This document shows, piece by piece, positions 1 through 64,000 of a stretch of 64,000 nt of DNA. The notes below the pieces were generated by a model. That model worked only from the letters and a program-made list of their open reading frames with translations. It ran no database searches and was not told where the DNA came from. Made by a program: the position numbers and the translations under genes. Source of the stretch: Anastrepha obliqua (taxonomy: Eukaryota; Arthropoda; Insecta; Diptera; Tephritidae); contig NC_072895.1 in NCBI RefSeq assembly GCF_027943255.1, positions 23,844,001-23,908,000 of the forward strand, given 5' to 3'. Position 1 is the first letter of the stretch. Each line of letters begins with the position of its first letter.

Positions 1-251
1 TCAGCACCTGTTTTCGGTTTCCGTTTTTGTTGATTTGATGCCATATTTAACAGAAATCAATCAACAAAACAAAATATGTTTGTAAGATTTGCTCAAAACT
101 ACACACACACTCTATGACGCGTCTCGCGTTACTAATATAATATTGTGTTTGGGATAACTGTCAACTGTTTCCACCGAAATGCGTTCGCAAAGTGTATGGT
201 CTTTGGTATGGTAAACAGATTTATGATACATTATTTTGCGGCGACAGCACA

Positions 252-317
252 GCGCGATAGCCCAGCGGCTAGCAATGTGGGCTTCCGATCCGAAATCCTT
301 GGTTCGAATCACAAGAA
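252..317 (+). repeat. tRNA-like sequence, probable SINE head
   Basis: The stretch has an A-box-like TAGCCCAGCGG, a tRNA-Arg-like anticodon region (CTTCCGATC) and a good B box (GGTTCGAATCA), so it carries an internal RNA polymerase III promoter layout. It is followed at once by a long T run. The acceptor arm does not pair convincingly, so I read it as a tRNA-derived SINE head or tRNA pseudogene and not a working tRNA gene. It abuts the tail of the oppositely oriented SINE at 318-552. Confidence 0.55.
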
Positions 318-552
318 AATTTTTTTTTTTTTTTTTTTATGCATTTATTTCATTTTGTTTTATAATATGTTTATGAGCAGATTTTTTTCATGGCAGAAAT
401 ACACTCGGAGGTTTGCCATTGCCTGCCGAGGGGCGACCGCTATTAGAAAAATGTTTTCATTAATTTTGCTTTCACCGAGATTCGAACCAACGACCTCTCT
501 GTGAATTCCGAATGGTGATCACGCACCAACCCACTCGGCTACGGCGGCCGTC
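318..552 (-). repeat. tRNA-derived SINE
   Basis: Read on the minus strand from 552, the element opens with a tRNA-like head: A box TAGCCGAGTGG and B box GGTTCGAATCTC. A non-tRNA body follows (minus-strand motif GGCAATGGCAAACCTCCGAG near 415) and then an A-rich tail, seen as the T run near 318-338 on the plus strand. This is the standard architecture of a short interspersed element copied by a LINE reverse transcriptase. The family name is not certain. Confidence 0.6.
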
Positions 553-599
553 AATCAAATGTCATATTTACAAATTACATTCGATAAGAATGCAATAAT

Positions 600-810
600 A
601 AACGACCGCATTACATTCACGACGACACGCCACGCCAGTCTTTTAACAGATGGCGCTGGCATAGCGTGAGTTTTACGTAGTTTAGCGTAGTTTTACTCCT
701 CACAGCGTTTCATCCACGCCACGCTTTTAACAGATGGCGCTGGCGTAGCGTCACATATCGATGAAACGCTATGGTTTTACTCCTCACAGCGTTTCATCCT
801 TCGAGACAAA
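600..810. repeat. Short imperfect tandem duplication
   Basis: Two units of about 85-90 bp repeat here. CTTTTAACAGATGGCGCTGG occurs near 640 and 724, and TTTTACTCCTCACAGCGTTT occurs near 693 and 776. No coding potential is seen. The duplication sits just outside the left edge of direct repeat R1. Confidence 0.6.
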
Positions 811-2274
811 AGAAGTTTCACTTCAAAAAAATTTATTCTGGGCATGCAGTTTCATAGCTGATTCAATACTAGGATAGGTTAGGTTAGGTTGAGTGACTGT
901 CATTTGACGCATTTAGGCTTGAGAACAGTAATCCCATTGTGACACCACTAAAGCGCGTCCTTTACACTCCTGAGTCTTCTCTGAACCAACTTGTGGATGT
1001 AATAAATTTTCTTACCAAGCTAAGCTTCTAAGTTTAAGCTTCTTAATAGAATCTTAAATCGGTCAGAAATGAGCAAAGTAATCAATTTTTTTAATGCAGT
1101 AAGTACCGAAAAAGTTTTTTTTTTTTAATAATAGATAATTTTATTGTTGTCAACTACATTACACGCTCAATTTGTACAAAAACCAAGCTAATAATTTGTC
1201 AACAACAAAAAACAATGCAAAACGAGTGAATGCCATGAACGACAAGTGACTCCAGCCATTATTCAGATAATTAATAGATATGTAAACCTCAACTAGTTGT
1301 TTAAATAGTATTCATTGTTTTTTTTTTTATTGTATTGCACCACACCCATTTGTGCCCGCTGCACCAATTATAATATCAACGGCGACCACCATAAAAAACG
1401 ACCAGCGTCAACATCAATTAAATTGATGTCAAAATCGCGTTAGGACGTTGGGGAAAGAAGGAGAATTATGATTTTGCCGAGGCACTTACGAGCAGTGCGA
1501 AGCAATGCGAAGCAGCGCGACCAAGAGGGCAGTCACTAGTCAAGCAATAATAGTCATTTGTCACCTTCACTGAACTAACAGCATTATTATAAATTATTGT
1601 CATCGGCAGTGGCTTTTGTTGTTGTAGTTGGGGCATAACTAATAGTCGCAATATACTCGCACAGTGGCGAGCAGATTTGGCTTAATGTTAGCCACATTTA
1701 TGCATTTCTGATTACTGTAGAGTCATTTTTGAAAATAATGCTATCAAATTTTTTAGTTAAATGCTTCAATTATTAAGAAATAAAATGAATTAGTTTAAGT
1801 TTACAAAAACAATATTTAAAAATAAAAAATATATTACAAAAATAGCAAAAAAAATATATTTAGCCAAATTCGCACGTATTCAAATTCGTCAGTAATGCTT
1901 TATTCTTAATACCGTTATCTTTGGTGTTGTTTTTTGTTGCTAAAATGTACTGCTTCTTGACTCGCGATAAGGAAAAAGAAACTCAAAAACTCGTTTAGAT
2001 AACCGCTTCGTCCACAAATTTACTGCTTTGTTCAAATTAAAAGGACCCTTTTCATAAATTATTCGGAATAATGAACGGTTGCAGATGAAATTGTTTCATT
2101 AAAATTAACATTGATGGTCGTTTATCAAGGGAAATAGCACAACGCTAGGAAATTTGCTATCAAACTGTACTTAATGTTCTTAAACGTCGCAATACGGGGT
2201 CCGGCACTCGAGGGGTAACCAATTAAAAAGGTCATAAAATTTAGTTTGCAAAATTACTTTTATTCAATTCAAAG

Positions 2275-2520
2275 TGAAAAATGTGTGAAAATAATTCAAA
2301 ATTAAGAATCGATTTACTTTTGCTCGATATGCTGACCTTTTACCTTGACTATGGCCTTGAGACGGTCCAGAAACGACTCGCAAGCTGCCCGAATGTGACT
2401 TGTAGGTATTGTGGTCCACTCGCGGACAAAGGCTTTTTTCAGCTCCTCGAGACTGGTGAATCTTTTAGTTCGGACTTTGCTCTCCAAAATGGCCCAAAGA
2501 GAATAATCCATCGGATTCGC
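2275..2520 (-). pseudogene. Tc3-like transposase C-terminal remnant
   Basis: The minus-strand reading gives a C-terminal Tc1/Tc3-type transposase tail beginning MDYSLWAILESKVRTK and ending in KGQHIEQK. This matches the post-catalytic region of Tc3-like transposases (known family feature: DYSLW then a helical tail). The catalytic domain is absent and the remnant runs straight into a plus-strand LINE fragment at 2,526. The same junction occurs in R2 at 50,270-50,520, so it predates the R1/R2 duplication. Confidence 0.6.
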
Positions 2521-2525
2521 TTCTG

Positions 2526-3310
2526 GTGAATTTGCAAGCAGCAGCTGCTAATATGGGTATTTCGTGGGGTTTGATCGCCAACCTGGATGACTCAAACTAC
2601 GCTGATGACATCTGTCTGTTGTCACACAAATTCACGCATACTCGCATAAAGTCAAAGCTGGAGGGCGGAAGCGATTGCGGAGCTGAAGCAGGCCTGAGCA
2701 TTAACATTGCAAAGGCAAAGGTGATGTGCCTCAACACTGCCACTGAACCTCGAATCTTCCAGTTACGCGGTATTTACATCGCAGAAGTGAACAAACTCTG
2801 CTATCTCGGAAGCATCATTAACAGAACTGGCGGGTCAGCAGCTAACATACGCAAACGAATAGCAAAAGTTTGCGCTGTATTTGGCATATTAGACAAAGTT
2901 TGGAGATCTTCTTATCATATATATCCAGGAGTAGGAAATTAAGAATCTTTGAATCAAACGTGAAGTCTGTCCTGCAGTATGGCTGCGAAACATGGAATAC
3001 GACAATGTGCGATGTACAAGCTCTGCAAGCATTCGTCATTCGTTTCCCCCGCAGGATTGTGCGCATTATCTGTATCTCCAACACTGACCTCTGAAGTTTG
3101 ACGAGGCAGGCTCCTGTTGATCTCGATATTCTGCGACGAAAATGGAAATGGATGAGGCATACACTTCGGAAACCCCATGGAGATGTTGCAAAAGCAGTTT
3201 TAGACTGGTGCTCACAAGGAAGTCGCAGGCGGAGGAGATTATCCAACACGTGGAGTTGAAACAGAAGCGCTTCAAGCAAGCCGTTCACAGCGGCAAATTA
3301 AATTTCTTAC
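2526..3310 (+). pseudogene. Non-LTR retrotransposon reverse-transcriptase fragment
   Basis: Frames along this stretch give a YADDICLLSH reverse-transcriptase active-site motif, a KLCYLGSIIN block, LQYGCETW, and a C-terminal RRKWKWMRHTLRKPHGD region. These are the palm-to-thumb and C-terminal segments of an endonuclease/reverse-transcriptase LINE. The reading is interrupted near 2,940 and 3,094 by stops and frame changes, and the N-terminal fingers domain is missing. A matching relic lies in R2 at 50,519-51,310 with its own lesions, including a stop at 50,745. Clade is uncertain. Confidence 0.65.
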
Positions 3311-3445
3311 ATCGAATAAACCTAACTTTAACTTTTTGACCTGATAACGTCTTATAATTCGATGTAGCCGGCTGCACGCACCAAAAAATGCGTCGTTACC
3401 TTGCTCATGCGGCGTTACCTTGCTCATGCGGCATTACCTTGCTTG

Positions 3446-3850
3446 TTATGTTATGTTATGTTATGTTATGTTATGTTATGTTATGTTATGTTATGTTATG
3501 TTATGTTATGTTATGTTATGTTATGTTATGTTATGTTATGTTATGTTATGTTATGTTATGTTATGTTATGTTATGTTATGTTATGTTATGTTATGTTATG
3601 TTATGTTATGTTATGTTATGTTATGTTATGTTATGTTATGTTATGTTATGTTATGTTATGTTATGTTATGTTATGTTATGTTATGTTATGTTATGTTATG
3701 TTATGTTATGTTATGTTATGTTATGTTATGTTATGTTATGTTATGTTATGTTATGTTATGTTATGTTATGTTATGTTATGTTATGTTATGTTAAGTTATG
3801 GTATGGTATTGTATGTTACGTTATGTTATGATATGTTATGTTATGACATA
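3446..3850. repeat. (TTATG)n satellite, short copy
   Basis: This is a pentanucleotide array of about 69 perfect units, ending in degenerate units (3,793-3,850). The counterpart in R2 (51,475-52,750) is about three times longer. Long open frames across it are artefacts: the pentamer holds no stop in any forward frame and all three frames read the same five-residue cycle. Confidence 0.95.
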
Positions 3851-5390
3851 TCTTTCATGAATTTGATAAATGTTTCGTCATTTTTCACGTTTGTGTAAAT
3901 GTAACTTGATCAATTCCATTGCGATTCCATTTACCTCCTTCTCTATATCCATACAAAATATCTATCAAACAAATAAAATTAAAATTTTCTTTTGAAAAAT
4001 GCAACCATTTCATCAGTTTTTTCTTATGACGTTGTCACGTTTAACTATCGTCAGTAAACCGACTTTAGAGAGAACCTCTTTTTGTTAAGGCCCTAGGCTC
4101 CTTCTAGGAACCACGAAAAAAAATATATATGCATACTTTCTTCTGATTAAATCATTAGTTTTAACCCTCTAATTACATTAACTCTTTAAAAAATATAACA
4201 CCATTTTGTCTTTGTTCAAAGTTGGTCTTTTATCGAAAGTTCAAGTACATTTCAAAACCAAAGTACATGCAAACCAATCGAATGAAAAGCTAATAGGCTC
4301 ACAAAAAAACCAAATACAAAATGCGAACAATTAATAAACACAAAGTAAGAGCAACAGCCAGCGAAAGGTGAGCATTAAATGGGAGGCAACTTCATCGATA
4401 ATCCGCTGTAAGGTCAACATTTCACATCAAACCTTCGATAATGGCATTGATGAAGAGCCAACAACAAATTGATATATTTAAATTACAACACAAAAAATGT
4501 TAACTACAACACATGCGATGTCTTGCTAATGGCGGAGGAGGGAGTGCAAAGTGCGCTAACACCAAAAAAAGCAAAACCAAAAAAAACTCTACAAAACAAT
4601 TTTCGCCTCTAGCTACTGACGGGGTAGAGTGAAGAGTTCGATCTTGATTAAGCGGAATGGCATGAAAGGAGAGCGAATTGTTACCGAAATCGCAGAAATG
4701 TGAAAATGCAAAGGTAAACAAAAATTACTAACGAACGAACGAACGAAATTTTAGCGCTAACAGCATCACGGCACGGCAATCGAATAGCGCGGGTGGTATT
4801 GATGAGCGCTTACGGTGGCGAGGTACCACCGCAGCTGTATGTAATGAGGGTCGGAATGTTTGAAAGTAGGAGAGCTGCTACCATTATTACTGGCGGCAAA
4901 TACCAAAGGTTAATACGCTGAGCGGCCAAAGAAAAAAATACACCGATTGCGCAGATATCGGATATTGAAAATAATAAAAAAATTACGAAATGCTTAAATT
5001 TGTATTTTGTAATTCGCAAAACGCAATTCGGCCGATTCCCGACAATGGCGCATTCCCATGTCGAATTTGATGTTAATTTATGCACATAAAGTAGGAATTT
5101 GACAATTGTGACAGCATCCAAAAAATTCACTGAACAAAAACAAAAAAACGCACTTCCAAAAATAAAGGCAAACTGTAATGCCAATCACCAATATGAATAT
5201 TGGTCATCATAATGAAAATTTAATTGAATAAGAAAGTAATTATTTGGTGATTATTTAAAAATTTGTTTTACAAATTAAAAACTCAGGTAATTAATTGCGA
5301 ATTTTTCAACTGCACATGCAGATCTTCATTGATAAGTGATGTGAGATAAGAAAGAGCCGCACATGAGTTGATGTTTTCAATTTTATTATA
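3851..5390. other. AT-rich non-coding stretch within R1
   Basis: I see no conserved protein or RNA gene here. It contains a short (AACG)n microsatellite near 4,731 and A-rich tracts. The longest minus-strand frame (4,810-5,184) is not kept in R2, where it is shifted upstream of about 54,000. The whole stretch is present in R2 at about 52,751-54,197. Confidence 0.5.
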
Positions 5391-5764
5391 AAGGGTGGTT
5401 AAATTTCAAGGGCCGATGTTGAATGTGATCCACACCTAAACGTCAGCGACACCGTTGGGCTTCTTTCTTTGGGGTTATTTGAAAGAAAAGGTGTACAACG
5501 ATAAGCCAGCAACAATTCAAGAGCTAAAGGATGAGATAATTCGGCACATTAACGGCATAGAACCTCAATTATGCCTCAGCGTCATCGAAAATTTGGACCA
5601 TCGGATGGAGGGGTGCCGCCGAGACCGTGGCGGCCATTTGGCCAATATTTTGTTCCATACGTAATTGAGCAGTATTAACATAATAAAAAGAAATGACCAT
5701 AATTTTTAAAAAAAATTGCATTTTATTCAAAATCAACACCGGCCCTTAAAACTTAACCACCCTT
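5391..5764 (+). mobile_element. Non-autonomous Tc1/mariner-type element (DD41D-related)
   Basis: The 374 bp element has terminal inverted repeats (AAGGGTGGTTAA at the left, TTAACCACCCTT at the right). It keeps only the C-terminal tail of a transposase on the plus strand (5,455-5,664, with the FLWGYLKEKVYNDKPATIQ motif). The same TIR family ends the DD41D copy at 10,758-11,742. The catalytic domain is gone, so it could move only in trans. R2 lacks this element together with flanking DNA. Confidence 0.7.
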
Positions 5765-5770
5765 ATATGC

Positions 5771-6675
5771 AAGGTGAAGACCAAAATAAACAAGACTGAG
5801 CTAAAATAGAAACGACAGGAGCTTTGTGCTGATATCTTCGAGTTTATTTATTCTTAATAGTCCCCTCTGGCCTCGATACACTGTTTTGCGCGAACTAAAA
5901 ACTTTTCGAAAGAGTGTTTCAGGTCATTGACCGGAATCAGGAACGTCCTTCAGGATGTCGGTACAAGGCTTTTGGACGCTACGGACGCAAAACGTTTTCC
6001 TTTCATGGCCAAATGCAATTTTTCGAATAGGTAGAAGTCACAGGGAGCCACACCAGGCGAATACGGTGAGTGATTGTTGGTTGAAATGCGATTTCCATTC
6101 AAAAACTCAGTCACGAGAGTGGATCGATGAGATGGTGCATTTTCATGCAATGAGCGCCAGCTTCCTCCTTTGCGGTATTCATGGCGAATTCGACAAATGC
6201 GATGCAACAAACGCTTCAAAACGCCAAGATAGAAAATTGCATTGACGGTTTGGCCCGATGGCACGAACTCCTTGTGGACAATTCCCTTGGCATCGTAAAA
6301 CTAAATGAGCATCGGCTTGTTTTTTGACTTCTCCAAACGCGATTTCTTGGGTAGTGGCTCGTCTGGGGCCTTCCTCTCGCCACTTTGACACTTAGTTTCA
6401 AGTTAATGTTGGAAATACCACGTTTTATCACCAGTTACAATGTTGTAAAGGAAATTCTCGTCTTTCTCGCTTCTTTAATGGTCGGTTAATTTGTGCGGAA
6501 TGAAAGGTGCACAGACCTCTCGTAAGCCCAAATGATTAGTTAAAATGCGATAAATAGTTGTTTTGGAGATATTCAGCTCCAATTCCATGAAATTAAACGA
6601 TAATTTCGGTTCATTTTTGATAAATTTACGAACAATTTAGATGGAGTTTATGGTGATTACTGATTTTGGTCATAC
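5771..6675 (-). pseudogene. Mariner-like transposase relic (DD34D)
   Basis: The left end AAGGTGAAGACCAAAATAAA matches the terminus of the mariner relic at 60,308. Minus-strand frames give FYDAKGIVHKEF, then HENAPSHRSTLV and YSPGVAPCDFYLF. The second to third acidic positions are 34 residues apart, as in mariner DD34D. The second catalytic Asp has become Glu (HEN for the usual HDN), and stops and frameshifts break the reading, so it is dead. R2 holds the same relic without its 3' end. Confidence 0.7.
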
Positions 6676-6908
6676 GGGTTCACTTCACAACTGGTTTGGC
6701 GACCGTTCTCCTTCAAAAGTGATTTGAGATGTTCTTCATCGAATTCAGAAGGTCCTCCGCTGCTGGACCATTTCCGTGATTTTTGCCTCCTGGGTACTCC
6801 ATTGCTAAGTCTCAAAGCTATTGAAAAATTAAATAACTGAAAAATAGAATTAACATAGTTTTGTAGAGCAGAAAGATTTCTATCGAATAAGCACTTACGC
6901 CTTGCCAA
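6676..6908 (-). pseudogene. Second mariner N-terminal remnant
   Basis: A minus-strand frame contains GGPSEFDEEHLKSLLKENGR, typical of the helix-turn-helix DNA-binding part of mariner transposases. Similarity to the relic at 60,308-61,238 stops near 6,675, so this part is either a different mariner or a rearranged 5' end fused to the neighbour. The open frame runs to 6,908 but the upstream residues are not recognisable. It is unchanged in R2 (55,003-55,254). Confidence 0.4.
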
Positions 6909-7848
6909 ACAGCAAACAAAGCGTTGTAAAATAAAAGAAAAAAAGGGCTATGAACTTATTTCCCAATCCAATAGTTTTACGAGATCTCGTTTGGTATACG
7001 ACGAAGACGGCATAAAACTATAGAGCCCTAAAATTATAAAAAATAAATAAAAGTTATGCCACAAATTAATAGAAAACCTCAATCCAAACCTGCACCATTA
7101 CCATAATTCTCAGTAATTGGGCAAATGCAGGCTATTACTATGGCCGTTCGTTAATGACTTTCCGTATAGGGTGTGCCTGTAAGCAAATAAATTTCACATA
7201 AGTTGCACAAACTTATTACCGTTGCGCTCAAATGACCGAGACTCATGCAGATGACTTTCGAGTGTGATTTGCAATAAAATATTTTGCAGTTGAGCGGCAA
7301 CAAACAACAACAAATATGAAGCATAAAATTGAAAATTAATCACTTTGACTTATTCAAGCTTATGCTGCTTATGTGTGTACTGGTACATATACATACATAC
7401 ATATTTATATGAAAGTAGTTCCGGATTATGTTGTAAATAGCAATAGCAGCAACAACAGTTGCGAAATATTGACGCCATTAAAAATGTTCGATTGCTGACC
7501 TGCTGTGAAAGATAGATTAAAAATCGAAATTTAATTAATAAAAAATTATAATAACGGGATGGATGTATGCAAATAAAAGCACTTGCGATGTGCACAGAAT
7601 TAAGAATTAATTAATTTAAATGTTAAAATTTCACAACAATACCTTAGTTCAATAATCCAAAGCCAACAAAAATAAAATTTAATTGAATTTTATTCCTCAT
7701 TATTTGACAAGAAACCGCTTAAAATTATGTAATAAAAATTTATCTCCAGCTGGGTTCATATGTTTAATAGCTTCCGTGAAATTTATTTTATCAAATAAAT
7801 ATAGGGTGACCAGAAGTGAATAATTTGTATACAGTTGAATCAGATCAC
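6909..7848. other. Non-coding stretch, no gene recognised
   Basis: This AT-rich DNA shows no protein or RNA similarity I can name. It is nearly identical to 55,255-56,194 in R2 and leads directly into the (GATAAA)n satellite in both copies. Confidence 0.5.
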
Positions 7849-9416
7849 AAAATAAAGATAAAGATAAAGATAAAGATAAAGATAAAGATAAAGATACAGT
7901 TGACATACATATACAGTTGAATCAGATCACAAAATAAAGATAAAGATAAAGATAAAGATAAAGATAAAGATAAAGATAAAGATAAAGATAAAGATAAAGA
8001 TAAAGATTAAGATAAAGATAAAGATAAAGATAAAGATAAAGATAAAGATAAAGATAAAGATAAAGATAAAGATAAAGATAAAGATAAAGATAAAGATAAA
8101 GATAAAGATAAAGATAAAGATAAAGATAAAGATAAAGATAAAGATAAAGATAAAGATAAAGATAAAGATAAAGATAAAGATAAAGATAAAGATAAAGATA
8201 AAGATAAAGATAAAGATAAAGATAAAGATAAAGATAAAGATAAAGATAAAGATAAAGATAAAGATAAAGATAAAGATAAAGATAAAGATAAAGATAAAGA
8301 TAAAGATAAAGATAAAGATAAAGATAAAGATAAAGATAAAGATAAAGATAAAGATAAAGATAAAGATAAAGATAAAGATAAAGATAAAGATAAAGATAAA
8401 GATAAAGATAAAGATAAAGATAAAGATAAAGATAAAGATAAAGATAAAGATAAAGATAAAGATAAAGATAAAGATAAAGATAAAGATAAAGATAAAGATA
8501 AAGATAAAGATAAAGATAAAGATAAAGATAAAGATAAAGATAAAGATAAAGATAAAGATAAAGATAAAGATAAAGGCAAAGATAAAGATAAAGATAAAGA
8601 TAAAGATAAAGATAAAGATAAAGATAAAGATAAAGATAAAGATAAAGATAAAGATAAAGATAAAGATAAAGATAAAGATAAAGATAAAGATAAAGATAAA
8701 GATAAAGATAAAGATAAAGATAAAGATAAAGATAAAGATAAAGATAAAGATAAAGATAAAGATAAAGATAAAGATAAAGATAAAGATAAAGATAAAGATA
8801 AAGATAAAGATAAAGATAAAGATAAAGATAAAGATAAAGATAAAGATAAAGATAAAGATAAAGATAAAGATAAAGATAAAGATAAAGATAAAGATAAAGA
8901 TAAAGATAAAGATAAAGATAAAGATAAAGATAAAGATAAAGATAAAGATAAAGATAAAGATAAAGATAAAGATAAAGATAAAGATAAAGATAAAGATAAA
9001 GATAAAGATAAAGATAAAGATAAAGATAAAGATAAAGATAAAGATAAAGATAAAGATAAAGATAAAGATAAAGATAAAGATAAAGATAAAGATAAAGATA
9101 AAGATAAAGATAAAGATAAAGATAAAGATAAAGATAAAGATAAAGATAAAGATAAAGATAAAGATAAAGATAAAGATAGAGATAAAGATAAAGATAAAGA
9201 TAAAGATAAAGATAAAGATAAAGATAAAGATAAAGATAAAGATTAAGATAAAGATAAAGATAAAGATAAAGATAAAGATAAAGATAAAGATAAAGATAAA
9301 GATAAAGATAAAGATAAAGATAAAGATAAAGATAAAGATAAAGATAAAGATAAAGATAAAGATAAAGATAAAGATAAAGATATAGATAAAGATAAATAAA
9401 TATAGATAAAGATTAT
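7849..9416. repeat. (GATAAA)n satellite, R1 copy
   Basis: This is a hexanucleotide array of about 1.5 kb, interrupted once near 7,896-7,935 by a repeat of the flanking unique sequence (CAGTTGAATCAGATCACAAA occurs at about 7,833 and 7,913). A few variant units occur (near 8,008, 8,575, 9,178, 9,242 and 9,381). It ends directly against a jockey endonuclease fragment, whereas the R2 array ends in unrelated single-copy DNA. Very long open frames on both strands are a by-product of the stop-free hexamer. Confidence 0.95.
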
Positions 9417-10030
9417 GGAGGTATGTGATGCCTTTTACGACGCAAAAATCGATCAAGTCAGGAGTTTTTTTCCAAATCCTATGGCCAATAAGTTGGGGAA
9501 CCTGATGATGTGGGTATTAAATTTAATTTGTTAATAACTGCATAAAGTTGCCGGCCTTTAGCGGTTATAAGGCGGGAGCCCCAATATGTGTGTGTTTCCC
9601 TTATAGTCACCTCTAGCGAGAAATCTGCTTCCTAGGGTTGAGAAAAACTTTTCGTACTCTTCTGATTTAACTGCATACTTAGGCGGACTATAGGTATATT
9701 GTTGAGATTATAATTGGGCCTTTCCAGTCTTCAACAGTAATATTAGTCGCTTGAATAGCCTCCGTGCAGTAGGAGTTAACTAAATTGTGTTTAATGGTAT
9801 TTTTAATTAGAATGACTGATCCAGCATGTGTTTTTTTGTTGGGGTGCAATGCGTGATAGAGTTTATAATTTAGGATTTGAAAATAGCTCTTCTCTGTGAA
9901 ATGGGTCTCCGATATTAGAAGAATATCGATACTCTGGGTATTGAGCAGTGCTTTAATCTCGAGTAAGTGTTTAGATCGAATAGTTGGAGTTTTTAGTCGT
10001 GAGGGAAACAAGTAAGGTCATCACTGACGT
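9417..10030 (-). pseudogene. Jockey-type LINE endonuclease fragment
   Basis: Minus-strand translation of 9,688-10,011 resembles the N-terminal part of a jockey ORF2 endonuclease: LLISETHFTEKSYF, then the GSVILIKN block. After a frame break it continues (9,420-9,690) with PPKYAVKSEEYEKFF and later LIDFCVVKGI. The motifs follow the order expected for an apurinic-like endonuclease. The fragment is cut off at the satellite, so its reverse transcriptase is missing. It belongs with the gag-like fragment at 10,271-10,560 upstream on the same strand. Confidence 0.7.
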
Positions 10031-10270
10031 CATCTGCTGCATAAATTGTTTGAGGAGGACAATCAAATCTTTCATTTCATTTGGGGCTCCAGATGTGTTT
10101 TCTTTAAGGTGTGGAGTTGGATTATTTGCGTTTGGAATATTTGCCGTGTTTTTTACAGCTCGTCATATGCGTAAGTGTATAGTGCGAGTGTATTGTAATT
10201 CGGTAGTTGAGTAGCTGGATTGGGGCGAGGCGTGAATTCCTGCTGTTGGGGGACAAGCGCTGGATTGAGT

Positions 10271-10560
10271 TCATTTTTTCTCAGTAGTGGGTTTTTTATT
10301 TTTTTGGAAATTTTTGTAAATTATACAGCCCTTATAATTTGCCGGGTGATTTCCTTCACATAATGCGCATTTTACGTCCTCTGATCTGGTCTTGCGCGAG
10401 CAGTTTGCAGAAGCATGGGTGCCAGCACATTTAATACACACTGGTTTCCTGTAGCAATACGATTTGGTATGTCCGTGCTGTTGACAATTCGCGCATTGAG
10501 GAATATCACGAGCCAGGCGTGGAGGCTCAAAGACAACTCTAGTATGGAGCAGATGTTGTA
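10271..10560 (-). pseudogene. Jockey-type LINE ORF1 (gag-like) fragment
   Basis: The C-terminal part of a nucleocapsid-like ORF1 protein carries three zinc knuckles in a row: CANCQQHGHTKSYC (CX2CX4HX4C), CIKCAGTHASANC (CX2CX3HX4C) and CALCEGNHPANYKGC. Three adjoining knuckles are typical of jockey-superfamily ORF1. The 5' side is lost where a DD41D transposon end begins at about 10,561, so this is a truncated copy with no working RNA-binding protein. Confidence 0.75.
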
Positions 10561-10757
10561 AACGGTGGTTAAGTTTCAACGGCCGATGTTGATTTGGAAT
10601 AAAATACAATTTTTTTAGGAAATTATTATCATTTCTCTTTATTATGTTAATACTGGTAGAGCTCAATTAAGCACAGAGCAAAATATTGGCCAAATGACCG
10701 CCGCGGTCTCGGCGGCACACCTCCAAAAACCATCAAATGCAAATAGTTCCTTATCTA
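10561..10757 (-). mobile_element. Truncated DD41D-family transposon end
   Basis: It begins with GGTGGTTAAGTTTCAACGGC, a variant of the TIR seen at 5,391 and 10,758, followed by about 160 bp of the family's terminal region. It then meets a second, full TIR at about 10,758. It looks like a fragment left by nested or tandem insertion of the same family. Confidence 0.6.
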
Positions 10758-11742
10758 AAGGGTGGTTAAGTTTTAAGGGCCGGTGTTGATTTTGAATAAA
10801 ATACAATTTTTTTAAGAAATTATTATCATTTCTCTTTATTATGTTAATACTGGTAGAGCTCAATTAAGCACAGAGCAAAATTTTAGGAAATTATTATCAT
10901 TTCTTTTTATTATGAGTATTGCTTAAGTACGCGTGGAACAAAATATTGGCCAAATGGGCACCGCGACCTCGGCGACACACCTCCATCCGATGGTCCAAAG
11001 TTTCGATGACGCTAAATCATAATTGAGGTTCTATGCCGTTAAGTTAATGTGCCAAATTATCTCATCCTGTAGCTCTTGAATTGTTGCTGGCTTATCGATG
11101 TACACCTTTTCTTTAACCACAAAGAAAGAAGTCCAATGGTGTCAAATCACATGATCTTGGCGGCCAATTGACATCGCCGCGACGTGAGATTATTCGGCCA
11201 TCAAATTTTTTGCGCAAAACAGCCATTGTTTCGTTAGCTGTGTGACAAGTGGCACCGTCCTGTTGAAACCACATATCGTCCACATCCATATCTTCCAATT
11301 CGGGCCATAAAAAGTTCGTTATCATCTCACGATAGCAAACACTATTCACAGTAACTGCCTGACCGGCCTCATTTTGGAAAAAATACGGCCCAATGATGCC
11401 GCCGACCCGTAAACCGCACCAAACAGTCACTCTTTGTGGGTGCATTAGTTTTTCGGCAATCGCTCTTGGATTATCATTCGCCCAAAAGCGGCAATTCTGC
11501 TTATTGACCAATCCACTGAGGTGAAAATGTGCCTCATCACTGAAGATGATATGCATTTTGATTTGAACGCCCGTTTTCATAATAAACCTGAATAACTTTA
11601 ACGCGTTGCTCGATTGCGTATCTTTCGATAGTTCAAATTGAAACAGTCTGAAATTGAAACATGTCAAAGAAAATGTAGAAAAACACTTAACGGTTAGGTG
11701 TGGTTTACATTTAACATCGGCCCTTAAAATGTAACCACACTT
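10758..11742 (-). mobile_element. DD41D (rosa-type) Tc1/mariner transposon, inactive
   Basis: TIRs are AGGGTGGTTAAGTTTTAAGG (left) and CCTTAAAATGTAACCACACT (right). The main minus-strand frame (11,113-11,667) gives SDEAHFH, VTVWCGL, QQDGATCHTAN and LTPLDFFL, i.e. three acidic catalytic positions with 41 residues between the second and third. That spacing is known for the rosa family from Ceratitis. The N-terminal DNA-binding domain is not evident and the left terminal region is partly duplicated (10,790-10,910), so it is probably dead. The right end lies at a TA and marks the outer end of the left IR arm. Confidence 0.7.
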
Positions 11743-12084
11743 TAGTTGCCTGATGTCAAATCAGGCATTGTTCGGAGGTGGCACAGCACCAATGGGAGTA
11801 GAAATTTGTTACAACATCTAATAGAAGATGAATATGCTAATTTTATATGTAAACAAAAATATGTCTATACAATGTATATATGTCTATGCAGTCCGTATAT
11901 ATACTCCCCTCGCTCCCATGATGTACATGGAAGCCCAATATTTTATAGTAAATTATTTTCACTCATTTCTATTTGCATTTTTTTATTTTGTTTAGTAGAT
12001 TCTACAACAATTTTACTTACAAACATTGAATTACAGTGTATTGATATTAGGTAAAACGTTCTTATAAATATGAGAGATACTGTC

Positions 12085-12094
12085 TTTATTTATT
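12085..12094 (-). terminator. Poly(A) signals of IR-A
   Basis: Two overlapping AATAAA hexamers lie on the minus strand about 80 nt after the IR-A stop codon. The same pair is kept at the equivalent place after IR-A' (46,424-46,433), and one is kept after IR-D (31,284-31,289). Confidence 0.6.
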
Positions 12095-12171
12095 GTTGCT
12101 GTTCAATTGAACATTTCCCTTATGAGTGAATGTCCACTTTGAAATGACGAAGGTTACATCTAACTCTAAAG

Positions 12172-14073
12172 TCATTTCCTGCCTTTTGGAACTCTCCTCT
12201 TCAATCTCCTCAGCTCACCTACAGTCTTCTTTTGCGTCCTTTTGTAATACCAAACTTCGGCGCAAAATAGCAAAACGGATAAGCTCACGCCAAAGCCGTA
12301 CATCCACCACAACCAGTGGAAATGTTCCAAGTCCAATGGTTCATATACAGCGGGCTCCACTATAGTTCTATTAATTTTTTCCGCCATCAGCAAGTCATCA
12401 TAGATCTGACGGATCCACAAATCAGTGAGTCCTATACTTTGTGCCTGATGGATCATATTGTTGAGCGCTTCCTTATAAATGGAGTGTTCTTGCAAAGGTA
12501 TTGACAGTAGAAGATTTTTTATCACATAGATTTTTTCGCTCACATAGAAGAGTGGTCGTGGTAAATACGACTGATGTGTTGACATTGCCTTCCACAATGG
12601 GTCACCTACTGCATAACCAAATCGTGTATCCAAAGAGGAACGCTGGTGTTGCAGTAGCTCGAGCGATGGTTCAATTATGAATTTGTTTTCCATGGTTCCG
12701 ACGTATTTCGGATTGATATAAAAAGCCAGAGTGCGATATAGTTTTTTACTTGTTTTAATTTTTATTTCTGAATTTATAAACTCCTCGAACGTTGTTAAAC
12801 GGGAGTACTTATGTGGATTGCTGGTTAAATACGATTTAAGTCCCGCAGTTATATAGGTGCTAATGAAGATGCCACTGAGCAAGAGAAAAATGTAAATAAA
12901 ACGTTTTGTGAATTTCGTCTTAAGGTGAACGACCGAGCACGAGGGCTGTCCAATTATACTACGGAGCACAACATTGGTGAATATCCAAATGAAGAAACGT
13001 AAACTGTTTGTTGGAGAACGTCGCCGCCAAAGCAAACCTTCCAATGTAAGAACGAATGAGAAGGTGAGGAGTAGTAACAGGAGAAATAGTCCCAACACAG
13101 AATTGAGCAGGAATAAAAGTACTTCGCTGTCGGGTACTAGGGGAGGTAAAGGCAGCATAATAATCCAATCAATTGACAGCAAAGGTGCTGAAGTATCAAC
13201 ACCAGCTGTCTTTAAGCTTGAACTTCCGATTCCAGTCACTATGTCGGCAGTATCATTCTCTAATAACGCTAACATATTTGGTACTGGCGTCAAATTATCA
13301 ATCACCGAATAGGTTAGTGTACCATTGTTTCGTTTAGCGAATTCACGCAAAAGTTTTGCCACAATCCCAGTAACCTGAAAATTACCAAACCGGTCACGCC
13401 ACACAATAATCCATGGTTCAACACTCTCGGGAAGAAAACGTATGGCGACACCCTTCATGTCTCTGATGCGATCGGGATAGCAATCCTCCTTCATTGGTTT
13501 ACGTTGGACATGGAACTGAGGAAAGTAGCTAAAAGTATAGAAGTGTCCATCGTCCACGTAGTCTCTGTAAATGCTGATCACGTTCAATAAGCGCATTTGG
13601 GCGCAGTATTCGAAAAGTAGTTGTTGCTGTTGTTGAAGTTCTTCACGGTTTTTTATCCATTCAGTCTTGTACTCGGTATCCCAGATGAAGAGAATGCGGA
13701 TATTGCGTTTATTTTTGAGACAACCGACCATCGCCTCCAATGAATCCGACACAAATCTATTCGGTAAACAACGAATCACTAGGATTTTATCATTGGAGTG
13801 GCTGGGCGTGTGCGAGCAAGAGCTGTTTGCTTGCAGTAGCCTAACAGTGCCATAAGCGCTGAGAATTCGAATGGAATCGTCACAAAGACAACTCTGACTT
13901 GAGTCGTGGGCGTTGATAATGAGAAATGAGTAGATTTCTCGCTCCACTTGAATTTTGTTTATAATTTGGCTGATGTTGATGCTCGAAGTGTTTGCGAGGT
14001 GCCAGTTGCTTGAGAAGTGAGCCACCGACAGTGGAGAGTTGAGGAGAAGTATTGCACTGCTTATTAGCAACAT
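12172..14073 (-). CDS. Divergent ionotropic receptor IR-A (633 aa)
   Basis: This is a predicted chemosensory membrane receptor subunit of the insect IR family. A signal peptide spans about 1-18 and an extracellular N-terminal region follows. The S1 half of the ligand-binding domain is about 205-310, TM1 318-348, the pore loop 358-380 (FFIWIFTNVVLRSIIGQP), TM2 391-413, the S2 half 425-575 and TM3 585-608, with a basic cytoplasmic tail. Length and layout fit the divergent, intronless antennal/gustatory IRs of flies (Ir20a-type clade in Drosophila), but I cannot assign an orthologue. The frame is open in one exon. The start is the ATG kept in IR-A' and IR-D. Residues 1-190 are identical to IR-A'; about 28 changes lie in the rest. 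Confidence 0.9.
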   Translation of the reverse strand: MLLISSAILLLNSPLSVAHFSSNWHLANTSSINISQIINKIQVEREIYSFLIINAHDSSQSCLCDDSIRILSAYGTVRLLQANSSCSHTPSHSNDKILVIRCLPNRFVSDSLEAMVGCLKNKRNIRILFIWDTEYKTEWIKNREELQQQQQLLFEYCAQMRLLNVISIYRDYVDDGHFYTFSYFPQFHVQRKPMKEDCYPDRIRDMKGVAIRFLPESVEPWIIVWRDRFGNFQVTGIVAKLLREFAKRNNGTLTYSVIDNLTPVPNMLALLENDTADIVTGIGSSSLKTAGVDTSAPLLSIDWIIMLPLPPLVPDSEVLLFLLNSVLGLFLLLLLLTFSFVLTLEGLLWRRRSPTNSLRFFIWIFTNVVLRSIIGQPSCSVVHLKTKFTKRFIYIFLLLSGIFISTYITAGLKSYLTSNPHKYSRLTTFEEFINSEIKIKTSKKLYRTLAFYINPKYVGTMENKFIIEPSLELLQHQRSSLDTRFGYAVGDPLWKAMSTHQSYLPRPLFYVSEKIYVIKNLLLSIPLQEHSIYKEALNNMIHQAQSIGLTDLWIRQIYDDLLMAEKINRTIVEPAVYEPLDLEHFHWLWWMYGFGVSLSVLLFCAEVWYYKRTQKKTVGELRRLKRRVPKGRK

Positions 14074-14489
14074 TTTGCCGCAGACTCGTACTTTACTCTT
14101 TAAGAAGGCTGCTAAGACTGTTTTGCTTGTTCATATAATTTTACTACCGAAATCCGAAAGCAGGAACATTAGTAGCTAATATGTGAATGACCTAAAATGC
14201 CAGAATCTATGTATATAAAATTACCGTTGTGCAAGATTTTATCATGCGGAAAATGATCGTAATTGAAGTGTCGTCAAATATGTTACGGAAGGAAACATTT
14301 TCAATCAACCAAGAATTTTATTGGCTTGAGTATTTATTTGGGTGTTGATGAATGGCTTGAAGCAGTCACTGATTGATGAGTCTTATGAAGGGCAAATTAG
14401 AAATTTCATTAAGCGTTCATGTAGAGTAGAGCTGACGTGATTCGATTGCCATTAGTGAGCACTTAAATAGATTTAAGTAGCAACTTGCC
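13504..14489. other. Arm-to-arm identity tract (left copy)
   Basis: These 986 bases show no mismatch to the reverse complement of 44,029-45,014 in a base-by-base reading. The block spans about 416 bp upstream of IR-A and its first 190 codons. Mismatches start immediately on each side (positions 14,490 and 13,503). The sharp edges suggest a recent gene-conversion tract between arms. Confidence 0.8.
14074..14440 (-). promoter_or_regulatory. IR-A 5' flank conserved with IR-A' and IR-D
   Basis: About 350 bp upstream of the start codon is shared with the 5' flanks of IR-A' (44,078-44,444) and, at lower identity, IR-D (28,945-29,303). A CAGTC on the minus strand at 14,116-14,120, 47 nt before the ATG, resembles the arthropod initiator. 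It is kept at 44,398 (47 nt) and 29,256 (48 nt). An AT-rich TATA-like stretch precedes it. This is a candidate core promoter by position and conservation only. Confidence 0.4.
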
Positions 14490-14522
14490 AATGCGCTAGA
14501 GGCTTCAAACTGCGAATATAGC

Positions 14523-14940
14523 TCAAGAGGGAGTTTCAATTATATATTTAGGTTCATCGAGTCTTCGAAAAGATGTAGGCGATTTCAGTTTCACACTTAC
14601 TTTTTGTTGGTTTTGTTGCAATAACATAAACATTCCATATAAATATTTGGGGAATGCCACTTCTATTCGCACCGGGGTCGATATCAGCCTGGCCCTTCGA
14701 TCTTCGGCTTCGAGTTGCATGGACATGCCAGCGTGTGTGTATTTTATTATACTCCACATTCTTCTAATATTCCTTGGACATTTTCGCGCGGTTTGACATA
14801 TGAAAGTAGTCCGTCCATTGCCTTTCCTAGACGCTCTACCTGTTCGAATAGCGTGCCGGGCTTTGGGGTCATTGCCAGAGGGGCCGAAGCGCCTTTATCC
14901 GAGTTTGGTGTCGCTTTCTGCTGTGGCTGTTAGGTAACGT
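14523..14940 (-). pseudogene. LINE ORF1-like remnant (left arm)
   Basis: The minus strand gives a short frame with HIRRMW-like and FPKYLYGMFML motifs. The better-kept copy in the right arm (43,631-43,927) reads ELVERLRKAIDGLLSYVKPR, which suits a LINE ORF1 rather than a host gene. Stops break it here. It stands opposite in orientation to the reverse-transcriptase remnant that follows, so two different relics are joined. Confidence 0.35.
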
Positions 14941-15459
14941 CCTTGTTGAGACGGGATCTCAGTGTCCCCACTATGTCATCGAGCTCATTACTCGAATGAA
15001 TTGTCATTCTGTTTGTACGGCATTGACCCGCTGCAAGAGTTCGGTTGTTACTGTTTCCTGTAAGGGCAACCTTCTTGTAACGGCTCTCCGGGTAAAGGCT
15101 TCTTCATCTTCGGTATTCAGTTAGCTTACATTGCTTATCATTTCGTGTTGTTTTTTTTTTTTGTGGTTTTATTTAGTTTTGTTCATTATGTCCAGTGTTC
15201 AGAGCCAGATTTCATACCGAAACTTATGGGGAGTCATCTCAACTCAACCTACATAGTCACCAAAGACTACGCCCTACCAGGTTTGAATAGGGCTGAGCAG
15301 CTTTCTCATATTACAGAGCTACACTGTTCGAGCCGCTTCAAATCCAGTATGTCATAATCAGAATCTTACTAGTATCAATCCTGATGGCCCGCGGGCTGCG
15401 CTAACATTTTGTAATCAGCCACTCCGTATGTGGAGAATTCTCTCCGAAGCACCGAGGAA

Positions 15460-16690
15460 AATCTAGATCACGGTGGGAGCAATCGACAGGTGTGGAGATT
15501 TGTATCGCAGCTTGCGTCTTGAAAGCTCTCTCTTTTTAGAATGCTCCCTTAGAAGGAAAACCCGCCCTGGTGGACAACTGAGCTCTTCAAACTTAGGGTT
15601 TAGTGCCAACGCCTATTTAGTAGGGCTAAAAGAGTTAAGTCTTCCTCAGGGAAGGGAGCTTTATAAGATAAAGCTAGGAACCTATAAGTCCGAAATTAGG
15701 AAGGCTAAGAGGGTCTCTTGGAGAAGCTTCTGAGAAAGCATGGAGGTCTTTCATGAGTCTTCAAGGTTCATATGAGTTTCACTCTCTTTGGGTACTTGAG
15801 AGACGAATCGGGATGTTGGGCGATGAGAAGCGATGAGAGGCGAGGAGTCGTTCTCTGATGAATCCAACATCTTGTAACATCAGCTTGGGAAGCGCACCAA
15901 TAACTTTTCGCATCCATGACTGTTTGCTGGTTAAGCACATAAGAGGCGAAAATCCTCGGGGGCGTTTGTCGCATACCCAACATACTCAGCAAAATCTGCT
16001 CTGCATATAATTGTGAAATGTATGGAGAAGCCCCTTTATCAGAAGAAATTCGTAGTGGACAACTTCCTCAGCATTGAGGTGGCTTTTAATAATCTCCTCC
16101 CTGAGGCCCTCACCAAGTCTCTGGATAAACTGGGGATCAGAGCCGAGGTTTATCTACAGAGTGCTTAGCGACAGAATGGTCGCAGCTGAGTGGGGTGACA
16201 TCTCTTTCCGCCGACAGATAAGTAAGGGCACTCTGCAAGGCAGAGTTCTCTCACCAGATCTCTGGGTTGTCATTGTCAATGACTTGCTGAATGGTTTCGG
16301 AGAAGGGGTTGCAGGTTGATTGCTTATGCGGATGATGTGGCACTAATTGTTAGTGGCAAGTGTGTGAATACTCTTTAAGATATGATGCAGGTATGTATAT
16401 CTCAACGCAGAGCGGTTTGTCGGTAAATCCTCTCAAGATGGAACTCATCTTTCTTATCGGGAAATATAAAATATCCAGACATCTACTCCCCTCAATAGGG
16501 GCGCTCCGTTGGTGCTTTCTGACAAGGTGAAATACCTCGGTTTAAACCTTGACAGAAGACTAACATGGAAGCCCAGCATTGAGGAAAGGATAAGGAATGC
16601 AACAGTAGCTTTGTATGGATCGAAAGGCGCTATTGGAAAAAGATGGGGTCACTCGCCTAAAATTGTGACTCTTGACTCTATGATACCATA
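15460..16690 (+). pseudogene. Non-LTR reverse-transcriptase relic (left arm)
   Basis: Broken plus-strand frames run in order: LSSSNLGFSANAYLVGLKEL (pre-RT region), VAFNNLLPEALTKSLDKLGI, the YADDVALIVSG active site near 16,325, and DKVKYLGLNLDRRLTWKPSI. It stops within the thumb at TLDSMIP (16,690). Order and motifs fit an R1/I/Loa-type LINE. Several stops and frameshifts show it is long dead. The mirror copy is at 42,032-43,080. The stretch 14,941-15,459 carries no other recognisable coding unit. Confidence 0.65.
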
Positions 16691-17015
16691 ATAAAACCAA
16701 ATCTGCTGCATGGTCAGTTTCGAATGTTTGCATATGCATGTGTGCGTATTTTTTGCTGTTTTTTGTGAATATTTTACAATGTAAAATTTGTTGAGCGCTG
16801 CCTATAAAAACTATTATTATATTATTTTTAGTTAGTCGCGCAGAAAATACAATTATAGATTTCAAGCAATTAGTGCAGAATATGAGAACATAATTAACTG
16901 GGTTTTTTTATTCCTTGATTAATGAACAGCTTCATTTAAAGTCAATTAAACTAGCGCTGTCACTGACAGATGTTAAGTCGCACGCTAATTAACGGCTGGG
17001 TAGGACTTGCAACCA

Positions 17016-17023
17016 CATAAATA
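17016..17023 (+). promoter_or_regulatory. TATA-like box of IR-B
   Basis: CATAAATA lies 60 bp before the IR-B start codon and is kept upstream of IR-B' (minus strand, near 41,691). Distance fits a start site near 17,045 and a short leader. Evidence is positional only. In the right arm a LINE fragment separates this box from the IR-B' coding start. Confidence 0.35.
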
Positions 17024-17075
17024 TTACCCCAAAAACTGACATCTTAATTAGTTCTGAAATATTCGGCTACAAGAA

Positions 17076-18908
17076 ATGTCGTATCTACTCTTATTGGTGC
17101 TGCTTTTTCTGCTTAACACCACCGACTCGGCGCATTTACAACGCATCCAAGACATGATAGTGGATGATCCGTTTCTCGATACGCTAAGTCGGGTTTACGA
17201 AGAGGATCCCTTTGATACACTTTTTCTCTTACAAACAGCGAACAAAAGTTGTCTACCTATTGACGAACTGTGGAAGCACTTAAAAATACCGTTGATACTC
17301 GTCTCCGGCTATAAGGCATCCGAAGACAAACTAAAGGACCATTTCAACAGTAACATTCTGACAGTAATTTGCTTACAAGAACAGCTCAATCTCAAGCTAC
17401 TCAGCATTATGGCCGCCAACTTACAACATAGACGTCAGACTCGCATTATTTTACGCATCGCAGTCGCAAAACCCTCGCCCACGCTTCTAACTACGTTACG
17501 GAATTACTTGGAAGTTCAAATCATGTCGAATGTGATCGCGATCTTCAATGACTTCTACACAGAATCACTGATCTATCGATATTACCCATTTCCCAGTGGA
17601 CATTGGTTGCCCGAGCCATTGAACCAAACGCAGAGCTACTTTTCTTGTCATTACACTTATCTGCAAGGGAAAACTTTCATTACTCTACCGGGACAAACTG
17701 AGCCACGTACTATGATTTATGAAGACGCCTCAGGTCAACAACATTTGAGTGGCTACATTGGCCGTCTGATGATCGCCTTTGCGGAAAAGTACAATGTCAC
17801 ATTCCAATATTTACATCCAGTCACACCAGGTGACGGTCTACATTCGAGCGTTCTGAGTGATTATGTCACGGAAGGTATTTTGGACATAGCAATCACTTTA
17901 AGCCCATCATCTTTTGATGTGCAGACCACCTATCCGTATATGTCGTACACCTTGGAGTCGATTGAATGGTTTATTGTATTGCCATGTCCGCAACCGGTTG
18001 AATATTCGAAAATATACTTGATGGTCGTCACGACCCAAGTCATCACAATTTTAGCGATTTTGGGTTTGATCTTCTCAATTCTGGACAATTTTATAAATCA
18101 TAAATTCTTCAAGAAGTCAAATGACTTCAATTTGGTCAATGTATTAGTTAATGAAAATATCTTCCGCGGCATATTTGGTCTATCTCTACTCATACGGAAC
18201 CGTCCAATACTTTCAATGAAAATACTTTACACTTTTCTCTTTCTACTCGGCCTCTTTGTTAGCAGCCTGTATTCAGCTTACTTCCAATCGTTGTTCACGA
18301 GCCCTCCACTAAAGCCGAGGATTCTTTCATTCAACGATTTGCGAATCGCTAAAATAAAAGTGATGCTTAACGGCAATGAAGTCGAAATAGTACAAAGAAG
18401 TCTGGGACCTGCTTTCAGTCAAACATTCAAGGATATAATGCAACTAGAAGATACCAAAACATTTAAGCGTCATCGTGGTGAGTACGACACAACATATGGC
18501 TATAGTATGCCGGAATCAATTTGGCCCATTTTCGAGTTACAACAACAAAAATTCGAAAAAAAAGTATTCTGTTTGGCACCAACTTTAAAGATTTCTGACC
18601 GTATATTGATGAGCATACCCTTGGCTGAGAATTCATACCTAATGGAGCCCTTGAACAAGATGATACTTCGAGTAATCGAAACAGGTCTTTTGGAACAATG
18701 GCGCACAATGACTTTCATGGATATGTGGGCAACTGCAAAATTATCGCTGTAGGACAATAGTAGCATCGAGCACTTTCACGATATTCATGTGGAAGATATG
18801 ACGTTGCCGTGCTGCTTACTACTCTGTGGACTGGGTGTGAGCAGTGTTGTTTTTATTGTGGAAATTTGTGTATTCGAATTGAGAAAGAGGAGGAAGCATG
18901 AGGAATAA
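17076..18908 (+). pseudogene. Divergent ionotropic receptor IR-B with one in-frame TAG
   Basis: The frame reads as an IR from a signal peptide (1-18) through S1 (about 195-305), TM1 (312-335), pore loop (355-372, NIFRGIFGLS), TM2 (381-402, ending AYFQSLFTSPP) and S2. It meets TAG at 18,750-18,752 after residue 558. The mirror copy IR-B' has AAG there. Beyond the TAG the same frame stays open for 51 codons to TAA at 18,906-18,908 and encodes the last TM (LPCCLLLCGLGVSSVVFIVE) and a basic tail. So either this is a very recent pseudogene, or a truncated protein without TM3, or a stop that is read through. No other lesion is seen. The ATG is matched in IR-B'. Confidence 0.85.
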
Positions 18909-19033
18909 GGATGAGAGAAAAGTTGAGTTGCAATTTGATTCATGTGAGTGAGGGAGTTGGCCATTGAAATTCATTTGAGAGATAAGGTAAATATTGTGAG
19001 TATTTCTATTACGTAAATACATCTACAAATATT

Positions 19034-19039
19034 AATAAA
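19034..19039 (+). terminator. Poly(A) signal candidate of IR-B
   Basis: AATAAA lies about 125 nt after the distal TAA stop of IR-B. It is the first good hexamer downstream, assigned by position only. Confidence 0.35.
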
Positions 19040-19639
19040 TGAGAATACAAAAATTTAATATTTCCATTTTAGGCAAACTACTACTTTTATTCAATTCTAC
19101 GATTTAGCCACAATCGCTTACTTAGAAGAGTTCGGACGAAGTAGAACTTTATTTACCCGGCTTGCTTCTTATTTTCTAAAATTTCATTGTGACGTTAATA
19201 CTTATGAGAAATTTTAAAGTAGTTTCTTTGTTAGTTACATAAATGTCATATTTTTGGTGTGTGGTTTTCATGTATCTAAAAAAAAAACTACCCAATTTGC
19301 TTCATATTTGCATAGGCGACAAGAAAGGAATGAAATTCTGAATGGGAGCCAATTGATTCGGTAATTTTTACTTTTAAGATTTATGCTCTAAAATAGTTTA
19401 CTTTACTTAACGAAGCAACTTTGAGGTTCTTCAAAAAAAATGTTTTTTTTCTTAACATAAAAAATATCTTTTTCCCCCTAAAAGTGGCAGTCAACAAATT
19501 TGTCATAATATTTGCTTTATGTATTTTCTAAGAAACATATTTGAGAAAAAAATAAAAACAAGCTCCTTGTATCCCATTAAAATTATATGTGTGAAGGTTT
19601 ATAAGTATGTGGGTTTGGCAGGATTAAAAATATGTCACT

Positions 19640-21180
19640 TTTAAGATAGTCCCCACCTGTTAAAAAATTGAATTAAATTAATAAATTCAATCAAATATTG
19701 CAAAGCAGGTGTCTAACGAAAAATGGTTTTAATTTCAAAAATATTTTTGTAGAGGGTTGCCACTTGTTTGAAAATTAAATTCAATAAAAAGTAATAAAAT
19801 AAACTGGATAACAGTATGGGAGGTTTGAAACAAGGAAGGAGGTTTGAAAAATCGTAACTTAGTATATATTTTTGGAAAGGTTGCCACCTGTTCAAAGTTT
19901 TAATTTGGTCAAATATTACAATGCAGGTGTCTGATGAAAAAAAGTATTAATTTCTCAAATAGTTTTGTAGAGGGTTGCCATTTGTTTGAAAATTAATCTC
20001 TGTTAAATCTTTGAATTATAGTGAATTAATAAGTTCAATCAAATATAAAAATACAGGTGTCTAGGGAAAAAAGTTTTAATTTCGAAAATAATTTGTAGAG
20101 GGTTGCCACTTGCTTGTATGATACCTGTTAAACAAGTTTAAATAAAGTAAAAGTTTCAATCGAATATTACAACGCAGGTGTGTAGGGAAAAAAGTTTTTA
20201 GTTCGAAAATATTTTTGGAGAGGGTTGCCACTTGCTTGAAAAATTAAGTACTTGTAAAAAAAGTGAATTAATAAGTTCAGTCTTATGAAATAAAGTTTAA
20301 TTTCAAAAATACTTTTGTAGAGGGTTGCCACTTGAAAATTTAAGTACTTATTAAAAAGTTTATTTATTGTAAACAAATAAGTGCACTCAAATATTGCAAT
20401 ACAGGTAAACAAAGATTTAGTTTCGACTTTATTTGCCGCCTGTTTAAAAAATTAAGCACCTATTAAAAAAGTTTGAGTAAATTTATAAGTTGAATCGAGT
20501 ATTACAATACAGGTAAGCAAAGGTTTAATTTCGCAAATATACGCCACCACTTCTTTGTATCTGTTAAAAAATTTTAATTAAATTAATAAGTTCAATCAAA
20601 TATTACAGTGCAGGTGTCCGATGAAAAAAGGTTTAATTACGAAAACATGTTTTTAGAGCGTTGCCACTTGTTGGAAAATGTAAGTACTTGTTAAAAATTT
20701 AATTTCAGAAAGTGAATAAGTTAAATCAGATATTAAAATGCAAGTGCCCAATGAAAAATGTTTATTTTCCAAAATATTTCTGTAGAGCGTTGCCACTTGT
20801 TTGTACCTGTGAAAAAAGTCAAATTAAATTAATAAGTTCAACCAAATATTGAAACACAGGTAAACAAAGGATTAATTGCGATAGTATTTTTGAGAGAGTT
20901 GCCACCTGTTTCCTAAATTAAATTCAGTAAAAAGTAACAAAATAAGCCGAATATAATAATGGGGGTATCAAATCTTAACATATAACATATTCTCGATTAG
21001 GCTGCCACCTGTTTAAAGCTTAAATTCAATAAATAAATGATTAAAACAATTCAGTATCGGTGTCAATTGCAAGAAATGTAAGAAAGCTTACTCCAGCAAA
21101 TATTTTTGCAGACGGTTGCCACCTGTTTAAAATTGTTGTTATTTCAATATTATGAAGATATTTTTGAATAGTGTTGCCGT
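19640..21180. repeat. Degenerate ~110 bp minisatellite (left arm)
   Basis: About 14 diverged units of 95-130 bp share a GGTTGCCACYTGTTT box (near 19,755, 19,877, 20,100, 20,224, 20,324, 20,658, 20,788, 20,897, 21,000 and 21,115). Each unit also has a TAATAAGTTCAATCAAATAT segment and a GCAGGTGTCT segment. No coding potential is seen. The array separates the 3' ends of IR-B and IR-C and is mirrored in the right arm. Confidence 0.85.
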
Positions 21181-21640
21181 CTCTTAAAAACTAGATTCAT
21201 TAAAACGAGCATACGAATGAATACTATTCGGAGATGCTCAAAAGTTTTCCTTGTATTATGTATAAAAAATGGCATTACAATAATGTGTGTATGTATGTAT
21301 GGTATGTATACGGAGCAATTACGAAGTTGCCATATTCACTCATAGCCATTTGAACATTTAGTCATTACAAAAGGCAAAAGCGTAAAATTAAACTGTTTTT
21401 TTTTCTATTCTTCTTGAAGAATAAATCTCAAAATTATAAATTTTTATTTAATTATTTTCAGTTTACTCTTTATTATTCTTATTTTTTTTTCACACTCAAG
21501 CCTACAAATAAACCGAATTCTCAGAAAAATTTACGGTAATGTGTAAAATACTTGGATCACTTGAATCGCTCTGCTTTAAAGAGATTAGTTTTGAAAGTTC
21601 ATAATTTAAGTGAAGTCTTCTTTCAACATTGATTAGTAAT

Positions 21641-21646
21641 TTTATT
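21641..21646 (-). terminator. Poly(A) signal candidate of IR-C
   Basis: A minus-strand AATAAA stands about 20 nt after the IR-C stop. It is retained after IR-C' (33,260-33,265), just before the mariner insertion. Confidence 0.4.
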
Positions 21647-21666
21647 TTTATAACAAATATTATTCA

Positions 21667-23583
21667 TCACACAATATTTCCCATATTACTAAATTTATTT
21701 CTCCAATTCAAACGTTCTGCAATTTGATTCCATAGCAGTGCCAAGTATTGTTGACCGTCACGCTTGAGCTTCTGATTCAAACTTTCCACCAGAATGCAAA
21801 AGCAACTAGTGGCAATACACGAAATATAGATCCACCAAATGTAATACAGATCGCGCAATTGTAGCGCTTTATCACCGAGTGGTTCTACAAAATCTTCCAG
21901 GCTGAGCTTTCCCGCCTCGACCATTTCGAATAGGCTCATCGCTGTCCAATGATTCCAGAAACCATACGCCTGCATATCCAACAAATAGGCATTGAACGAA
22001 GCGCGATAAACGCTATTTTCGGCCAAGGGTACCGCCAATAAAGTCTGCCGATGAAACTGCACCTCCTCTGAGACACGAAATAGGCGTTGTGACAAGTGAA
22101 GTTGCTGGCGTGCAACCATTGCCCAGATTTCCGAATGAGTCGAGTAGGCGAATCGTGTGTTAAGACTCTTACGTAGCGCATAGAAATCACGCAACTCGGG
22201 TATCATGAGGAAAATGTCTCTGTAGGTACGCATGAAGGCCTTGGACATGAACTTTTCCAGCAACTCAAATTCCTCCAGAGGTATAGCAATTTGTATGTCA
22301 CGCATCTTGAGATCGTCGTAAGTGTTGATTTGTTCACCGGATGGCGGACGACTAAAGAAACCATTGAGTTGCGCGCAATAAACGGTACTCCAAATGATAC
22401 CCTGCAGAAAGATTAGAAAGTAGAGCAGATAAAATTTGTAGTTGCGTTCTTTACGCAATTGAAAGGAGAGTCCAATGACGCCACGAAATATTTTATCGTT
22501 GAAGAACAACTCCTTGTAAGGAAACTTGCCGGGCCTGCGCACACTATGAGCTTCATTGGTAATCCAAATGTAGAGTAGAGAGAAAATAATAAAAATTACT
22601 ACATCTATTATGGAAGTATTTCTACTCAAGATGTGTTTGTAGATTTCACAGCGTTCGATGTAGCCGCTGCGTGGCAGCATAGGCATCCAATTGCTGATCT
22701 CCACTATGTGTGAGAGCCCATGCAGCGACGTATTTTCTACGGGAATTTGCAAACAAATCGGTAAATCCAACTCGTAAGCACCGGTAAGGTTTGCTAAGAT
22801 CGAGGTTTCAATGCTGGCGCCCGCATTCAAACGCATCTTATAAGTGAGACTGGCATTAAGCTGCGCAGCATAGGTCGCAATGAGATGATACACGTAACCG
22901 GAACTACGCTTTCGGCCTTGATGGTCTGTGTAGACAATAGAGCCCGGTTCCGATTGCGAAGCCATGGTGCGCAGCTCATAACCATGCAGATTTTTGAGAC
23001 GATGTGGGTAGTACAAACTCGGCCACTGAGCTTCGTCCATGGTGAAGTTAGGGAAGCGGGTGAATGTGTAGAAAAGTCCGGTTGTTGCGAAATCCTTACG
23101 TATAGCCAAAACATTCAACATTTGTTGCTGATCGCAGTAGCTGAAAAGTTTCCGCATATACTCTTGCTGCGAAGTAGTAAAATTTTTTAGCAGGAACAAA
23201 ACCCTCGTTTCACGCATATGGCGCAAGCTGTCGCTCATCTTTTCAAGCAGCCAAAGGTCGACAAAATCGTCAAGACACACAAGCGTTAAAAGCTCGCGAC
23301 TGTAATGCGCATTTAAGTAGATCGAGTGGCTGCCGTTGAAGATGAGTTTTGCGGTGCTGCAGTTGGAGAGTTCAGCAAAGCAATCCGTTGATTTACGGCG
23401 CCACAGCACCATTGTGCTAAAGTTTTGCTCATTTTGAATGGATGTGAGCAGTATTTCCAGCGGGTTGGATTGAGTTGTATTTGCTTGGGTGATAAGCTGA
23501 TGAATGCTCACTGATGCACTGGTGCGCACAAAAATCACATAGAAGCCGATTTGAAGAATTCCGAATAATGTTGAAACGCACAT
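21667..23583 (-). CDS. Divergent ionotropic receptor IR-C (638 aa)
   Basis: This intact single-exon IR differs clearly from A and B but has the same plan. A hydrophobic signal segment spans about 5-20, an N-terminal region with several N-glycosylation sites follows, S1 is about 200-305, TM1 323-343, the pore loop 362-376 (NDKIFRGVIGLSFQ), TM2 384-405 followed by AQLNGFFSRPPSG, S2 about 415-570 and TM3 581-600. The NDKIFRG/NENIFRG pore motif and the PL-AENS block near 520 are shared with IR-B, so B and C are sister genes relative to A/D. Only its 3' half is duplicated in the right arm. The 5' half and its flank (22,571-24,027) are single-copy here. Confidence 0.9.
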   Translation of the reverse strand: MCVSTLFGILQIGFYVIFVRTSASVSIHQLITQANTTQSNPLEILLTSIQNEQNFSTMVLWRRKSTDCFAELSNCSTAKLIFNGSHSIYLNAHYSRELLTLVCLDDFVDLWLLEKMSDSLRHMRETRVLFLLKNFTTSQQEYMRKLFSYCDQQQMLNVLAIRKDFATTGLFYTFTRFPNFTMDEAQWPSLYYPHRLKNLHGYELRTMASQSEPGSIVYTDHQGRKRSSGYVYHLIATYAAQLNASLTYKMRLNAGASIETSILANLTGAYELDLPICLQIPVENTSLHGLSHIVEISNWMPMLPRSGYIERCEIYKHILSRNTSIIDVVIFIIFSLLYIWITNEAHSVRRPGKFPYKELFFNDKIFRGVIGLSFQLRKERNYKFYLLYFLIFLQGIIWSTVYCAQLNGFFSRPPSGEQINTYDDLKMRDIQIAIPLEEFELLEKFMSKAFMRTYRDIFLMIPELRDFYALRKSLNTRFAYSTHSEIWAMVARQQLHLSQRLFRVSEEVQFHRQTLLAVPLAENSVYRASFNAYLLDMQAYGFWNHWTAMSLFEMVEAGKLSLEDFVEPLGDKALQLRDLYYIWWIYISCIATSCFCILVESLNQKLKRDGQQYLALLWNQIAERLNWRNKFSNMGNIV

Positions 23584-24027
23584 TTTGTAGCAAATACATC
23601 AAACTGACTGCTTCTAGTCTTCAATGAAGGAGACTGCCAACGGCACGAGCAGCGCATATTGTACTAGAGAAGCAATTTTATTTTAAAATTTATTGGGTTA
23701 CGGTAATAAAATTATATTGACGTAATTTTTTAGTCATGCGAGCGTAAAACAGGTGAATATTTGTATGCACCTAAGAAGAGCAAACAAAACTCTATGGGCA
23801 AATTTGTATCAGAAAGCATGTCACGCACTTCAAATATAGGAACGACATTCAATTCAGCAACTGAATTCAGTGCTGATTCGTAAGCCTTAAAAAAGAGTTA
23901 ATTATCATTGAGGTCTAACAGCTAGAAATGCAAACTAAAAGCTATAAAAGTGGCTGCGTTGTGGGTCAGGAACCAATCATTGCCATCAGGTCAAGCAGCC
24001 ATAAAATCTCTACGGCGCAATAATAAA

Positions 24028-24955
24028 GGGTATTCCAATAAGAGGTGTTATTTTGGTAAAAGATCAATGGTTTCGTTGCTTGTGTGGCACGTAGCACCGT
24101 CTTATTGAAAATAAACGTGGTCCAGATCAATTCCATCCAATTCCGGCCATAAAAAATCGTTAAGGATCTCTTGCAAGCGCCATCCAGTCACCGTAACTGT
24201 TGCTCCATCTTCATTCTCGAAAAACTAGGGTCCAATGACTCCGCCGGACCAACCGCACCACACAGTCACACGTTGAGGATAGAGAGGCTTTCCAACAATA
24301 ACTCTTGCATTTTCTGAGCCCCAGACCCGACAATTTTGCTTGCTGACGAATCCACCGAGGTGAAAATGGGCCTCATCACTCAAGATAATTTTTCGATGGA
24401 ATTCCGGATCATTTTCATGCATTTTAACGACCCAATCAGCAAAGACACGACGTTGTTGATGATCGGCCGGCTTGAGTTCTAGTATTAACTGGACTTTATG
24501 AGACTTAAGACCCAAATCTTTATGCAAAATACGGGGGGTGTAATGACGTTTGTGGAATGCCTAATTCCAAAGAACGACGAGGAATGGACAAACCTCGGTT
24601 TTCTTCAACACTTTCGGCTACAATAGCAATATTTTCGGCTGTTCTTGAGCGACGTGCACGGGTTTATTCTTCACATCACTAACTTGTCCCAACAGCTCGA
24701 ATTTTTTCACCAATTTTTGTATTGCGGTCCGACAAGGTGCTTCACGATGACTCAAAAATGTTCGTCTCTGCCAAAATTTTACCATTTTTAAAGTGAATTT
24801 TAATAATTTCAATGCGTTGTTTAAGCGTGTATCGTTCCATTTTTATTAATGACGTAGTTTCTACTTGTCAAATATCAAAAAATGACAGCTACAAAGGGGA
24901 CATCAACCGAAATAGCGGGCTATACAAAATAACACCTGTTCTTGGAAAACCCTTT
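24028..24955 (-). mobile_element. Tc1/mariner-type transposon relic
   Basis: Imperfect TIRs bound it: GGGTATTCCAATAAGAGGTG at the left and CACCTGTTCTTGGAAAACCC at the right. On the minus strand, 24,618-24,812 encodes an N-terminal helix-turn-helix region and 24,225-24,527 encodes the first catalytic region (ILSDEAHFHLGGF, VTVWCGWSGG). The second Asp region (DGATCHTSNET) lies near 24,070-24,100, but the rest of the 3' catalytic part is missing and stops interrupt the frame. Relatedness to the DD41D group is suggested by the SDEAHFHL block. Confidence 0.7.
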
Positions 24956-25495
24956 ACTTTCTCCAAAGTCGCAACTGAATGTGGAGCCATTCTAAATGAG
25001 CTGGCAAAGCTGTCACTGTCTGCGTTCCTGGCCATACAGACGTTCCTGGAACTTGCAAAACAGACGAGTTGATAAGGAGGGCAACTAATCTTACATCAGT
25101 CAAATCTGTCCAGTACGCGAGCAGCTTTTTATCTTCAAGCAAGCTCAAGAACACAAGATGTACCGCGGAGTCTACATGAAAGGTTTCTATACAGGTTTGG
25201 CCTACAATGAATGAAGAAAGAACAAACATAGATCCCACTGGCCAATCAACAGAGACAGTCTGCCTTCCATTTGTACCACAGTTGTTGCTACCACCGGCCA
25301 CTGCCTAATGGGAATACACGGAAAGCGTATGGGGGTTCCCTCTACTGAATTTTGACTCAACCGCAGAAGATTATCAAACTTAATTGTTAGTAAGTCAGAG
25401 ACTAATTACAAATATATTTTATGAGTAAAAATTTATCACATTGCCCAATTTTCCCTTCAATAGAATTGAAGTGATATAAAGATCGATCAGATTGG
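24956..25495. other. Non-coding stretch, no gene recognised
   Basis: A minus-strand open frame (24,954-25,301, 115 codons) crosses this stretch, but I recognise no domain in it and it overlaps the transposon edge. It may be part of another LINE or LTR relic. Nothing else is seen. Confidence 0.3.
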
Positions 25496-26560
25496 AGGTA
25501 CTTCTTCTAATAGGGGCTTTTTGACAGATTACGCGTAACTACTGTCAAACTAAATACATACTTTTTTTCAGTTTCATTGACACTTCATCATGGAAAGACG
25601 TGCCTCTCAACAACGTTTACATATCGTAAAATTGTATTACGAAAATCGACGCTCTGTGGAAAGCGTTTATTGCGAGCTCAGACTAACTTATTTTTGGATG
25701 ATTCTTGATCGATTAGTCCACGTACAGCCCGAAGTGAAGAGAATATTGCGGCTGAAAATAAGAGTTTTGCCGAAGACCCGGAAGAATCGATTCGGCGCTG
25801 ATCTCAACCCCTTGGGCTATCTTATGGCTTTACTTGGGTGATTTTACGCAAAGATTTCGGTTTGAAAGCATAACAAATACAGCTAATCCAAGATTTGAAG
25901 CCGGCCGTTCTTACAAAGCGTCATAATTTCCAACCTTGGCCTCTTGAATAACTCGCCGAACATACGTCATTTTTCGTTTAAAGGCTACGTCAATAAGCAG
26001 ACTTGCCCTATTTGGGCTGAAGAGCAACCCCAAGCCGTTCAAGAACATCCATTGAAAATAACCATTTGGTGCGTGCCTCATGCCTATGGGCTGGAGGAAT
26101 CATCGTTCCATATTTCTGCAAAGACGGGACTGGCGCCAATGTAACAGTTGATGGCGAACGCTGTCGCGTTGTGGAAAACGACTTTTGATGCCGAAAATTA
26201 CCCTTGATCAGCCCATGATCTCCAAATTTGGTGGCAACAACACGGCGGACGGCGCTATTTGCCATACAGCCAGCGAAACAATGGATTTACTGCGTCGTCG
26301 TTTCGGTGAGCAATTTATCTCTCATCACGGACCAGAGAATTGGCCACATCACACCTTTGGACTTTTATTTGTGGGAGTGTGCAAGGTCTAAATGCTTTGT
26401 GGATAAACCAGCTTCGATTGAGGCATTGCAAGTCAACATTGCTAAAGTTATTCACGAGATACCGACCGAAGTCCTCCAGCGAGTCATGCAAATTTGGTGT
26501 TTACGAATGGCGCAGTTGCGGTCAGCATTTGAATGGGATTATCTTTAAAAAATAAATGTC
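25496..26560 (+). pseudogene. Tc1/mariner-type transposase relic
   Basis: The plus strand opens with MERRASQQRLHIVKLYYENR, a typical N-terminal helix-turn-helix. Broken frames follow with FKGYVNKQTCPIWAEEQPQ, DGAICHTASETMDLLRRRFG and TPLDFYLWECARSKCFVDKP. These are the first to third catalytic regions of a DD41D-like element in the right order. Frameshifts near 25,840 and 26,370 and loss of the first DE block show it is inactive. Left end near GGTACTTCTTCTAATAGGGG; the right end is not certain. Confidence 0.65.
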
Positions 26561-27100
26561 ACGAAAGTAATAAAAATTGCCAAATTAATTTGAATTTTCG
26601 TTGATTTATTTCAATTTTAAATCCGATACCTCTAAATTGATATATTTTAATTGGCAATAACCCACAGAATTTCGACTTATATATCGTCCACTTAGATCTA
26701 AAATTTCTACTGCCCGATTACCAATTTGAGATCGAGTTTAGGCCATTCCGAATTATATTTAGAAAAAAGATTGCGCCCATCAGGGAGTGCGTGACGTCAT
26801 ACTAGCCTAGTTGTGCAGTGTTGCCACCCTTTTTAATAAATGAGAAAATTTTTGAGTTTGGTGTTTGTTTCTTTTTTTTTTAGTTTAGAGCTACCAAAAT
26901 TGTAAGTAAAAAGAAATAAATATAAAAAAGGCTAAAAAATTCAGGTTCTTATAAATTTTAATGTTTGAAAGTGCAAATCTCATTTTTTTCCTTTGAGGTT
27001 ATACAAGAAAATTGATCTAATTCTCTCAACTCTTCTTAATATTTAAGACCTGTTTATACATTTTAAAATCCTTTGAATTTACTTAATACGAATTAGGCCA
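26561..27100. other. Non-coding stretch, no gene recognised
   Basis: AT-rich sequence between two transposon relics, with no similarity I can name and no long open frame. Confidence 0.4.
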
Positions 27101-28170
27101 TGGGGCGACACCTCTCTCCGCCGGCAAGTGAACAGAGGCAATCCGCAAGGCGGTGTTCTCTCGCCACTACTCTGGATTGCTGTACTTAACGGTCTGCTGT
27201 AGGAGCTGGAGAGGAGGGGCTGTAAGGTGATTGCCTATGCGGATGACGTGGAACTTATTGTCAGAGGCCAGTTTCTAGATACTCTGATGGAACTGATACA
27301 GGCATCCTTAAACATTTTCAGTTCATCCCCATGGTGCTGGATCACTGTGCACTCACGCTAGGTCCGAGCGGACCGCTTTCTACTCATATTCCCTCAAGGT
27401 ATGAGTGGGCGGGGTGCAACATTTGGCGGCAAGGCGTGGCAAACATGTTCATGGATGGCTCGAAGTTGGACGGAAGACTTGGTGGGAGATTATTCTGTAA
27501 GGAGCTTCCCATAAAACTTAAATTCAGGTTTCCGGAGTACTGTAGTGTTTTCCAAGCGGAGGTATCTGCAATTAAGGAAGCAGTGGACTGGTTGCTTACC
27601 TCGGTAACTACCGTTAAAGAAGTAAATATTTACTCTGATAGCCAAGCGGCAATTAGGGCCTTGGGCTCGTTGTTTGTGCGTTCGAGATTGGTCGGGGAAT
27701 GTCTGGTTTCTCTCTCGATTGCATCCGAATACTTCGACATTAGGCTCATTTGGGTTCCCGGTCACAGCGCCATAGAGGGAAACTGCTGGGCTGATGAGCT
27801 GGCTAGACAGGGAACTTTGGAGACGGTTTCGTCGCGAAATGAGATTGGCCTACAGTCTACTTAGCGCGCACTGGGTTAGTGTGCAAACGTGCAAGGTCGC
27901 GAGATCCTTCTGGCCGCGGGTAGATCGGGGACGGCCGAGGGAATTCCTAAGGCTAACCAAGCCCCAGCTCTCGAATTTGGCGGGTATCCTTACCGGACAT
28001 TGTCCGTTAGGTGTTCATGCAGTGAGAGTTGAGATTGCCTCAAGTACTTGTCCTGTCTTAAGGACGAGGTGGAATCATTTCAACACCTTCTTCTCAGCTC
28101 CCGTGCTCTCGTCTGGCAAAGATTTAGACATCTGGGCTCTCATTTTTTCGCCACGCCTTCGGATATAGCG
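27101..28170 (+). pseudogene. LINE fragment: reverse transcriptase end plus RNase H
   Basis: The first part gives GGVLSPLLWIAVLNGLL and the YADDVELIV active site of a reverse transcriptase (27,150-27,260). After an internal deletion of the thumb, 27,331-27,864 encodes an RNase H domain with the expected acidic residues: FMDGSKLDG (D), AEVSAIKEAVDW (E), IYSDSQAAI (D) and VPGHSAIEGNCWADELAR (H, D). A frameshift leads to a C-terminal GHCPLGVHAVR tail. LINEs of the I/R1/Loa group carry such an RNase H. It is a dead fragment. Confidence 0.75.
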
Positions 28171-28940
28171 GGTCTAAATATCATAAATTTAGTGAAGTTC
28201 ATCAATAGCTTGTTGCGGCTAACGTAAATCAGCCACCGTTGGCGTCGTCGTAAAATGCATGGTCATCATCAAAATCATAAAGTGCCAAATCAGGGCTATA
28301 CCAGCACAGGGTTCGTATACGCTGGCAAATATTTAAGTATCTGCTCCACCAATCTGAAATCGTCTACATATTTTATGAAACTAACCTGGACCAAAACTGC
28401 TAAATTTTATAGACGTGGTTGAAGTTTTGTTCAAAGTTTTGAAGTTTCCAGCTCATCGAAAAGTTCTTTAAAAATTGATTGACCAGTTCCTTACTAAAAA
28501 TAGTAGGAAAATTCGCCCGAAAATCTATTTTTTTAAAAACTTTATTCGGCAAATTTTTTTCCCATTTTTTTTATTCATATAGAAATTCTAACATTAATAA
28601 ACAAAAAAATTTTTGGTCTTTTGTATTTAGGTCACGGACACCGATGCTACAACGTCTGCCGATTGAGAAGCCCCGCTGCGACCTTCCTGGAAGAATTGAG
28701 TGTACATCCGCTCTTTTAAATGATTAAAATAAAAATAATAATTTTTATATTATTTTAATACTTATATAGAAAAACTGTATACCATTGAAAAAAATATACT
28801 GACTTCCTCATTTTAAATAATTTTAATGAAAATCAGGGAAAATATGGCCGTTTACGGGTATCTGTCCCCTTGAACAAGAAAGCGAACTGATGTAAATAAG
28901 GCTTCGCTCTTAAACAAGCCCTTTGTGTAAGTTTTTACTT
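28171..28940. other. Non-coding stretch upstream of IR-D
   Basis: No coding unit or RNA is recognised. Homology to the 5' flank of IR-A' starts only at about 28,940. Confidence 0.4.
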
Positions 28941-29303
28941 CCGCTCCAATCCACATGAACGCTTAATGAAATTTCTAATTTGCCCTTCATAAGACTCATC
29001 AATCAGTTAGTGCTTCAACCCATTCATCAACACCCAAATAAATACTCAAGCCAATAAAATTTTTGATTGATTGAAAATATTTCCTTTCATCGCATATTTG
29101 AGAACACTTTAATTACGATCATTTTCAGCCTGATAAAATCTATCACAACTGTAATTTTCTGTAGGCACAAGTACTTCCGCTTATTGACATACGAGAAATT
29201 AATGCTCCCAATTTTTTTATGAATCTCAAAAGCAAATACAGTCTTCTTTTCAAAACAGTCGTTTAAGGATTTTTAAATAGTGCAGTCACGAGCCCGCAGC
29301 AAA
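28941..29303 (+). promoter_or_regulatory. IR-D 5' flank conserved with IR-A and IR-A'
   Basis: From ATGAACGCTTAATGAAATTT (near 28,955) to the start codon this flank aligns with 44,097-44,444 and the mirror region of IR-A, with many small changes. Blocks kept in all three include TTTGCCCTTCATAAGACTCA and AATTACGATCATTTTC. A CAGTC at 29,256-29,260, 48 nt before the ATG, is a candidate initiator. Confidence 0.4.
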
Positions 29304-31202
29304 ATGTTGCTTATTTACAGTGCAATGCTATTTCTCATCTCTCCGCTGTTGATGGCTCATTTATCAATCAACTGGAGCCCCGCAAATACTTTGAGCATAA
29401 ACATCAGCCAAATTATAAACAAAATTAAGTCGGAGCGAGAAATCTACTCATTTCTCATTATCAACGCCTACGGTTCAAGTGAGAGTTGTCTTTGTGACGA
29501 TTCCATCCGAACGCTCAGCGCTTATGGCACTGTTAGGCTACTGCAAGCAAACAGCTCTTGCTCACACTCGCCCAGCGACTACAATGATGAGATTCTATTG
29601 ATTCGTTGTTTACCGAATAAATTTGTGTCGGATTCATTAGAGGCGATGGTCGCTTGTCTCAAAAACAAACGCCATATCCGCATTCTCTTCATCTGGAACA
29701 CCGAGTACAAGACTGAATTGATAAAAAATCGTGAAGATCTTCAAAAACAGCAACAACTACTTTTCGAATATTGTGCCCAAATACGTTTATTGAACGTGAT
29801 CAGTATTTACAGAGACTATGTGGACTATGGTCACTTCTATACTTTTAGCTACTTTCCTCAGTTCCATCTTCAACGTAAAGCAATGAAGGGGGATTGTTTT
29901 CCCGATCACATTAAAGACATGAAGGGTGTCGCCATACGTTCTTTAGCCGACGGTCTTGAACCATGGATTATTGTGTGGCGCGACCGATTTGGTCATATTC
30001 AGGTTACTGGTATTGTGGCAAAACTTTTGCGTGAATTCGCTAAGCGAAACAATGGTACACTAACCTATCCGTCAATTGATAATTTGACGCAAGTACTTTG
30101 GGAACCGTTATTTGAGAATGATACTATCGACATAGTGACTGGAATTGCAATTTCAAACTTAAAGACAGCTGGTTTGGATCTGTCGACACCTTTAGTGTCA
30201 ACTGATTGGATTATGATGCTGCCTTTACCTCCCCTGGTACCTGACAGCGAAGTACTTTTATTTCTACTCAATTCTGTGTTGGGAGTGCTTCTCCTCTTTC
30301 TCTTATTCGTGTTTTCATTTGTTCTTACATTGGAAAGTTTACTTTGGCGGCGACGTTCTAAAGCAGACAGTTTACTGTTCTTCATTTGGATACTCACCAA
30401 TGTTGTGCTTCGTAGTGTAATTGGACAGTCATCGTGCTCCGTTGTTCACGTTAAGGCGAAATTCACAAAACTTTTTATTTACATTTGTCTGTTGCTCAGT
30501 GGCATTTTCGTGAGCACATTTATTGCAGCTGGTCTTAAATCGTATTTAACCAGCAATCCACATAAGTACTCCCGGTTAACAACGTTCGAGGAGTTTATAA
30601 ATTCAGAAATAAAAATTAAAGAAAGTGAAAGACTATTTAGTAGTCTGGCTTTTTTTATCGATCCGAAATATGCTAAAAGTTTAGACACCAAATTCATAAT
30701 TGAACCATCGTTCGAGCAACTGCAACAGCAGCGTTCCTCTTTGGATACACGATTTGGTTATACAGTAGTCGATCCACTATGGACGGCAATGTCAAGACAT
30801 CAATCGTATTTACCACGACCACTCTTCTATGTGAGCGAAAAAATCTATGTGATAAAAAATCTTCTACTGTCAATACCTTTGCAAGAGCACTCCATTTATA
30901 AGGAAGCGATCAACAATATGATCCATCAGGCACAAAGTGTAGGACTAACTGATTTGTGGATCCGTCAGACCTATGATGACTTGTTGGCGGCGAAAAAAAT
31001 TAATAGAACTATAGTGAAGCTCGTTGAATATGAACCATTGGATTTGACACATTTCTACTGCTTGTGGTGGATGTATGGCTTTGGCGTGAGCTTATCCGTT
31101 TTGATATTTTGCACCGAGGTTTGGTATTACAAAAGAACACAAAAGAAGGCTGTGAGTGAGCAGAGGAGATTGAAGAGGAGAGTTCGAAAAGTTAGGAAAT
31201 GA
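29304..31202 (+). CDS. Divergent ionotropic receptor IR-D (632 aa)
   Basis: An intact single-exon paralogue of IR-A. It has a signal peptide (1-18), S1 at about 205-310, TM1 about 318-348, pore loop about 358-380 (FFIWILTNVVLRSVIGQS), TM2 about 390-413, S2 and TM3 near 585-608, and a basic tail. Identity to A/A' is high but clearly lower than A to A', with changes spread over the whole length, so D is an older duplicate. The frame is open upstream to 29,280 through a GTG, but ATG at 29,304 matches the start of IR-A and heads a clean signal peptide. The frame has no lesion, so the gene is probably functional. Confidence 0.9.
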   Translation: MLLIYSAMLFLISPLLMAHLSINWSPANTLSINISQIINKIKSEREIYSFLIINAYGSSESCLCDDSIRTLSAYGTVRLLQANSSCSHSPSDYNDEILLIRCLPNKFVSDSLEAMVACLKNKRHIRILFIWNTEYKTELIKNREDLQKQQQLLFEYCAQIRLLNVISIYRDYVDYGHFYTFSYFPQFHLQRKAMKGDCFPDHIKDMKGVAIRSLADGLEPWIIVWRDRFGHIQVTGIVAKLLREFAKRNNGTLTYPSIDNLTQVLWEPLFENDTIDIVTGIAISNLKTAGLDLSTPLVSTDWIMMLPLPPLVPDSEVLLFLLNSVLGVLLLFLLFVFSFVLTLESLLWRRRSKADSLLFFIWILTNVVLRSVIGQSSCSVVHVKAKFTKLFIYICLLLSGIFVSTFIAAGLKSYLTSNPHKYSRLTTFEEFINSEIKIKESERLFSSLAFFIDPKYAKSLDTKFIIEPSFEQLQQQRSSLDTRFGYTVVDPLWTAMSRHQSYLPRPLFYVSEKIYVIKNLLLSIPLQEHSIYKEAINNMIHQAQSVGLTDLWIRQTYDDLLAAKKINRTIVKLVEYEPLDLTHFYCLWWMYGFGVSLSVLIFCTEVWYYKRTQKKAVSEQRRLKRRVRKVRK

Positions 31203-32300
31203 CTTTGTAGTTAGATGTAACCTTCGTCATGTCAAAGTGGATATTCACTCATAAGGGAAATGTTCAATTGAACAGCAACAGTAAATAAAGACAGTATCTC
31301 TCATATTTATATGCACGGTATACCTAATTTCAAAGCACTGTAATTCAATGTTTGTAAGTAAAATTGTTGTAGAATCTACTAAACAAAATAAAAAAATGCA
31401 AATAGAAATGAGTGAAAATAATTTACTATAAAATATTGGGCTTCCATGTACATCATGGGAGCGAGGGGAGTATATATACGGACTGCATAGACATATATAC
31501 ATTGTATAGACATATTTTGTTTACATATAAAATTAGCATATTCATCTTCTATTAGATGTTGTAACAAATTTCTACTCCCATTGGTGCTGTGCCGCCTCCG
31601 AACAATGCCTGATCTGGCATCATGCAACTATTAGAGCCTCATGAAAGGACAGAAGGCATTTGGTATACTAAAGAAACTTATTTAGACAGGTCCTTGATAG
31701 TTCGTTCAATAAATTGGAAAAGCATTCCACTTTGTTTAACGAAGCAGAGGGCGAATAGCAAATAAAAATAATTGAAAAAAAAGAATTGCCTGTATTTTTC
31801 TATGTTTAGCTATTTGAAAAAGGGGGTATTTGATGTAGTAATAAGAAATTAAACGTTTGGTAAATGACACTTTGCGGCACCGAAATATATTTCGGGAGGG
31901 ATGTTACAATACATTTTTTATAATCGATTTTCATCAAATCGAATAACACAAGAAATTAAATATGACAAACACCTCCAAAACCTTGCCTTATAGTTATTAA
32001 AAAAAAAATCGGATTATCGCACCTTTGCGTACTTAAAGCCCTATAACTTAGTTGATTATCAACCGCTTCATCAAAATGTCCAATAAAAAAAATTAATTCT
32101 GGGAATGCAGTTTCATAGCTCATTCATAGCTCATTCAATACTAGGATAGATTAGTTTTGGTTGAGTGGCTGTCATTTGACGAACTTAGGCTTGAATACAG
32201 TAATTCCATTGTGACACCATTAAAGCGCGCCCTTTACACTCCTGAGTCTTCTCTGAATTTTCTTACTAAGCTAAGCTTCTAAGTTTAAGCATTTAAGAAA
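31203..32300 (+). repeat. IR-D downstream block, repeated after IR-A' and at left edge of R1
   Basis: The 3' flank of IR-D aligns with the 3' flank of IR-A' (46,347-47,410), and its distal part (32,095-32,290) also with 830-1,060. IR-A shares only the first ~430 bp. AATAAA at 31,284-31,289 is the likely poly(A) signal of IR-D. No gene is seen inside. The block ends near TAAGTTTAAGCATTTAAG, where the truncated IR-C' begins. Confidence 0.7.
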
Positions 32301-32315
32301 AAACTCTCCACTTGG

Positions 32316-33224
32316 ATTACCAATGAAGCTCATAGTGTGCGCAGGCCCGGCAAGTTTTCTTACAACGAGGTGTTCTTCAACGATAAAATATTTCGTGGCG
32401 TCATTGGACTCTCCTTTCAACTGCGTAAAGAACGCAACTACAAATTTTATCTGCTCTACTTTCTAATCTTTCTGCAGGGTATCATTTGGAGTACCGTTTA
32501 TAGCGCGCAACTCAATGGTTTCTTTAGTCGTCCACCATCCGGTGAACAAACCAACACTTACGACGATCTCAAGATGCGTGGCATACAAATTGCTATACCT
32601 CTGGAGGAATTTGAGTTGCTGGAAAAGTTCATGGCCTTCAAGCGTACCTACAACAAGGCCTTCATGCGTACCTACAGAGACATTTTCCTCATCATACCCG
32701 AGTTGCGTGATTTCTATGCGCTACGTAAGAGTCTTAACACACAATTCGCCTACTCGACCCATTCGGAAATCTGGGCAATGGTTGCACGCCAGCAACTTCA
32801 CTTCTTACAACGCCTATTTCGTGTCTCAGAGGAGGTGCAGTTTCATCGGCAGACTTTATTGGCGGTACCCTTGGCCGAAAACAGCGTTTATCGCGCTTCG
32901 TTCAATGCCTATTTGTTGGATATGCAGGCGTACGGTTTCTGGAACCATTGGACAGCGATGAGCCTATTCGAAATGGTCGAGGCGGGGAAGCTCAGCCTGG
33001 AAGATTTTGTAGAACCACTCGGTTATAAAGCGCTACCATTTCGCGATCTGTATTACATTTGGTGGATCTATATTTTAGGTATTGCCACTAGTTGCTTTTG
33101 CATTCTGGTGGAAGTTTTGCATCAGAAGCTCAAGCGTGACGGTCAACAATACTTGGCACCGCTTTGGAACCAAATTGAAGAACGTTTGAATTGGAGATAT
33201 AAATTTAGTAATTTTAGAAAGTGA
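32316..33224 (+). pseudogene. IR-C' : 5'-truncated copy of IR-C
   Basis: Similarity to IR-C starts abruptly at the codon for W340 at the end of TM1 (WITNEAHS) and runs to the stop. The copy keeps the pore loop, TM2, S2 and TM3 but has no signal peptide, N-terminal region, S1 or TM1, so it cannot be a working receptor. The retained 295+ codons are fully open. It has an 18 bp in-frame insertion after KFM (AFKRTYN in place of S), which repeats the adjacent KAFMRTYRD coding sequence. The join marks the inner breakpoint of the inverted duplication. Confidence 0.85.
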
Positions 33225-33320
33225 AATTTTGCTATATTTATAAACTTATTTGTTATAAAAATAAAATTGCTAATCGATGTTGAAATAAGACTTTACATAA
33301 ATTATGAACTTTTAAAACTA

Positions 33321-34600
33321 TTGGGAGGTTGAATTAGTTTTAAAGGTTTTTTTCGAAGATTTGGGGCTTTATTGTGAAAAAACGGAACAAAATATTTTAT
33401 TCGAAGTATTGGCCATCGCTAGCTACAACTTTCGCCCATCTTTCGGGCGATTTGCGGATGCCGTTTCTCCAAAATTCTGGCCGCTGCTTGGCTTTCCATG
33501 ACTCAACCCATATTTTGGTAGCCTCGTACGAGGAGAACCGCTGGTCCGCCAAATCGAGGCTCATATGCCGGAACAAATGATAATCGGAGGGAGCTATGTC
33601 TGGACTATACGACGGGTGGGGTAACACTTCCCAGCCAAGCGTTCCAAGGTATTTTTTGACAGGTTGAGCAACATGCGGCCGAGCGTTGTCATGTTGCAAA
33701 ATAACCTTGTCGTGCCTTTTTACCGTTTCCGGCCGTTTTTCTTTCAATGTCCGGTTTAAACGCATCAATTGCAGTCGGTAACGATCCCCCGTGATTGTTT
33801 CGCCCGGTTGGAGCAGCTCAAAATATACGACCTGATCCCACCAAATGCAGAGCATGATTTTCTTGCCGTGAATATTCTGCTTGGCCGTCGACGTTGATGC
33901 GTGGCCGGGCAAACCCCATGATTTTTTGCGTTTTGGGTTATCGTAGTGGATCCATTTTTCGTCGCCAGTCACCACCCGATGCAAAAAACCCTTCCGCTTT
34001 TGTCGCTCGATCAGCAATTCGCACGTAAAAAATCGCCGTTCGACGTCGCGCAGCTTCAACTCGTACGGGACCCAATGTCCTTGCTTTTGGATCATTCCCA
34101 TCGCTTTTATACGCTTGAAAACGGTTGATTTATCAATGCCCAATGATTCAGCAAGCTCTTCTTGGGTTTGGCACGAGTCCTCGTTTACCAATTCCCCCAA
34201 TTCCGCGTCCTCGAACTTTTTGGGCTGGCCAAGACGCTCCTTGTCTTCGGTGTGAAAATCACCACTTTTGAATCGTCGAAACCAGTACTCACATGTTGAA
34301 ATCGACGGAGTATGGTCTGGGTAGGCCTCCTGCAGCAATTCACGGGCTTGGGCTGTATTTTTTTTCAAATTGAAGCAGAAAAGCAAAGCTTCCCGCAAAT
34401 TGCGTTTCGACGGCACGAAAGTTGACATACTCGGAGCACGAAAACACTGCGTTGTTTATACTTCAGCGAAATGACAGATACTAATAAACAAAGCCTAGGG
34501 ATGAGGCTTTGTCATGAATATATATTCAGTATTGCCAACGCGATAAAGTGATAAATAGCGCCATCTGTGTGTCACCTTTAAAACTAATTCAACCTCCCAA
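33321..34600 (-). mobile_element. Full-length mariner element with 27 bp perfect TIRs
   Basis: The 1,280 bp element starts TTGGGAGGTTGAATTAGTTT and ends with its exact inverse (27 bp match), flanked by TA at 33,319-33,320 and 34,601-34,602. It encodes a complete transposase on the minus strand. The left arm has the empty site, a single TA at 21,586-21,587. The element therefore inserted after, or in only one product of, the inverted duplication. Perfect TIRs and an open frame point to a young insertion. Confidence 0.95.
33397..34428 (-). CDS. Mariner transposase, mauritiana-like (343 aa)
   Basis: This DDE/D transposase cuts and pastes the mariner element through its TIRs. The N-terminal paired helix-turn-helix region spans 1-110. 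The linker holds WVPYEL (119-124), a variant of WVPHEL. Catalytic residues are D156 (TGDEKW), D247 (QHDNARPH) and D282 (YSPDIAPSDYHLF), with 34 residues between the last two (DD34D). It ends VVASDGQYFE, typical of the mauritiana subfamily. The open frame is 2 residues shorter than the usual 345; the gap is at WWDQ-VVYFELL (about residue 199), where relatives carry two more residues. Activity is thus plausible but not assured. Confidence 0.92.
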   Translation of the reverse strand: MSTFVPSKRNLREALLFCFNLKKNTAQARELLQEAYPDHTPSISTCEYWFRRFKSGDFHTEDKERLGQPKKFEDAELGELVNEDSCQTQEELAESLGIDKSTVFKRIKAMGMIQKQGHWVPYELKLRDVERRFFTCELLIERQKRKGFLHRVVTGDEKWIHYDNPKRKKSWGLPGHASTSTAKQNIHGKKIMLCIWWDQVVYFELLQPGETITGDRYRLQLMRLNRTLKEKRPETVKRHDKVILQHDNARPHVAQPVKKYLGTLGWEVLPHPSYSPDIAPSDYHLFRHMSLDLADQRFSSYEATKIWVESWKAKQRPEFWRNGIRKSPERWAKVVASDGQYFE

Positions 34601-34994
34601 TAATTTTTTTAAAGCAGAGTGATTCAAGTATTTCACACATTACCGTAAATTTTTTTGAGAATTCGGTTTATTTATAGGCTTGAGTGCAATAAAAAGAAAA
34701 AAAAAATTTAGTAAAAGTAAACTGAAAAAAAAAAATAAAAAGTAATAGAAAATAAAAATTTTTAATTTTGATGTTTATTCTGCAAGAAGAATAGAAAAGA
34801 AACCAGTTTAATTGCACGCTTTTGTCTTTTGTAATGACTAAATGTTCAAATGACTATGAGTGGATATGGCAACTTAATAATTGCTCTATATACATATGTA
34901 CATACACACATTAGTGTAATGCCATTTTTTATACATAATACAAGGAAAACTGTTGAGGACCTCCGAAAAGTATTCATTTGTATGCTCGTTTTAA

Positions 34995-36350
34995 CTCTTT
35001 ACTGCGACATAAAAAATTTATTTTTTGTTGTTAATTGGTGAATATAGAATACAAGTAACACACGAATGCAAAAAAAAATATTTACCGTTAGGTTTTTGAG
35101 AAACAAGGTGGTCACCACCAGTAACCACCATGACTGAAGGGTACAAAAATTTATTAAAACTAATGCACTCAATTACTTCACTTTTTTATTTATTTTTAGA
35201 AAAAAGACAATACAAAATTTGGTAATAAATTTACAAACAATTATTTCTTGTGAGAATCTGAAAAACATGTCTTTCCTTTTCGGAGGCAAAGTGGAACGTG
35301 GCATGTTCTGCATTGCCATACTGTGCGGACAGGGACGCTTTTGGTAATGCAAAAGGCGCATCTTCTAGGTGTGCCTCTAAGCGGTTGGTGTCGATTACTC
35401 TCATGACGGATTTCAGCAGGCACGCTAGGCTTATACCGTTTTATAGCAACTGGTACAGGAGATCTTGGGCTTGATCCATTGCTGATCGCGGAACTTCCTG
35501 GAGCTCGCTTGTTTACGTAGCAAGGTGCTAACAGCCCCTGTTAAATTGAGCAATTGAGCGGCGAAAGTCCTTCAATGTCAACTCATCCAAATGAAGTCTG
35601 TTAATCAGAAGCTCTTTGTAAGCTATATAGCTATTGATAACGCAGCAATCCAAGAAATGAAAAAAAAATCGGTGCCACCACTTTTGGGATTTTCGGTCGA
35701 TGGAGTAACAGGCTTTTAATTGATCGAATTTATCAACGAAGTTCATATTGCTGTTGTATTTCTTTACAGCAGATGGTTTATAATTATTTCTGAAGTTGCG
35801 GCGAAGAATTTCAAGCATAGGACGGACTTTATATAACTTATCATAGTCTGGATGCTTTCTAGCAGGCATGAGATTATTGCGATTCAGATGCAAGCATCCA
35901 AGAAGCCAGCTGAAGCGGTTTAGGGGCATACAAGAGGAAATGTAGGAGTCACGTAAATCAGGAGCAGAAGACCAGTAATCAGTGTCGGTAGCTTTTTATA
36001 CCCATCACCATATTTATGGCCAAGAAAGTTTGTATTTCAGAAGGACTGGTAGGAGAAAAAGGTTTACCTTCTTGTGTTGCATATAGGTTAGTTTGAAAGC
36101 TAATGACTTCAACCAAGTCCTCTGTTCAAAACATGCTAAACAATCGGAGTGGTGTTACACTCTCAACAAACTCGCCAGGTCTATCCATAGAGAAGGTCCT
36201 TTCCATTTAGGAGGCTGCAAGATCGTAGAGTTAACAATATTATTCTGACTTACAAAGTTTGATAATGGTATGATATGAATAGCTCTTCATGGATATTCTG
36301 TACATCTGCCCCACACACATCCAATATCGATTTTGGCACTGGCCACTCAG
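34995..36350 (-). pseudogene. PiggyBac-like (PGBD4-type) transposase relic, internally deleted
   Basis: Minus-strand frames give the N-terminal region near 36,000, then MPLNRFSWLLGCLHLNRNN and KLYKVRPMLEILRRNF (35,930-35,790). An internal deletion removes the catalytic Asp core: YKPS is joined to KKYNSNMNFVDKFDQLK. WWHRFFFHFLDCCVINSYIA follows, and after a frameshift a C-terminal cysteine-rich domain (CAFC...CRTCHVPLC, 35,241-35,370). A TTAA lies at the left junction (34,991-34,994). The left arm has minisatellite here instead. The element is not autonomous. Confidence 0.75.
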
Positions 36351-37880
36351 GCCACTTGCATTTTAATATCTGATTCAACTTATGCATTTACTTTAATTAT
36401 AGTTTTTAACAAGTACTTACATTTTCAAACAAGTGGCAACTCTCTACAAAAATACAGGGTTGGCCATATTAAACTGACCCATGTGATTATTAAAAAAAAT
36501 ATGGGAAAAGAAACATTTTTTTGTGTTTCATTGTGAAAAACATTTAATTTAGTTCAAGGAGATTCGTTTACATCACTTTTTGAATATGATATCGCGCAAG
36601 TGGTCGCCCTTAGCTCGTATAGCGTAATGTGCCCGTTTTTCAGCGTTTTCCATAGTTTTGGCCAGCGTCTCGGCCGATATGGCGGCTATTTCCCGTCGGA
36701 TATTGGCCTTAAGTGCGCCTAGTGTCTTTGGCTTGTTGACGTAAACCTTAGATTTCAAATTACAGAAAAAAGTTATAGGGTTACTCAATGGGTCAGTTTA
36801 ATATGGCCAACCCTGTATATTCGAAATTAAACTTTTTTCATCAGAAGCCTGCACTGTAATATTTGATTGAACTTATTGATTTAATTAAAAAATTTTTAAC
36901 AGATACAAACAAGTGGCAACGCTCTATCGAAATATTTTCGAAATTAAACTTTTGCTTAGCTGTATTGTAATATTTGGTTAAATTTATTCGTTTACTTAAA
37001 CTTTTTTAATAAGTGATTAATTTTTGCAACAGGTGGCAACGCTCTACAAAAATACAGTCAAAATTAGGCCCTTGTTTACCTGTATTGTAATATTTGAGTG
37101 CACTTGTTAGTTTACAATGAAAAAGCTTTTTAACAAGTACTTAAATTTTCAAGTGGCAACCCTCTACAAAAATATTTTTGAAATTAAACTTTATTTCATA
37201 AGACACCGGCTTGGTAATATTTGACTGAACTTATTAATTCACTTGAACTTTTTTTACAAGTACTTAATTTTTCATGCAAGTGGCAACCCTCTACAAAAAT
37301 ATTTTCGAACTAAAAACTCTTTTCCCTGGACACCTGCGTTGTAATATTCGATTGAAACTACTACTTTATTTAAACTTGTTTAACAGGTATCATACAAGCA
37401 AGTGGCAACCCTCTACAAAAATATTTTCGAACCAAAAACTGTTTTCCCTAGACACCTGTATTGTAATATTTGACTGAACTTATTAATTCACTTTAATTCA
37501 AAGATTTAACAGAGACTTAATTTTCAAACAAATGGCAACCCACTACAAAACTATTTTAGAAATTAAAACTTTTTTTCATCAGACACCTGCATTGTAATAT
37601 TTGACCAAACTTATTAATTGAATTAAAACTTTGAACAGGTGGCAACCTTTTCAAAAATATATACTAAGTTACGATTTTTCAAACCTCCTTCCTTGTTTCA
37701 AACCTCCCATACTGTTATCCAGTTTATTTTATTACTTTTTATTGAATTTAATTTTCAAACAAGTGGCAACCCTCTACAAAAATATTTTTGAAATTAAAAC
37801 CATTTTTCGTTAGACACCTGCTTTGCAATATTTGATTGAATTTATAAATTTAATTCAATTTTTTTAACAGGTGGGAACTG
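36351..37880. repeat. Degenerate ~110 bp minisatellite (right arm)
   Basis: This is the reverse complement of the array at 19,640-20,740, with the box CAAGTGGCAACCCTCTACAA seen repeatedly (for example near 37,150, 37,278, 37,400 and 37,762). The part matching 20,750-21,180 of the left arm is missing at the piggyBac junction, and a TIR element interrupts the array at 36,455-36,815. Confidence 0.8.
36455..36815 (-). mobile_element. Short Tc1/mariner-type element with perfect TIRs
   Basis: The 361 bp element has 28 bp perfect inverted repeats beginning CAGGGTTGGCCATATTAAAC, flanked by TA on both sides (36,453-54 and 36,816-17). The interior keeps a minus-strand frame for the C-terminal tail of a transposase (LKSKVYVNKPKTLGALKANI, ending GDHLRDIIFKK). 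It is an internally deleted, non-autonomous derivative. TIR perfection suggests recent mobility in trans. Confidence 0.85.
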
Positions 37881-38662
37881 TCTTAAAAGTGGCATATTTT
37901 TAATCCTGCCAAACCCACATACTTATAAACCTTCACATTTATAATTTTAATAGGATTTTCCTTATATGCTTATTTTTATTTTTTCCTCAAATATGTCTCT
38001 TAGAAAATACATAAAGCAAAAATTATGACAAATTTGTTGACTGCCACTTTTAGGGAAAAAAGATATTTTTTATGTTAAGAACTATAAATATTTTGCAAAA
38101 CTAAAACGATGCAAAAATAGAAAAAAAAACATTTTTTTTGAAGAACCTCAAAGCTGCTTCTTTAAGTAAAGTAAACTATTTTAGAGCATAAATCTTAAAA
38201 GTAAAAATTACCGAATCAATTAGCTCCCATTCAGAATTTCATTCCTTTCTTGTCGCCTATGCAAATATGAACCAAATTGGGTAGTATTTTTTTAGATACA
38301 TGAAAAACACACACCAAAGATATGACATTTATGTAACTAGCAAAGAAAATACTTTAAAATTTCTCATAAGTGTTAACGTCACAATGAAATTTTAGAAAAT
38401 AAGAAGCAAGCCGATTAAATAAAATTCTCCTTCGTCCGAACTCTTCTAAGTAAGCGATTGTGGCTAAATCGTAGAATTGAATAAAAGTAGTAGTTTGCCT
38501 TAAATGGAAATATTAAATTTTTGTATTCTTATTTATTATTTCTTGTATCAGTATTTACATAAAAGAAATACTCATAATATTTACCTTATCTCTCAAATAA
38601 ATTTCAATGGCCAACTCCCTCACTCACATGAATCAAATTGCAACTCAACTTTTCTCTCATTC

Positions 38663-40446
38663 TCATTTCTCATGCATCCTTCTCTTTCTCAATTCGAATA
38701 CACAAATTTCCATAATAAAAGCAAAACTGCTCATACCCAGTCCACAGAGTAGTAAGCACCACGGCAACTTCATATCTTCCACATGAATATCGTGAAAGTG
38801 CTCGATGCTACTATTGTCCTTCAGCGATAATTTCGCAGTTGCCAACATATCCATGAAAGTCATTGTGCGCCATTGCTGCAAAAGACCTGTATCGATTACT
38901 CTAAGTATCATCTTGTTCAAAGGCTCCATTAGGTATGAATTCTCAGCCAAGGGTATGCTCATCAATAAACGGTCAGAAATCTTTAACGTTGGAGCCAAAC
39001 AGAATACTTTTTTTCGAATGTTTGTTGTTGTAACTCGAAAATAGACCAAATTGATTCCGGCATACTATAGCCAAATGTTGTGTCATACTCACCACGGTGA
39101 CGCTTAATTGTTTTGGTATCTTCTAGTTGTAATATATCCTTGAATGTTTGATTGAAAGCAGGTCCCAGACTTCTTTGTACCATTTCGACTTAATCGCGGT
39201 TAGCGATTCGCAAACCGTTGAATGAAAGAATCCTCGGCTTTAGTGGAGGGCTCGTGAACAACAATTGGAAGTAAGCTGAATACAGGTTGTTAACGAAGAG
39301 GCCAAGTAAAAAGAGAAAAGTGTAAAGTATTTTCATTGAAAGCATTGGACGGTTCCGTATGAGTAGGGAAAGACCAAAAATGCCGCGGAAGATATTTTCA
39401 TTAACTAATACATTGACCAAATTGAAGTCACTTGACTTCTTGAAGAATTTATGATTTATAAAATTGTCCAGAATTGAGAAGAGCAAACCCAGATTCGCTA
39501 CAATTGTGATGACCTGTGTCGTGACGACCATCAAGTATATTTTCGAATACTCAAGCGGTTGCGGACATGGCAATACAATAAACCATTCAATCGACTCCAA
39601 GGTATACGACATATACGGATAGGTGGTCTGCACATCAAAAGGTGATGGGCTTAAAGTGATTGCTATGTCCAAAATACCTTGCATGATATAACCCCCTAGA
39701 ACACTGACATGGAGACCGTCACCTGGTGTGACTGGATGTAAATATTGGAATGTGACATTGTACTTTTCCGCAAAGGCGATCATCAGACGGCCAATGTAGC
39801 CACTCAAATGTTGTTGACCTGAGGCGTCTTCATAAATCATAGTACGTGGCTCAGTTTATGCCGGTAGAGTAATGAAAGTTCTTCCTTGCAGATTAGTGTA
39901 ATGGCAAGGAAAGTAGCTCTGCGTTTGATTCAAAAGCTCGGGCATCCAACGTCCACTGGGAAATGGGTAATATCGATAGATCGCAATCACATTCCACATA
40001 AGCTGAACTTCCAAGTAGTTCCGTAAGGTAGTTAGAAGCGCGAGCGAGGGTTTTGCGACTGCGATGCGTCAAATAATGCGAGTCTGACGTCTGCGTTGTA
40101 AGTTGACGGCCATAATGCTGAGTACCTTGAGATTGAGCTGTTCTTGCAAGCAGATTACTGTCAGAATGTTACTGTTGAAACGGTCCTGTAGCTTGTCTTC
40201 CGATGCCTGATAGCCAGAGACGAGTACCAACAGTATTTTTAAGTGCTTCCACAGTTTGTCAATAGGTAGACAACTGTTGTTCGCTGCTTGTAATAGAAAA
40301 AGTGTATCAAAGGGATCCTCTTCGTAAACCCGACTTAGCGTATCGAGAAACGGATCATCCACTATCATGTCTTGGATGCGTTGTAAATGCGCCGAGTCGG
40401 TGGTGTTGAGCAGAAAAAGCAGCACCAATAAGAGTAGATACGACAT
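38663..40446 (-). pseudogene. IR-B' : decayed mirror copy of IR-B
   Basis: The whole IR-B reading can be followed on the minus strand, but it is broken several times. TTA became TGA after residue 125 (near 40,069). CAA became TAA just before EPRTMIYED (near 39,860). A net 18 bp deletion with a stop lies in S2 (near 39,185-39,200). One A is lost from an A run (7 for 8, near 39,010), shifting the frame. The C-terminus with TM3 is otherwise open and has AAG where IR-B has TAG. A LINE fragment also lies 35 bp upstream of its ATG. The gene is dead. Confidence 0.9.
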
Positions 40447-40481
40447 TTCTTGTAGCCGAATATTTCAGTACTAATTAAGAT

Positions 40482-41664
40482 CACAATACGCCAAATCTTG
40501 GAAAAGACCCATGAAAGGAGAATCGACACACACCATCTTTTCGTCGACTTCAAAGCTGCATTCGACAGTACGGAAAGGAGTTACCTGTATGCCGCTATGT
40601 CTGAATTTGGTATCCCCGCAAAACTAATACGGCTATGTAAGATGACGTTGCTCAACACCAGCAGCGCCGTCAGAATTGGGAAGGACCTCTCCGAGCCGTT
40701 TGATACCAAACGAGGTTTCAGACAGGGTGACTCGCTGTCGTGTGACTTCTTTAACCTGATGTTGGAGAGCATCGTACGAGCCGCAGAACTTAATCGCTCA
40801 GGCACAATTTTTTATAAGAGCGTACAATTGCTGGCGTATGCCGATGATATTGACATCATCGGCCTTAACAACCGCGCTGTTAGTTCTGCCTTCTCCAAAC
40901 TGGATAAAGAGGCAAAGCGAATGGGTTTGGTGGTGAACGAGGACAAAACGAAGTACCTCCTGTCTTCAAACAAACAGTCGGCGCACTCGCGTATCGGCAC
41001 CCACGTCACTGTTGACAGTTATAATTTTGAGGTTGTAAAAGACTTCGTGTATTTAGGAACCAGCATTAACACCGATAACAATGTCAGCCTTGAAATCCAA
41101 CGTAGAATCTCTCTTGCCAACAAGTGCTACTTTGGACTAAGTAGGCAATTGAGCAGTAAAGTCCTCTCTCGACGAACAAAATTAACACTCTACAAGACTC
41201 TCATCATGCCCGTCCTAACGTATGGCGCAGAAGCTTGGACGATGACAACATCCGATGAAGCGACGCTTGGAGTGTTCGAGAGAAAGATTCTGCGTAAGAT
41301 TTTTGGACCTTTGCACGTTGGCAAAGGCGAATATCGCAGACGATGGAATGATGAGCTGTATGAGCTTTACGACGGCATAGGCATAGCGCAGCGAATAAAG
41401 ATCCAGCGGCTTCGTTGGCTGGATCATGTCGTCCGAATGGATACAAACGCTCCGGCTTTGAAAGTATTCGATGCGGTACCAGCTGGTGGTAGCAGAGGAA
41501 GAGGAAGGCCTCCTCTGCGTTGGAAAGATCAGGTGGAGAAGGACTTGGCTTCACTTGGTGTGTCCAATTGGCGCCGGTTAGCACGAGAAAGAAACGACTG
41601 GCGCGCTTTGTTAATCTCGGCCAAAATCGCGTAAGCGGTTATCGCGCCAATTAAGAAGAAGAAG
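40482..41664 (+). mobile_element. 5'-truncated LINE (RTE-like reverse transcriptase) with 9 bp target duplication
   Basis: AATTAAGAT stands at 40,473-40,481 and again at 41,665-41,673, and only once in the left arm (17,041-17,049), proving insertion. The insert codes through to 41,634: HHLFVDFKAAFDS, FRQGDSLSCDFFNL, LAYADDIDIIG active site, FVYLGTSIN, TYGAEAWTM and the GRGRPPLRWKDQVEKDL tail, then a short GAA-rich end. The open frame lacks the endonuclease and RT N-terminus, as usual for a 5'-truncated LINE. RTE-like is my best placement, not certain. Confidence 0.85.
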
Positions 41665-42031
41665 AATTAAGATGTCAGTTTTTGGGGTAATATTTATGTG
41701 CTTACAAGTTCTACCCAGCCGTTGATTAGCGTGCGACTTAACATCTGTCAGTGACAGCTCCAGTTTAATTGACTTTAAATGAATCTGTTTATTAATCAAG
41801 GAATAAAAAACGCAGTTAATTATGTTCTCACATTCTGCACTAATTGTTTGAAATCTATAATTGTATTTTCTGCGCGATTAACTAAAATTACTATAATAAT
41901 AGTTTTTATAGGCATCGCTCAACAAGTTTTAGATTGTATAATATCCACAAAGAACAGCAGAAAATACGCACACAAACATGCATATGCAAACATTCGAAAC
42001 TGTCCATGCTGCAGATTTGGTTTTACGAGTA

Positions 42032-43080
42032 TTATGGTATCATAGAGTTAAGAGTCACAACTTTAGGCGAGAGACCCCATCTCTTTCCAATAGCGCCCTT
42101 CCTTCCATACAAAACGGCTGTTGCCTTCCTTATCTTTTCCTCAATGTTGGACTTCCATGTAAGTCTTCTGTCAAGGATTAAACCCAGGTATTTCACCTTG
42201 TCAGAAAGCACCAACGGAGCGCCCCTATTGAAGGGAGTAGATGTCTGGATATTTTATATTTCCTGATAAATAAGATGAGTTCCATCTTGAGAGGATTTAC
42301 CGACAAGCCGCAGTCTGCGTTTAGATATACCTGTATCATATCTTAAAGAGTATTCACACACTTGCCTCTATCAATTAGTGCCGCATCATCCGCATAAGCA
42401 ATCAAGCTGTAACCCCTTCTCCGAAACCATTCAGCAAGTCATTGACAAAGACAACCCAGAGATCGGGTGAGAGAACACTGCCCTGCAGAGTGCCCTTATT
42501 TACCTGCCGGCGGAAAGAGATGTCACCCCACTCTGCTGCAGTCATTCAGTCGCTAGGCACTCGGTAGATGAACCTCGGCTCCGATCCCCAGTTTATGCAG
42601 AGACTTAGTGATTGCCTCAAGAAGCCCCCTAGGATTTTCGCCTCTTATGTGCATGTCAATCAGTATGTCAAACGGTTTTAGCAAGAAAGATGAAATACTG
42701 ATTGGTCTGAAATCCTTAGGGAAGACTTGTGAGCTCCTGCCTTCCTTGGGTATGAAGACATGTGGCGGTTTTACCCTCCACAATCTTGGTATATAGCCCC
42801 TGGCTACGCAGCTCGCTTTCTCAGAAGCTTCTTTAAGAGTTCCTCTTAGCCTTCTTAATTTCGGACTAAGAGGATCCTAGCTCTATTTTATAAAGCTTCC
42901 ATCCTGAGAGAGTCTCAATTCTTTTAGCCCAAGTAAATGGGCGTCGGCACGAAACCCTAAGTTTAAAGAGCTCAGTTGTCTACCAGGGTGGTTTTTCCGT
43001 CTTAGCGTTCTAAAAGAAGAGGAGGAGGAGGAACACAAGGTAAAAATCTCCACTAGCCCGTCGATCACTCCCACCGTAAT
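42032..43080 (-). pseudogene. Non-LTR reverse-transcriptase relic (right arm)
   Basis: Mirror copy of the relic at 15,460-16,690. Minus-strand frames read VKYLGLILDRRLTWKSNIEE (42,200), then a broken palm region and, near 42,950-43,050, the LSSLNLGFRADAHLLGLKEL pre-RT block. Extra lesions differ from those in the left arm, so both copies decayed independently after duplication. Confidence 0.6.
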
Positions 43081-43569
43081 TTAGATTTCCATCGGTGCTT
43101 CGGAGAGAGTTCTCCACATACGGAGTGGCTGATTACAAAATGTTAGCGCAGCCCGCGGGTTATCAGGATTGATACTAGTAAGATCCTGATTATGACATAC
43201 TGGATTTGAAGCGGCTCGAACAGTGTAGCTCTGTAATATGAGAAAGCTGCTCAGCCCTATTCAAACCTGGTAGCGCGTAGTCTTTGGTGACTACGTAGGT
43301 TGAGTTGAGATGACTCCCCATAAGTTTCGGTATGAAATCTGGCTCTGAACACTGGACATAATGAACAAAACTAAATAAAACCACAAAAAACAACACGAAA
43401 TGATAAGCAATGTAAGCTAACTGAATACCGAAGCTGAAGAAGCCTTTACTCTTGTAGCAGTACCTCTTGCAGCAGGTCAATGCCGTACAAACAGAATGAC
43501 AATTCATTCGAGTAATGAGCTCGATGACATAGTGGGGACACTAAGATCCCGTCTCGACATCGACGTTAC

Positions 43570-43930
43570 CTAACAGCCACAGCAGAAAGCGACACCAAAC
43601 TCGGATAAAGGCGCTCCGGCCCGTCTGGCAATGACCCCAAATCCCGGCACGCTATTCGAACTGGTGGAGCGTCTAAGAAAGGCAATCGACGGGCTACTTT
43701 CATATGTCAAACCGCGAGAAAATGTCCAAGGCCATATTAGAAGAATGTGGAGTATAATAAAATGCGCACACGCTGACATGACTATGCAATTCAAAGCCGA
43801 AAATCGAAGGGTCAGGCTGATATCGACCCCGGTGTGTATAAAAGTAGCATTCCCTAAATATTTATATGGAATGTTTATGTTACTGAAACAAAAACAACAA
43901 CAAAAAATTAGTGTAAAATTAGTGTAAAAT
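43570..43930 (+). pseudogene. LINE ORF1-like remnant (right arm)
   Basis: The plus strand reads ELVERLRKAIDGLLSYVKPR followed by HIRRMWSIIK, resembling a LINE ORF1 segment. The mirror of 14,523-14,940. The frame is open for 98 codons but has no complete domain. The intervening 43,081-43,569 shows no recognisable coding unit. Confidence 0.35.
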
Positions 43931-44028
43931 TGAAATCGCCTACATCTTTTTGAAGACTCGATGAACCTAAATATATAATTGAAACTCCGTCTTGAGCTAT
44001 ATTCGAAGTTTGAAGCCTCTAGCGCATC

Positions 44029-45014
44029 GGCAAGTTGCTACTTAAATCTATTTAAGTGCTCACTAATGGCAATCGAATCACGTCAGCTCTACTCTACATG
44101 AACGCTTAATGAAATTTCTAATTTGCCCTTCATAAGACTCATCAATCAGTGACTGCTTCAAGCCATTCATCAACACCCAAATAAATACTCAAGCCAATAA
44201 AATTCTTGGTTGATTGAAAATGTTTCCTTCCGTAACATATTTGACGACACTTCAATTACGATCATTTTCCGCATGATAAAATCTTGCACAACGGTAATTT
44301 TATATACATAGATTCTGGCATTTTAGGTCATTCACATATTAGCTACTAATGTTCCTGCTTTCGGATTTCGGTAGTAAAATTATATGAACAAGCAAAACAG
44401 TCTTAGCAGCCTTCTTAAAGAGTAAAGTACGAGTCTGCGGCAAAATGTTGCTAATAAGCAGTGCAATACTTCTCCTCAACTCTCCACTGTCGGTGGCTCA
44501 CTTCTCAAGCAACTGGCACCTCGCAAACACTTCGAGCATCAACATCAGCCAAATTATAAACAAAATTCAAGTGGAGCGAGAAATCTACTCATTTCTCATT
44601 ATCAACGCCCACGACTCAAGTCAGAGTTGTCTTTGTGACGATTCCATTCGAATTCTCAGCGCTTATGGCACTGTTAGGCTACTGCAAGCAAACAGCTCTT
44701 GCTCGCACACGCCCAGCCACTCCAATGATAAAATCCTAGTGATTCGTTGTTTACCGAATAGATTTGTGTCGGATTCATTGGAGGCGATGGTCGGTTGTCT
44801 CAAAAATAAACGCAATATCCGCATTCTCTTCATCTGGGATACCGAGTACAAGACTGAATGGATAAAAAACCGTGAAGAACTTCAACAACAGCAACAACTA
44901 CTTTTCGAATACTGCGCCCAAATGCGCTTATTGAACGTGATCAGCATTTACAGAGACTACGTGGACGATGGACACTTCTATACTTTTAGCTACTTTCCTC
45001 AGTTCCATGTCCAA
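44029..45014. other. Arm-to-arm identity tract (right copy)
   Basis: Identical over 986 bp to the reverse complement of 13,504-14,489. It covers 416 bp upstream of IR-A' and codons 1-190. The first mismatches are at 44,028 and 45,015, with four substitutions within the next ~40 bp on the coding side. Confidence 0.8.
44398..44402 (+). promoter_or_regulatory. Candidate initiator of IR-A'
   Basis: CAGTC stands 47 nt before the ATG, with an AT-rich AAAATTATATG stretch about 15-20 nt upstream. The same spacing is kept in IR-A (14,116-14,120) and IR-D (29,256-29,260). Support is conservation and spacing only. Confidence 0.3.
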
Positions 45015-46346
45015 AGTAAAACAATGAAGGAGGATTGCTTTCCCGATCGCATCAGAGACATGAAGGGTGTCGCCATACGTTTTATTCCCGAGAGTGTTGA
45101 ACCATGGATTATTGTGTGGCGTGACCGGTTTGGTAATTTTCAGGTTACTGGGATTGTGGCAAAACTTTTGCGTGAATTCGCTAAACGAAACAATGGTACA
45201 CTAACCTATTCGGTGATTGATAATTTGACGCCAATACCAAATATGTTAGCGTTATTAGAGAATGATACTGCCGACATAGTGACTGGAATCGGAAGTTCAA
45301 GCTTAAAGACAGCTGGTGTTGATACTTCAGCACCTTTGCTGTCAATTGATTGGATTATTATGCTGCCTTTACCTCCCCTAGTACCCGACAGCGAAGTACT
45401 TTTATTTCTGCTCAATTCTGTGTTGGGACTATTTCTTCTGTTACTACTCCTCATCTTCTCATTCGTTCTTACATTGGAAGGTTTACTTTGGCGGCGACGT
45501 TCTCCAAAAAACAGTTTACGTTTCTTCATTTGGATATTCACCAATGTTGTGCTCCGTAGTATAATTGGTCAGCCCTCGTGCTCGGTCGTTCACCTTAAGG
45601 CGAAATTCACAAAACGTTTTATTTACATTTTTCTCTTGCTCAGTGGCATTTTCATGAGCACATTTATTGCAGCTGGTCTTAAATCGTATTTAACCAGCAA
45701 TCCACATAAGTACTCCCGTCTAACAACGTTCGAGGAGTTCATAAATTCAGAAATAAAAGTTAAAGCAAGTGAAAAACTATATCGCACTCTGGCTTTTTTT
45801 ATCAATCCGAAATACGTCGGAACCATGGAAAACAAATTCATAATTGAACCATCGCTCGAGCTACTGCAACATCAGCGTTCCTCTTTAGATACACGATTTG
45901 GTTATACACTAGGTGACCCATTGTGGAAGGCAATGTCAACACATCAGTCGTATTTACCGCGACCACTCTTCTATGTGAGCGAAAAAATCAATGTGATAAA
46001 AAATCTTCTACTGTCAATACCTTTGCAAGAGCACTCCATTTATAAGGAAGCGATCAACAATATGATCCATCAGGCACAAAGTGTAGGACTCACTGAGTTG
46101 TGGATCCGTCAGATCTATGATGACTTGCTGATGGCGAAAATAATTAATAGAACTATAGTGAAGCCCGCTGTATATGAACCATTGGACTTGGAACATTTCC
46201 ACTGGTTGTGGTGGATGTACGGCTTTGGCGTGAGCTTATCCGTTTTGGTATTTTGCGCCGAGGTTTGGTATTACAAAAGGACGCAAAAGAAGGCTGTAGG
46301 CGAGCTGAGGAGATTGAAGAGGAGAGTTCGAAACGGGAGGAAATGA
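44445..46346 (+). CDS. Divergent ionotropic receptor IR-A' (633 aa)
   Basis: Intact mirror copy of IR-A with the same plan: signal peptide 1-18, S1 about 205-310, TM1 318-348, pore loop 358-380, TM2 391-413, S2 425-575, TM3 585-608. The first 190 residues equal IR-A. About 28 residues differ afterwards, several matching IR-D instead (for example FIAAG for YITAG in TM2, AINN for ALNN, SVGL for SIGL). The promoter flank is identical to that of IR-A for 416 bp, so both may be expressed in the same cells. No lesion is seen. Confidence 0.9.
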   Translation: MLLISSAILLLNSPLSVAHFSSNWHLANTSSINISQIINKIQVEREIYSFLIINAHDSSQSCLCDDSIRILSAYGTVRLLQANSSCSHTPSHSNDKILVIRCLPNRFVSDSLEAMVGCLKNKRNIRILFIWDTEYKTEWIKNREELQQQQQLLFEYCAQMRLLNVISIYRDYVDDGHFYTFSYFPQFHVQSKTMKEDCFPDRIRDMKGVAIRFIPESVEPWIIVWRDRFGNFQVTGIVAKLLREFAKRNNGTLTYSVIDNLTPIPNMLALLENDTADIVTGIGSSSLKTAGVDTSAPLLSIDWIIMLPLPPLVPDSEVLLFLLNSVLGLFLLLLLLIFSFVLTLEGLLWRRRSPKNSLRFFIWIFTNVVLRSIIGQPSCSVVHLKAKFTKRFIYIFLLLSGIFMSTFIAAGLKSYLTSNPHKYSRLTTFEEFINSEIKVKASEKLYRTLAFFINPKYVGTMENKFIIEPSLELLQHQRSSLDTRFGYTLGDPLWKAMSTHQSYLPRPLFYVSEKINVIKNLLLSIPLQEHSIYKEAINNMIHQAQSVGLTELWIRQIYDDLLMAKIINRTIVKPAVYEPLDLEHFHWLWWMYGFGVSLSVLVFCAEVWYYKRTQKKAVGELRRLKRRVRNGRK

Positions 46347-46423
46347 CTTTAGAGTTAGATGTAACCTTCGTCATTTCAAAGTGGACATTCACTCATAAGG
46401 GAAATGTTCAATTGAACAGAAAC

Positions 46424-46433
46424 AATAAATAAA
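46424..46433 (+). terminator. Poly(A) signals of IR-A'
   Basis: Two overlapping AATAAA hexamers about 80 nt past the stop codon, mirrored after IR-A and partly after IR-D. Confidence 0.6.
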
Positions 46434-47420
46434 GACAGTATCTCTCATATTTATAAGGACGTTATACCTAATATCAATGCACTGTAATTCAATGTTTGTA
46501 AGTAAAATTGCTGTAGAATCTACTATGTATGCAAAATGTAGTAAACAAAATAAAAAAATGCAAATAGAAATGAGTGAAAATAATTTGCTATAAAATATTG
46601 GGCTTCCATGTACATCATGGGAGCGAGGTGAGTATATGTATGTATATACGGACCGCATATATGTATATGTATAGATCTGATCTGGCATCATGCAACTATT
46701 AGAGCCTCATGAAAGGACGGAAGGCATTCGTTATACTAAAGAAACTTATTTAGACAGGTCCTTGATAGTTCGTTCAATAAATTGGAAAAGTATTCCACTT
46801 TGTTTAACGAAGCAGAGGGCGAATAGCAAATAAAAATAATTGAAAAAAATAATTGCCTATATTTCCCTATGTTTAGCTACCATATTTGAAAAAGGAGGTG
46901 TTTGATGTAGTAATAAGAAATTAAGCGTTTGGTACATGACACTTTGCGGCACCGAAATATATTTCGGGAGTGATGTTACATTTTTTATAATCGATTTTCA
47001 TCAAATCGAATTACACAAGAAATTAAATATGACAAACACCTCCAAAACCTTGCCTTATAGTTATTAAAAAAAAAATCGGATTATCGCACCTTTGCGTACT
47101 TAAAGCCCTATAACTTAGTTGATTATCAACCGCTTCATCAAAATGTCCAATAAAAAAAATTAATTCTGGGTTGCAGTTTCATAGATCCTTCATAGCTCAT
47201 TCAATACTAGGATAGATTAGGATAGATTAGTTTTGGTTGAGTGGCCGTCATTTGACGCACTTAGGCTTGAATACAGTAATTCCATTGTGACACCACTAAA
47301 GCGCGCCCTTTACACTCCTGAGTCTTCTCTGAATCAACTTGTGGATTTAATAAACTTTCTTACTAAGCTAAGCTTCTAAGTTTAAGCATCTTTATAAAAT
47401 CTTAAATCTGTCAGAAATGA
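46434..47420 (+). repeat. IR-A' downstream block, repeated after IR-D
   Basis: Collinear with 31,290-32,295 downstream of IR-D, apart from an approximately 110 bp gap near 46,676 in this copy. Its distal part (47,160-47,420) also matches 830-1,080 at the left edge of R1. It links IR-A' to repeat R2 with no gene between. Confidence 0.7.
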
Positions 47421-49130
47421 GCAAGGTTAGGTTAAGTTGAAGCGGTTGTCCATTGTAGGACACACTCAGGCGCATGGCCCATTGTGATGCCGCATGGGGA
47501 GCTAGCCCCTATCCCTCCTGAAACCAGTGAGTGCTATTCAAAAATTTCGGGAGATCCTTAATTTCGACGCAGCCGAGGTCTTCTAACTCGTTGAAGAAAT
47601 GTCCGCCCAAAATGGCGAGTCTACGTCTGGATAGAGCAGGACAGTGACACAAAAGGTGCGGGATTGTCTCTTCCTCGTCTAGACAACTTCTGCAGAAGTC
47701 ATGTGCTTGCACACCCATTCTCTAGGCGTGCCTACCGATTAGGCAGAGCCCCGTAACAACTGAAATCAGTGTGTTAAGACTATGCTTATCTATGTTCGTC
47801 ATATACACCTCCGCCCACCGTGCCATCGAGCTTTGAGCCATTTGTGTATACATGGATGGACTCGCCATGTCTTACCACGTCTCGTTCCCACTCTGCCCTA
47901 GAGGGTAGGAGAGTCCCGAACGTTGTAGTGGCAAGTATAATCGGAACTGTATAATCCATCTTTCTGGGAAGCCCCAACGTGCCATCCAGTATTTTGCCGT
48001 GGCCATAGTCTGTGTTTGACCACTTAAAGTGCTCACCCTTATTGCTGCACTGCGCGCAATGCACTTTGCCTGCAGGTCTACCCGAAGGAAGTTTTATATC
48101 AGATGTAGTGCTTTCGATGGTGTGGTTGGCATTGCACCGGTTATAAGGACAGATGCAAGTCTTGGGCCCTGTCAACTTTTTTAATGTTCACGTCCTTCTC
48201 CAGGGCATTCAACCATATTGCAGTACCGTAGTAGAGAACTGGTCTAATTACTGCTGTGTACAACCAGTGTATCATTCTGGGTTTCAAACCCCATTTTTTT
48301 CCAGTGAGCCTTCCGCAGGAGTATAGCGCCGTCGTAGCTTTGCGTACTCTATCTCCGACTGTGAGCCCCAATTTAGCTTCCTATCTAGCACAAGTCCTAG
48401 ATATTTAGCGTTTTCTGTTACCCTAAGGGGTTTTCCTCCTAAAAGTATTTGTTGAAGAGCAGATATTTTATGTTTCCTGCTAAACAGTATCAGATCCGTT
48501 TTTCCAGACTTACTTCTAGTCCTCGACTTTTACACCAAAGTGATAGTCTATTCAGAGCTCTTTGTTGAAGATCACACATAGTTGGTAGGTGTTTGACAGA
48601 GATTGCTATTACAATATCATCGGCATATGAAATTATCTTGCCTCCCATTTTTTTCCAGTTGCTGAAGGAGATTATTGACGGTCAGGTTCCACAGAAGTGG
48701 GGAAATCATCCAACTCTGAGGTATACCGCTGATCGAGAATTTCTTAATGGATATTTCACCCAAATCTGCGCGTATCGTCCGCCCGACTAGCATTCGTTCT
48801 ATCAGCGAGACGAGTGCTCTGTTTACTCCCATTTCCGTTAGCGATTGGATAATTGCTTCCGGGTGTATGTTATTGAAAGCACCCTCGATGTCCAGAAAGA
48901 CAGCAAGAGTGTATTCCTTATAGTGAAGTGATTTCTCAATCGTGTCGACTAGCGAGTGGAGTGCTGTCTCTACTGATTTACCTTTGCTGCATGCATGTTG
49001 AGAGGGTGATAGCTTGTTGGTAATCTTTCCTTTGATGTGCCCATCTAGCAATCGCTCTAACGTTTTTAGCAGGAAGGATGATAGGCTAATCGGCCTGTAG
49101 TCCTTCGGTTTCGTATGGGTGGTTTTTCCT
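47421..49130 (-). mobile_element. LINE fragment inserted at left edge of R2
   Basis: The minus strand carries parts of one ORF2 in order: LFLDIEG-type RT palm (48,617-49,051; KLSPSQHACSKGKSVETALH, AVFLDIEGAFNNIHPEAIIQ), the thumb with KWGLKPRMIHWLYTAVIRPV (48,141-48,371), the start of an RNase H (IHVYTNGSKLDGTVGG, 47,786-47,900) and a C-terminal HDFCRSCLDEEETIPHLLCH zinc motif (47,509-47,718). Most of RNase H is deleted and frames are broken. It is absent at the matching place in R1 (about 1,080-1,110). The I/R1/Loa group is likely. Confidence 0.75.
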
Positions 49131-50518
49131 GCTTTTTTTTTTAATAATAAATAATTTTATTGTTGTCAACTCTATTACACGCTCAATTTGTACAAAAACC
49201 AGCTAATAATTTGTCAACAACAAATACAATACAAAACGAATGAATGCCACTGACAAGTGACTCCTGTCATTATTCAGATAATTAATAGATATGTAAACCT
49301 CAACTAGTTGATGTAAATAGTATTCATTGTTTTTTTTTTATTGTATTGCACCACACCCATTTGTGCCCGCTGCACCAATTATAATATCAACGGCGACCAC
49401 CATAAAAAACGACCAGCGTCAACATCAATTAAATTGATGTCAAAATCGCGTTAGGACGTTGGGGAAAGAAGGAGAATTATGATTTTGCCGAGGCACTTAC
49501 GAGCAGTGCGAAGCAGCGCGACCAAGAGGGAAGTCACTAGTCAAGCAATAATAGTCATTTGTCACCTTCACTGAACTAACAGCATTATTATAAATTATTG
49601 TCATCGGCAGTGGCTTTTGTTGTTGTAGTTGGGGCATAACTAATAGTCGCAATATACTCGCACAGTGGCGAGCAGATTTGGCTTAATGTTAGCCACATTT
49701 ATGCATTTCTGATTACTGTAGAGTCATTTTTGAAAATAATGCTATCAAATTTTTTAGTTAAATGCTTCAATTATTAAGAAATAAAATGAATTAGTTTAAG
49801 TTTACAAAAACAATATTTAAAAATAAAAAATATATTACAAAAATAGCAAAAAAAATATATTTAGCCAAATTCGCACGTATTCAAATTCGTCAGTAATGCT
49901 TTATTCTTAATACCGTTATCTTTGGTGTTGTTTTTTTGTTGCTAAAATGTACTGCTTCTTGACTCGCGATAAGGAAAAAGAAACTCAAAAACTCGTTTAG
50001 ATAACTGCTTCGTCCACAAACTTACTGCTTTGTTCAAATTAAAAGGACCCTTTTCATAAATTATTCGGAATAATGAAGATTGAAAAAACGGTTGCAGATG
50101 AAATTGTTTCATTAAAATTAACATTGATGGTCGCTTATCAAGGGAAATAGCACAACGCTAGGAAATTTACTATCAAACTGTCGCAATACGGGGTCCGGCA
50201 CTCGAGGGGTAACCAATTAAAAAGGTCATACAATTTAGTTTGCAAAATTACTTTTATTCAATTCAAAGTGAAAAATGTGTGAAAATAATTCAAAATTAAG
50301 AATCGATTTACTTTTGCTCGATATGCCGACCTTTTACCTTGACTATGGCCTTGAGACGGTCCAGAAACGAATCGCAAGCTGCCCGAATGTGACTTGTAGG
50401 TATTTTGGTCCACTTTGGACAAAGGCTTTTTTCAGCTCCTCGAGACCGGTGAATCTTTTAGTTCGGACTTTGCTCTCCAAAATGGCCCAAAGAGAATAAT
50501 CCATCGGATTCGTTTCTG

Positions 50519-51310
50519 GTGAATTTGCAAGCAGCAGCTGCTAATATGGGTATTTCGTGGGGCTTGATCGCCAACCTGGATGACTCAAACTACGCTGATG
50601 ACATCTGTCTGTTGTCACACAAATTCACGCATACTCGCATAAAGTCAAAGCTGGAGGGCGGAAGCGATTGCGGAGCTCAAGCAGGCCTGAGCATTAACAT
50701 TGCAAAAGCAAAGGTGATGTGCCTCAACACTGCCACTGAACCTTGAATCTTCCAGTTACGCGGTATTTACATCGCAGATGTGAACAAACTCTGCTATCTC
50801 GGAAGCATCATTAACAGAACTGGCGGGTCAGCAGCTAACATACGCAAACGAATAGCAAAAGTTGCGCTGTATTTGGCATATTAGACAAAGTTTGGAGATC
50901 TTCTTATCATATAATATATATCCAGGAGTAGGAAATTAAGAATCTTTGAATCAAACGTGAAGTCTGTCCTGCTGTATGGCTGCGAAACATGGAATACGAC
51001 AATGTGCGATGTACAAGCTCTGCAAGCATTCGTCATTCGTTTCCCCCGCAGGATTGTGCGCATTATCTGGCCAAACAGTATCTTCAACACTGACCTCTGG
51101 AGTTTGACGAGGCAGGCTCCTGTTGATCCCGATATTCTGCGACGAAAATGGAAATGGATGAGGCATACACTTCGGAAACCCCATGGAGATGTTGCAAAAG
51201 CAGTTTTAGACTGGTGCCCACAAGGAAGTCGCAGGCGGGAGAGATTATCCAACACGTGGAGTTGAAACAGAAGCGCTTCAAGCAAACCGTTCACAGCGGC
51301 AAAGCAAATT
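50519..51310 (+). pseudogene. Non-LTR reverse-transcriptase fragment (R2 copy)
   Basis: Counterpart of 2,526-3,310 with YADDICLLSH, VLLYGCETW and RRKWKWMRHTLRKPHGDV. It has a stop at 50,745 absent from R1 and a 1 bp loss near 50,862, while a NSIFNTDLW block near 51,080 is better kept here than in R1. Confidence 0.6.
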
Positions 51311-51474
51311 TCTTACATCGAATAAACCTAACTTTAACTTTTTGACCTGATAACGTCTTATAATTCGATGTAGCCGGCTGCACGCACCAAAAAATGCGTC
51401 GTTATCTTGCTCATGCGTCGTTACCTTGCTCATTAGTGTTACCTTGCTCATTTGTCGTTACCTTGCTCATTGTC

Positions 51475-52750
51475 GTTATGTTATGTTATGTTATGTTATG
51501 TTATGTTATGTTATGTTATGTTATGTTATGTTATGTTATGTTATGTTATGTTATGTTATGTTATGTTATGTTATGTTATGTTATGTTATGTTATGTTATG
51601 TTATGTTATGTTATGTTATGTTATGTTATGTTATGTTATGTTATGTTATGTTATGTTATGTTATGTTATGTTATGTTATGTTATGTTATGTTATGTTATG
51701 TTATGTTATGTTATGTTATGTTATGTTATGTTATGTTATGCTATGTTATGTTATGTTATGTTATGTTATGTTATGTTATGTTATGTTATGTTATGTTATG
51801 TTATGTTATGTTATGTTATGTTATGTTATGTTATGTTATGTTATGTTATGTTATGTTATGTTATGTTATGTTATGTTATGTTATGTTATGTTATGTTATG
51901 TTATGTTATGTTATGTTATGTTATGTTATGTTATGTTATGTTATGTTATGTTATGTTATGTTATGTTATGTTATGTTATGTTATGTTATGTTATGCTATG
52001 TTATGTTATGTTATGCTATGTTATGTTATGTTATGTTATGTTATGTTATGTTATGTTATGTTATGTTATGTTATGTTATGTTATGTTAAGTTATGTTATG
52101 TTATGTTATGTTATGTTATGTTATGTTATGTTAAGTTATGTTATGTTATGTTATGTTATGTTATGTTATGTTATGTTATGTTATGCTATGTTATGTTATG
52201 TTATGTTATGCTATGTTATGTTATGTTATGTTATGTTATGTTATGTTATGTTATGTTATGTTATGTTATGTTATGTTATGTTATGTTATGTTATGTTATG
52301 TTATGTTATGTTATGTTATGTTATGTTATGTTATGTTATGTTATGTTATGTTATGTTATGTTATGTTATGTTATGTTATGTTATGTTATGTTATGTTATG
52401 TTATGTTATGTTATGTTATGTTATGTTATGTTATGTTATGTTATGTTATGTTATGTTATGTTATGTTATGTTATGTTATGTTATGTTATGTTATGTTATG
52501 TTATGTTATGTTATGTTATGTTATGTTATGTTATGTTATGTTATGTTATGTTATGTTATGTTATGTTATGTTATGTTATGTTATGTTATGTTATGTTATG
52601 TTATGTTATGTTATGTTATGTTATGTTATGTTATGTTATGTTATGTTATGTTATGTTATGTTATGTTATGTTATGTTATGTTATGTTATGTTATGTTAAG
52701 TTATGGTATGGTATTGTATGTTACGTTATGTTATGATATGTTATGTTATG
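51475..52750. repeat. (TTATG)n satellite, expanded copy
   Basis: About 245 pentamer units, near perfect, with a few TATGC and AAGTT variants clustered near 51,741, 51,995-52,015, 52,088-52,135 and 52,185-52,211. It ends with the same degenerate units as the R1 array, which is about 3.5 times shorter. The variant units cluster and seem to mark sub-blocks that were copied together. Confidence 0.95.
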
Positions 52751-54207
52751 ACATATCTTTCATGAATTTGATAAATGTTTCGTCATTTTTCACGTTTCTG
52801 TAAATGTAACTTGATCAATTCCATTGCGATTCCATTTACCTCCTTCTCTATATCCATACAAAATATCTATCAAACAAATAAAATTAAAATTTTCTTTTGA
52901 AAAATGCAACCATTTCATCAGTTTTTTCTTATGACGTTGTCACGTTTAACTATCGTCAGTAAACCGACTTTAGAGAGAACCTCTTTTTGTTAAGGCCCTA
53001 GGCTCCTTCTAGGAGCCACGAAAAAATATATATATGCATGCTTTCTTCTGATTAAATCATCCACAGCAATATTTTTTGCATGTACTTTAATTAGTTTTAA
53101 CCCTGTAATTACATTAACTCTTTAAAAAATATAACACCATTTTGTCTTTGTTCAAAGTTGGTCTTTTATCGAAAGTTCAAGTACATTTCAAAACCAAATA
53201 ATTATTTTCAAAACGAATGCTAACCAATCGAATGAAAAGCTAATAGGCTCACAAAAAAACCAAATAAAAAATGCGAGCAATTAATAAACACAAAGTAAGA
53301 GCAACAGCCAGCGAAAGGTGAGCATTAAATGGGAGGCAACTTCATCGATAATCCGCTGTAAGGTCAGCATTTCACATCAAACCTTCGATAATGGCATTGA
53401 TGAAGAGCCAACAACAAACTGATATATTTAAATTACAACACAAAAAATGTTAACCACTACACATGCGATGTCTTGCTAATGGCGGAGGAGGGAGTGCAAA
53501 GTGCGCTAACACCAAAAAAAGCAAAAACAAAAAAACTCTACAAAACAATTTTCGCCTCTAGCTACTGACGGGGTAGAGTGAAGAGTTCGGTCTTGATTAG
53601 GCGGAATGGCATGAAAGGAGAGCGAATAGTTACCGAAATCGCAGAAATGTGAAAATGCAAAGGTAAACACTAATTACTAACGAACGAACGAAATGAGCGT
53701 AGTTCAAAAGCCAACAAAAAAATGCAAAATTTTAGCGCTAACAGCATCACGGCACGGCAATCGAATAGCGCGGGTGGTATTGATGAGCGCTTACGGTGGT
53801 GAGGTACCACCGCAGCTGTATGTAATGAGGGTCGGAGTGTTTGAAAGTAGGAGAGCTGCTACCATTATTACTGGCGGCAAATACCAAAGGTTAATACGCT
53901 GAGCGGCCAAAGAAAAAAATACACCGATTGCGCAAATATCGGATATTGAAAATAATAAAAAAATTACGAAATGCTTAAATTTGTATTTTGTAATTCGCAA
54001 AACGCAATTCGGTCGATTCCCATGTCCAATTTGTGGTAAATTATGCACATAAAGTAGGAATTTGACAATTTTGACAGCATCCCAAAAATTTACTGAGCAA
54101 AAACAAAAAAACGCAATTCAAAAAATAAAGGCAAACTGTAAAGCCAATTCAAAATGAAAATTTAATTGAATAAGAAAGTAATTATTTGGTGATTACTCGG
54201 TACACTG

Positions 54208-55020
54208 TTTTGCCTCGATACACTGTTTTGCGCGAACTACAAACTTTTCGAAAGAGTGTTTCAGGTCATTGACCGGAATTCAGAATGTCCTTCAGGATGT
54301 CGGTACAAGCCTTTTTGATGGCTATTACGGACGCCAGATTTTTTCCTTTCATAGCGAAATGCAATTTTCCGAATATGTAGAAGCCACACGGAGCCACACC
54401 AGGCGAATACGGTAAGTGATTGATGGTTGAAATGCGATTTCCATTCAAAAACTCAGTCACAAGAGTGGATCGATAAGTTGGTGCATTCTCATGCAATAAC
54501 CGCCAGCTTCCTCCTTCGCGGTATTCATGGCGAATTCGACAAATGCGATGCAACAAACGCTTCAAAACGCCAAGATAGAAAATCGCATTGACGGTTTGGC
54601 CCGATGGCACGCACTTCTAGTAGATAATTCCCTTGGCATCGTAAAACTAAATGAGCATCGGCTTGTTTTTTGACTTCTCCAAACGCGATTTCTTGGGTAG
54701 TGGCTCGTCTGGGGCCTTCCTCTCGCCACTTTAACACTTAGTTTCAAGTTAATGTTGGAAATACCACGTTTTATCACCAGTTACAATGTTGTAAAGGAAA
54801 TTCTCGTCTTTCTCGCTTCTTTAATGGTCGGTTAATTTGTGCGGAATGAAAGGTGCACAGACCTCTCGTAAGCCCAAATGATTAGTTAAAATGCGATAAA
54901 TAGTTGTTTTGGAGATATTCAGCTCCAATTCCATGAAATTAAACGATAATTTCGGTTCATTTTTGATAAATTTACGAACAATTTAGATGGAGTTTATGGT
55001 GATTACTGATTTTGGTCATA
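54208..55020 (-). pseudogene. Mariner-like relic (R2 copy)
   Basis: Counterpart of 5,870-6,675 without the 3' terminal repeat. Minus-strand reading includes HENAPTYRSTLV and YSPGVAPCGFYIF, in which the third catalytic Asp is also lost (CG for CD). The second mariner N-terminal remnant follows at 55,003-55,254. Confidence 0.65.
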
Positions 55021-56194
55021 CGGGTTCACTTCACAACTGGTTTGGCGACCGTTCTCCTTCAAAAGTGATTTGAGATGTTCTTCATCGAATTCAGAAGGTC
55101 CTCCGCTGCTGGACCATTTCCGTGATTTTTGCCTCCTGGGTACTCCATTGCTAAGTCTCAAAGCTATTGAAAAATTAAATAACTGAAAAATAGAATTAAC
55201 ATAGTTTTGTAGAGCAGAAAGATTTCTATCGAATAAGCACTTACGCCTTGCCAAACAGCAAACAAAGCGTTGTAAAATAAAAGAAAAAAAGGGCTATGAA
55301 CTTATTTCCCAATCCAATAGTTTTACGAGATCTCGTTTGGTATACGACGAAGACGGCATAAAACTATAGAGCCCTAAAATTATAAAAAATAAATAAAAGT
55401 TATGCCACAAATTAATAGAAAACCTCAATCCAAACCTGCACCATTACCATAATTCTCACTAATTGGGCAAATGAAGGCCATTACTATGGCCGTTCGTTTA
55501 TGACTTTCCGTATAGGGTGTGCCTGTATGCAAATAAATTCCACATAAGTTGAACAAACTTATCACCGTTCCGCTCAAATGACCGAGGCTCATGCAGATGA
55601 CTTTCGAGTGTGATTTACAATAAAATATTTTGCAGTTGAGCGGCGACAAACAATAACAAATATGAAGCATAAAATTGAAAATTAATCACTTTGACTTATT
55701 CAAGCTTATGCTGCTTATGTGTGTACTGGTACATATACATACATACATATTTATATGAAAGTAGTTCCGGATTATGTTGTAAATAGCAATAGCAGCAACA
55801 ACAGTTGCGAAATATTGACGCCATTAAAAATGTTCGATTGCTGACCTGCTGTGAAAGATAGATTAAAAATCGAAATTTAATTAATAAAAAATTATAATAA
55901 CGGGATGGATGTATGCAAATAAAAGCACTTGCGATGTGCACAGAATTAAGAATTAATTAATTTAAATGTTAAAATTTCACAACAATACCTTAGTTCAATA
56001 ATCCAAAGCCAACAAAAATAAAATTTAATTGAATTTTATTCCTCATTATTTGACAAGAAACCGCTTAAAATTATGTAATAAAAATTTATCTCCAGCTGGG
56101 TTCATATGTTTAATAGCTTCCGTGAAATTTATTTTATCAAATAAATATAGGGTGACCAGAAGTGATTAATTTGTATACAGTTGAATCAGATCAC

Positions 56195-58123
56195 AAAATA
56201 AAGATAAAGATAAAGATAAAGATAAAGATAAAGATAAAGATAAAGATAAAGATAAAGATAAAGATAAAGATAAAGATAAAGATAAAGATAAAGATAAAGA
56301 TAAAGATAAAGATAAAGATAAAGATAAAGATAAAGATAAAGATAAAGATAAAGATAAAGATAAAGATAAAGATAAAGATAAAGATAAAGATAAAGATAAA
56401 GATAAAGATAAAGATAAAGATAAAGATAAAGATAAAGATAAAGATAAAGATAAAGATAAAGATAAAGATAAAGATAAAGATAAAGATAAAGATAAAGATA
56501 AAGATAAAGATAAAGATAAAGATAAAGATAAAGATAAAGATAAAGATAAAGATAAAGATAAAGATAAAGATAAAGATAAAGATAAAGATAAAGATAAAGA
56601 TAAAGATAAAGATAAAGATAAAGATAAAGATAAAGATAAAGATAAAGATAAAGATAAAGATAAAGATAAAGATAAAGATAAAGATAAAGATAAAGATAAA
56701 GATAAAGATAAAGATAAAGATAAAGATAAAGATAAAGATAAAGATAAAGATAAAGATAAAGATAAAGATAAAGATAAAGATAAAGATAAAGATAAAGATA
56801 AAGATAAAGATAAAGATAAAGATAAAGATAAAGATAAAGATAAAGATAAAGATAAAGATAAAGATAAAGATAAAGATAAAGATAAAGATAAAGATAAAGA
56901 TAAAGATAAAGATAAAGATAAAGATAAAGATAAAGATAAAGATAAAGATAAAGATAAAGATAAAGATAAAGATAAAGATAAAGATAAAGATAAAGATAAA
57001 GATAAAGATAAAGATAAAGATAAAGATAAAGATAAAGATAAAGATAAAGATAAAGATAAAGATAAAGATAAAGATAAAGATAAAGATAAAGATAAAGATA
57101 AAGATAAAGATAAAGATAAAGATAAAGATAAAGATAAAGATAAAGATAAAGATAAAGATAAAGATAAAGATAAAGATAAAGATAAAGATAAAGATAAAGA
57201 TAAAGATAAAGATAAAGATAAAGATAAAGATAAAGATAAAGATAAAGATAAAGATAAAGATAAAGATAAAGATAAAGATAAAGATAAAGATAAAGATAAA
57301 GATAAAGATAAAGATAAAGATAAAGATAAAGATAAAGATAAAGATAAAGATAAAGATAAAGATAAAGATAAAGATAAAGATAAAGATAAAGATAAAGATA
57401 AAGATAAAGATAAAGATAAAGATAAAGATAAAGATAAAGATAAAGATAAAGATAAAGATAAAGATAAAGATAAAGATAAAGATAAAGATAAAGATAAAGA
57501 TAAAGATAAAGATAAAGATAAAGATAAAGATAAAGATAAAGATAAAGATAAAGATAAAGATAAAGATAAAGATAAAGATAAAGATAAAGATAAAGATAAA
57601 GATAAAGATAAAGATAAAGATAAAGATAAAGATAAAGATAAAGATAAAGATAAAGATAAAGATAAAGATAAAGATAAAGATAAAGATAAAGATAAAGATA
57701 AAGATAAAGATAAAGATAAAGATAAAGATAAAGATAAAGATAAAGATAAAGATAAAGATAAAGATAAAGATAAAGATAAAGATAAAGATAAAGATAAAGA
57801 TAAAGATAAAGATAAAGATAAAGATAAAGATAAAGATAAAGATAAAGATAAAGATAAAGATAAAGATAAAGATAAAGATAAAGATAAAGATAAAGATAAA
57901 GATAAAGATAAAGATAAAGATAAAGATAAAGATAAAGATAAAGATAAAGATAAAGATAAAGATAAAGATAAAGATAAAGATAAAGATAAAGATAAAGATA
58001 AAGATAAAGATAAAGATAAAGATAAAGATAAAGATAAAGATAAAGATAAAGATAAAGATAAAGATAAAGATAAAGATAAAGATAAAGATAAAGATAAAGA
58101 TAAAGATAAAAATAAAGATAAAT
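56195..58123. repeat. (GATAAA)n satellite, R2 copy
   Basis: An almost perfectly homogeneous hexamer array of about 1.92 kb (some 320 units), with a single variant unit at the far end (near 58,110). It lacks the internal interruption of the R1 array. Each unit overlap spells AGATAA, which fits the WGATAR consensus of GATA-type zinc-finger factors. Confidence 0.95.
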
Positions 58124-60307
58124 GAACGAATATCATATTGGATAAAGTATTCGGCTTTCATGTAGCTTATGAGAATGGGGTAAGTATTTATTTAAAAAAA
58201 CAAGTGCGTGAAACTTTCAAGGCAGACAAAGAAAGAGGGAGAGACCCGATAGAGAATGAGAGAGAGCGAGAGAAAGAATATATATCTAAATATAAAACAA
58301 AATACCTTGGATTGACGCAAAAGCAGGAGTAAACGCAACGCGAAAGCCGCTTTGGCACCACGCATTCCAAAATGTTCTAGAACACAACAAAAACACAGCG
58401 CATTCACTTCATGCCTCAATGCGTATGTCGTCCAAGCCCAAAATCTAAGCCTACCGACTACAAGAACAAAATACATTCGTAGACGTATGAATACAGTATA
58501 AAATGTGATTGCTGCAGAGTAACTTCAAATGGCCGTCGGCACGTGTTCTTTTTGTTCAAAACCAAAAAGCTAAATTTTCCCCGTAGTTTCTCATCAAAAG
58601 GAAGGGTTTTTTCGGGCGCCGCATGATGAAAAGATTTTAAAGGTGATCTCTTTAACAGTCCACTATTCGGTTCTGACAGAATCGAATTCGAAAGAATCGG
58701 CTGATGGGCTGACGTCACTCGTCTCCCGAAGTGGTTTATTTACGAAAACTAAATTTGTGTTATAGATAACCAATGACACTTCGTTGCCGTCTGAACAACG
58801 ACTGATTGGACGAATGTGTAAATACATGTGAAACGATCGTACAGATTTCGGCTCCGGATCCACAAGTGACGTGGCAGCCAAAGTTCCCCTCACAATCTTC
58901 TTTTTCGCCGTAGTTAAAAAAAAACTTGGTAATCTATCATCCTCGGCGCACATACACACATATTTTGAGAGTTCATTTTATATATATTTATATTTCATTT
59001 TATGGTTGACGGCGAGCTTTAAGGTTGTAGGCAGCCCACACCCACTTACGAACCTTGCAAGATACTCTGATACTACATATAATGGCCAAGCAGTTACAGG
59101 TCAACTCATTCACATTTCGTTGACTTGCCTATTTCTGTAAAATCTAGCCAACTTCATATTTACGTAATCTATGCCATAATTTCCCAGACTCGAAGTAAAA
59201 TCAAACTGTGCAAAATTAATAATAGTCTGAGGAATGTCTCAAAAGTATACCCATACATACATATGTTACATACATACATATGTAGACATGTGAAGGCTTG
59301 GTGGCTGAGAATTGTCACCAAACCATCTATAATTACAACTACAAGCAGCGCAGGCCGATGAGACAAATATTTACACTACAGCCGACATTTTGAAGTAAGC
59401 GAGCAATAGTAAAAAATTGGCTAATGTGAAACCAGAAAATCAGCAATAAATAGTTTATTTTGTGGTATTTTACGGTTTCTTGCAATATTCACCATTTTTT
59501 AGCGTTTTCTCTGATAATTGCAATCGAGGTTGCTACATAAAACGAAATCTGCTTGAAAGATTTGCAGCGTACCATATGTAGGTATGTATGTGTATATCTA
59601 CCTCCAACATCATCTGTATATGTATCCATCTATGTACGACGTGCAATATCATGCTATTAAGTTTGTTCTCACGTCAACCCGTTACCCGTTACCCGCTATC
59701 CACTGCAATTCTGTTTAAGGGGTAACGCATATGCAATTACTCAGTCAGATAGCGGTGTATCAACTCATTTTAGCAAACGATGCCGAGAATATATCATATA
59801 TATAATATCTCTTGACAGCCGAGAAAAGTATTTGGTTTGTTTTTGCTTTCTTTGGTGGATTCAAAGAGCTTACCATTATGAAGTACTGGTAACTACTATG
59901 TAAGAGATCCCGGTGGGCAAGAGCTCAAAAATTTAGGGTATTTAGAGGATTTATTTTAGAATAAAAAATGGAAAACGATATTTGAATTTTTATTTTTTTA
60001 TTAAGCTTCTTTTGCATAGAAAAATTAAAAAAAAAAATTTAATTTTAATAATTTTAAAAATAGCACTGCTGTTGACCCTCCCGAAAAATTGGACCAGGAC
60101 GGTGTTGCCCATTTTGGCTCATCTATTGATCTGAAAAACCACAAAAACCAAAAAAAAAAGTATTAATCAGTAGCTGTGTCCCGTTACTAGAATAAAAAAC
60201 AATGACAAAATGGCGCGGTTTTGAATTTGACACTTTGAAAATCGGGTTACTCGGTTTTTTATTAAACAAAAAAACCCAAAATAATTGAAATAATAATGGG
60301 ATTCTAC
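58124..60307. other. Single-copy stretch, no gene recognised
   Basis: Right of R2 the sequence is not repeated in the window. I see a GA-rich purine run (58,228-58,280), simple (ATAC)n steps near 59,255-59,285, and no protein or RNA I can name. Short open frames here lack domains. Confidence 0.4.
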
Positions 60308-61238
60308 AAGGTGAAGTCCAAAATAAACAAGACTGGCGTCACATAAATGTTTCTGATGGCGCCATCTTTTTAATGAGTTAGTGCGTTGGAAGTTACATCC
60401 CTAGCTGACTACCAGTCAAAGCTTGGTGGCATTCGGTTCAGTGGAAGCGAAGTTATTGCGTCTAAAATGTCAGTATGCTTGTCTCATTGGTATAAAAATG
60501 AGTTTCGAACAAAGAGCTAATATCAAATTTTTTTTTAAATCGGAAACATTTGAATTCTTGAAAAAAATGTATAATGATGATTGTCTATCTCGTGCCGGAG
60601 TTCATGAGTGGTTTACACACAAGAGATGGTTGTGAGGACATAAATGACAATGACATACGGGCCACCCAAAATCAGTAATCACCGAAAACTCAAACGAAAG
60701 TTTTCGTAAATTTATAAAAACTGAACCGAAATCGTCGTTGAAATTCATGGAATCGGAGTTAAATATCTCCAAAGCATCGATTTATTGCATATTAACTGAT
60801 CATTTCGGCTTACGAAAGGTCAGTGTTCGTTTCATACCGCTCAAATTAACTGAGGACCAAAAACTGCGCAGAATTCAACATTCGAAAGACCTCATTAAAG
60901 AGGCGAGAAGAGGCGAGAACTTCTTCACAACATTGTAACTGGGAATGAAACGTGGTATTTCCAACATAAGCCTGAAAATATGCGTCAAAGTGCCGAATGG
61001 AAGGCCCCAGACAAGCCACCACCCAAAAAATCGCATTTGAACAAGTCAAAAATCAAGTCGATGCTCATTTGTTTTTACGATTCTAAGGGAATTATCCACA
61101 AGGAATTCGCGCCAATGGGCCAAACCGTGAAGGCGAGGCCAGAGGGGACTATTTTGAATAAATTAACTGGAAATTATCAGAACAAAGCTCCTGTCGCTTC
61201 TAGTTTAGCTCAGTCTTTTTTATTTTGAACTTCACCTT
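60308..61238 (+). pseudogene. Mariner-like transposon relic
   Basis: Terminal repeats are AAGGTGAAGTCCAAAATAAA (left) and TTTATTTTGAACTTCACCTT (right). The plus strand begins MSFEQRANIKFFFKSETFEF and continues with FMESELNISKASIYCILTDH, ETWYFQHKPENMRQS and CFYDSKGIIHKEF. Stops and frameshifts are present (near 60,634 and 60,938), and the second and third catalytic regions are deleted. It belongs to the same family as the relics at 5,771-6,675 and 54,208-55,020. Confidence 0.75.
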
Positions 61239-64000
61239 TTAGTACGGGCGATAGCCATTTATGTTGTGAACAACATATTAAGACGATTCGGTTGAATAGT
61301 TTTTTTGTTTTTTGTTTTTTTGACAACACTTGGCCGCAAAAAGGCGTTTCGAGATAAATGGGTTTAAAGTTACAGGTATAGGAGCGCGCGGACCGCTCTC
61401 AACCTAGTTAATCGGCTGTAGAAGCTGTAATATTGGGAATTTCCACAAGAAAATTTTACAGTATATTCTTAAGATACTATACTTTCGAAATATTGAAAAA
61501 ACAAAAAATCGATTTTTTGAAATTTCTAATTTTCTAAATTTTAAAATTGAAATAATTTGAAAAGCACAGTGAAAGGCTCTAAAAATTAACAAACTGTGTA
61601 TAAAATAAAACCACTTACATGTAAATATTGGATATTTTAGTCTTCCTCCGCGTAGACTACTACTACTCCCACTCCTCTTACTTTGACCGCAGCTGTGAAT
61701 ATCTGGCGTTAAGCCATAAAATAAATGCAACCAAAGTTTAACAAACTCACTAAACTAAGATAAAATAAACCGAATTGAATTAAGCAAATTATGTATTCAT
61801 CATAAAATATTGCACAAAGCGCCGTTATTTCTTGTTATTGTTGCTGCTGCAATGCCGCTGCTACTTGCACATCACAATTCGTCTGAGATCGTTTTAATTG
61901 GTGATTCACTCGCAGGCCGACACGTTCAAGCGCCAATGTCATTGCAACACATAAAGTGGCAATGAAGCATTGATGGAAAAGGTTGTTGCTGCTTTAAAAT
62001 AAGAAAAAAAAAACAAAAAATTATCTATTCAAACTACAAATGCAAATACAAATGCTTCACTCAACTTTGCCCAATGTGGAGCAGCATGGGAACCTCTTTT
62101 TCATTGATCAGCGTGCACATGCAATTAATGAATTCAAAGCAGTGCAAAAAAATCTTTACAGTGTCTTCAATATTATTCAATATCGACAGATTTGTGTGAC
62201 GGATTACACAACAATTTGTTTGGTTCGTTTAATAGTTTCCCAAACTCTTTTGTTCAAGCGTCATTTGCATACAGGAAACAGACTGACTGACATTGAATTC
62301 GCTACAAATAATAATAATATCCGTTACACTTTTAGTTTTCTTTTTCTTTTAAGACAGAGTAAGCATTTCAATCCTCATTTGAGTTGTCTGTGTGTTTATG
62401 CAATTGATTTCTTTTGTATCGATTAATCGGCAAATACCTACAATTATTGCAGCTCCGTCAGGTAGTCCGAGGACGCAATGTGCTCGTACGGTCACGTATA
62501 AATATGGGGTACTATACTTGTATATACATATACACATATACTTATATATAATTGGTGCTTATACACTTTTTGGGTATTTTTTCTGTGCCGCCCCTCCTTT
62601 TTCTATCAATCGGTGTTTTGCGCTCGGGTTTACGAACCGGCTACGCCGGTCGCTTTATTCTATACCAATACGAAAAGCCCACAAGTATATATTTTAGTGT
62701 TCTATTTAAAATGCAACAATTTATGTATAACAACAACAACAAAACTCAGATTTTGCATGCAATCTAAATTTCCGTTAGTTTGACAAAGAATATGAGTTCG
62801 AAGTTGTTGTGAGCAATGCATTGAGAAAATAGAGAGAAGGTAGTAAAACAAAAATGTATGCATTTATAAGTATGTGTGATACGATATGTAAGTGTTTCTG
62901 TGCCTATACTTCGAAAGGTCATTTGAATTCACTATAGAGACAATGATTGAGTAAGAATTGTTCGTTCACCAGCTTCTCGCAGATAGGTTGAAATTATTAT
63001 AAGGGGTAAAAGGATGAATGTGCTGCTCAAAAAACTCTAACTGTGAGAAAGGCAGTAGATTATAAACTATAATGTAAAAAACTGTGCATTTATATCTATG
63101 CTGTAAATAGAAGGTGGCGTAAGAAGAGCAGTACAGACAACTTGACACTGCCTTACATGAAATGTATTCTCCTTGTATTTTGTATTGTTTTTTTTTTTTT
63201 TGCTGAATTAGAGTGTTGATTTTCTAGCAAATTTTGGTATCTTTGATTAGGATAGGAAGAATAATTATGCTGCAGAACTAATTAATATCGTATTTTTTTG
63301 TTATGTTATGTTATGTTTATTTCGTTTATGGATTCCATCGCAAAAAACAATTTTTTGTTTTTAAGTAAAAAAATAAATATAGCTTAAAAGCCTAAAAAAT
63401 ACAAATTTACAAAATCTGAGTGACGTTTATAGCTGGCGTTTTAATGTAGCCTAACGCACAAACGACGAGCAGTTAACTGCGTTTACTTGCCTTCCTGTTA
63501 CATGGAGAAGTCTTCACTGTAGCAAATTAGAGGTCACTTTGACATTGAATCCAAATTTAATCACACTTTTGTTTAATTTCAGCATTTCGAAACTCACATT
63601 TCACGCTTGTATTTCTATGAATAATCAGATTTGCTGTTATCGCAACAATTTATCACCACGAAATAAGCTGAGCGATAAACCTAATAAATTAGGTGGCAAT
63701 GGGCTTTAATGCGCAGACACCATAGCTTTTTTCTTTTGAATACTCCTTAAGTTGTGCGATGGCATAAAATATGCGAAAAACTCCAGCGGCTTAGTAATTA
63801 AACTAATCCTATCGCACTTGAATAATTTTTTTCAATTATGTATAATACGTATTTAAATATATTCACAAAGTTATTTGGAGTCGCCTCAACTTCGCAATAG
63901 TTCAATTTTTACGAATTGCCCGTTACACCTGTTTCGCATAAAAAATAATAATTTGGCATTAAACTAATTAAGTTTTAATTAGACTTGGAGGCGCTTTTGA
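61239..64000. other. Single-copy stretch, no gene recognised
   Basis: AT-rich sequence with short open frames only (longest 62,040-62,426), none with a domain I recognise. A few TTATG units occur near 63,300. It may be intergenic or intronic DNA of a gene outside the window. Confidence 0.4.

What the first reader, a model, noticed from the sequence alone, without database searches (positions are those of the whole stretch)
44029..45014. 986 bp of perfect identity inside otherwise diverged arms: likely gene conversion between IR-A and IR-A'
Positions 44,029-45,014 and the inverse of 13,504-14,489 match at every base I compared, covering the promoter flank and codons 1-190. Mismatches appear at once on both sides, and the remaining 443 codons carry about 28 amino-acid changes. 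A sharp, bounded identity island is the classic sign of arm-to-arm conversion. It would keep the promoter and N-terminal domain of the two receptors the same while ligand-binding S2 and pore parts diverge.
Basis: partly seen in the sequence, partly recalled or inferred. Interest (0 to 1): 0.8.

Follow-up and report, generated by a model that had tools for sequence, protein, structure and literature searches.

The report
Copied stretch between fly receptor genes
Two mirror-image copies of a probable chemical-sense receptor gene of a fruit fly share an exactly identical 986-base stretch, most likely because part of one gene was recently copied over the other; this is a clear case of a known process, in a large receptor cluster where such copying looks common.

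Summary
Gene conversion is well supported. The stretch is not conserved against six other copies, so constraint does not explain it (Fisher p 2e-7 to 5e-14). The two-arm story is too small, though. The window lies in Anastrepha obliqua, in a probable divergent ionotropic-receptor cluster; the tract matches at least 21 places over about 360 kb, exactly at three and at 99% at a fourth, A'1. A'1 shares both tract edges with A'2 but has seven other bases in the middle, six of them those of copy G. So order and direction stay open, leaning A to A'. A second exact tract (540 bp, window 43295-43834) joins A'2 to A1, the near-identical upstream counterpart of A, 94 kb away; A2 lacks it. The functional idea (promoter and N-terminus kept the same while S2 and pore diverge) is not supported: dN/dS is 0.42 and pair A-F shows the reverse pattern. 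Known kind, unusually clear example; reads were not checked.

The parts
44029..45014 (+). 986-bp identity tract in gene A'2: 416 bp upstream of the ATG plus codons 1-190
   Evidence: exact copies at C4:23857504-23858489 (-) and C4:23791205-23792190 (-)
13504..14489 (-). partner tract in gene A2
44270..44633 (+). middle of the tract (positions 241-604) where the counterpart copy A'1 differs from A1, A2 and A'2 at 7 sites; either the part most recently overwritten in A'2, or a G-like patch in A'1
43295..43834 (+). second exact tract, 540 bp, shared by A'2 and A1 (C4:23792371-23792910, -) but not by A2 (32 of 539 sites differ)
46032..46842 (+). 811 bp exact match between A'2 and A'1 (starting at C4:23823593), linking these two as counterparts
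44445..46346 (+). gene A'2, 633 aa, uninterrupted, probable divergent ionotropic receptor
12172..14073 (-). gene A2, 633 aa, uninterrupted
29280..31202 (+). gene C2, related copy (about 80% aa identity) used as outgroup
11876..15739 (-). left arm block, inverted match of 42815-46668 (93.4%)
42815..46668 (+). right arm block
9413..33320 (.). part of the window that is a tandem copy of C4 about 23787131-23810973 (99.3 and 99.2% in two blocks), unit spacing about 66 kb

Best explanation
The island is the footprint of recent ectopic (interlocus) gene conversion inside an expanded, probable ionotropic-receptor cluster of Anastrepha obliqua. A break in one copy was repaired from another copy of the gene, so that its promoter flank and first 190 codons became identical to the donor (the identity is shown; the repair mechanism is inferred). 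Two orders fit about equally. (1) A (A1 or A2, identical here) overwrote A'2 after A'1 and A'2 parted, on top of older exchanges that made the ends of the stretch alike in A'1. (2) One 986-bp event between A and the common forerunner of A'1 and A'2, followed by a G-like patch in A'1. In both I lean to A as donor (about 0.6). A further event, most simply A'2 to A1, made the neighbouring 540-bp tract after the unit was duplicated. No selective function is needed.
For: Exact tract with abrupt left edge. Not conserved: inside it A2 differs from F1 at 48/986 and from C2 at 170/974, while A2-A'2 is 0/986 inside and 47/1332 downstream; Fisher p 2e-7 to 5e-14 in six of six outgroup copies. GENECONV-like permutation on 7 copies: A2-A'2 run of 95 polymorphic sites, global p 0.0003, the smallest value that 3000 permutations allow. 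Downstream data reject the tract tree (AU p 8e-55); tract data reject the downstream tree by AU (0.024). A1 and A2 differ by 2 substitutions in 3180 aligned sites around the gene but by 32 in 539 at -734..-195, where A1 equals A'2 exactly. For A as donor: A' copies carry G's base at -1 and 1011, just outside the tract, where A carries F's base; inside, A'2 has A's base, which is also F's, at 275, 360, 369 and 604, where A'1 has G's.
Against: KH and SH (0.14) do not reject the downstream tree on tract data. Direction and order are open: A'1 equals A over 0-240 and 605-985 and shares both tract edges with A'2, which fits one older event; A'1 is identical to G1 and G2 over 288-470 (183 bp), and at 369 and 604 A's base is shared by F and C, so A'1 and G share the newer base, as a G-like patch in A'1 would give. 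Only at 542 is the base of A and A'2 absent from all other aligned copies. The left-edge agreement of A'1 with A'2 rests on sites -1 and -40; A'1 differs at -45 and -41 and lacks nine bases at -31..-23. The permutation treats sites as exchangeable; its 9-copy version with C2 is inflated at 278-359. One assembly, no reads, no population samples.
Confidence: 0.9

Rival explanations
1. Purifying selection on the promoter and N-terminal domain keeps the two copies the same.
For: The tract covers the promoter flank and part of a putative N-terminal domain (PF24061 weak match at residues 142-191).
Against: The same stretch differs freely from other copies (22/190 aa from A2 to F1, 20/190 to G1, 15/190 to the A. 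ludens protein P0002), and A2 and A'2 have no nucleotide difference at all in codons 1-190, synonymous sites included.
Confidence: 0.02
2. Assembly artefact: reads of one copy were collapsed or used to correct the other, or the upstream unit is a second haplotype placed in tandem.
For: Units 1 and 2 differ by only 11 of 17867 bp outside patches, low enough for alleles; no reads were available.
Against: No N in the 264 kb from C4:23644001 to the window end; A'1 kept 7 distinct sites in the same stretch; the right-hand parts of the two units match each other only in rearranged pieces; A1 carries a patch identical to A'2 that A2 lacks.
Confidence: 0.06
3. Recent duplication or crossing over rather than conversion made the identity.
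For: The cluster grows by duplication (66-kb tandem units).
Against: Homologous flanks on both sides of the tract are diverged (16/186 left, 47/1332 in the downstream coding part), so a double exchange limited to the tract would be needed.
Confidence: 0.02

Closest known systems
Interlocus gene conversion among Drosophila chemosensory paralogues, divergent IRs included (PMC4122928, passages read)
   Same: Conversion signals among chemoreceptor paralogues found with Sawyer's run-based program; the passages report high probability in 8 of 14 examined ortholog groups and two IR groups whose trees were possibly affected.
   Different: That paper calls the overall effect negligible for turnover rates and warns of false positives. 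Here the copies lie in inverted as well as direct orientation, the tract is exact over 986 bp, and a near-identical sister unit shows that one tract (540 bp) arose after the duplication.
Ectopic gene conversion between Drosophila duplicates such as Hsp70 and Amylase (review PMC3924832, passages read)
   Same: Homogenised stretches between paralogues in a fly.
   Different: A large multi-copy receptor cluster with mosaics of several copies.

Membership tests
Interlocus gene conversion tract | Identity island bounded by diverged homologous flanks on both sides | tested here: met
Interlocus gene conversion tract | Not explained by local constraint | tested here: met
   six of six outgroup copies
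Interlocus gene conversion tract | Conflicting trees inside and outside the tract | tested here: met
   AU rejects both ways; KH and SH reject only the tract tree on downstream data
Interlocus gene conversion tract | Non-reciprocal, with known donor | tested here: inconclusive
   leans A to A', not settled
Interlocus gene conversion tract | Present in reads and segregating or fixed in the population | not testable with these tools
   no reads or samples held
Divergent ionotropic receptor (IR) | Ligand-gated channel and IR ligand-binding domains | tested here: inconclusive
   A'2 matches PF24061 at E 0.01, below its cut-off; 13 of 17 aligned members match PF24061 and 5 of 17 Lig_chan at E up to 1; the neighbour E matches Lig_chan at 5.9e-5, below cut-off, and aligns to A2 at E 3e-34
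Divergent ionotropic receptor (IR) | Three-helix channel topology between two ligand-binding halves | tested here: inconclusive
   helices at 317-349, 354-374, 384-417 and 583-632 would fit, but mean pLDDT is 51

The most novel reading that the evidence does not exclude
The 540-bp and 986-bp tracts, 194 bp apart and between the same two loci (A1 and A'2, inverted, 94 kb apart), are the two halves of one two-sided repair event that altered both partners: a natural trace of a double-Holliday-junction intermediate between inverted paralogues. This needs the 986-bp tract to be as young as the 540-bp one and to run from A1 to A'2.
Probability: 0.06. Interest if true: 0.6.

Novelty: new member of a known kind. 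Interest (0 to 1): 0.4.

Why it matters
The cluster offers conversion tracts that can be ordered, because a tandem unit pair differs by only about 0.06% outside patches. It also warns that gene trees and orthology of these receptors in a fruit pest can mislead unless each gene is split into segments. Two searches of the held papers (Tephritidae, ionotropic receptor, gene conversion; divergent ionotropic receptors, concerted evolution) found no paper; subscription journals are mostly not held.

Tried and rejected
Structure prediction of A'2 from 17 sequences gave mean pLDDT 51 and was used only for rough topology; no fold search was run on it. PDB sequence searches with E and A'2 found nothing. 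The second protein search, with the alignment, returned the same 23 fly proteins as the first and no named receptor (in both only about 8000 candidates were scored). The 9-copy permutation with C2 was set aside because a stretch where C2 differs makes the other pairs look identical at 278-359. The first random-placement test mixed in secondary 66-68% matches and was repeated on the main blocks. GC content does not set the tract apart (0.37 and 0.44 inside, 0.39-0.44 around).

Constraint, plain duplication and even identity along the arms were considered and rejected; misassembly stays open at low probability. On checking this report I dropped an earlier claim of mine that A'1 proves a minimal 364-bp event from A to A'2: one search shows that a G-like patch in A'1 explains those sites as well. 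The odds of the one-event reading were lowered from 0.1 to 0.06 for that reason.

Full report
What is there. It covers 416 bp upstream of the ATG and codons 1-190 of two uninterrupted 633-aa genes, A2 (12172-14073, minus) and A'2 (44445-46346, plus). Codons 191-633 hold 47 nucleotide and 28 amino-acid differences. The island is far longer than chance: at most 266 identical columns in 20000 random placements over the 3908-column block.

Where it is. The window is G000:C4:23844001-23908000 of an 836-Mb assembly. C4 is 127,191,864 bases long, the contig length listed for A. obliqua proteins, and P0001 of A. obliqua matches A1 without a change over residues 1-600. So the species is Anastrepha obliqua. 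Passages of PMC10519418 name a public A. obliqua genome, GCA_027943255.1; that it is a long-read assembly is recalled, not read. The genes are probably divergent ionotropic receptors: Pfam evidence is weak but consistent; no match of the A genes passed a curated cut-off.

The wider cluster. The tract finds 21 places in the genome (a lower bound, as that tool states), all on C4 between 23.526 and 23.889 Mb: exact at three (the window's two and C4:23791205-23792190, called A1), 99% at C4:23821590 (A'1), the other 17 at 69-95%, several of them partial. I aligned 10 of the 21. Window 9413-33320 is a tandem copy of a stretch about 66 kb upstream; over 9413-28000, with the patch at 14550-15250 left out, the two differ at 11 of 17867 sites.

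Why conversion. If selection kept the stretch constant, it would be constant in other copies too. It is not: A2 differs there from F1 48/986, F2 49/986, G1 56/986, G2 57/986, C1 168/974 and C2 170/974; downstream the numbers are 55, 57, 118 and 109 of 1332 and 161 and 162 of 1329. A2 against A'2 is 0/986 and 47/1332. All six Fisher tests give p below 3e-7. A GENECONV-like permutation on seven copies lists A2-A'2 with global p 0.0003; 13 of the 21 pairs in that set reach global p below 0.05, so mosaicism looks general, though sites are treated as exchangeable, which flatters the test. Trees from the tract and from the downstream coding part conflict: the downstream data reject the tract tree strongly, the tract data reject the downstream tree by AU (0.024) but not by KH or SH (0.14).

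Order and direction. A'1 sits beside an inverted E gene as A'2 does and shares 811 exact bp with A'2 at the 3' end. It equals A'2, against A, at -40, -1, 986, 992, 1011 and 1055, so both edges of the tract are shared by A'1 and A'2; but it also differs from both at -45 and -41 and lacks -31..-23. Inside, it equals A over 0-240 and 605-985 and differs from A1, A2 and A'2 at seven sites: 241, 275, 287, 360, 369, 542, 604. Six of the seven carry G's base; 287 is private. At 542 all six F, G and C copies agree with A'1; at 241 all but F2 do. At 275, 360, 369 and 604 both F copies have A's base, and at 369 and 604 so do both C copies. A'1 is identical to G1 and G2 over 288-470 (183 bp), although over 241-604 it differs from G1 at 19 of 364 sites, against 24 for A2. 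Two orders therefore fit: a recent overwrite of A'2 by A with A'1 keeping an older, G-like A' state, or one older 986-bp event shared by both A' copies with a later G-like patch in A'1. I lean to A as donor in either case because the A' copies have G's base at -1 and 1011 just outside the tract, where A has F's; this is a lean, not a proof.

A second tract. A1 and A2 differ by 2 substitutions in 3180 aligned sites around the gene (indels left out) but by 32 in 539 at -734..-195 (Fisher p 3e-25); the differing part lies between the exact A1-A2 runs that end at -645 and begin at -216. A1 is identical to A'2 for exactly 540 bp there (window 43295-43834; C4:23792371-23792910). In 150-bp windows, A2's version of the differing part has no exact match among the copies in the fetched region. 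The simplest reading is one event from A'2 to A1, later than the tandem duplication. With the recalled Drosophila mutation rate (about 3e-9 per site and generation) the duplication is of the order of 100,000 generations old; this is only an order of magnitude.

Function. The 28 amino-acid changes fall 5 in residues 191-316, 6 in 317-417, 13 in 418-582 and 4 in 583-633 (list; borders from the low-confidence model). For codons 191-633 dN is 0.028 and dS 0.066, ratio 0.42, between A2 and A'2; between A2 and A'1 the ratio is higher, 0.021/0.027 or about 0.76, on 29 differences. Neither is a sign of positive selection, and no site test was run. At 26 of the 47 downstream differences A'2 has the base of both F copies, at 19 A2 has it; in 1405-1660 A'2 has it at 12 of 15, so part of the divergence may itself have come by exchange with F-like copies. 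In A2-F1 the N-terminus is the more diverged part (22/190 against 20/410). The tract also seems to stop inside the putative N-terminal domain (weak PF24061 match at residues 142-191 reaching profile position 164 of 193). Nothing found here indicates that conversion maintains a function.

Known or new. Interlocus conversion among Drosophila chemosensory paralogues, divergent IRs included, has been reported (PMC4122928, passages read), and conversion between fly duplicates is reviewed in PMC3924832 (passages read). PMC5144986 (passages read) considers it as an alternative for a recent triplication in D. suzukii. This is a new, very clear member of that kind.

Noticed in passing
33397-34428 (-): Uninterrupted 343-aa mariner-like transposase ORF (HTH_48 and Transposase_1) in the right arm region.
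   Followed up: no
40498-41634 (+): Reverse-transcriptase ORF (RVT_1) between E' and A'2; window 41665-42619 just after it matches 16102-17049 of the left arm.
   Followed up: no
38700-40446 (-): The E' receptor copy is frameshifted (two frames), while its partner E at 17076-18752 has a 558-aa open frame; F1 and F2 both stop at codon 621.
   Followed up: partly
7852-9413 and 56198-58122; 3444-3845 and 51475-52750: Long (ATAAAG)n arrays (259 and 321 copies) and TGTTA/GTTAT arrays (80 and 255 copies) lie in two blocks repeated in DIRECT orientation (pieces of 1117-9413 against 49133-57753), although the gene blocks between them are inverted.
   Followed up: no
28370-28590 and 32000-33320: Two further patches where unit 2 differs from the otherwise near-identical unit 1: 14 mismatches within 221 bp upstream of C2, and 47 mismatches over the second stretch. 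Possible further conversion tracts.
   Followed up: partly
32304-33212 (+): Partial copy of receptor B (C-terminal half, residues 337-633, about 90% identical).
   Followed up: no
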